Source: Deltaproteobacteria bacterium (GTDB lineage: Bacteria > Myxococcota > SpSt-1050). Taken from it: 35,664 nucleotides of DNA. The stretch covers positions 1-35,664 of the forward strand of contig JAOAFA010000001.1 in assembly GCA_026416535.1 (NCBI GenBank), read 5' to 3'. Each line of letters starts with the position of its first letter. Position 1 is the stretch's first letter. This document shows, in pieces, positions 1 through 35,664 of the stretch. The notes under the pieces are model-generated. The model had not been told where the DNA came from. It did no database searches and saw only the letters and a program-made list of their open reading frames with translations. Made by a program: the position numbers and the translations under genes.

Positions 1-19
1 AGATGTGTATGAGAGACAG
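1..19. other. Tn5/Nextera adapter remnant at contig edge
   Basis: The first 19 bases match the Tn5 mosaic-end adapter AGATGTGTATAAGAGACAG at 18 of 19 positions; the only difference is G instead of A at position 11. On the minus strand these bases encode LSLIHI, which is attached exactly where the third repeat of the VWA protein stops. This is library sequence left on a contig end, not genome, so nothing biological should be read from these bases. Confidence 0.93.
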
Positions 20-784
20 CCCCTCATCAACGTGTCCATCACAATTATTATCCTTGTTATCACAGATCTCATAAGGCAGGGGTTCATTAATTCTTACACA
101 TGTTAGAACCTCATTAACACATTTCATTCTCCCCTCCGCACAAATTCCCTTTTCACCAGTACTACACGGAGCATTCGTATCTATACAGCAAGGTTTAGCA
201 TCACACTTACTCCAAACACCGTTTATACAACTCTGTTTACCTTGATGCCCACAGAAGTTTGTACAATCCCTGTCCGGAATATCATTGTCGATCTTTGAAT
301 CACAGTCATTATCAAATCCATCACATATTTCAGTACTAGGCTGTTTGATCTGAACACATGTGAGTACATCATTAACACATTGCATCTTTCCCTCAGCACA
401 GACACCTGGTTTTCCTGTATTACACGGTTCGTTTGTTGGTGTGCAACAGGGTGCAGCGTTGCACTTTGTCCAATTGCCATAGACACAGCTCTGTGTCCCC
501 TGATTCCCACATGAGTTTGTACAGACCTTTGGCGCAATTCCATTATCTATATAACCATCGCAATTATCGTCTAAAAGATTGCATTCCTCATTCTTTGGGA
601 AATTCACCTGCACACAGGTCAGTTTACCATTCACACACCTCATTTTACCTACTCCACATATCCCTTGAAGTCCTGTGTTGCAGGTATCATTTGTATCCAC
701 ACAACAGGATGTAGGAGCAGTACAGTTCCTCCACTGACCATTTATACAGGATTCATAACCTGAACCGCAATCACTATAACAGAC
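20..784 (-). repeat. Three tandem MopE-type coding repeats
   Basis: Three units of about 250 bp encode the Cys-rich repeats: roughly 530-784, 272-529 and 20-271. Shared landmarks in order are a CxxxCGxQG-like start, CCxxTNxxC, GxCxxGxMxCVN, LTCV and CDxxDNxCDG. The third unit is complete, or nearly so, where the adapter begins, so more units may exist beyond the window. Confidence 0.85.
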
Positions 785-1429
785 CCTCTTGGTCGCAAGG
801 GTAACAATTATATCGAGAGCCGCCTGCAACTGCTGTTGATTATCTGCCTGATAATAACTCCCTGTGCCACCTGCATTAGCCATGTTGTTAAGTACACCCG
901 CGTCTATTCCACTTCCAAATCCGATTACAAAGACCTTCACACCAGACGCATATAAGGCTCCAGCCGCCGCAATAGAATATCCGGGGTCCCCTGTATCACA
1001 ATTTGGCATCCCATCGGTTATAAGTATCACAAAGTTAAGCCTCGTCGGGTCGTGTATCCCATTATAATTGTTTACCGCCACAAGGGTTCTTCCTATGGGG
1101 GTGCTACCACCCGGGCTTGTGCTGTTTAAGGTGTTCATAATGGTGTTTGCTGTATTATCTCCACAAGGCACGTTGATTATTCCAGCCCCACAACTTGTGC
1201 TCCAAGGAAATAGAGAGAGACCCCATCTAGCCTGCGAACCATAGGTATTCATAAGGTACTGAATGGCATTTTTTGCCTGATTCCACTTATTATTGTCGTT
1301 CATTGACCCAGATCGGTCTAGGACAATTAGTATGTTGGGATTACTGCACTCCTGCGAATATACCATCTGACTAAATAGGGATATTCCCACTGCCGTAGAA
1401 ATAATTAGAAATATCTTAAAGGCTTTCAT
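20..1429 (-). CDS. Secreted VWA-domain protein with MopE-type Cys repeats, 3'-truncated
   Basis: Exported surface or periplasmic protein; its C-terminus is lost at the contig edge. About 470 genuine residues remain. The ATG at 1429 follows an AAGGAGG ribosome site at 1437-1443 with 7 nt spacing. Residues 1-25 are a signal peptide. The von Willebrand factor A domain covers about 32-210, with a MIDAS motif DRSGS (38-42), GGSTPIG (108-113) and LITDGMPNC (136-144), so metal-dependent ligand binding is likely. Three Cys-rich repeats of about 85 residues follow (216-470). Each ends in a Ca/Cu-binding-like motif: CNLLDDNCDGYID, CDGFDNDCDSKID, CDNKDNNCDGHVD. MopE-type motifs are common in surface proteins of deltaproteobacteria and Myxococcota. 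The gene starts 15 bp after the Ig/NHL lipoprotein and is probably cotranscribed with it. The last six codons of the open frame come from the adapter at 1-19. Confidence 0.9.
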
Positions 1430-1444
1430 GATAAAACCTCCTTC

Positions 1445-4339
1445 TTATTGCTCTAAATCAAGGAGACGAATCCTGTGGTTCTGCGAATCTGCTACAAGGA
1501 TATTCTTTCCGTCAGGTGATACAAAGAGATGCATAGGTGTGTTGAATTTTGTTAGATACCCTTGTCCATCAGCAAATCCGTAGGTGTTTGTCCCCGCAAA
1601 TGTATAAACCTGACCACCTGTAATCACCCGAATATTGTAGTTTTGCGTATCGGATACATACAATAGTTCAGTATTACCACTCTTGAAGTATGTAATCCCT
1701 GAGGGAGAATTAAACTGTGCTACCGTTGTTGCTGCACCGTCTTTGTACCCCGCTGTACCTGTCCCCGCAAAGCTTGTAACACTTGCATTTGAAATCTGAA
1801 TTCGCTTTATCTTATTATTATTGGTATCGCACACATACAGATAAGTCCCTGATGAATCAGCTGTTATAGCTGTTGGTCTGTTGAATCTTGCATTCGTACC
1901 TGTTCCATCTGTATCTCCCTGTGTAGAGCCTGCAAATGTTGTGACGGGGAAATTGCCAGTTAGGTGAATTCTTCTAATCCTGTGATTCCCTGCATCTGCA
2001 ACATACAAATAGTTCCCAACTTTAACAATTCCCATAGGCTGGAAGAATGTAGCCGATGAACCTGTAGTATTATCAGCACTACCTATTGCACCTGTCCCTG
2101 CTACAAGTGATGTTGTACCTGATGCATCTGCCCTCCTTATTCGGTTATTGCCCGTATCTGCGAAATAGAGATATGTTCCATCCCAGAATAATCCTGTAGG
2201 TGCTGCAAGTTGAGCCGATGTTGTAGCCCCTTCGGCATATCCATAGGCCCCACTCCCTATGACTAAGGTATTCCTCCCTGTTGAATCCAACCTTTTTATT
2301 CTACTGCTCCCTGTATCAGCTACATAGACATTCAAAGCATTGTCTATCACAAAAACTCCGGAGGGCGACTTAAATTGTGCAGGTTGACCAATGGTAGAAC
2401 CATCTCCCCAACTTGAACCTGCAAATGTAGAGACTATGGGGAATAAGTATACCTTTGCATCAGCGAATTTCGTATTATCTGCCTGTGAAGTGGCTCTCAC
2501 CGTTACCACTACTTTATCAAAGATTCTATTTGGAGCTGTATAATTACCAGATGCATTGACAGATCCATAAGCTGCACCCTCCACGACGGAGTATGTAACA
2601 TTTGTGTTATTGGTATTGTACACACTGGCAGTAAACAACTTTGATTCTCTAAGAGCAAGCTTAGCTTCTGCAGGTGTTATAGAGACCTGAATAGGCGGTG
2701 CAATCACAACCTGTGCCCCTCCAGATTTTGTTGGATCAGCCTTTGAGGTTGCAATTATTGAGACTATGTTCGGGTTTGGTACATTAGCAGGTGCCGTATA
2801 AAGACCTGTCTGTGTTATTGTGCCATTTGAGGCGCCTCCGTAGACCGACCATGTAACCTCCTGATTACTCGTGTTCTTCACCGTAGCTGTAAATTGCTGA
2901 GTCTTTGTTACATTCACGTAGACAAAATTGGGCGAGACTTCAACTTCAATCGGCTTTGCCACAGTTACAGTAGCAGTATCGTAAGCTGAGGGATCAAAAT
3001 TAGAAGTCGCCTTAATAGTGACATCTGGCGGGTTTGGAACACTATCAGGCGCTGTATAATATCCATCCTGCTCAATGGTTCCATTTTGGTTGCCACCCAG
3101 AACCTCCCATTTCACTGACGGATCCTCATCAGCATTTTCCACAGTAACACTAAACTTAAAAGATGTCCCCGCATTCACTGTCTGATTCTTAGGGGATACA
3201 GTCACCTTTACAGGTGGAACTATAAGAACTGGTGCTATTCCAAACGCAGACGTATCCTCCTTGCTGGTTGCCCTGATTACTATCTGTGCTGGATTAGGTA
3301 CACTCTGAGGAGCCGTATACAGACCATTGTTGGAGATAGTCCCTAGTGAGCCATCTCCAGGGTCATTTTCTATTGACCATATAACCTCATTAGTAATGTG
3401 AGCATTCTTTACAAGGGCTACAAATTGTTTCGTCCTCCCCACATTTACAATAGCGGATGACGGCATAATATTTACCTCTATTGGCAGTGCCACTGTAACA
3501 ATTGCCGTATCATATTTCGAGGGATCTACAACACTCGTGGCTTTTATCTGTACCTCTTCGGGATTCGGGACATCCGGAGGCGCAGTGTATAGCCCTGTAT
3601 TGTCAATGGTACCGTTTTGAGGGCCACCAATCACCTCCCACAAAACAGTCGTGTTATTTGTATTCTCAACAAGAGCTGTAAATTGCTGGGTCATATTATT
3701 ATGAACAACTGCAGTCTTAGGAGACACCGTAACTTTAACAGCTGGTAGAATAAATACTGAGGCATCAGCATACACTGAACTGTCCTCGACACATCTAACC
3801 CTCACAGTAACATTTGGGTTATTAGCAGGCTGTTCAGGTGGCGCCTTGTAGAGCCCTGTATCATCAATTGTACCTAAACTCCCGTCCCCAGGGTCACCAA
3901 CTATTTCAAAAGTAACATCAGTAGTAACCTTGGAATTATATACGTAAGCCTCAAATTTCTGCTTACCCACATTCGCCTGAAGAGTTACACTCTCAGGATA
4001 TATCTCAACATACAACTGATTAATGACAGCATCTCTTGATACGTCTGTGCCGCCATCTACGAAATCGACATCAGGTATATCAACATCAGCCTCTATATCC
4101 TCGACTGGTTCCCCATCTTTATCTACGTCCCTCCTATCGATATCCCTTGCGGCATCTTTTGAGACATCTGGGACATCCATGCCCGCATCTCTCTTTATTT
4201 CTATATCCGAAAGCTTTATATCTCTTCCAAGTCCTACATCATCATAGGGCCCATTTCCATTAGAAGTAGCAGAATCCCCACATCCAACAAAAAACACTAC
4301 AGCTAATAAAGGTATAAAAACCAACTTGCATTGTTCCAT
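1445..4339 (-). CDS. Surface lipoprotein: Asp-rich linker, six Ig-like repeats, six NHL repeats
   Basis: Predicted lipoprotein of 964 residues. The ATG at 4339 has GGAGG at 4347-4351 (7 nt spacing). An upstream in-frame start at 4393 is unlikely because it falls inside the promoter. Residues 1-20 form a lipoprotein signal with lipobox FVGC and Cys20 as the lipidated residue. An acidic, Asp-rich linker (33-103) follows; such linkers are typical of surface lipoproteins in Myxococcota-like bacteria. Six Ig-like (BIG-type) repeats of about 87 residues lie at 109-633, with recurring QFTAxVxN, GLYTAP and VPNP motifs. Six NHL repeats (634-964), with motifs such as YVADTxNxRIRR and FNxPxG, should form a six-bladed beta-propeller. 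Inferred role: a cell-surface binding or adhesion protein with the propeller held away from the membrane. It is the first gene of an operon with the VWA protein. Its ligand is unknown. Confidence 0.93.
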   Translation of the reverse strand: MEQCKLVFIPLLAVVFFVGCGDSATSNGNGPYDDVGLGRDIKLSDIEIKRDAGMDVPDVSKDAARDIDRRDVDKDGEPVEDIEADVDIPDVDFVDGGTDVSRDAVINQLYVEIYPESVTLQANVGKQKFEAYVYNSKVTTDVTFEIVGDPGDGSLGTIDDTGLYKAPPEQPANNPNVTVRVRCVEDSSVYADASVFILPAVKVTVSPKTAVVHNNMTQQFTALVENTNNTTVLWEVIGGPQNGTIDNTGLYTAPPDVPNPEEVQIKATSVVDPSKYDTAIVTVALPIEVNIMPSSAIVNVGRTKQFVALVKNAHITNEVIWSIENDPGDGSLGTISNNGLYTAPQSVPNPAQIVIRATSKEDTSAFGIAPVLIVPPVKVTVSPKNQTVNAGTSFKFSVTVENADEDPSVKWEVLGGNQNGTIEQDGYYTAPDSVPNPPDVTIKATSNFDPSAYDTATVTVAKPIEVEVSPNFVYVNVTKTQQFTATVKNTSNQEVTWSVYGGASNGTITQTGLYTAPANVPNPNIVSIIATSKADPTKSGGAQVVIAPPIQVSITPAEAKLALRESKLFTASVYNTNNTNVTYSVVEGAAYGSVNASGNYTAPNRIFDKVVVTVRATSQADNTKFADAKVYLFPIVSTFAGSSWGDGSTIGQPAQFKSPSGVFVIDNALNVYVADTGSSRIKRLDSTGRNTLVIGSGAYGYAEGATTSAQLAAPTGLFWDGTYLYFADTGNNRIRRADASGTTSLVAGTGAIGSADNTTGSSATFFQPMGIVKVGNYLYVADAGNHRIRRIHLTGNFPVTTFAGSTQGDTDGTGTNARFNRPTAITADSSGTYLYVCDTNNNKIKRIQISNASVTSFAGTGTAGYKDGAATTVAQFNSPSGITYFKSGNTELLYVSDTQNYNIRVITGGQVYTFAGTNTYGFADGQGYLTKFNTPMHLFVSPDGKNILVADSQNHRIRLLDLEQ
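1448..2440 (-). repeat. Six NHL propeller repeats (coding)
   Basis: Six units of about 50-60 codons carry the repeating pattern FxxPxG, YVADxxNxRIRR, TFAGT-GxxGxxDG. Six is a complete propeller for NHL proteins, so the domain looks intact and not truncated. Confidence 0.85.
2441..4015 (-). repeat. Six Ig-like domain repeats (coding)
   Basis: Six tandem units of about 260 bp encode the Ig-like domains of the lipoprotein. They are clear at protein level (NGTIxxTGLYTAPxxVPNP) and diverged at DNA level, which suggests old duplications rather than a recent expansion. Confidence 0.85.
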
Positions 4340-4364
4340 ACCTAAACCTCCGTTACATAAAATC

Positions 4365-4393
4365 ATTATACAAAACATACAAATTAAAATCAA
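4365..4393 (-). promoter_or_regulatory. Sigma70-like promoter of the lipoprotein/VWA operon
   Basis: On the minus strand a -35 TTGATT (4388-4393), a 17 bp spacer and a perfect -10 TATAAT (4365-4370) lie upstream of the lipoprotein start at 4339. Transcription should begin near 4358, giving a short leader that contains the GGAGG site. Confidence 0.75.
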
Positions 4394-4403
4394 CCAAATA
4401 AGG

Positions 4404-4451
4404 TTTTTACCCTAAACGAGTTGCACTTTTTGCAACGTGTCGAGGTAAAAA
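4404..4451. repeat. Nested inverted repeat upstream of the lipoprotein promoter
   Basis: Outer arms TTTTTACC (4404-4411) and GGTAAAAA (4444-4451) enclose inner arms GTTGCA (4420-4425) and TGCAAC (4431-4436). Both pairs are perfect. The element lies directly upstream of the -35 box at 4388-4393, a place where activators or repressors often bind. It has no T-tract, so it is not a typical terminator. Confidence 0.5.
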
Positions 4452-4889
4452 TGTGTTGAAATATAAGTAAAATAAAGCATCTTGTAGGTGCCTCTAAAAA
4501 ATCCCCCACCTTTTGGGAATAATACACTCTTCTTCTCTTTCACTCATTCTCCTCATTCATATGCCAGCATATTCATCCTCAAAGACAAAATACCAACACA
4601 TTACCCTTCCCAGTGTGGAATGAACCAATGTGCAAATTAATTAACCCTTTCTACTTAGTTGCAAAAAGGATATTCGCTCTTATAGACATCAACCCAAAGA
4701 CACCTATCATCCAAAAGAATACTTTAAGGCAAGTAAAATGAATTAAGAGTAGAGGTATGTGTGAAATTTAATGTTCGGGGATAAATCAGGCAAAAAATAT
4801 ATCGCCAAGAAAACAAAAAGATGGCCAAAAAAATGGGGATATCTTCTGAATTATATTTTTTTACACCGCAAAACGCCCAAAGATAACCC
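4452..4889. other. Intergenic region between divergent operons, no gene seen
   Basis: This 438-base AT-rich stretch separates the minus-strand lipoprotein operon from the plus-strand TolC operon. No ORF with a ribosome site, no tRNA and no clear terminator was found in it. Confidence 0.6.
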
Positions 4890-4918
4890 TTGTTAAACAA
4901 CTCCTCAAATGGTATATA
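4890..4918 (+). promoter_or_regulatory. Putative promoter of the TolC operon, near-leaderless
   Basis: TTGTTA (4890-4895), a 17 bp spacer and TATATA (4913-4918) precede the ATG at 4925 by only 6 nt. Initiation about 7 nt after the -10 box would place the transcript start on or near the start codon. No Shine-Dalgarno sequence is visible before this ATG. Confidence 0.5.
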
Positions 4919-4924
4919 AACTCT

Positions 4925-6298
4925 ATGAACACTCTGTTAAAATTCATTACAACCTTTTTACTTTTAACGGTCACAACAGGATTAGCAATCTCTCAGGACA
5001 ACCCGACCCACATAAGGATAATAACATTTCACGAAGCAATTATGCTTGGACTTAATAACTCATACTCTCTTGAGATTCAAAACGAAAAGATTAGACAATC
5101 GCAACTACTCCAAAAAAAAGCCCTTGCCTCTTTACTTCCACAAATAACCGCTCAAGGAACATATACAAGATATGAAAAAGATGCGGAGATAAGACTTCCG
5201 GATCTAAGTTCCCTTGAGATTACAAACGAATACCCTTACATAAAATTTTCAAAGTACAACACATATATAATTCAAAAAGAAAATTCGTTTGGGGCTCTCG
5301 TAAATCTTAATATGCCGATAGTCAATATTCCAGCACATCTCACATATAAAAATTCCAAGGATTCCATTAGGATTAGTGAACTAAACAAGGAGAGTCAAAA
5401 ATCTGAGCTCATTTACAATATTGCGCTCTCCTACCTAAATGCAATAGGAATAAAGAAAAGTATGAGAATCATAAAAAATTCCATAGAACTTTCAAGGTCT
5501 CACCTCAAAATAGTTGAAACCAAACTTAAAAACGGTGAGGCAAATGAACTATCATTAATAAAGGCAAATCTCGATCTTGAGAGAGCCAACAATGATCTCG
5601 AAAAAGCGAGAAAGGCATACAATATCGCTCTGGAGAGTCTCTCACTTCTACTGAACACAAACAACGATTTTGATATAGAAGAGAATGTTATCTTGGATTA
5701 TGATATCAAGGAAGATGTAGATGCATTATATCAAAAGGCACTAAGAAATAGAATAGACCTCCTTATTTTAAAGGAAAATCATAAAATGATTGAAAGAGAA
5801 ATAAACATAACTAAATCAAAGTTTCTTCCAACACTCAATCTAAATGCCACTTACAGATATTCTGACATGACCAGTTTTTTAGAGGACGAGACACAGTGGT
5901 TTATCATGCTTTCGGCAAATTTAAATCTCTATGATGGCGGACTTAGGTATATAGAATTAAAAGAGAAGAATTCAAAATTAAGAGAAAATACCCTCCTTAT
6001 GCAACAATTAGTTGAGTCAATAAAGTCTCAGATAAAGCAAAGCCTTGAAGAAATTAGCATGTGCAAAAAGAGTGTCACTTCGCTTGAAAAACAACTCGAA
6101 CTCGCAAAAATGTCCTACGAGCTATCATTAAAAAGTTATAACGTAGGTATTATTCCCCAATCAGACCTAATAGACTCTGAGATAGCAGTAACTACTGCTG
6201 AAATTCTTTTGGAAAAAGAGAGAAACGACTGTGCCATTAATTATATAAAATTACTTAAAAACACTGGAGAGATCAATCTTCTTACTATGGGGAAATAA
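4925..6298 (+). CDS. TolC-family outer membrane efflux protein
   Basis: Outer membrane channel component of a type I secretion or RND-type efflux system, 457 residues, typical for the family. Residues 1-24 are a signal peptide ending near AIS-QDN. The rest has the long amphipathic helices and two related halves of OEP domains: an N-terminal half beginning with the EAIMLGLNNSYSLEIQNEKI helix (about 38-57), and a second half after about residue 265 with KSKFLPTLNLNATYRYSD and LNLYDGG, a classic OEP strand motif. It is followed 2 bp later by a small lipoprotein and then hemW. No membrane-fusion protein or pump gene is nearby, so its partner and substrate are unknown. The start has no Shine-Dalgarno sequence and sits just after a promoter. 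Confidence 0.92.
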   Translation: MNTLLKFITTFLLLTVTTGLAISQDNPTHIRIITFHEAIMLGLNNSYSLEIQNEKIRQSQLLQKKALASLLPQITAQGTYTRYEKDAEIRLPDLSSLEITNEYPYIKFSKYNTYIIQKENSFGALVNLNMPIVNIPAHLTYKNSKDSIRISELNKESQKSELIYNIALSYLNAIGIKKSMRIIKNSIELSRSHLKIVETKLKNGEANELSLIKANLDLERANNDLEKARKAYNIALESLSLLLNTNNDFDIEENVILDYDIKEDVDALYQKALRNRIDLLILKENHKMIEREINITKSKFLPTLNLNATYRYSDMTSFLEDETQWFIMLSANLNLYDGGLRYIELKEKNSKLRENTLLMQQLVESIKSQIKQSLEEISMCKKSVTSLEKQLELAKMSYELSLKSYNVGIIPQSDLIDSEIAVTTAEILLEKERNDCAINYIKLLKNTGEINLLTMGK

Positions 6299-6300
6299 TA

Positions 6301-6891
6301 ATGAAAAGAGTTCTAATCCTTATTTCTTTACTATCTATTTATTATGGCTGCCATAAGAGTATACCCACCATCAACAGACAATCTGATGAAATTATGAGAT
6401 ATTTCCCTATCAAAAAGGGGTACTCTTGGAGTTATCTTCTAACATCTCTTCAAGATAACACCACATCAGTTTTAAAGACAACTATTGAGGATATAAACAA
6501 CAATGAAGTAAAAATAAATTCAAATGGGAGTATTTTCTATTATGTAATAAAAGATGATGGGATAATGAAGAAGGCAGCAAACTACTATATACTAAAACAA
6601 CCTATAAAGAAAGGATCTTACTGGGAATTCAAGACGGACGATATAGAAGGAAAAATAACTATAGCGGACATCATCCCGTCAAAAGAAGTAAGAGGCAAAG
6701 AATATAAAAATTGTTTAATTACAGAAGAAATAGTTAAGGGTCAGAATCTTCTACTTAGGACATATTATGCTGAAGATGTGGGACCAATAATAATAGAGCA
6801 ATACTTACTCGCTTCACAACCAGTACCTGTACTAAGGGCTGAGTTACTCGGATATTCATTTGATGAATCTTTGAGAGATCAGACAGAGTGA
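6301..6891 (+). CDS. Small predicted lipoprotein, unknown function
   Basis: Predicted lipoprotein of 196 residues. The N-terminus has a Lys-Arg start, a hydrophobic stretch and a lipobox YYGC with Cys17 as the modified residue. The mature part looks like a beta-rich domain, with aromatic motifs YFPIKKGYSWSY (about 34-45) and KQPIKKGSYWEFK. Two such segments suggest an internal duplication of a strand pattern. Proteins with a YFP-x-G-x-W-Y start are common as unannotated lipoproteins in deltaproteobacteria-like genomes. It follows the TolC-like gene by 2 bp with a GGGGA ribosome site, and its stop overlaps the hemW start by 4 bp (GTGA). Its job may relate to envelope traffic, but no function is recognised. 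Confidence 0.8.
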   Translation: MKRVLILISLLSIYYGCHKSIPTINRQSDEIMRYFPIKKGYSWSYLLTSLQDNTTSVLKTTIEDINNNEVKINSNGSIFYYVIKDDGIMKKAANYYILKQPIKKGSYWEFKTDDIEGKITIADIIPSKEVRGKEYKNCLITEEIVKGQNLLLRTYYAEDVGPIIIEQYLLASQPVPVLRAELLGYSFDESLRDQTE

Positions 6892-8036
6892 AAGAGATAA
6901 AATCCATTTATATTCACATACCGTTTTGCAAGGAAAAATGTGTATATTGCGACTTCTATTCGGAAAAGATCAACGAAAACTTTAGATTCATAGACGAATA
7001 TCTATACGCTTTAAAACTAGAATTATTACATTACAAGGAATATCTCAGTCCTTTAGTTGACACCATCTATATAGGTGGAGGAACTCCATCTCTGCTTTCT
7101 ACTACTCAGATACGCTATCTCCTTGAATTTATTAAGGCACAGATTGAATTTGAGAGGAGTTACGAATTTACTTTTGAGATGAACCCTGAGTCTGTTGACA
7201 TCAATAAACTAAAGTTGATTTATGACTTTGGTGTAAACAGGGTAAGTCTCGGTATTCAAAGCCTAAACAATACTGTTTTGAAGAGACTCAACAGAATTCA
7301 TAATAAAACAACTGCAATTAAATCCATAGATAAGATAATAGGCTCCAACTTCACAAATGTTGGGGTCGACTTTTTATTAGGGGTTGTCAAGGGTAGTACG
7401 ACAATCATAAAGGACATAGAGGCGATCTTATCTCAATTCGATATCAAACACATATCTACCTACATCATTACACTAAATAAGGAGAGGAAGAGAGAGATAC
7501 ATCCTTCAATAGCCAACATAGGGGAAGACGAAGTTGTTAGAGAATATGTGGACATCCATAGATTCTTGTCAGAGAGGGGATTTTTACACTATGAAATATC
7601 TAATTATGCCAAAAAGCAATTTGAGTCACGGCATAATATTAACTACTGGGAGAACGGATATTATATAGGTCTTGGGGCATCTGCAGCAGGACACTACATA
7701 AATTATAGAGGCAAAATCATAAGATACAAAAACGTGTCCAATATTCAGGAGTACATAAAAAGCATAAGGTCAGGTAAGCCATCTTTTGAAGAATATGAGG
7801 AGATAGATAGTCTCACAGATGCAAATGAGTATATCATGCTCAGTCTAAGAACTGCCCATGGATTGTCTATTAAAAAAATTAAAAACCTCATAGGTAAAGA
7901 GAGGATAGAGTTATTGATGAATAGGGCCCTAAAACTTCAGAGAGATGGACTTATAAAAATCTCGAAAGGTTCAATCGCCCCTACCTTAAAAGGTTTTATC
8001 TTAAATAATATCATCTCTCGCGAGCTTATGTTCTAA
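6888..8036 (+). CDS. hemW: HemW-type radical SAM protein (heme chaperone-like)
   Basis: Radical SAM protein of the HemN/HemW family, 382 residues, the usual length for HemW. HemW binds heme and is thought to deliver it to client proteins; these proteins are often misannotated as oxygen-independent coproporphyrinogen oxidase. The cluster motif is CKEKCVYCDFY, with Cys14, Cys18 and Cys21 binding the 4Fe-4S cluster. YIGGGTPSLL (about 61-70) and FEMNPESVD follow, and the GLGASAAGHY segment near 260 is typical of the family. A C-terminal HemN domain is present. The GTG start at 6888 overlaps the stop of the preceding lipoprotein. The stop is only 4 bp from the convergent tcdA stop, and the two stop codons form the palindrome TAAACGTTTA. 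Confidence 0.92.
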   Translation: MKEIKSIYIHIPFCKEKCVYCDFYSEKINENFRFIDEYLYALKLELLHYKEYLSPLVDTIYIGGGTPSLLSTTQIRYLLEFIKAQIEFERSYEFTFEMNPESVDINKLKLIYDFGVNRVSLGIQSLNNTVLKRLNRIHNKTTAIKSIDKIIGSNFTNVGVDFLLGVVKGSTTIIKDIEAILSQFDIKHISTYIITLNKERKREIHPSIANIGEDEVVREYVDIHRFLSERGFLHYEISNYAKKQFESRHNINYWENGYYIGLGASAAGHYINYRGKIIRYKNVSNIQEYIKSIRSGKPSFEEYEEIDSLTDANEYIMLSLRTAHGLSIKKIKNLIGKERIELLMNRALKLQRDGLIKISKGSIAPTLKGFILNNIISRELMF

Positions 8037-8040
8037 ACGT

Positions 8041-8766
8041 TTATACTTTTTCTACCAGGAACTTGACTGCTGCATAAGCAGCAAATAGACCAAACGTGGA
8101 CGTAACTATCATACATGACGGTATTATATCACGGATACGACCACGAACGTAATACATAGTAGAGGCCTTTATAATATCCCCTTTTGCATTTTCTTCGGAA
8201 TAAACAATGGGGAAATCATCATATACACACTCTTTTCTCAATAGCCTCCTTACATGTTTTAGGAGACGACATTTTTGACCTTTGTTAATAGTAGAGATTT
8301 TTATCAATGAGGGATCTAATCTTCGAGCAGCTCCCATAACAGATATAAATGGCTGTTTTATTTTAAGGCAATATTTTATCAATTCTACCTTGGGATGAAG
8401 TGAATCAATTGCATCAATTAAAAAGTCGTATTTTCTTTGAAATAGTTGATCAGCTGTATCCATGTGAAAAAAGATCTCTTTCGCCTCTATAACCGCATTA
8501 TTGTTTATTGACATTAACCTCCTTTTTGCTACCTCGACCTTGCTCATCCCAATATTCTCCTCAGTAGCCAATAGATGTCTATTGAAATCCGAGCTCTCTA
8601 ATATATCAAAATCAACAATAGTCAGATTACCTATACCTGTCCTTATCAGCGCCTCTGCTGCCATATATCCAACCGCTCCTAATCCAAAAATCGCAATAGA
8701 GGATTCCCTTATCTTCCTGAACTTATCAACTCCAAATATTAGCTCTACCCTACTAAATCTATCCAC
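8041..8766 (-). CDS. tcdA: tRNA threonylcarbamoyladenosine dehydratase (TcdA/CsdL)
   Basis: E1-like ThiF-fold enzyme that uses ATP to cyclise t6A37 of tRNAs to ct6A. The protein has 241 residues from the GTG at 8766. This start gives the family N-terminus MDRFSRVELIFG and overlaps the tatD stop; a TTG at 8784 is a possible longer start. The nucleotide-binding loop is GLGAVG (28-33), followed by TIVDFDILESSDFNRHLLA, which corresponds to the D-x-D and N-R segment of E1 enzymes. GAARRLDPSLIKIS matches the TcdA-specific segment, and the C-terminus carries VTSTFGLFAA. It is the last gene of the rel-ridA-tatD operon. The SDFNR variant in place of the more usual TNxNR is a small deviation. Confidence 0.9.
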   Translation of the reverse strand: MDRFSRVELIFGVDKFRKIRESSIAIFGLGAVGYMAAEALIRTGIGNLTIVDFDILESSDFNRHLLATEENIGMSKVEVAKRRLMSINNNAVIEAKEIFFHMDTADQLFQRKYDFLIDAIDSLHPKVELIKYCLKIKQPFISVMGAARRLDPSLIKISTINKGQKCRLLKHVRRLLRKECVYDDFPIVYSEENAKGDIIKASTMYYVRGRIRDIIPSCMIVTSTFGLFAAYAAVKFLVEKV

Positions 8767-9538
8767 TTTCAATCCTACCGTCAAAGAGCCTATCTACATT
8801 TTCCATACTAGCTCTAACAAGGATCTCTTTATCCATCTTTCTTAATCCGGCCACAAAATCAATGATCTCCCAGATATGGTGTGGCTCAACGTCCTTTGCG
8901 GCTACAGTCTGAGTAGAGATGGAAGGTGCATCTGTCTCAAATAGAATCCTATCTAACGGGACAAACAGTGCACTCCTATGATACTTCTTAGCGTGAGTTC
9001 TGGTAACAGCTCCAGAGAAGGAGAGATACAGATTTAGTGCCAGAAAATCGTTTATCATTTCTTTGCTACCACTGTAGGAATGCATAACGCCCTTTATTCT
9101 ATCACCATAAGGGCGTAGCGCATTTATCATATCAAGGTGTGCCCTCCTACAATGAATCAATACGGGGAGGTTATACTCAATTGCCAATTCAACTTGAGAT
9201 ATAAATACTTTCATTTGTAAATCCCTAGGGATCTTCACATCATCGGCGTAATCTAATCCTATCTCCCCAACCGCGATGGTCCTTGGATCTGCCAAATAGT
9301 CTCGTAAATTGTTTAAGTCAAAACTCTCATTGATATACCAAGGATGGATGCCATAGGCTGGATAGACATTTTTATACTTATTAGCGATTTTATATGTAAC
9401 CTCGAGTGATTCTATATCATAAGCTGGGACTATGAAATTGTGAACTCCAGCATTTAAAGACCGCTCAATGATACTACCTATCTTACCCAAGAGAGATGCA
9501 TCATTTAGATGACAATGAGTATCCGTAATGCCCTTCAT
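8759..9538 (-). CDS. tatD: TatD-family metal-dependent deoxyribonuclease
   Basis: Metal-dependent hydrolase of the TatD family with 3'-5' exonuclease-type activity, 259 residues. The ATG at 9538 shares ATGA with the glycosyltransferase stop and puts the metal-binding motif DTHCHLND at residues 6-13, as expected; longer in-frame starts only add a non-conserved tail. Further motifs are AVGEIGLDY with the metal-binding Glu, VLIHCRRA, VMHSYSGS and LFETDAPS. All metal ligands expected for TatD (His-x-His, Glu, His, His, Asp) appear present. The operon position between a glycosyltransferase and tcdA looks like a housekeeping arrangement. Confidence 0.94.
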   Translation of the reverse strand: MKGITDTHCHLNDASLLGKIGSIIERSLNAGVHNFIVPAYDIESLEVTYKIANKYKNVYPAYGIHPWYINESFDLNNLRDYLADPRTIAVGEIGLDYADDVKIPRDLQMKVFISQVELAIEYNLPVLIHCRRAHLDMINALRPYGDRIKGVMHSYSGSKEMINDFLALNLYLSFSGAVTRTHAKKYHRSALFVPLDRILFETDAPSISTQTVAAKDVEPHHIWEIIDFVAGLRKMDKEILVRASMENVDRLFDGRIESG

Positions 9539-10740
9539 GAGATAAGGTTTTGATACAATTTTATATAGAGACGTGCTATGTTTGACCAATCATATTGTTG
9601 GACAAATTTAAATCCGTTTTCACCAATTTGTAAAAACTTCTCTTTTGAGACATGATATTGTTCAATATATCTCACAAAGTCCTCATCTCTTTCAGCCCTA
9701 ATATATTGCACTCCGTCCTTAGCATTGATACCTTCTACCCCTTTTAAAGTGGAGATAACAGGCTTTTTTGCTGCAAAGTATTCAAGGATCTTAAGCCGTG
9801 TTCCACCTCCTCCCGTGAGAGGGACAAGGCAGAGATCCGATGCATCAATGAAATCTGGCAGATTCTCAACGCCGCCTGTAAGAAACACCCCTTCTCGCTT
9901 CAGTTCTGTGGGTGGATCTTGACCCACCGCCAGAACCACGACATTTATCCCTTTTTGTTTTAAGGACATAAAGATATTATTCACTATCCTAAACAAAGCA
10001 TCTCTATTCGGTTTATAGTCATATACCCCATGATAGAATAGAACTATAGCATCTGATGATATGCCCAATTTTTCCCGGATCTCATTCCCCTGCAAATTCA
10101 CGTAATTCTCAAGGTCGACTCCATGTGGAATTACAGTAACCTTCGTCCCTGAGATACCTATCCCCAAAAGCTTTTCCCTGTCATTATCTGATACAGTAAC
10201 TATCATATCTGACAACCTGCAGGCGAGCTTTTCAATTCTCTTCAAATTTTTGATCCCTTTTTTGTTTATTGATGGCGAGGAGATTCCTATTCTCTCAAAT
10301 TCCACATTGTGTTCTACAAGAACCTGCTTTATCTTCCGCCTTATTCTAACCTTTTTTGCCAAAAAGGCCGGAATAGCAAACGCCGGGAACTCCGCTTGGA
10401 TAATATCAAAATCATTATTAAACGATAAGGCCATGGCCCTTAAAATTATATCTCTCGCAAGAAGAGGTCTATAAAGAATGTGGTCCTCTTTAGGTATCTC
10501 CATCCTCTCAAGAATTGAATCTATTTTACCAATATTCGACTTAATATCTCTCAAAAACGGGCTAAACTGTATCTCTTCAATCTCACCTTTCCTAAATACA
10601 TAATACTTATCACTCTGGGATGGTAAAAAGAAAACCTCACAAGACTCTTTACTAAGATATTTTGCTGTATTTACAATTCTTGATGCTGCACCATGAAAAG
10701 GTGGAAAGACATCACCTCTTGAAATAAGAAGGATCCTCAT
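9535..10740 (-). CDS. GT4-type glycosyltransferase
   Basis: GT-B fold glycosyltransferase, family 4 type, 401 residues, cytoplasmic or membrane-associated. The ATG at 10740 has GGAGG at 10746-10750 (5 nt spacing); a TTG four codons upstream would overlap that ribosome site and is rejected. The N-terminal half begins MRILLISRGDVFPPFHGAAS, the usual glycine-rich acceptor-domain start. The C-terminal half has VTVIPHGVDLENY, VLFYHGVYDYKPN and VPLTGGGGTRLKILEYFAAK, the last including the nucleotide-sugar-binding Glu region. Sugar and acceptor cannot be predicted; related enzymes act in polysaccharide or glycolipid synthesis. It lies between a radical SAM gene and tatD with no gaps, so its link to the stringent-response operon may be only cotranscription. 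Confidence 0.92.
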   Translation of the reverse strand: MRILLISRGDVFPPFHGAASRIVNTAKYLSKESCEVFFLPSQSDKYYVFRKGEIEEIQFSPFLRDIKSNIGKIDSILERMEIPKEDHILYRPLLARDIILRAMALSFNNDFDIIQAEFPAFAIPAFLAKKVRIRRKIKQVLVEHNVEFERIGISSPSINKKGIKNLKRIEKLACRLSDMIVTVSDNDREKLLGIGISGTKVTVIPHGVDLENYVNLQGNEIREKLGISSDAIVLFYHGVYDYKPNRDALFRIVNNIFMSLKQKGINVVVLAVGQDPPTELKREGVFLTGGVENLPDFIDASDLCLVPLTGGGGTRLKILEYFAAKKPVISTLKGVEGINAKDGVQYIRAERDEDFVRYIEQYHVSKEKFLQIGENGFKFVQQYDWSNIARLYIKLYQNLIS

Positions 10741-10753
10741 ACATACCTCCAAT

Positions 10754-11629
10754 CTAAAGTCCTCTTAAAAATTCTGGGGTAAGAGGAAATTTTTCAGGAT
10801 TTTCTATAGCATCATTTAAAATTTTTATCAATTTGTGTTTATCTTCTGCAATAGTTCCTTTAAGTGGAAGGTAATTTGAGGCGTGATTTGTTCTAAAGAT
10901 TATCCCACTTCTATCGATTCCCCTTATTATTTCCCTTATCTCAACGAGTGTTTCAATCGGATCCAGAGGAGTCCATTTCACACCTAACTTTTCTCTATAT
11001 TCATCCTCAAGAGGTCCCAACATCAGTGTCAAAAGTGAAAGGTAATCAGGGGGAGATTCATTTATAAGTTTTGCTGTGTTTACAGCATGCTGGGTTGACC
11101 GCTCTCTACCTCCAAGTCCAAGCACTACTGTAGTAGATGTAAGAAATCCTGTGCGCCTAGCCTTTTTAATGCTCTCAATGATCTCAGAAGAGTCAGCCCC
11201 TTTGTCTACTAATTTTAATATCTCATCATCACCAGATTCAATACCAATGTAGAGCATCTTAAGCCCAGCCTTACTAATCTCCCTCAGTTCATCTTCGCTT
11301 TTTGTTAGAATATTAGACGGATTAGCATAGGCACTAACTCTTTTAACGAATGGCAGCTTTTCCTTTATTAATCTCAAAATCTCAAGCATTGTCTCGGTTT
11401 TGATTACCAGGGCATCACCATCTGCAAGAAAGACCTTGTCAAACACATAGCCTTTCTTGGCTATAAATTCTATTTCTCTTTCAATAGTCTGAATACTCTT
11501 CACTCTAAACCTCTTCGTCTTATACATGTAGCAAAATTTACACTTGTTATGGGAGCACCCTAATGTCACCTGAAAAATCATTGAATAGGCCTCTGATGGC
11601 GGCCTATAAAGGGGCATATCGTAGTTCAT
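10754..11629 (-). CDS. Radical SAM protein with CX4CX2C cluster motif
   Basis: Uncharacterised radical SAM protein of 291 residues. The 4Fe-4S ligands are spaced CSHNKCKFC (Cys25, Cys30, Cys33), a CX4CX2C variant of the normal CX3CX2C. The start PLYRPPSEAYSMIFQVTLGC, the FLADGDAL segment and IGIESGDD near 130 belong to a widespread family with an Elp3/HemN-like fold. The protein has no B12-binding domain and no extra C-terminal cysteine cluster. Its reaction is unknown. The ATGA overlap with the TPR gene and the 13 bp gap to the glycosyltransferase place it inside the rel operon. It is distinct from the radical SAM enzymes at 21-34 kb. Confidence 0.88.
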   Translation of the reverse strand: MNYDMPLYRPPSEAYSMIFQVTLGCSHNKCKFCYMYKTKRFRVKSIQTIEREIEFIAKKGYVFDKVFLADGDALVIKTETMLEILRLIKEKLPFVKRVSAYANPSNILTKSEDELREISKAGLKMLYIGIESGDDEILKLVDKGADSSEIIESIKKARRTGFLTSTTVVLGLGGRERSTQHAVNTAKLINESPPDYLSLLTLMLGPLEDEYREKLGVKWTPLDPIETLVEIREIIRGIDRSGIIFRTNHASNYLPLKGTIAEDKHKLIKILNDAIENPEKFPLTPEFLRGL

Positions 11630-12180
11630 AGATAACTAAGTGCCCTTTTAGCCTTAAATCTTATATAATCCTTCACACCTTCAGAACAAGCCAAGATCTT
11701 GAGATGTGTGTAAGCCTCTTTGTCATTGTGCCTTTTCACCTTCAGATATGCATCTATTATTGGTCTAAACTCATCCAATTCTTTGCAGTGCTTATTAAAA
11801 AACTCTTCAGTCTTAACATCATTACCCTCAGCCATATACATCTCACATATCATGTAAATCACATCTGAATTCTTATTCTTTTCATAAAGTCTTTCGAGCC
11901 AGGATATGGCCTTGTCATATTCTTTTTTCTTTTTATAGATTTCAGCAATTGATAGATATGCGGCTTCAAAATCGGGGAATTCATCTATTAGGTGCGTATA
12001 TGCTAAAATTGCTTTATCATATTCTTTTCTCAGTTCAAATTTTTGTGCAATTTGAAAATTAGAGGACGAAAACGGAGAGGGATCCTTCTTCTCCATCCTG
12101 TTGTAAAAAAATCTGGAGATACTCTTTGAAAATAGAAATGCCAAAACAGCTAGAATTACAAGAACAAGGAGGATATTCAT
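11626..12180 (-). CDS. Membrane-anchored TPR protein
   Basis: Protein of 184 residues with one N-terminal membrane segment (about 3-22, rich in Leu/Val/Ile/Ala), followed by tetratricopeptide repeats. Two are clear: one around [20 protein letters not shown] and one around [20 protein letters not shown]; a weaker third follows ([12 protein letters not shown]). TPRs mediate protein contacts. The partner is not evident. It overlaps ridA upstream and the radical SAM gene downstream by 4 bp each (ATGA), so translation is probably coupled. Confidence 0.85.
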
Positions 12181-12557
12181 CTGATAGCAATTGCTTCTAT
12201 CTCAATAAGCACATCCTTGGGCAATCTCGCTACTTCTACCGTTGATCTGGCTGGATAACTATCCTCTTCGAAAAACCTCTTGTAGACCTCATTTACGTCT
12301 GAAAACATATTTAGGTCCTTCAAAAAGATAGTTGTCTTTACCACATTCCTCATATCGAAGCCCGCAGCGATAAGTACAGACCTCAAATTCTCTAAAACCT
12401 GTTCTGTTTGTTTCTTTATATCACCCATAACTATACTTCCAGTTTTGGGATCTATCGGTATTTGACCCGATGCAAACAGGATATCTCCAACAAGAACTGC
12501 TTGGGAATAAGGACCTATCGCCTTTGGCGCATTATCTGTTGAAATCGTCTTCTTCAT
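12177..12557 (-). CDS. ridA: RidA family enamine/imine deaminase
   Basis: Protein of 126 residues, the family's exact size. RidA hydrolyses reactive enamine/imine intermediates released by PLP enzymes such as threonine dehydratase. Diagnostic segments are [12 protein letters not shown] near the N-terminus, [10 protein letters not shown], and [20 protein letters not shown] (about 101-120) with the catalytic Arg. It forms a trimer in known members. The start has GGAGG 4-5 nt upstream and overlaps the rel stop by 4 bp. A ridA gene directly after rel/spoT is an arrangement known from other bacteria. Confidence 0.96.
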
Positions 12558-14728
12558 ATATCCTCCTGTCTATTATTTCTCTCTACGCTGTTGACACCTG
12601 AAATAGTCGAAAGCTCTTTTATAGCTGTATCGAGCTGTGACTTGTTTTTCACACCTATCTTAAATAGGCAAATTGCCTTCCCATTATCAAATGTCTTGCA
12701 ATTGGCCTCAGCAATATTAATCTCGAGTTCAGATAGGGATCTACTGATGGAGGCTAGAATCCCCGGCCTATCATCCGTTAATATTCTAAGGCCAACTGTA
12801 TACGTATGCGAGTCTTTATTCCCCCATGTAACATCTACCTGTCTACTTTTATCAAAGAGAGAGGCCTTTGGACATCCTTTGAGATGAACCACAATACCCT
12901 TTTTACGTGTTATGTATCCAACTATTTTGTCTCCAGGTATCGGATTGCAACACTTAGCCAGATGTGCAACCACATCATTTATTCCATCTATTACAATAGC
13001 TGTGCTAGAACCGCCGATTACTTTCTTAATTATCTTCGATATGCCCTTTTCTTCTTCTATCTGCTGGTCTTTTTCCTCTTCAATTTGAGATACATCCTTT
13101 ATTACTACCTTTAGTAGCTCAGCAGCAGTATACTTACCTGAACCAATCACATAATAAAGCTCGTTTTCATCCGATAACTTATTTTCTTTTAAGACCTTCT
13201 CCATATCTTGAGATTTTAAAAACTTACCTATGGACATGTTGTGTTTTCTCAGTTCCTTTTCAAGGACTTGACGACCGATTTGCTTAAAACGCTCTTTTTG
13301 TTCTTGCCTTAAAAATGCATTTATCTTTGATATAGCTCTCGAAGATTTGACAAATGTCAGCCAGTCTCTACTAACTTTGGGTTCATTTGATGTTATTATC
13401 TCAACAACATCTCCATTCCTCAACTGATATCTTAGTGGTACTATCTGGTTATTCACCTTGGCACCTGCACATCTATGTCCAATATCAGTATGTATAGAGT
13501 AGGCAAAGTCAACAGGGGTTGAACCGGCTGGCAATTCCTTTACATCGCCGTTGGGAGTAAAGACAAATACCTCGTCCTGAAACATCGCCTGTTTTACCTG
13601 CTCGAGGAAATTATCTGGGTCCTTTTCGTCCTTTTGAATCTCCATTAACTGTCTAAGCCAATCAAACTTCCCTATCTCCTTGTCTTGAACAAGTTTACCC
13701 TCTTTGTACCTCCAGTGAGCAGCAATCCCAAATTCTGCGATTCTATGCATCTCATAAGTTCTTATTTGTATCTCTATTCGCTCACCTTTTGGTCCGAGTA
13801 CCGTTGTATGTAGAGACTTATACCCATTAACCTTTGGGAGGGCAATAAAATCCTTAAACCGACCAGGAATCGGTTTCCAATTTGCATGTATCACACCCAA
13901 TACTTCATAGCACTCTTGAACTGTGTTAACTAGAACCCTAAAGGCGAGTATGTCATATATCTGATTTAAATCTACATTTTGCATTTTCATCTTTCTATAT
14001 ATGGAATACAGGTGTTTTACCCTGCCATGTACCTCACATGTAATATTCTGTGCTGATATTTTTTCCTTTAGGATATTCTTAACCTCCTCGATATACTTAT
14101 GCCTTTCAGCCTGCCGCGATGAAAGGCTATCCATTAACATCTGATATTCCTTGGGGTAAAGGTACTTAAAAGAGAGATCTTCAAGTTCTGTCTTTATCCA
14201 ACTTATACCGAGCCGATTTGCTATAGGTGCGTATATATCCATTGTCTCTTGGGCTATCTTTATTCTCTTCTCTGGAGCCATTGAATCCAGTGTACGCATA
14301 TTATGAAGTCTGTCGGCAAGCTTGATCAGTATCACCCTTATATCATTAGACATGGCTATTAACATTTTACGAAAGTTTTCTGATGCCTGTACCTCTTTGC
14401 TCGAGAATTGAATCGCGGATATCTTAGTTACACCATCTACTAGATCGGCTATCTCCTGTCCAAAGAGCTTTATAATCTCATCCTTGGCAGTCTCTGTATC
14501 TTCAATGACATCGTGAAGAAATGCAGCTGCAATGGATGCCACATCCATCTTCAATTTTGTTAGAATCCCTGCAACTTCTAATGGATGAGTAATATAAGGC
14601 TCACCGTCCTTCCTCTCAATACCAGCGTGCCTATTATAGGCATAAATATACGCCTTCTTTATAATATCCAGGTCCGCATCAGGGTTATATTCGCTTACGG
14701 CATCAAGTATGTCATTAACTCTTATCAA
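12554..14728 (-). CDS. rel: Bifunctional (p)ppGpp synthetase/hydrolase Rel/SpoT
   Basis: Stringent-response enzyme that makes and degrades (p)ppGpp, 724 residues, full length. The start is a TTG at 14728, chosen because GAGGAG lies 8 nt upstream (14737-14742) and the N-terminus then matches the family. The HD hydrolase domain is intact: His48 and HDVIED (72-77). The synthetase domain has [20 protein letters not shown] (288-307); the RFKD signature is that of bifunctional enzymes rather than RelA-only synthetases. A TGS domain follows (about 392-455, [20 protein letters not shown]), then a Cys/His helical and zinc-finger region ([12 protein letters not shown]) and a C-terminal ACT domain (about 650-724, [20 protein letters not shown]). 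It is the first gene of a seven-gene operon. Confidence 0.97.
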
Positions 14729-14756
14729 GGCTTACACTCCTCAAACACAATATAAT

Positions 14757-14786
14757 ATAATACCAAAAACAACATTGATTAGTAAA
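14757..14786 (-). promoter_or_regulatory. Putative promoter of the rel operon
   Basis: On the minus strand TTTACT (14781-14786), an 18 bp spacer and TATTAT (14757-14762) precede the TTG start at 14728, giving a short leader that contains GAGGAG. The match is moderate and the region is AT-rich, so chance similarity is possible. Confidence 0.42.
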
Positions 14787-15648
14787 CATAAAAATTCTAC
14801 TTCATTGAATACATGACAACTTTTAGTAACAAGTGAGTATTTTGCCTTAATGTGAATTCTCTATCCAATGCTTTCATGCCTCCTTCATACCAACAGCGAG
14901 AAATATAAATACTAATCAATATATAACCAATTATCCACATTATCGACGGCACAAAAAGTTAATGAAGAGCCTATCTATAGATAGATAGAAAAGACTCTTA
15001 TTCGATACCTTATTCATCAATTCTCTTGCCTTATTGTATAACTCCCCCTTTTATCCCATCTATTCGTTTTGCCAAATATGTAGTTTCATTGATAAAATAA
15101 AGACTTTATCCTACCAAATAAATTACTCTCAAGAATAAGATTCAATATCCAATCATAAAGACTCCCATCTGCTTTCTTCACTTATCAGGTAGAATTGCTG
15201 ATCTGAACTCACTTCTCTTAAAATCTTGAGAATAAATATTTAGAGTTCTCCTAAAAACGCTTTTCTCACCTTTCATGAGAGTAAAGGACTTTCTCAAATG
15301 GATCTCTATACCCTCTCCCACAACCTCATTTAACACTAGTACCGTGACAACATACATCATGTACAACAACAACTTTAATAATGCCACCATAATATGTTTG
15401 GACTGAGATGTAGAGGTATTCAATCTCAATTATGAATCAATCGACATTTCTGTAGACAATCCACCGTTATGCTAAAGTGGACAGATACTAAATCTTGGGA
15501 TTTAGCACAGAGGAAAGAGAGCAGGAGTATTTATTTCACAATGGAGTTAGAGAAAATTTGAACTCCTTCATAATCTTGATTTTATATCCAAGCAGACTCC
15601 CGGGTATACAGATAGATAGAGACTACTCACCTATCATCTGTTAAAGAA
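14787..15648. other. Gene-poor intergenic region, no supported gene
   Basis: About 860 bases without a convincing gene. A minus-strand reading frame at 15178-15429 starts with TTG, has no ribosome site and resembles nothing I know. Small structures are present: hairpins at 15488-15505 and 15543-15566, and short tandem GATA-like tracts near 14975 and 15610. The stretch TCCAC...GTGGA at about 15460-15480 resembles an insertion-sequence end, but no second end or transposase is present. Confidence 0.5.
15488..15505. repeat. Perfect 7-bp hairpin with tetraloop
   Basis: CTAAATC, loop TTGG, then GATTTAG form a perfect stem. No T-run follows on either strand, so this is not a standard terminator. 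It lies downstream of the CAP-domain gene, whose stop is at 15649. Confidence 0.4.
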
Positions 15649-16779
15649 TCATTCAACAAAATTACAACTACATCCGCTCTCTTCTTTACTTACATAATCT
15701 GGATAAGAATCTCTTTTGAACTCTACATCGTGTAGATATACTTCAGCATTAGAGTAAAAGGTATCTCCATAATCAATATCTTCTTTAAACCATATATCAA
15801 AATAGCCTGTATCTACAGAGTCTCTAGTTGGGAAAAAATCATCACTACAATTTAGTCCATATGCCCCTTCATCTGGAAACGTCTCAATCTCTCCGGTCGA
15901 AGACTTAAACAAAAAGTAATATTTGTGGCAACCCCCTGGCAAAACAGCTTTATAAATAAATGTCCCATTAGTGGGAGAACCTCTTTCAATCTCCATATCA
16001 AATAAAATTCCATCAATTACAACTGTAGCTTGAGAAGGTCCTTCTAAATCAGCCCAATTTGCTCTAAATTCAATATTAGTTCCAGTTTTCGGATAATGTG
16101 TTCCTGAGTAAAGTCTCCTTTTGTATTTTGACGAAGAAGCAAAGTCTTGTGTCCAGTAATATTGGTAATTACCTACACCTATTGATGAGTGCGAGTTGTT
16201 AAGTATATTCACTCTATGACCATTTGTATTTCTAAATCCACACTCTGGGTTTGAGTCAGGCTCCCAAAACCAGAGATAAAATATCCTAACAGGGTCGGAA
16301 TAACCATATGCTGCATTTTCACCTGATGGAGATGTACCAAACATCGAGACTCTCGAATACCAGCTAGTGCAATTTGAACTACAACCACACTTGCCACCTT
16401 CACAGGCACAAGAGGCACTCCCATCACAACTTCCATTCGGCAGATATCTATCACTTATATCAGTCACGAGTTTACAGGGAGAATCATGTTGTAACCTCCC
16501 ACCACAGGAGACAAGATTGGCGCAGTGAAACCTCGCAGCTCTGTTCAAATTATAATCATAAGTAAGGGGTTTCGAAGGGGTTTTATAGCAATCCTTATCA
16601 GCACACACATTGCAGCCCTTCAAGTCTTCTACGGGGTCGGACCTGGCTCTATTTGTCCAGACCAATACAGTTCTCTCTTCCCAGCTTGGGAATCCATCCC
16701 TAACAACTCCATAATCGCCAGAATAACTATCTTGAATAATAGAAAAAATTAGGAAAACCAATAGGACTGACTTCCTCAT
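15649..16779 (-). CDS. Secreted Cys-rich CAP/SCP-domain protein
   Basis: Exported protein of 376 residues. Residues 1-20 are a signal peptide. A CAP (SCP/PR-1) domain spans about 36-213: WTNRARSDP, the helix NLNRAARFHCANL, QHDSPC with His98, SGENAAYG with Glu154, and NGHRVNIL with His188, the residues that form the CAP cavity. A Cys-rich insert at 118-137 holds six cysteines in 20 residues, and CNVCADKDC lies near 56-64, so the protein is probably disulfide-bonded or metal-binding. A C-terminal beta-sandwich follows (about 235-370), resembling carbohydrate-binding modules that end with an HKYYFLF strand. Bacterial CAP proteins are secreted with varied roles, and the function here is unknown. 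AGGAGGG is 12 nt upstream of the ATG, rather far. The gene has its own putative promoter. Confidence 0.87.
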   Translation of the reverse strand: MRKSVLLVFLIFSIIQDSYSGDYGVVRDGFPSWEERTVLVWTNRARSDPVEDLKGCNVCADKDCYKTPSKPLTYDYNLNRAARFHCANLVSCGGRLQHDSPCKLVTDISDRYLPNGSCDGSASCACEGGKCGCSSNCTSWYSRVSMFGTSPSGENAAYGYSDPVRIFYLWFWEPDSNPECGFRNTNGHRVNILNNSHSSIGVGNYQYYWTQDFASSSKYKRRLYSGTHYPKTGTNIEFRANWADLEGPSQATVVIDGILFDMEIERGSPTNGTFIYKAVLPGGCHKYYFLFKSSTGEIETFPDEGAYGLNCSDDFFPTRDSVDTGYFDIWFKEDIDYGDTFYSNAEVYLHDVEFKRDSYPDYVSKEESGCSCNFVE

Positions 16780-16805
16780 ATCTTTTTCTGACCCTCCTAC
16801 CTGAA

Positions 16806-16834
16806 AGATTACCTCATTTTTTTGTATTAATCAA
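16806..16834 (-). promoter_or_regulatory. Putative promoter of the CAP-domain gene
   Basis: On the minus strand TTGATT (16829-16834), a 17 bp spacer and TAATCT (16806-16811) lie between the M29-like gene and the CAP gene. Transcription would start near 16799, just before the AGGAGGG site at 16792-16798. The -10 box is only a partial match. Confidence 0.42.
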
Positions 16835-16849
16835 TTACAACTAAGAAGT

Positions 16850-17860
16850 CTATCCCAAATATTCAATCTTTACATTGGGAACTACCCAATCAATATGCAC
16901 TGGGACATCGTTTGCCCCACCCATACCTCTTGAATTACCGTTTGCAAAGTGGGCTGTATTCCATATCTTCTCTGCAATGAGTGTACTCCAGCCTTTTTCT
17001 TTTATATATTTTTCTGTAATATTTTTGTTTGTGCCTACTCCGAGTTCGGCGAGGACGTTAAAATTTTCCCTCTCGAATAAAAGTGGATAAACATTCTTCT
17101 TTATATACTCATCCACCCACTCCTCATCACCACCGACCACCTTTACAAATCTTCCCTTTCTTATCTCAAATAACAGATCACATGGCAAAGGTTCACTTCC
17201 TCCCCAGCCTCTAGGTATGGTAATATACCCATTTGAGTCCCCCTCATGCACAGGGACTACATAGGCCTCTGCACCAGGAAGATTCCCAAATTTACCCCTA
17301 GAGGTGAGCATACCGCTTGAAATATGGACAAGAGCTGGATCAATCTCAACTGTAATATCTGTCCCATACGCCCTCACCCTAACGAATCTTGAGTTCTTTA
17401 GTTTTTCCCCTATTTCACAGGTAATATTATGAATTTCATTATAGTCCACATCCATAGGACCATCTTTATCAAACATCTCAAGTGTAAAACCGGGCATGCT
17501 TGCAATCCTTGTCCCTCTTTCAGTCTGTGTCTTTCTGTATTTAGTATGGGTCAGAGAAAAGGTAGTCGTAAGAAATAGTATATCTTTATAACCCGTCTTT
17601 TCATATAGATCTTCCGTTGCATCTACTCCGTTCCTTGCCTCAGATGGCACGTAAGAAAGTAACTCAACATCTATTCCTTCTGCTTTATATATCTCAAACA
17701 TAGTCTTTGAGAGTTCCATTGATAGTCTCATCTTCTCCTTAGTCTTTTCGTCAAACTTATCATTTATCTCCTGATACACAATCCCAACCTTTTCACCATC
17801 TCTGTAACCAAGATTAATTTTCAACGCATTAAGAATAGATTTTCTTATGAATTCATTCAT
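16850..17860 (-). CDS. M29-family-like aminopeptidase (thermophilic metalloprotease type)
   Basis: Predicted cytoplasmic metallo-aminopeptidase of 336 residues, slightly shorter than the 400 or so of classical M29 enzymes. Segments matching the family's metal-binding motifs are GNLPGAEAYVVP with a Glu, ELGVGTN with a Glu, EKIWNTAHFANG with Glu and His, and HIDWV with His and Asp. M29 enzymes release N-terminal amino acids using two metal ions, often Co or Zn. The ATG at 17860 has GGAGG 6 nt upstream (17867-17871), located inside the end of aspS, and the two genes overlap by 8 bp, so they are cotranscribed. The substrate cannot be predicted. Confidence 0.82.
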   Translation of the reverse strand: MNEFIRKSILNALKINLGYRDGEKVGIVYQEINDKFDEKTKEKMRLSMELSKTMFEIYKAEGIDVELLSYVPSEARNGVDATEDLYEKTGYKDILFLTTTFSLTHTKYRKTQTERGTRIASMPGFTLEMFDKDGPMDVDYNEIHNITCEIGEKLKNSRFVRVRAYGTDITVEIDPALVHISSGMLTSRGKFGNLPGAEAYVVPVHEGDSNGYITIPRGWGGSEPLPCDLLFEIRKGRFVKVVGGDEEWVDEYIKKNVYPLLFERENFNVLAELGVGTNKNITEKYIKEKGWSTLIAEKIWNTAHFANGNSRGMGGANDVPVHIDWVVPNVKIEYLG

Positions 17861-19628
17861 GTTTTACCTCCTCAATAAATCTTATTCCAGCCTCCAATAG
17901 TTGTTTTTCTTCAGGTACAGATGGGGCATCTGTCATAAGGCATGCCCCTGACGTAGTCTTAGGAAACGCAATAACATCCCTTATTGATTCAGCACCACTC
18001 ATCAACATAATAAGCCTGTCAAACCCGAGAGCAATTCCCCCATGTGGTGGCACACCGTATTTAAAGGCCTCAATTAAAAAACCAAATTTCGAATTTATCT
18101 CTGTCTCACTCAGACCCAACACCTTAAATACTCGCTTTTGCAACTCTGCTGAATGTATACGAATTGAACCACCCCCGATCTCAAACCCATTGAGTGTTAT
18201 ATCATACGCATTCGCCCTGACATTAAGCGGTTCGCTTTCAAGAAAGCCGATATCTTCTTCTTTGGGTGAAGTAAATGGATGGTGACAGGCCACAAGCCTT
18301 TTATCCTCCTCTGAGAATTCAAACATTGGGAAATCATAAATCCACACAAATTTGTACTCATCCCTCTTTTTAAGTCCAAATTTTTCTGCAATTGCGTTTC
18401 TGACAAAAGACAAGACATTATTAACTAATTTACTATCCCCAAATTGAACGAACACAACAGAACCCTTTTCAATATTTGCTTTTGAAATAATCTCTTTTTT
18501 AACCTCTTCCGGAATCTCTTTTGTCCAGCTAGCTAGTGTCCAATCTACTTCTGAATCAACTCTAAAACGTGCAAGCCCTTTCGCCCCCAGAGACTTAATC
18601 TCATTTTCAAGTCTCTCAATCTCTGCCCTTGTCAAGTTCATGTTTGATCCTATCGGCAATATTTTGATAATTCCCCCCTCTCTTATTGCCTCGTCAAACA
18701 TCTTAATCTTCCCTGTCATCTTCCTGATAATCTCTGTTATATCACACATTTTTAAACCAAATCTCAAATCAGGTTTATCACTCCCATACTTATCTATGGC
18801 CTCCTTATAAGAAATCCTGACAAATTCTTTTATCTCATAATTTACACAACTCCTAAAAATGTGTCTCAGGAGATCCTCTGTCAATTCCATCACATCATCC
18901 TGATTTACAAAACTCATCTCAATGTCAATCTGGGTAAATTCTGGTTGTCTATCAAGTCTGAGGTCCTCATCTCTAAAGCATCTCACTATCTGAAAGTATT
19001 TATCCATACCTGAGACCATGAGGAGCTGTTTAAACAACTGGGGAGACTGCGGGAGTGCATAGACCTTACCTTTATTAAGCCTTGAAGGGACTAAAAAATC
19101 TCGTGCCCCCTCTGGGGTACTCTTTGTCAAAAATGGAGTCTCTACTTCTACAAAATTATTCTCATTAAGAAATCTTCTTGTCTCAAAAGCGGCCTTGTGT
19201 CTAAGCATGAGTTTGTCTCTAATACTCTCTCTCCTTATGTCCAAATATCTGTACTTTAATCTGAGTTCTTCTGTAGCCCTAACATCGTTTTGAATGACAA
19301 ATGGGGTAGGTTCTGCAATAGAGTATATATTTATCTCATCTGCAACAACCTCGATCTCCCCTGTTAAAATCCTCTTGTTTGGATTCCCCTCTCTTTTTCT
19401 CACAAGACCTTTTATAGACACAACGGATTCATTCCTAAGTTCTTTAGCCTTTCTAACAAGTTCTTCCTTCTCCACGACGATCTGAGTAATGCCATATCGG
19501 TCTCTTAGATCTATGAATATGATTTTACCAATATTACGTATTGAATCAATCCACCCATTCAGAACAACACTATTATTAACATCTGAAATTCTCAATTCCC
19601 CACAATTATGTGTTCTTCGAAACACCAT
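17853..19628 (-). CDS. aspS: Aspartyl-tRNA synthetase, bacterial type
   Basis: Class II synthetase that charges tRNA with aspartate, 591 residues, normal for the bacterial form with the GAD insertion. The ATG at 19628 has GGAGG 8 nt upstream (19637-19641); longer in-frame extensions are not conserved. An N-terminal OB-fold anticodon-binding domain (RRTHNCGELR, NGWIDSIRNIGKIIFIDLRD) is followed by the catalytic core. FRDEDLRLDRQPEFTQIDIE is motif 2 with the ATP-binding Arg, and GGIALGFDRLIMLM near the C-terminus is motif 3. The position that is His31 in the non-discriminating Pseudomonas enzyme is Ile here, by my alignment. That argues weakly for a discriminating enzyme. It sits 4 bp after pncC. 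Confidence 0.97.
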   Translation of the reverse strand: MVFRRTHNCGELRISDVNNSVVLNGWIDSIRNIGKIIFIDLRDRYGITQIVVEKEELVRKAKELRNESVVSIKGLVRKREGNPNKRILTGEIEVVADEINIYSIAEPTPFVIQNDVRATEELRLKYRYLDIRRESIRDKLMLRHKAAFETRRFLNENNFVEVETPFLTKSTPEGARDFLVPSRLNKGKVYALPQSPQLFKQLLMVSGMDKYFQIVRCFRDEDLRLDRQPEFTQIDIEMSFVNQDDVMELTEDLLRHIFRSCVNYEIKEFVRISYKEAIDKYGSDKPDLRFGLKMCDITEIIRKMTGKIKMFDEAIREGGIIKILPIGSNMNLTRAEIERLENEIKSLGAKGLARFRVDSEVDWTLASWTKEIPEEVKKEIISKANIEKGSVVFVQFGDSKLVNNVLSFVRNAIAEKFGLKKRDEYKFVWIYDFPMFEFSEEDKRLVACHHPFTSPKEEDIGFLESEPLNVRANAYDITLNGFEIGGGSIRIHSAELQKRVFKVLGLSETEINSKFGFLIEAFKYGVPPHGGIALGFDRLIMLMSGAESIRDVIAFPKTTSGACLMTDAPSVPEEKQLLEAGIRFIEEVKHE

Positions 19629-19632
19629 AAGA

Positions 19633-20106
19633 CTATCCTCCAATCTTTCTGATAATCTCACTCACAATAAATCTAACACTCTTCTCTCTTATATCATTCC
19701 TATTACCCTTAAACCACTTTTTGTAACTGTAAAGCTCCCCTTTTACTACTAATCCAAAAAAAACTGTTCCAACTGGCCTTTTTTTACTTCCGCCACCAGG
19801 TCCTGCAATGCCAGTGATAGAAACGGCTATGTCAGTATTTGCAAGTTTTTTCAACCCCATAACCATCTCAGTGGCCGTATCCTCAGAGACTGCCCCACAC
19901 TTCCTAAGAGTCGACTTTTTCACCTTTAACAGTTTTATCTTTGACTCATTTGAATATGCCACGATTCCCATTTTAAAATAAACCGACGAACCTGGTACAT
20001 CCGTAAGGTACTTAGCCAACAATCCACCTGTACATGACTCCGCTGTTGAGATGGTGAGTCTCTTATTTTTCAGTATATTGGCAAGCCTAAGGTAAAAAAG
20101 GTACAT
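19633..20106 (-). CDS. pncC: Nicotinamide-nucleotide amidohydrolase (CinA C-terminal family)
   Basis: Deamidates nicotinamide mononucleotide to nicotinic acid mononucleotide in NAD salvage. The protein has 157 residues, the size of stand-alone CinA C-terminal domains; the N-terminal MoaB-like domain of full CinA is absent. Diagnostic motifs are STAESCTGGLLA (20-31) with the catalytic-site Ser, YSNESKIKLL with the conserved Lys, GAVSEDTATEMV, and SITGIAGPGGGSKKRPVGTV. No Shine-Dalgarno sequence is evident before the ATG at 20106. It is the first gene of the pncC-aspS-M29 operon, separated from aspS by 4 bp. Confidence 0.93.
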   Translation of the reverse strand: MYLFYLRLANILKNKRLTISTAESCTGGLLAKYLTDVPGSSVYFKMGIVAYSNESKIKLLKVKKSTLRKCGAVSEDTATEMVMGLKKLANTDIAVSITGIAGPGGGSKKRPVGTVFFGLVVKGELYSYKKWFKGNRNDIREKSVRFIVSEIIRKIGG

Positions 20107-20186
20107 AACAAAGCACTTTTACACTACAAAAAAATAAAAAGGAACAAAAATCTTAGAGCAAGAGCCTTTTGTCTCGTTTTAAAATA

Positions 20187-20215
20187 TATATAAAGGATCA
20201 CACAGAACTTTTCAA
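20187..20215 (-). promoter_or_regulatory. Putative promoter of the pncC-aspS operon
   Basis: On the minus strand TTGAAA (20210-20215), a 17 bp spacer and TATATA (20187-20192) precede pncC. The transcript would start near 20180, with a leader of about 74 nt. The fit is good at both boxes. Confidence 0.5.
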
Positions 20216-20439
20216 AAAAATTCTTACCTTTCACAAGTGAAATTTACTTCAACTTTACTCAGTCACTTAACCCTCATTAAACATCAACATTAGACTATCT
20301 TTTTTTCGACACTAAAATAACTCTCTTATGCTGCTATACACAACATAACCTTAAGTTAAAGAGGTAAAACCAGATAGAGTAAAAATATATTACTCGTCAT
20401 CTAGCTTTCAAATTTAATCAACAGTGCAGTTCTCTTCAA
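20216..20439. other. Divergent intergenic region, no gene seen
   Basis: AT-rich spacer between the pncC and beta-propeller promoters. No ORF with a ribosome site, RNA gene or terminator was recognised here. It marks the border between the housekeeping half and the radical SAM gene cluster. Confidence 0.55.
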
Positions 20440-20468
20440 TTGACTGAATAAACATAATAAGATATTAT
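20440..20468 (+). promoter_or_regulatory. Strong promoter of the beta-propeller gene, near-leaderless
   Basis: TTGACT (20440-20445), a 17 bp spacer and TATTAT (20463-20468), each one base from consensus. The ATG at 20480 is only 11 nt after the -10 box, so the leader would be about 0-6 nt. No Shine-Dalgarno sequence is present. Confidence 0.65.
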
Positions 20469-20479
20469 CTAAGATTCTT

Positions 20480-21379
20480 ATGATTCACAAAAGTAAAAAA
20501 AATAGATATCTTTTAACAGCAAATAGTGGGTCAGACAGTATCTCTGTTATAGACTTAAAAAATTTTAACGTTGTAAACAACATTAAGTGTGGAGAATACC
20601 CAATGATGTTGGAAACAACCCCGAATAGAAAATATCTCTTTATAACAAACAGAGATAGTTGTGATGTCTATGTATTCGAACTGCCTCAAATAAGATTCCT
20701 AAAAAGGATAAAGGTCCAAAGTGGTACAGCCGGAATTGCCTCTACACCAGATGGAAAGAGACTATATGTAGCAAATGAATACTCTCATACAATTAGTATA
20801 ATTGATATTAACAACTTAAGATTAGAAATGACCTTAAAAATAGGGCACGGTCCCTGTGTGGTGGTCTCTTCAAGATCTGGAAAATTCATAGCTGTTACTT
20901 GTGAAGAATCACACAATATTTCTATAATAAATAATAGCGACCTTAGCGTATCCCATTCCATCAATATCTGTGAAGGACCTCTTGGATTAACAATTACACC
21001 AGATGACAAGGAATTATACACTGCAGACTTTTTATCAAATAGAATTGCTTGTATAGATACTGAAAATCTCAAGATAAAAAATTATTTAGAGGTCGGTACC
21101 GTTCACATCGGAATCAAATGCTCTCTGGATGGAAGATATCTCTTTGTCTCAAATTCTGATAGTGACTATATATCAGTAGTTGATGTAAGAAATCAGAAGG
21201 AGATCAAAACTATAAAATGTCAAGATAGTCCTTCGGAATTTGCTATCTCGGATGCAGGAGATACTCTTGCGGTAACAAATAGAGCTTCTGGGACAGTATC
21301 TCTCATAGACATAAAGAGATTAAAGAAATTTAAAGACATTAAAGTAGGAACCAACCCCCTAGGTATAATATTCCTGTAG
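20480..21379 (+). CDS. Cytoplasmic seven-bladed YVTN/YncE-type beta-propeller
   Basis: Protein of 299 residues made almost entirely of seven repeats of about 41-42 residues with the YVTN pattern. Examples are YLLTANSGSDSISVIDLKN, RLYVANEYSHTISIIDINN, YLFVSNSDSDYISVVDVRN and TLAVTNRASGTVSLIDIKR. Seven units make a closed propeller with nothing left over. There is no signal peptide, whereas many YncE-like proteins are exported, so this one should stay in the cytoplasm. Several blades have a Cys in the same loop (IKCGEYP, ICEGP, IKCQDSP). It is the first plus-strand gene of the radical SAM cluster, 40 bp before the next gene, and has its own strong promoter. It could be a scaffold, a sensor or a substrate of the neighbouring enzymes; none of these is shown by sequence. 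Confidence 0.88.
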   Translation: MIHKSKKNRYLLTANSGSDSISVIDLKNFNVVNNIKCGEYPMMLETTPNRKYLFITNRDSCDVYVFELPQIRFLKRIKVQSGTAGIASTPDGKRLYVANEYSHTISIIDINNLRLEMTLKIGHGPCVVVSSRSGKFIAVTCEESHNISIINNSDLSVSHSINICEGPLGLTITPDDKELYTADFLSNRIACIDTENLKIKNYLEVGTVHIGIKCSLDGRYLFVSNSDSDYISVVDVRNQKEIKTIKCQDSPSEFAISDAGDTLAVTNRASGTVSLIDIKRLKKFKDIKVGTNPLGIIFL

Positions 21380-21383
21380 CCTG

Positions 21384-21412
21384 TTGATAATACAATGAAT
21401 ATGTGATAAAAA
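21384..21412 (+). promoter_or_regulatory. Possible internal promoter of the radical SAM operon
   Basis: TTGATA (21384-21389), a 17 bp spacer and TAAAAA (21407-21412) lie in the 40 bp gap before the ATG at 21420, which is 7 nt after the -10 box. As before, no Shine-Dalgarno sequence is seen. The weak -10 box and AT-richness limit confidence. Confidence 0.33.
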
Positions 21413-21419
21413 TTATAAC

Positions 21420-23195
21420 ATGAGCTTCTCCATACCCATCGAAGGTAAACTAATAAATGTAACCAATAAATGCAATCTACGTTGTAGTTTCTGCACCATA
21501 AAATCAAAAGAGGAACCTAAATTAGACCAGATTCTGCACACAATAGAAGGGATCAAACCAAATTCAAATATTATATTGGGTGGAGGAGAAGCACTCATAA
21601 GAAAGGATATTTTTACAATTTTAAATATTCTTTACCAAAAGAATGTACATATAGCTATAATAACTAATGGGAGAATATTTGTTTACGACGAATTAGTTAA
21701 GAAGGTCATAAGATATTCTGACACTTTTATTTATAGCCCTTTTCTAACTAATAAAGGGTTATACTCAAGATTTACAGGTGTAAAGGAAGCATTTGCACAA
21801 AGCCTTAATGGTCTTAAAAATCTACTCAGGATTAAGAATAGTAATGTGGAGTTGCGATTTCCTCTTAATCAACTGACTATTACTCACTTATCTAGATTGG
21901 AAAATACACTAAAAACTCTCACCAATAACCAGATTTATATAGTCTTTACCCTCTCTGGTTTTCTTTCAAATGAGAATCATCGAATATTCAGTAAAATACT
22001 GATAAGCCCTAAGCTATTCGATAAGGTTAAAATATATTCTAAAATTTTCTTTGAAGATATCCCTTATTGTATTCATGAGAAGGAGACACACATCCATAGC
22101 CATAGATTTCAATATCTAGATAAAGTCGATACCACCTGCCCATTGATTATTAAAAATACAAAATACAAAAAGTTACTAATATGCACTGAATGTATTCATG
22201 ACAATTTATGTAAGGGCCTAGTATGCACTTTGGATAGCCAACAAGTGACTCACTACATCAAACCTATCAAGGGTGTCAAAAGTAATTCGTTTGACTACAT
22301 TAGACTAGACAAAGAAATAGATATTAATAAACCTACTAAAAATTGCGAAATTTACCTACGTTATCCATTCGACAATCCAAATAGATATTTATTTTTGAAT
22401 ACTAAAGGCAGGACGTACCTGTATTATACTGATACTAATAGCTTTTCCGACGATGACATTAAGAGGACGAAGATAGAAAGGCAGCAGTTATATATTGATA
22501 TAAGCAAAAAGACTGCTCTCGATGACTTTCGTAGAGATATTAAACAATTAAAGCTGGATACCTTTTGTGAAACGTGTTCAAATATCGATAGGTGTGCTGC
22601 ATTTTTTTCTGTTTCTAATGATTTACCCTTTGCAAGGGAGGAGAGATGGCTCAAGGAGGAGATAAAAAGGTTAAAGGGGAAGGTCCTTGACGTAGGTTGT
22701 GGAGACATGAGATTTTATAAAGATCTAATTAACAAATTGTTGTCTGAAAAAAAAATAGAATATTTCGGCATTGATATAGAACAAAATTCCCTCAATGAAC
22801 TAAAAAAAGAGATTCCATATGCAATAACAATAAAATCAGCTATTGAGGAATTTTCATTTGAGGATGAATACTTTGACTACATTTTTCTACTCAGATCTTT
22901 AAATCACTTCTATGATGTACATAAGGCATTCAATAATATCTCAAGATTGGTTAGAAACTATGGTATGATAATTATTGCTGAGTGTGTACCATTTGCGTTG
23001 TTAAGGGATCCCAAGAAAATAGAATTAGTTAGAGATTCATCGAGACCCCTATTTGAACACTACAGGAACTGGAGTTCTGAGGAGTTTATTCAATTTATAA
23101 GACAAAATAAATACCCCTTTAAACTCGACACGCACAAGCCCGTTCAAAAGGGGACGAGTAATCAATGGATTATAAAGCTTATGAAGATCAAATAA
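21420..23195 (+). CDS. Radical SAM enzyme fused to a SAM-dependent methyltransferase
   Basis: Two-enzyme fusion of 591 residues. The N-terminal radical SAM domain (about 8-240) has CNLRCSFC (Cys18, Cys22, Cys25), GGGEAL (54-59) in place of the usual GGEPL, and AIITNGR. Two further cysteine groups follow: IPYC plus CTECIHDNLCKGL near 215-265, and CETCSNIDRC (383-392). These may hold auxiliary Fe-S clusters, as in SPASM/twitch proteins. From residue 420 a class I (type 11) methyltransferase begins: VLDVGCG is the SAM loop, YFGIDIEQNSL the acidic strand, and FDYIFLLRSLNHF motif IV. The protein therefore probably performs a radical step and an ordinary methyl transfer on one substrate. The substrate is unknown. 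It is followed 1 bp later by the next radical SAM gene. Confidence 0.88.
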   Translation: MSFSIPIEGKLINVTNKCNLRCSFCTIKSKEEPKLDQILHTIEGIKPNSNIILGGGEALIRKDIFTILNILYQKNVHIAIITNGRIFVYDELVKKVIRYSDTFIYSPFLTNKGLYSRFTGVKEAFAQSLNGLKNLLRIKNSNVELRFPLNQLTITHLSRLENTLKTLTNNQIYIVFTLSGFLSNENHRIFSKILISPKLFDKVKIYSKIFFEDIPYCIHEKETHIHSHRFQYLDKVDTTCPLIIKNTKYKKLLICTECIHDNLCKGLVCTLDSQQVTHYIKPIKGVKSNSFDYIRLDKEIDINKPTKNCEIYLRYPFDNPNRYLFLNTKGRTYLYYTDTNSFSDDDIKRTKIERQQLYIDISKKTALDDFRRDIKQLKLDTFCETCSNIDRCAAFFSVSNDLPFAREERWLKEEIKRLKGKVLDVGCGDMRFYKDLINKLLSEKKIEYFGIDIEQNSLNELKKEIPYAITIKSAIEEFSFEDEYFDYIFLLRSLNHFYDVHKAFNNISRLVRNYGMIIIAECVPFALLRDPKKIELVRDSSRPLFEHYRNWSSEEFIQFIRQNKYPFKLDTHKPVQKGTSNQWIIKLMKIK

Positions 23196-23196
23196 T

Positions 23197-25467
23197 ATGA
23201 GAATAACCTTTATAAACCCTCCGATTAAATTAGGAAAAACGTATGCACATTATCCTCTCTTCTCTAACCTCGGAATGCTTCAGAATGCGGCCCTTCTTGA
23301 AAAGGCTGGTCTTAGCGTTTGCATTGTAGATGCCTTTTTTATAACTGAGAATATTAACTTTAGACCAATAGACAATGATCTTTTTCATTTGGGTGCAGAG
23401 CTCCATTATCTTGAAAAACTAATAAAAAATAATAACTCCGAGATCTTCATAATACCAATAACTATGTTTTCTGATGTAACAAAGTTACAAGAGACCTACA
23501 TAATAGAAATATGTGATATCATTAAAAGATTACATAGAGATTCTATATTGATTGCCGCTGATTGCTACATTTGTGGAATGAACTACTTTGCGTATGATTC
23601 GGCACTGCTTTTGAGATCCATAAAATCTATTGATGTCAATCTAAAAGGCGAGACAGACATAACCCTTTTGAACACTGTCATTCATATAAAAAAATACGGC
23701 ACATACGATCTACCTTACGGCACGTACAGACACAAAGGAGAGATCATTCAAAAAGATGACATAAACTATTATCCTACAAATCTCAATACTTTACCATACC
23801 CCGCCTTTCATCTTCTTGAAATGAATAAATACTTCAACATACTAGGAGAAGCAACCAGATTAGACCTAATTCACGAATATCATGCACCGGAGAGATTTTT
23901 ACCACTTATGACCAGTCGTGGGTGTTTATATTCATGCAACTTTTGCACACAACAGGTCCTTAAAATGCCATATAGATATTATTCCAATGAATACCTAATA
24001 AAAGAGATTAGATATTTCAAAAACAAGTACAAAGTAGATAGATTCTTATTTCTTGATAACAATATTAATGCTGAGAGCAAGAGGTTTGATGAGCTTGTTA
24101 CATTTCTATCAAACAACAATATTTCATGGGATGCTGTAAATGGTTTCAGAGCCGATAAGCTCAAAAGAGTTCATATAAAAAAAATAAAGGCTGCTGGGAA
24201 CAAAAAGCTTACCATATCCGCAGAGTCTGGGGATCCTGAACTCTTGAACAATGTAATTACAAAAAACTTAAAACTTCAAGCTGTCATAAACGTCGCTAAA
24301 TGGACAAATGAACTAAAATTTCCGTCCCAAATCCATTATATAATAGGTATGCCAGGCGAAAATATAGAAAAGATGAATAAAACTCTGGAGTTCGCAGAGA
24401 TGCTATTCGAAAAATACAAGGCTTGGCCATTGCTTCAACATGCCATACCTTTTAGAAATACCAGTCTCTACAATCTCTGTAAAACAAACAATTACTTCGC
24501 TAAAGACCCAGATAAAACACCAACACATATTCTTGAAACACACCCAATTATAAGGACAACAGAGTTTTCTGAAAGGGACGTACTAACAATTAAAAAGCAT
24601 TTTATTAATAAATTTAAGTTCTACGAAACTACCTCCTACATTATTACCAACAATTCATGTAACAATAACTGTCTACATTGCGAAATATCTGATAGATTAA
24701 ATAAAAAAAGCATTAGTAAAAGAAAAATAAAATGCCAGATTCAAACAGCAAATAAAAACGGCCAAAAGAATCTAATAATAATTGGAGGAGAACCTACAAT
24801 CAATAATGAAAACCTCTTCTTTGCACTGAAAGAGGCAAAAAGGCTTGGTTTTCAGAATATAGTCCTTACTACTAACGGTAGGATGTTGGCTTACAGAGAG
24901 TTTACTAGAGAGATCTTGAGATTAGGTATAAATCAGATCTCAATCTCTATAAACTCAATGGATTCTAAGACACATGATCACATTACTTCGGTAAATGGCT
25001 CATTCACTCAAACCATTAGTGGAATACAAAACCTTCTCTATTTAAACTTCAAAAACATCAATATAAATATAAGAGTAACATCTATAAATCAAAATCACAT
25101 TGAAGAGATAATCAAAATACTTAGCAGCTCCAACATACACAATTTCTACATCAGGATTGCACTACCCCTTGGAAAATTAGCCCAAAATCCATCGCTACTA
25201 CCTGATTTAAAATCTTTATCATCCACGATAAACCGAATATTAGAAAAATACAGGGATGATCTAAATATACAGATTAAAGGTTTACCATATTGTTTAATTC
25301 CTGAAAGATTTTTAAATAACCTAAAGTTCTTCCCCTTATTGTACGCCAATGAATATAGAAGGCTCAAAGTCAAGATCCCAAAATGTATAAGTTGTGTACA
25401 CTATATTTCATGTCTAGGATTTTTTAGGCCAGAATTCAGCAAATACTACAATCAAGAGATTCAATGA
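23197..25467 (+). CDS. Tandem fusion: B12-binding radical SAM plus second radical SAM domain
   Basis: Protein of 756 residues with three parts. A cobalamin-binding-like domain (about 1-165) begins MRITFINPP and has KGETDITLL where GEGE is usual, but the typical GGP strand end is replaced by ADCYICG (121-127). The first radical SAM domain has CLYSCNFC (Cys243, Cys247, Cys250), followed by FLFLDNN and SAESGDPELL. The second radical SAM domain has CNNNCLHC (Cys488, Cys492, Cys495), GGEPT (530-534), the segment PYCLIPE, and a C-terminal KCISCVHYISCLG (729-741) likely to bind another Fe-S cluster. The second half resembles the separate radical SAM protein at 32919-34160. Reaction unknown; B12-radical SAM proteins are often methyltransferases at unactivated carbon or phosphorus. 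The stop overlaps the next start by 4 bp. Confidence 0.88.
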   Translation: MRITFINPPIKLGKTYAHYPLFSNLGMLQNAALLEKAGLSVCIVDAFFITENINFRPIDNDLFHLGAELHYLEKLIKNNNSEIFIIPITMFSDVTKLQETYIIEICDIIKRLHRDSILIAADCYICGMNYFAYDSALLLRSIKSIDVNLKGETDITLLNTVIHIKKYGTYDLPYGTYRHKGEIIQKDDINYYPTNLNTLPYPAFHLLEMNKYFNILGEATRLDLIHEYHAPERFLPLMTSRGCLYSCNFCTQQVLKMPYRYYSNEYLIKEIRYFKNKYKVDRFLFLDNNINAESKRFDELVTFLSNNNISWDAVNGFRADKLKRVHIKKIKAAGNKKLTISAESGDPELLNNVITKNLKLQAVINVAKWTNELKFPSQIHYIIGMPGENIEKMNKTLEFAEMLFEKYKAWPLLQHAIPFRNTSLYNLCKTNNYFAKDPDKTPTHILETHPIIRTTEFSERDVLTIKKHFINKFKFYETTSYIITNNSCNNNCLHCEISDRLNKKSISKRKIKCQIQTANKNGQKNLIIIGGEPTINNENLFFALKEAKRLGFQNIVLTTNGRMLAYREFTREILRLGINQISISINSMDSKTHDHITSVNGSFTQTISGIQNLLYLNFKNININIRVTSINQNHIEEIIKILSSSNIHNFYIRIALPLGKLAQNPSLLPDLKSLSSTINRILEKYRDDLNIQIKGLPYCLIPERFLNNLKFFPLLYANEYRRLKVKIPKCISCVHYISCLGFFRPEFSKYYNQEIQ

Positions 25468-26855
25468 AAACACTACTTTTACACATTCCGCAAATAAACA
25501 ATGGGAAAAGAGAAATAATGGTAATACCAATGGGACTATTCTCAATAGCAGATTATTTATATAAAAACGACATTGACGTTAGAATACTACATTATGGAAT
25601 ACAAAAAGAAATAGAGGAAAGCTTTGACCTCAATAGATTTATAAAATACAATAAATATAAATTAATCTGTCTTGATATACATTGGATAAAACAAGCTAAA
25701 CAAACAATAGAGTGCATTAAGTTCATTAAATCAAACTCCCCGGATATCATAATTGTCGTTGGTGGCATAAGTGCTTCATACTTTGCCGATGAGTTACTAA
25801 AAACAATACCAGAAATAGATTTCGTAATTAGGGGTGAAGGGGAATATCCATTGTTAAGATTAATTAAAGCGTTAGAGTCTAATAGACATTCATTTCAAAA
25901 CATACCTAATCTCTCCTATAGAATAGAAAAAAATATAAAACACAACAAAGTTACATTTTATACCGATGCCAAGTTTTATGAAGAGATAAGTCACTCCAAT
26001 TTTAAACTGTTAATTAATTATGACAAATATTTTAACAGGTTATTATATGCGGATTTTGACACATCAAAAAGATTCGGGATCCGAGATTCATACAAGAACG
26101 CATTTTTCTACAATCCTGGCAAGGGGTGTCCCTATAACTGCATTTACTGTGGTTCACATTTTTATAAAAAAAGTTACATTAAGCAAAAAAAAGGCTTTTA
26201 CTTTTTTAGTCTGAAAAAGGCCATCAGTGATATTTGTAATTCATATTCCTATAGGATAGATGTATTAAGGATCTCTTTTGATCCAGATCCTGAAAGAAGA
26301 TATTATATAAGGCTCTTCAATGAATTACCCAATTCTTTAAAGAAAAAAATAAGATTAATCTTCGATTGTTTTACATTACCCAGTGAAGCATTTGTAAAAT
26401 CAGTCACGAGTCACTTTAGAGATGATTCAACACTTATAATATCCATGGAGACCGGCAGTGACTATGTAAGAGGTAAAATTAATAGACCCTACTTCACAAA
26501 CCACGAATTGATACAGAGTCTAAAAAAAATTTTGAAATACCCCCTCAATATTCACATTTTCTTATCATTTGGCTTACCGTTTGAGAGAAGTGAGGATTTT
26601 AAAAAGACTCTCGAGATATTGAACACAATAACGAGATTAAAGAATATTGGAATAACAATATGTCCCATTATAGTTGATATAGGTTCCCAAATGTATGAAT
26701 TCCCTTCAAAATACAATGTATCAATTTTATACAACAAATTTTCTAATTGGGCATTAGAAGAGATTTCTGATGATAGAACTTACTATAAGACTACCTTCTT
26801 ATCCGAGGTAGATATATTAAACAGCATAAAGAGCCTACGCAATAGTTATGAATAA
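25464..26855 (+). CDS. B12-binding radical SAM protein
   Basis: Protein of 463 residues with the standard class B order. The N-terminal cobalamin-binding fold (about 1-140) has LICLDIHWIKQAKQ, VVGGISASYFADELL and FVIRGEGEYPLLRLI. The radical SAM core from about 215 has CPYNCIYC (Cys222, Cys226, Cys229) and SMETGSDYVRGK. The long basic segment after the cysteine motif (FYKKSYIKQKKG) is notable. No DxHxxG cobalt-ligand motif is visible in the B12 domain, as in many members of this class. Substrate unknown. It overlaps both neighbours (4 bp and 8 bp), so it is translated with them. Confidence 0.87.
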   Translation: MKTLLLHIPQINNGKREIMVIPMGLFSIADYLYKNDIDVRILHYGIQKEIEESFDLNRFIKYNKYKLICLDIHWIKQAKQTIECIKFIKSNSPDIIIVVGGISASYFADELLKTIPEIDFVIRGEGEYPLLRLIKALESNRHSFQNIPNLSYRIEKNIKHNKVTFYTDAKFYEEISHSNFKLLINYDKYFNRLLYADFDTSKRFGIRDSYKNAFFYNPGKGCPYNCIYCGSHFYKKSYIKQKKGFYFFSLKKAISDICNSYSYRIDVLRISFDPDPERRYYIRLFNELPNSLKKKIRLIFDCFTLPSEAFVKSVTSHFRDDSTLIISMETGSDYVRGKINRPYFTNHELIQSLKKILKYPLNIHIFLSFGLPFERSEDFKKTLEILNTITRLKNIGITICPIIVDIGSQMYEFPSKYNVSILYNKFSNWALEEISDDRTYYKTTFLSEVDILNSIKSLRNSYE

Positions 26856-28224
26856 CAAAAGGAATGTCAACTTAGTCTGTCTTTTCAAAGGATTGAGTGT
26901 AAGTCCATCTACCACAGAATTAGGTGGTTATGTCGATGTCATGCTATCAGAACCTTACTCACTTGCAACTGCATATCTAAAAGCCTATGCAATCAAATCC
27001 AACATCGTTGAAAAAAATTACAATATACATCTACTTAACTTAAAAGACGATGGAAAGGGAACAATAGATTTAGTAAGTTATCAAAACGAGTTTCTATCAA
27101 AGATCCTATCAAATAATCCTATTGCCATTGGTTTTTCGACCTACTGTTGGAATATTGATACAACTCTTATTCTAATTAAAAAGATTAAGAAGATTAGACC
27201 CAACATCAAGATAATTTTAGGAGGCAAGTATGCACTCTTAGAATACCTTCTAAGGTATCCAGAAATCGATTTTATTATAAGGGGCGAAGGTGAAATAGCA
27301 TTCAAGACTCTACTCGAAAATCACCTAAATAAAATAAACATAAAAGGAATTTCATTTAAGATACAAAACAGACTAATAGATGGCGGTGAAGGCGATATAG
27401 TTAAAGATATTGATGATATACCTTCACCTTTCACAGAAAATATAATTATCCCAAACCAATATAATATGATGATTGAACTATCACGTGGATGTCTAAACAA
27501 TTGTGGTTATTGTAATTGGAACTCAAACAAGAGTTTAAGATACCATTCTAAGAAAAGGATAAAAGAAGAAATTATGTACGCAATAAGTAGAAAAGTTAAA
27601 CACATCACCATAATAGACTCTGCCATCAATTATAATATAATACTGTTAAACAGATTCTCTAATATCATTAAACACTCCCCAAAAAACCAATTGACCTTTA
27701 GCTATAATTTAAGATATGAACATATAGACGATAATCAAATCAAATATCTAAAAGAGATACCTTCATTTCAAGTTTTAGTAGGACTTGAGACAATAAACCA
27801 CAAAGCGCTCAACACTTCTAATAGATCACAACTGAACATACCACTCTTTGAAAACTCGATTAGATTAATTAGCAGTTATTGCTCTCCACTTATCGGAATA
27901 ATTTTGGGTTTACCCAATGATAATCCTAATGAATTCAAAAAAACTTTACACTTTGTTGAAAACCTAAATAAAAGGTTAAATCATAAAATAGGTGGAGTAT
28001 TAGTATCCTTACTACAGGTCTTTCCCAATTCATTATTATTTGCACAAAGAGATAAATATAAAATAAAAACTCATAAAAAAGGTGTACCTTATATTATATC
28101 CAATATCACATGGAATAGAAATCAATTGAGACTTATCTACTCTTGGTTAAAAAATTTCTCCCAAAAAAGCAGTTTGAAAATAAAGGGTATAGAGGGTGGA
28201 TGGACAATTGAAAAAAGAAGATAA
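26848..28224 (+). CDS. B12-binding radical SAM protein, GFSxYCW subfamily
   Basis: Protein of 458 residues. The B12-binding part (about 5-160) includes AIGFSTYCWNIDTTLILI (93-110) and EIDFIIRGEGEIAFKTLLE, a pattern known from DUF4080-type B12-radical SAM proteins. The usual GGP motif reads GGKYAL (125-130). The radical SAM core has SRGCLNNCGYCNW (Cys215, Cys219, Cys222, Trp224). It resembles the proteins at 29907-31265 and 31258-32922 in these motifs and in the late GVPYIIS segment, so the three are paralogues. It is the last gene of the plus-strand operon; no terminator is visible after it. Confidence 0.86.
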   Translation: MNNKRNVNLVCLFKGLSVSPSTTELGGYVDVMLSEPYSLATAYLKAYAIKSNIVEKNYNIHLLNLKDDGKGTIDLVSYQNEFLSKILSNNPIAIGFSTYCWNIDTTLILIKKIKKIRPNIKIILGGKYALLEYLLRYPEIDFIIRGEGEIAFKTLLENHLNKINIKGISFKIQNRLIDGGEGDIVKDIDDIPSPFTENIIIPNQYNMMIELSRGCLNNCGYCNWNSNKSLRYHSKKRIKEEIMYAISRKVKHITIIDSAINYNIILLNRFSNIIKHSPKNQLTFSYNLRYEHIDDNQIKYLKEIPSFQVLVGLETINHKALNTSNRSQLNIPLFENSIRLISSYCSPLIGIILGLPNDNPNEFKKTLHFVENLNKRLNHKIGGVLVSLLQVFPNSLLFAQRDKYKIKTHKKGVPYIISNITWNRNQLRLIYSWLKNFSQKSSLKIKGIEGGWTIEKRR

Positions 28225-28274
28225 AAAACTTACCCTTCTCACTATCTAATACTCAAATTCTAAAACTAAAATAA

Positions 28275-28342
28275 CTTAGATATGAAAAGATATGACGTAA
28301 AGAGGCGAACAAAAACATCTTTTATCGCAAGATATATCTAAG
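28275..28342. repeat. 9-bp inverted repeat between the convergent radical SAM operons
   Basis: CTTAGATAT (28275-28283) and ATATCTAAG (28334-28342) are exact reverse complements with a 50 nt loop. This is in the 213 bp space between two convergent operons. The GC content is too low and the loop too long for a standard terminator. Its role is unclear. Confidence 0.35.
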
Positions 28343-28437
28343 ATTAAGTTTACTAAGGTATAAAAACACATTTTTGCATGAGTATATATTCAAAACATGT
28401 ATTAGAGTGATCAGTTCTTAACCAATTATATGGTCAT

Positions 28438-29910
28438 TCAGTATGTTCTGCCTAAGAATAGGTAATCTTTATTATATTTAATAAGAATTCTATGATAGTC
28501 ATCAAGCCTTCTTTTAACCTCTTTCTCAGAAATATCATATATGAATTTTTCTGGGAACTCACCACTCTTTTTAATAATATCCGATATCCATTTTGGCATT
28601 GGTGGTAATGATTGATCATTATAATACTTGATCTTAATATTATACCTTAGTGGATTTAAGGCTGTAAACGAACCAAGAGATAGATAAAACGGATTTGGTG
28701 AAAAATAAATATTGTCAGAAATTCCATACAACTCCTCAAGAACCCTTAAGTTTACCTCATGATCCTCTCTTTTTTCACCTGGAAAACAAGTTAATAGATC
28801 AAAATGCATTGATATACCATAATTAACACAATACTTTATTGTATTTATTACCGCTTCTACATTTGTTGGCCTTCCCATTAGCCTCAAGACGTTTTCAGAG
28901 AAACTTTGAACTCCCATTTTTAACAACACACAACCAGACTCCTTCATCTTTTCCACTCTTCTCTCATTTAAGCCATACGGTGTACAAAACGACTCCCATT
29001 TACAAACACTATTCAGTCTTGTTAGCTGATGCAAAAACCTATCAAACCAGTTCAGGTTTGCATTAATAGAATCGTCATGGAAATGAAAATTGGAGATATT
29101 GTACTTTCTACTTTGAACCACCATTTCATTTATAATCTCCTCAACAGCCCTTACCCTATATTTGTTCCAATAATTAACCTCAGAACAGAATCGGCATCTA
29201 TGTGGACATCCCCTCCCAGCAATTATCGGTATAAAATCTTTTATTACAATTCCTTGAAAGTTGAGCACCCGTGGTTTACTGATATCACAATTATAATATT
29301 TACCACTACCAATAATCTCATTACCATCTTTGTAATAAAGCCCTCTGAGATCCTTTATCCCTTTGTCATCCATATTTCTAAGTAACTTCACAATTATTTC
29401 CTCTCCTTCACCTATTATCACGTAATCATACACATCTGAGAAGAGGGAGAACATAGTAAAAGGCAAGAAGTGGACCGTTGGTCCGCCACCGATAGTAAAT
29501 TTACCATGTCTTTTTAATCTCTTTGCAAGCGCACATGAAAAATACATTGTCAAGACGTTATTTGAGAAAATAAATACATCTGCAATATCCTTTACCCGTG
29601 AAAAATACTCGTTTACCTTCTCTAAAATTATTGATGAAATGTTATCTTTAAACCCAACATCATCCGGAAACACAACACCTAAAAGCAATCTTAGATCTGG
29701 CATATCGCCCACATGCCCAACTTTCTTAGATAGATAATTAATAATCTTACCATAAAAATCCGTCTTGTTTTTGTCTTCCTCATAAGAAATATCTACAAAC
29801 TTAACATCAAAACCACTTTCTAAAAGAGCTGTTTGAAGATAAATAAGCCCTATATTTCTGAATGGAACTTCCCCATGTGGTGGACTGTGTATAATTGCAA
29901 CCTTTCTCAT
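28438..29910 (-). CDS. B12-binding radical SAM protein
   Basis: Protein of 490 residues. The N-terminal cobalamin-binding-like domain starts KVAIIHSPPHGEVPFRNIGL and carries FTIGGGPTVHFLP (138-150) and YVIIGEGEEIIVKLL. An extra segment of about 40 residues around 60-100 enlarges the domain. The radical SAM core has GRGCPHRCRFC (Cys235, Cys239, Cys242), FHFHDDSINANLN and LLKMGVQSFSENVL, and the C-terminus extends about 110 residues past CFPGEKREDHEVN. It differs from the three GFSxYCW paralogues. It is the last gene of the minus-strand operon, with an ATGA overlap with the gene upstream. Reaction and substrate unknown. Confidence 0.87.
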   Translation of the reverse strand: MRKVAIIHSPPHGEVPFRNIGLIYLQTALLESGFDVKFVDISYEEDKNKTDFYGKIINYLSKKVGHVGDMPDLRLLLGVVFPDDVGFKDNISSIILEKVNEYFSRVKDIADVFIFSNNVLTMYFSCALAKRLKRHGKFTIGGGPTVHFLPFTMFSLFSDVYDYVIIGEGEEIIVKLLRNMDDKGIKDLRGLYYKDGNEIIGSGKYYNCDISKPRVLNFQGIVIKDFIPIIAGRGCPHRCRFCSEVNYWNKYRVRAVEEIINEMVVQSRKYNISNFHFHDDSINANLNWFDRFLHQLTRLNSVCKWESFCTPYGLNERRVEKMKESGCVLLKMGVQSFSENVLRLMGRPTNVEAVINTIKYCVNYGISMHFDLLTCFPGEKREDHEVNLRVLEELYGISDNIYFSPNPFYLSLGSFTALNPLRYNIKIKYYNDQSLPPMPKWISDIIKKSGEFPEKFIYDISEKEVKRRLDDYHRILIKYNKDYLFLGRTY

Positions 29911-31265
29911 TTACCCTCTAACAACTCAATATAATATTCTTCGCAAAAAAATTTAACATTTTTCTCTGTCTCACGATATACAAAGTCAGCGACTCTTAAT
30001 AACTCTTTTGCACTCATATATTTGCTTGAAACCAAATATGGAGTACCTTTTTGGAGATATTTAAAACCATATTTTTCTGCCTCCCTTTCGAACCTTGTCC
30101 CCGGCAATATCGCTAACCAAAATGAACACACAAAATTTATATAATCTGGGTACTTATTAATCAATTCTTCTAAATATTTTATTGTTTTTTCAATGCCCTT
30201 ATAAGAATCCTTAGGTAATCCTGTTATGATACTGATTGTTATTTTGTTTCCCATCTCTCCAAGAACCTTTATAATTCTTTCAAATTTTTCCCTGCTGAAA
30301 GGAGGCTTCCCGCACTCCTTTAGCACTGCATCATTTATCGATTCAAGTCCAATTATTATCTCATCAAACCTAAGCCCGTCAATCATTTTTATCTGAGTCT
30401 CATCTATCCTATCATACTTCATAAAAACAGACAGAGATAATTTTTCATATACATTACTCAATCTCAATGAATCAGATATAATGCTCAATTGTTCATTGGT
30501 CATATTTATTGACGTATCCGAAAAATTAATTTTTCTATAACCTCTCTCGTAGGACCATAAAAGTTCGTTAATAAGCATGGATTTATTCTTAATATTCAGT
30601 TTTCTATCTTTTGACCACGAACAGAACTTACATCTATAAATACATCCTCTCGAAGGTTCAATCATAATTGCATCAGAGTTTGGCAAATAATTATCAGATA
30701 GGTAGGGAGATAATAAATTATTAATATCAACATTATTGTTTTTAGGGTTTCTAATAATAGAATCACCACATCTAAAGACAATACCCCTAACCTTATCCAA
30801 GTCTTTAAAATTATGGTTCAGCAGTTCGGAAAATGTCTCTTCTCCGTCTCCTACAACTATAATATCAATATCTTTGTTGTTTTTGAGAATATCAACCGGA
30901 TTATATGACACAGAGGGTCCCCCTAAGAAAATCTTTACACCTTTATTTTCTCTCTTAACACTACGGGCAGTATTTTCAAAAATGTGTCTATTCCAACAAT
31001 AAGCTGAAAATCCTATAGCAACAGGAGATTTATTTAATATCTCCGCGATTTGCCCTTCACTCAAATTATCCATCTTCCTTGTTACTGGATAATCAACAAT
31101 CTCCACATCAAAACTATTCCTTCCCTTTATGCCCCTATTAGCTTTTAAGATAGCAACCGCATAATTATATGTTTTAGAGGCAAAATCTCTTTTATTATCT
31201 TTATAGGAGTAATTTATTGAATGTTCAGCGGGGGTTCCTGCAACAAGTATAACTTTCCTACTCAT
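29907..31265 (-). CDS. B12-binding radical SAM protein, GFSxYCW subfamily
   Basis: Protein of 452 residues. The cobalamin-binding domain includes AIGFSAYCWNRHIFENT (83-99), KIFLGGPSVSYNPVDIL and IIVVGDGEETFSELL. The radical SAM core has PSRGCIYRCKFCSW (Cys208, Cys212, Cys215, Trp217), then KINFSDTSINM and IIIGLESINDAVLKECG. The late segment KGTPYLVSSKYMSAKEL is shared with the next gene upstream (RGMPYVLSSGVFSRDDM). It overlaps that gene by 8 bp and the following gene by 4 bp. It probably acts on the same pathway or molecule as its paralogues. Confidence 0.87.
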   Translation of the reverse strand: MSRKVILVAGTPAEHSINYSYKDNKRDFASKTYNYAVAILKANRGIKGRNSFDVEIVDYPVTRKMDNLSEGQIAEILNKSPVAIGFSAYCWNRHIFENTARSVKRENKGVKIFLGGPSVSYNPVDILKNNKDIDIIVVGDGEETFSELLNHNFKDLDKVRGIVFRCGDSIIRNPKNNNVDINNLLSPYLSDNYLPNSDAIMIEPSRGCIYRCKFCSWSKDRKLNIKNKSMLINELLWSYERGYRKINFSDTSINMTNEQLSIISDSLRLSNVYEKLSLSVFMKYDRIDETQIKMIDGLRFDEIIIGLESINDAVLKECGKPPFSREKFERIIKVLGEMGNKITISIITGLPKDSYKGIEKTIKYLEELINKYPDYINFVCSFWLAILPGTRFEREAEKYGFKYLQKGTPYLVSSKYMSAKELLRVADFVYRETEKNVKFFCEEYYIELLEGK

Positions 31266-32922
31266 TTCTTGAAATTTCAGCTAACAATTTAGAACAGATG
31301 CCCTTCAAGTCTTGATTATATCTAGGATTCATGTCATTGCCAACCAAAATAGAATACTTCTTCGAATTGAAAGGACCATTAGCGATCTTATTATATATTT
31401 TCAATATAATCAAATTATTATCAGACTGATTTCTGAATTTTAACACAGGGTATTCATGTTCATACTCAATACTATCTAACCTCCAACTTTTATAGTAGAG
31501 AGAACCTATAGTACACGTTGGGATTAGACCTTTTAAATTTATTATATTTTTTCTTATGTATCTTTCTCTACATTCAGGGAGTAGATCAAATGATTTGATT
31601 TCATTGTAAAATACCTTGGGATTAATATCCTCCCAAATAAATAGTTCTTTATATGGATGATCTTGAATGTACTCTAAAGAACTTATCATATCATCTCTTG
31701 AAAAAACCCCTGAAGACAACACATATGGCATTCCCCTCAATGAATATTGTATATTGTATTTGCCAACTTCGTATGACAATCTTGAACCTGGTGTCACAAT
31801 AGTCCAAAATATTCTTATTCCAATAATCTTTTCTCTACCAAATTTTTCTACAAGATTAATTACATAATCTATGGTATTTTTAAAATCCCTCCCCGTCTCT
31901 GTCGGGATTCCAAACATCACAGAAATCATAATTGGTCCAACATCTGTGATACTATCAACAAACTTCATAAAATGACTCTTATCAACGGGTCTACGCCCAA
32001 GAGATAAGGAAGCCTCCCTGGAAACGCTCTCAAGACCTACTAATATACACCTAGCATTAATGTTTTTTAATAACTCCTTATGAATATTATTCCACCTAAA
32101 GTGGTCAACAAAATATGTAAATGATAGGTCCGGGTTTAGCTTACAACTTTTAACAGCCCATATTAACTCTTTTAATCTCTCAGTATTGCTATTTATAGCT
32201 GAATCATAAATGAAGATATGCCTGTAATTATTCTGCTTAGCCCACATCAACTCTTGTCTAACCCTTTTTTTGCTAAAATATCTTATTCCACCACCGGTGC
32301 TCTTCCACGCACAATGTTTACATTTATTACTACATCCCCTTGAAAAACCCAGCATCAAGTTAGTCTCTCTTGGCTTTAACAGACCCTCTATAAAAGGGGA
32401 AGGAAGTAAATCTAGATTCTCTACGGGCTCTATATGGCCATTGAAACATAACTCCTTACCCCTTCTAAAAATTAACCCCTTAAGATTAGAGACATCTCCT
32501 TGGGACCTAATTATATCAACAAGTGTCTTCTCACCTTCACCAACAACAGCAAAATCTATCTCTTCATTTTCTTGCATCAATCTAAGCCCTTCAAATGTGG
32601 CAGTAGGACCTCCCAACACAATCGTTGAATTACTATTTCTTTTAACTTGTTTTATCAATTTAATTACTATATCTCTATCCCAGCAATACGACGAAAAGCC
32701 ATATAAATGAGCATTTAACTTGCTAATCTTTTCCTCATACTCTTTTGGCAATTTACTCATTCCAACACAAATTGGTATGTCAATAATCTCAATATTTAAA
32801 TCTAAATGCTTAAATGCATTTCTCAAATAGGCTGCCAAAAAATAGATAGCAATATTATACTGAGCTGGATTGTTTATCTGTGATTTGGGAACAATGTTTG
32901 TTCCAATTAAGGCGATTTTCAT
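31258..32922 (-). CDS. B12-binding radical SAM protein with extra C-terminal module
   Basis: Protein of 554 residues, about 100 longer than its paralogues. The B12 part has LYGFSSYCWDRDIVIKLI (73-90), IVLGGPTATFEGLRL and FAVVGEGEKTLVDII. The core has FSRGCSNKCKHCAW (Cys197, Cys201, Cys204, Trp206) and CILVGLESVSREASLSLGRR. After the shared RGMPYVLSS segment (about 385-393) a C-terminal extension includes LIILKIYNKI and KKYSILVGND. This tail resembles the C-terminus of the DUF483-like protein and the N-terminus of the radical SAM protein in the same operon, and may be a shared substrate-recognition part (inference). ATGA overlap with the gene upstream. Confidence 0.87.
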   Translation of the reverse strand: MKIALIGTNIVPKSQINNPAQYNIAIYFLAAYLRNAFKHLDLNIEIIDIPICVGMSKLPKEYEEKISKLNAHLYGFSSYCWDRDIVIKLIKQVKRNSNSTIVLGGPTATFEGLRLMQENEEIDFAVVGEGEKTLVDIIRSQGDVSNLKGLIFRRGKELCFNGHIEPVENLDLLPSPFIEGLLKPRETNLMLGFSRGCSNKCKHCAWKSTGGGIRYFSKKRVRQELMWAKQNNYRHIFIYDSAINSNTERLKELIWAVKSCKLNPDLSFTYFVDHFRWNNIHKELLKNINARCILVGLESVSREASLSLGRRPVDKSHFMKFVDSITDVGPIMISVMFGIPTETGRDFKNTIDYVINLVEKFGREKIIGIRIFWTIVTPGSRLSYEVGKYNIQYSLRGMPYVLSSGVFSRDDMISSLEYIQDHPYKELFIWEDINPKVFYNEIKSFDLLPECRERYIRKNIINLKGLIPTCTIGSLYYKSWRLDSIEYEHEYPVLKFRNQSDNNLIILKIYNKIANGPFNSKKYSILVGNDMNPRYNQDLKGICSKLLAEISRNE

Positions 32923-34160
32923 AAACCCACACTTTTATAGTATTTTAAAGGCAACCCTATACAATAAAAATTATGATTACACACTTGGCACTTTTCTGTC
33001 TTTATCCACCCATCCATTTTATTCTCTGCATAGGACCTGGCTTTAATTTTACTTAGCTTCTTTCCTATCTTCCGTGCAAGATTTACAGGTAAATAACAAA
33101 ATGGTATGGAGGCATGGGTTGAACTTATTAAGGACTCGATAGGTATATTATATTCTTCCATTAATGGCAAAACATTATCTACTATTTCCTCATAGGAGAC
33201 GATATACCTTTCCAGATTGTTTCTGTATTCGGGAAGAATGAGAACAGAAAAATTAATCTTTGCCTTTTTACCAAACAGAAAGTAAAACTTTTTGAGATAA
33301 GACTCCATATCATTACAATTATACCTATTAATCACAACATTTACAATAATATCATATCCCCTATCCAAAATATTCTTAATGCCTTTTATTGCCCTATCTA
33401 ATTGTCCTTTTGAAGAAGTTATAATATCATATACCTTTGGATCCAACGAATGTAATGAAATAAAAAACTGCAACCTATTGGAATAAGGAAGAGAAGCTAA
33501 AAAGCCTTTATTGGATAACACCACTGCATTGGTTTGAATTCTTACAATTGGAGCCTTTGTGTTTATTAAGACCCATTCCACAAATGAAGAAAACTCAGGT
33601 CTTAGAGTAGGTTCACCTCCTGTAATAGTTACTTGGAATCTATTTTTCCTAGCAAGATTTAAAACTAAACTCTTTAACACATCAATATCAGGATCCTCCT
33701 TGATTATTGGTGAAGAACAAAATTCACATGCCTGATTACATCTCTTTGTAAATCTGATAAGCAATTCGGAATCCTTGCCCTTTTCTTCGTAAGACAAGAA
33801 GGGAATTATGTCCGAGATTGAGTCTGGCTCAAAAGTGTAATCTTCATAAATATAAATAACATGTCCTGTCTTAATAAGTTCATTTCTATAGGGGTGAATC
33901 AGACTAATTAGACCGCTAACAAACTTGTCAATACCTTCAGATTTTTTAACAACTTTTCCTATATATCTATACCGATAACCCACCCCATCTAAGACCTTAA
34001 AAAATCGGTCACTTCCTTCAGGCTTAAGATCTACTTCAAGCATAACATTGTTCTTAAAGCCAATACTGATTTTGCCTGAATATGAAAAGAAAAAATCAAT
34101 TAAACAATATTTCTCAGATAACGCACTTATAAGTCTGAGGTAGAAGGGTCTATCTTTCAT
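32919..34160 (-). CDS. Radical SAM protein with C-terminal Cys motif
   Basis: Protein of 413 residues without a B12 domain. Residues 1-90 form a small module (LEVDLKPEGSDRFFKVL, YRYRYIGKVV) resembling the tails of two neighbouring proteins. The radical SAM core has CNQACEFC (Cys141, Cys145, Cys148), ITGGEPTLRPEF (179-190), RIQTNAVVL and ISLHSLDPKVYDIITSS, typical of MoaA/SPASM-like peptide- or protein-modifying enzymes. Near the end come IPFCYLP and KCQVCNHNFYCIG (390-402), probable ligands of an auxiliary Fe-S cluster. The same C-terminal layout is seen in the second half of the fusion protein at 23197-25467. It overlaps the upstream gene by 11 bp. The target is unknown. Confidence 0.88.
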   Translation of the reverse strand: MKDRPFYLRLISALSEKYCLIDFFFSYSGKISIGFKNNVMLEVDLKPEGSDRFFKVLDGVGYRYRYIGKVVKKSEGIDKFVSGLISLIHPYRNELIKTGHVIYIYEDYTFEPDSISDIIPFLSYEEKGKDSELLIRFTKRCNQACEFCSSPIIKEDPDIDVLKSLVLNLARKNRFQVTITGGEPTLRPEFSSFVEWVLINTKAPIVRIQTNAVVLSNKGFLASLPYSNRLQFFISLHSLDPKVYDIITSSKGQLDRAIKGIKNILDRGYDIIVNVVINRYNCNDMESYLKKFYFLFGKKAKINFSVLILPEYRNNLERYIVSYEEIVDNVLPLMEEYNIPIESLISSTHASIPFCYLPVNLARKIGKKLSKIKARSYAENKMDGWIKTEKCQVCNHNFYCIGLPLKYYKSVGL

Positions 34161-35664
34161 CTTCTATAACTCTTAAGACAAGATTGGCTGCCTCTTCAGC
34201 CAATGTTGCGTTGTCATCACTCCTGCCGATAGACACAGAATATTTCCTGCCCTTTTTAAAATATTTGTCCGAATTTTTAAGGTTTTGTATTCTAATTTCA
34301 ATACTCTTCCCATCTTTAGCGAGGTACAAGATGACCACATTCCTCTCTACGGACTTATCAACTATCTTGTAGCCGTATCTGTTAAATACTGCATGCCTTG
34401 TCTCAATTTTTTCATAAAGATCCGAATACTGAGACACAAACACATCGCTCTTCTTGCCAAATTTTCGGTTATAAATCACAGACTTGTAATATGCCTCACT
34501 AAATTCTCTCCAAAATTTATAATCAAGAGGCTTTTTATAATACCAGACATTCGCCTCGGCGCAAAAAGTATGAATATGTCTTCTTCCCTTATAAAGTTCC
34601 ATAAACCCATCTTTCATCACAAGTTTATCTGAAGCAAGGATATATTTAAGCCGTTTATCATTACCAGAGTATAATATTGGTTTATATGAAAACTCATCAT
34701 CCACATCCGACAGCGGTTCAACAATTACATATCCAAGGTTATCTTTAAAATCACTTAGGTTTGGATCAAAGGGAAGAAGAAAAACAATAGGTAAGTCTGT
34801 GTATTTTAAGGCGTCGTAACCAGTTAATCTTTTTGTAATATTATTTCTAATAATTACGAACTCCTCTGCTTTTTTACAACTCAAACTACACGGAATAAAG
34901 AAAAAATGATCACTAAAGGGGGTTAAGTTTTTGGATATAATGGAACTTCTATATCTCAACAGTAGTAAGAGAAAAAGATAGTTATCAAAAAGATAATACA
35001 TCTCCCTATGATAATAATTAGAACAACAATGAGGATACCCAAGCAATTTCGCAATCTTATGATAGTATTTATTATTACTTTGGCACTCCTCAAAAATTCT
35101 AGGATCAACCGAGTTTATATTAAAATTATTGCTATAAAAAATGTTCTTATTTTGCACATTGTTAAATTTGCCAGAGGTGATCAGATAGTATTTGTGGTAT
35201 CTTTTGACATAGTTTAAATGCCGTTCAAAGGCAATGTCATCATTAAATTCGGCCTTCCCTATTCTTCGAAGTCTGTAACGCTTCATGAATTCAGCCTCTA
35301 TTTTATAAAACATATCTGGTTTTATCTGTGAAATATAGCTGAAATCACTCTCTTGCCTTAAAGATCTCATTTTAGAAAATCCCTCTAAATACCTAATAAC
35401 CTTATCCAGATTAATTGAGTCATCTTTAATTAAATATCTATTAACTTTTTCCACTGATCGACTTTTGTATCGCCATGGAACCTCCTCTTTATAAAAATTA
35501 TATCTGGCTGTATAATAATTTTCTCTTTTATATTTATCTACTATTAACCCCTCATTTCTGACCAAATAATACAGGGGGAGTTCTTCGTAAAGCCTTAGTC
35601 TTGATGTAAACAGCTTGCCACAGACATTTTCAATTCCAAGATACTTTATCAAATGATAATTCAA
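34150..35664 (-). CDS. DUF483-like Cys-motif protein, 5'-truncated at window edge
   Basis: Open through the right edge, so the N-terminus is missing; the apparent first codon is a TTG at the very last base and is unlikely to be the real start. The visible 504 residues contain LLGYPHCCSNYYH (208-220; Cys213, Cys214) and FFIPCSLSCKKAEEF (255-269). This GYPxCC...PCSxxC pattern resembles the DUF483 family from memory; its function is undescribed and the cysteines suggest metal or Fe-S binding. The last 80 or so residues (EIRIQNLKNSDKYF, KYSVSIGRSD) form a module resembling parts of two neighbouring radical SAM proteins. Codons are strongly AT-rich. The stop overlaps the radical SAM gene by 11 bp, so the proteins are made together. 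Confidence 0.75.
   Translation of the reverse strand: MNYHLIKYLGIENVCGKLFTSRLRLYEELPLYYLVRNEGLIVDKYKRENYYTARYNFYKEEVPWRYKSRSVEKVNRYLIKDDSINLDKVIRYLEGFSKMRSLRQESDFSYISQIKPDMFYKIEAEFMKRYRLRRIGKAEFNDDIAFERHLNYVKRYHKYYLITSGKFNNVQNKNIFYSNNFNINSVDPRIFEECQSNNKYYHKIAKLLGYPHCCSNYYHREMYYLFDNYLFLLLLLRYRSSIISKNLTPFSDHFFFIPCSLSCKKAEEFVIIRNNITKRLTGYDALKYTDLPIVFLLPFDPNLSDFKDNLGYVIVEPLSDVDDEFSYKPILYSGNDKRLKYILASDKLVMKDGFMELYKGRRHIHTFCAEANVWYYKKPLDYKFWREFSEAYYKSVIYNRKFGKKSDVFVSQYSDLYEKIETRHAVFNRYGYKIVDKSVERNVVILYLAKDGKSIEIRIQNLKNSDKYFKKGRKYSVSIGRSDDNATLAEEAANLVLRVIEDER

Follow-up and report, generated by a model that had tools for sequence, protein, structure and literature searches.

What do eight contiguous radical SAM (rSAM) genes act on when no substrate lies beside them, and do they act as one pathway? 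The window, i.e. the whole stretch of 35,664 nucleotides analysed here, corresponds to contig C93 over its full length; C93 belongs to a MAG of 2.96 Mb (98% complete, 134 contigs). Gene calls, Pfam and motif searches confirmed the arrangement reported in a preliminary description of this DNA: the eight contiguous rSAM genes, p2 to p9 (21420-34160), contain nine CX3CX2C motifs in total and are part of two convergent runs of mostly overlapping genes, i.e. p1 to p5 on the plus strand (20480-28224) and p10 to p6 on the minus strand (28438 to the contig end), with a gap of 213 bp between them. The overlaps within the two runs are 4, 8, 4, 8, 4 and 11 bp. Of the 53 Radical_SAM matches in the genome (E ≤ 0.001), nine fall within the 13 kb of the cluster, and the rSAM density of the cluster is far above the genome background. 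The G+C content falls from 0.385 to 0.325 on entering the cluster and the assembly is a MAG, as would be expected for a chimeric contig or for stand-alone, unrelated enzymes; however, the overlapping genes, the unbroken reading frames, the recurrence of conserved families together in relatives and the presence of hxsA4 in the same MAG (see below) make this explanation highly improbable.

The plus-strand run starts with p1 (20480..21379, 299 aa), a YVTN/Lactonase-type beta-propeller (TIGR02276, 162.6 bits; Lactonase, 85.8 bits); no relative of p1 was recovered in related loci of the phylum, and its membership of the cluster is uncertain. It is followed by p2 (21420..23195, 591 aa), which, based on Pfam and full-length relatives, is an rSAM protein with a C-terminal SAM methyltransferase domain and has two conserved Cys triplets besides the rSAM motif; by p3 (23197..25467, 756 aa), a fusion of a B12-type rSAM with an HxsC-like rSAM, with two CX3CX2C motifs (residues 243 and 488) and with an architecture that recurs in 14 of the 195 genomes searched in the phylum; by p4 (25464..26855, 463 aa), a TIGR04190-like, B12-binding rSAM (B12-binding, 59.5 bits); and by p5 (26848..28224, 458 aa), a B12-binding rSAM and paralogue of p7 and p8 (28-31% identity). 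On the minus strand, p6 (28438..29910, 490 aa), an rSAM with a weak B12-binding domain in Pfam, is the final gene of the run that also comprises p7 (29907..31265, 452 aa) and p8 (31258..32922, 554 aa), both B12-binding rSAMs by Pfam and the CX3CX2C motif, the latter with a C-terminal extension of about 100 aa. Upstream of these lie p9 (32919..34160, 413 aa), an HxsC/MoaA-like rSAM with an N-terminal domain of about 125 aa and an HxsC score below the model's cut-off, and p10 (34150..35664), a DUF483 (PF04467) protein (31.7 bits versus a cut-off of 25), the 5' end of which is cut by the contig end. Both the beta-propeller and the DUF483-like protein had been correctly recognised in the preliminary description.

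All of p2 to p9 passed the curated Pfam Radical_SAM cut-off except p4, which scored 26.4 versus 29.5 bits and retains the CX3CX2C motif. The earlier count of six B12-binding genes is roughly right: p4, p5, p7 and p8 passed the Pfam B12-binding cut-off, while p6 was sub-threshold (23.8 versus 32.1 bits) and p3 was assigned its B12 character only via similarity to B12-rSAM families. None of the NCBIfam rSAM models scored over its own cut-off for p2 to p9 and, therefore, all eight enzymes fall outside the curated families. Similarly, none of the Hxs family models scored over its curated cut-off for any window gene. With the HxsC model (cut-off 267.9 bits), the C-terminal half of p3 scored 89.3, p9 85.6 and p2 59.9 bits; all three proteins are HxsC-like in this scoring.

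Alignment with homologues of the phylum showed that p10 is shorter by about 350-360 N-terminal residues; the lost 5' part was sought elsewhere in the MAG and was absent. The N-terminal domain of the homologues contains the conserved pattern GEECxY...GGCxFC, i.e. C-X(about 22-28)-C-X2-C, and the AlphaFold model of one p10 relative (pLDDT 80.4) has OxsB as its best PDB match (E = 3.1e-9), followed by MtaB, MiaB and CysS. Judging from this model, the proteins of the p10 family probably represent one more rSAM, the tenth, with a variant Cys motif and fused to DUF483, and we infer that the three spaced cysteines bind a cluster. Scanning the genome collection for the DUF483 family returned only loci that were already in the query. 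Some p10 relatives adjoin more rSAM genes as well as two PF00148 (nitrogenase component 1) proteins, which we named A and B.

Searches for the p2 and p3 families in 195 genomes of the phylum led to larger loci, and clustering of the unannotated proteins of these loci brought up a protein, 114 to 238 aa long, that ends in CSHGSHGS...HGSW, together with HxsD-like proteins. The NCBIfam names of these proteins are HxsA4 and HxsD, and proteins of related clusters passed the HxsD model TIGR03976. In the window itself, we detected neither an HxS repeat nor HxsB. Thus, the earlier statement that there is no precursor gene holds for the window; it does not hold for the genome, in which contig C83 contains an operon-like run encoding a 67-aa HxsD_rel-like ORF, HxsB, HxsA4 and a protein of 645 aa that has two HxsC-like rSAM domains. 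HxsB, encoded beside hxsA4, scored 535.5 bits with TIGR03978 (cut-off 370) and HxsA4 82 bits with NF038313 (cut-off 55), while the double HxsC4-like enzyme scored 185.6 versus 500 bits with the HxsC4 model and the ORF upstream of hxsB 22.2 versus 41 for HxsD_rel. In HxsA4, a leader-like N terminus precedes the repeated H-(G/A)-S units, the last of which end in HGSW. The precursor and the window cluster are on different contigs in this genome (C83 versus C93), and its hxs-related loci are spread over four separate contigs (C93, C83, C84 and C114).

The preliminary description had proposed a search for co-occurrence of the gene families; among the 195 genomes, the p2 and p3 families track hxsA4. 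Five H-(G/A)-S units, searched as a DNA pattern, matched 18 genomes, and 16 of these were judged to contain a genuine hxsA4; the matches in G104 and G094 (single match; HGW repeat) were judged not to be HxsA4 and set aside. The p2 family has matches at E ≤ 1e-50 in 17 of the 195 genomes. With 16 genomes counted for each of hxsA4 and the p2 family, 15 have both (Fisher p = 2.6e-20, phylogeny ignored). Ignoring phylogeny likewise, hxsA4 occurs together with the p3 family in 12 (p = 3.6e-14), with nitrogenase-like A in 11 (p = 1.1e-12) and with the p10 family in 8 (p = 2.5e-9) of the 195 genomes. These sets rest on cut-offs chosen in the analysis: a weak p2 match in G001 was left out, weak A matches in G038 and G041 were taken in, and G041 and G044 have only partial p2 matches, each of which lies at or close to a contig end. 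The genomes with hxsA4 and with the p2 family belong to seven GTDB families, in which their presence is patchy.

hxsA4 and p2 are also co-located. In 12 of the 15 genomes with both, they are on one contig and at most 19 kb apart, and in seven (G002, G005, G014, G020, G034, G038 and G041) p2 is adjacent or nearly adjacent to hxsA4; the distance between hxsA4 and p3 is at most 9 kb in 7 of 12 genomes. In G014 (contig C95), about 13 kb contain a p9-like gene, B, A, a double HxsC gene, p3, p2 and hxsA4; G034 (C127) has the end of hxsA4, p2, HxsC-like genes, a p10 family gene, B, A and NifH; and in G005 (C102), a NifH-like gene, B, A and hxsA4 lie one after the other on one strand, and p2 comes next. 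In the sister genome G001, hxsA4, DUF483 and the nitrogenase-like pair are present, and full-length p2 and p3 are absent. The B12-rSAMs of the window also score with the HpnJ, ladderane-type and KedN5 families, which would be compatible with a pathway to a lipid or to some other specialised metabolite that has nothing to do with the peptide, in which case the co-occurrence would reflect the shared ecology of rSAM-rich anaerobes; however, all these scores are far under the family cut-offs and the adjacency of p2 and hxsA4 in seven genomes is unexplained by ecology, and we consider this explanation very unlikely.

In total, relatives of p2, p3, p9 and p10 recur in genomes with hxsA4, often in the same locus. 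Because hxsA4, hxsB and a double hxsC4-like gene are present in the window's own genome and the relatives of p2 and p3 track hxsA4, we favour the interpretation that the cluster serves an enlarged His-Xaa-Ser (Hxs) system as an accessory arm for maturation of its precursor, HxsA4, which is encoded in trans (probability roughly 0.78). The co-occurring families among relatives give good support to the earlier proposal of a dedicated modification pathway rather than stand-alone enzymes and, of the two targets suggested at the time, a natural product or a protein, the protein or peptide is favoured. By contrast, the view that the cluster matches no recognised class did not hold: the Hxs system is recognisable, and homologues of window genes adjoin hxsA4 in relatives.

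The link to nitrogenase is the surprise of the analysis. The window's genome encodes one A/B pair on C114 and a NifH-like Fe protein on C84 (277 bits to PF00142) with the P-loop GKGGIGKS and both cluster cysteines (CAGRG and VCGGFA). A and B match solved nitrogenases, NifE and BchN/BchB, with PDB entries 9d9u/9fmg as the best matches, and passed no cut-off of the NCBIfam models. A has just one invariant cysteine and B two, the Cys of the TCxxxxxGDD stretch of NifD/NifE is substituted in A, and A and B do not have the full set of P-cluster and FeMo-co ligands of component 1 of a true nitrogenase. Given the three invariant cysteines and the lost NifD/NifE Cys in A, it is unlikely that A/B form a true nitrogenase; their sequences suggest a BchNB/CfbD-like reductase holding one FeS cluster. 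B has N-terminal extensions, and its predicted structure was of low confidence (pLDDT 61.6) and left out of the analysis.

The resemblance of the nitrogenase-like subunits to BchN/BchB, NifE/NifD and other solved nitrogenase-family proteins also agrees with a different scheme, in which a new cofactor, either a metal cofactor or a tetrapyrrole-like one, is made by the rSAMs, the DUF483 protein and the nitrogenase-like proteins (cf. BchE/BchNBL, CfbCD and NifB/NifEN) and HxsA4 is only its carrier, scaffold or user. Bacteriochlorophyll biosynthesis likewise pairs a B12-rSAM with a nitrogenase-like reductase, and there are two D/K-like sets in G044 (C10) and in G002 (C59). However, the clusters of G134, G136, G145, G146 and G148 contain p2, p3 and hxsA4 without a matching nitrogenase-like A gene, and chelatase or tetrapyrrole genes were not found among the few neighbours scanned with Pfam. 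A cofactor pathway is, therefore, unlikely. Most of the undescribed neighbours of the related loci were left without a match in Pfam.

If the cluster is an accessory arm of Hxs maturation, HxsB and the HxsC-like enzymes would first start the modification of the repeat region of HxsA4. The window enzymes, which we infer act on the HxsA4 repeat peptide, would then tailor this region: the B12-rSAMs (the N-terminal half of p3, p4, p5, p7, p8 and possibly p6) could methylate or rearrange unactivated carbons, p2 could combine methyl transfer with an rSAM reaction, and the HxsC-like domains (the C-terminal half of p3, and p9) could introduce cross-links or other SPASM/twitch-type changes. The nitrogenase-like reductase, the genes of which adjoin hxsA4 in relatives and are on two further contigs of the window's genome, might contribute an ATP-driven, low-potential reduction to the same pathway. 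That an ATP-dependent reductase of the nitrogenase-like kind and as many as a dozen or more rSAMs, some of them B12-dependent, jointly act on a ribosomal (His-Gly-Ser)n peptide is a tentative proposal, to which we give slightly less than an even chance. If true, nitrogenase-type chemistry would for the first time be part of the maturation of a peptide or protein, and the product would be a poly-histidine polymer with extensive rebuilding, which might bind metals or transfer electrons.

Hxs is a known type of system, with HxsA4 and HxsC4 models already in NCBIfam, and PMC9062424 credits the idea to Haft and Basu, whom it cites. The loci described here share with it (HxsA/B/C/D, TIGR03976-03979; HxsA4, NF038313; HxsC4, NF038332) the H-x-S repeat precursor, the SPASM rSAM HxsB, rSAMs resembling HxsC and, in relatives, HxsD; however, the Hxs models describe two rSAMs, the small HxsD and a peptide, whereas the window's genome and its relatives add B12-rSAMs, an rSAM-methyltransferase, B12-rSAM/HxsC fusions, DUF483 and nitrogenase-like subunits. 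The B12-binding domain and CX3CX2C barrel of p4, p5, p7 and p8 are as in known B12-rSAMs (OxsB, CysS, KedN5, HpnJ, BchE and PhpK), and OxsB is the one that the modelled p10 relative most resembles in fold; by contrast, the window proteins do not approach the cut-offs of those families and the cysteines of the p10 relatives are widely spaced. With nitrogenase-like reductases (BchLNB, CfbCD, methylthio-alkane reductase and NifEN), the loci share a NifH-like Fe protein and the PF00148 proteins A and B, and differ from them in the small number of invariant cysteines, the extensions of B, the scores under all NCBIfam cut-offs and the adjacent gene for a peptide precursor.

In a literature search that covered subscription journals thinly, so that absence is weak evidence, we found no paper that treats the chemistry of hxs or describes RiPP clusters with nitrogenase-like enzymes, and none in which B12-rSAMs, rSAM fusions, DUF483 or a nitrogenase-like reductase are parts of an Hxs locus. 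Hxs has so far been known from sequence models. The loci, many of them probably from myxobacterial lineages, offer a defined substrate, ordered enzyme sets and natural variants with and without the nitrogenase-like subunits, and thereby allow direct tests of peptide modification by B12-rSAMs and by a nitrogenase-type reductase. Should the peptide be a substrate of the reductase, the chemistry of the nitrogenase family would reach beyond small molecules and cofactors to ribosomal products.

A module of about 100 aa at the C-terminal end of p8, the N-terminal end of p9, the C-terminal end of p10 and the N-terminal end of nitrogenase-like B at first appeared to be a pathway-wide substrate-binding domain. 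When independent profiles were compared, the best hhalign E-value was 0.0026 and the other pairs gave no support; a shared domain is a lead only. Kinship of this domain to HxsD was tested and was unsupported.

Finally, p5, p7 and p8 have distant counterparts in hxs loci and no clear one-to-one partner there. Relatives of p9 (36% and 32% identical) adjoin nitrogenase-like genes, and a relative of p6 (28%) adjoins both nitrogenase-like genes and hxsA4 in G002. A relative of p4 (37% identical) adjoins the p3 relative in G005, and a weaker one directly follows p3 in G020; the neighbour order of p3 and p4 in the window is thus also found for their relatives in these two genomes.

The hxs (His-Xaa-Ser) core of the window's own genome lies on contig C83 (L043:4787-8795) and comprises an HxsD_rel-like ORF, HxsB, the precursor HxsA4, which has H-(G/A)-S repeats, and a double HxsC4-like radical SAM (rSAM) protein. 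This core is probably the substrate locus for the window cluster. The nitrogenase-like A/B pair (L051:16273-19378) and the NifH-like Fe protein (L079:9279-10130) of the same genome sit on different contigs, C114 and C84, respectively, and a PF00148 search of this genome identified no second nitrogenase-like pair beyond C114.

Among related genomes, the single rSAM loci L142 (G044:C10) and L147 (G002:C59) each contain two nitrogenase-like D/K-type sets, an arrangement reminiscent of the paired BchNB and BchYZ. In G146:C58 (L085, L188) and G148:C6 (L084, L189), hxsA4 is surrounded by very large rSAM arrays of at least 12 genes within ~35 kb, several of them carrying a pair of rSAM domains; these arrays had no nitrogenase-like match. 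G079:C104 contains two tandem HxsA4-type genes (L184:15351-16745), one of which has more than 50 HGS units.

The ends of p8, p9 and p10 (window 31258-32922, 32919-34160 and 34150-35664) and of nitrogenase-like B (L090:12611-14704) may share a ~100-aa domain of strands followed by a helix, a statistically weak similarity. By eye, small lipoprotein or signal-bearing exported proteins of hxs loci (L085:15438-15935, L184:11754-12551 and L189:16215-16757) resemble this candidate domain; they are possibly product-binding proteins.

Distant from the rSAM cluster, the window encodes a 982-aa lipoprotein-like protein (1445-4393) that combines Ig-like repeats with a propeller of the NHL type.
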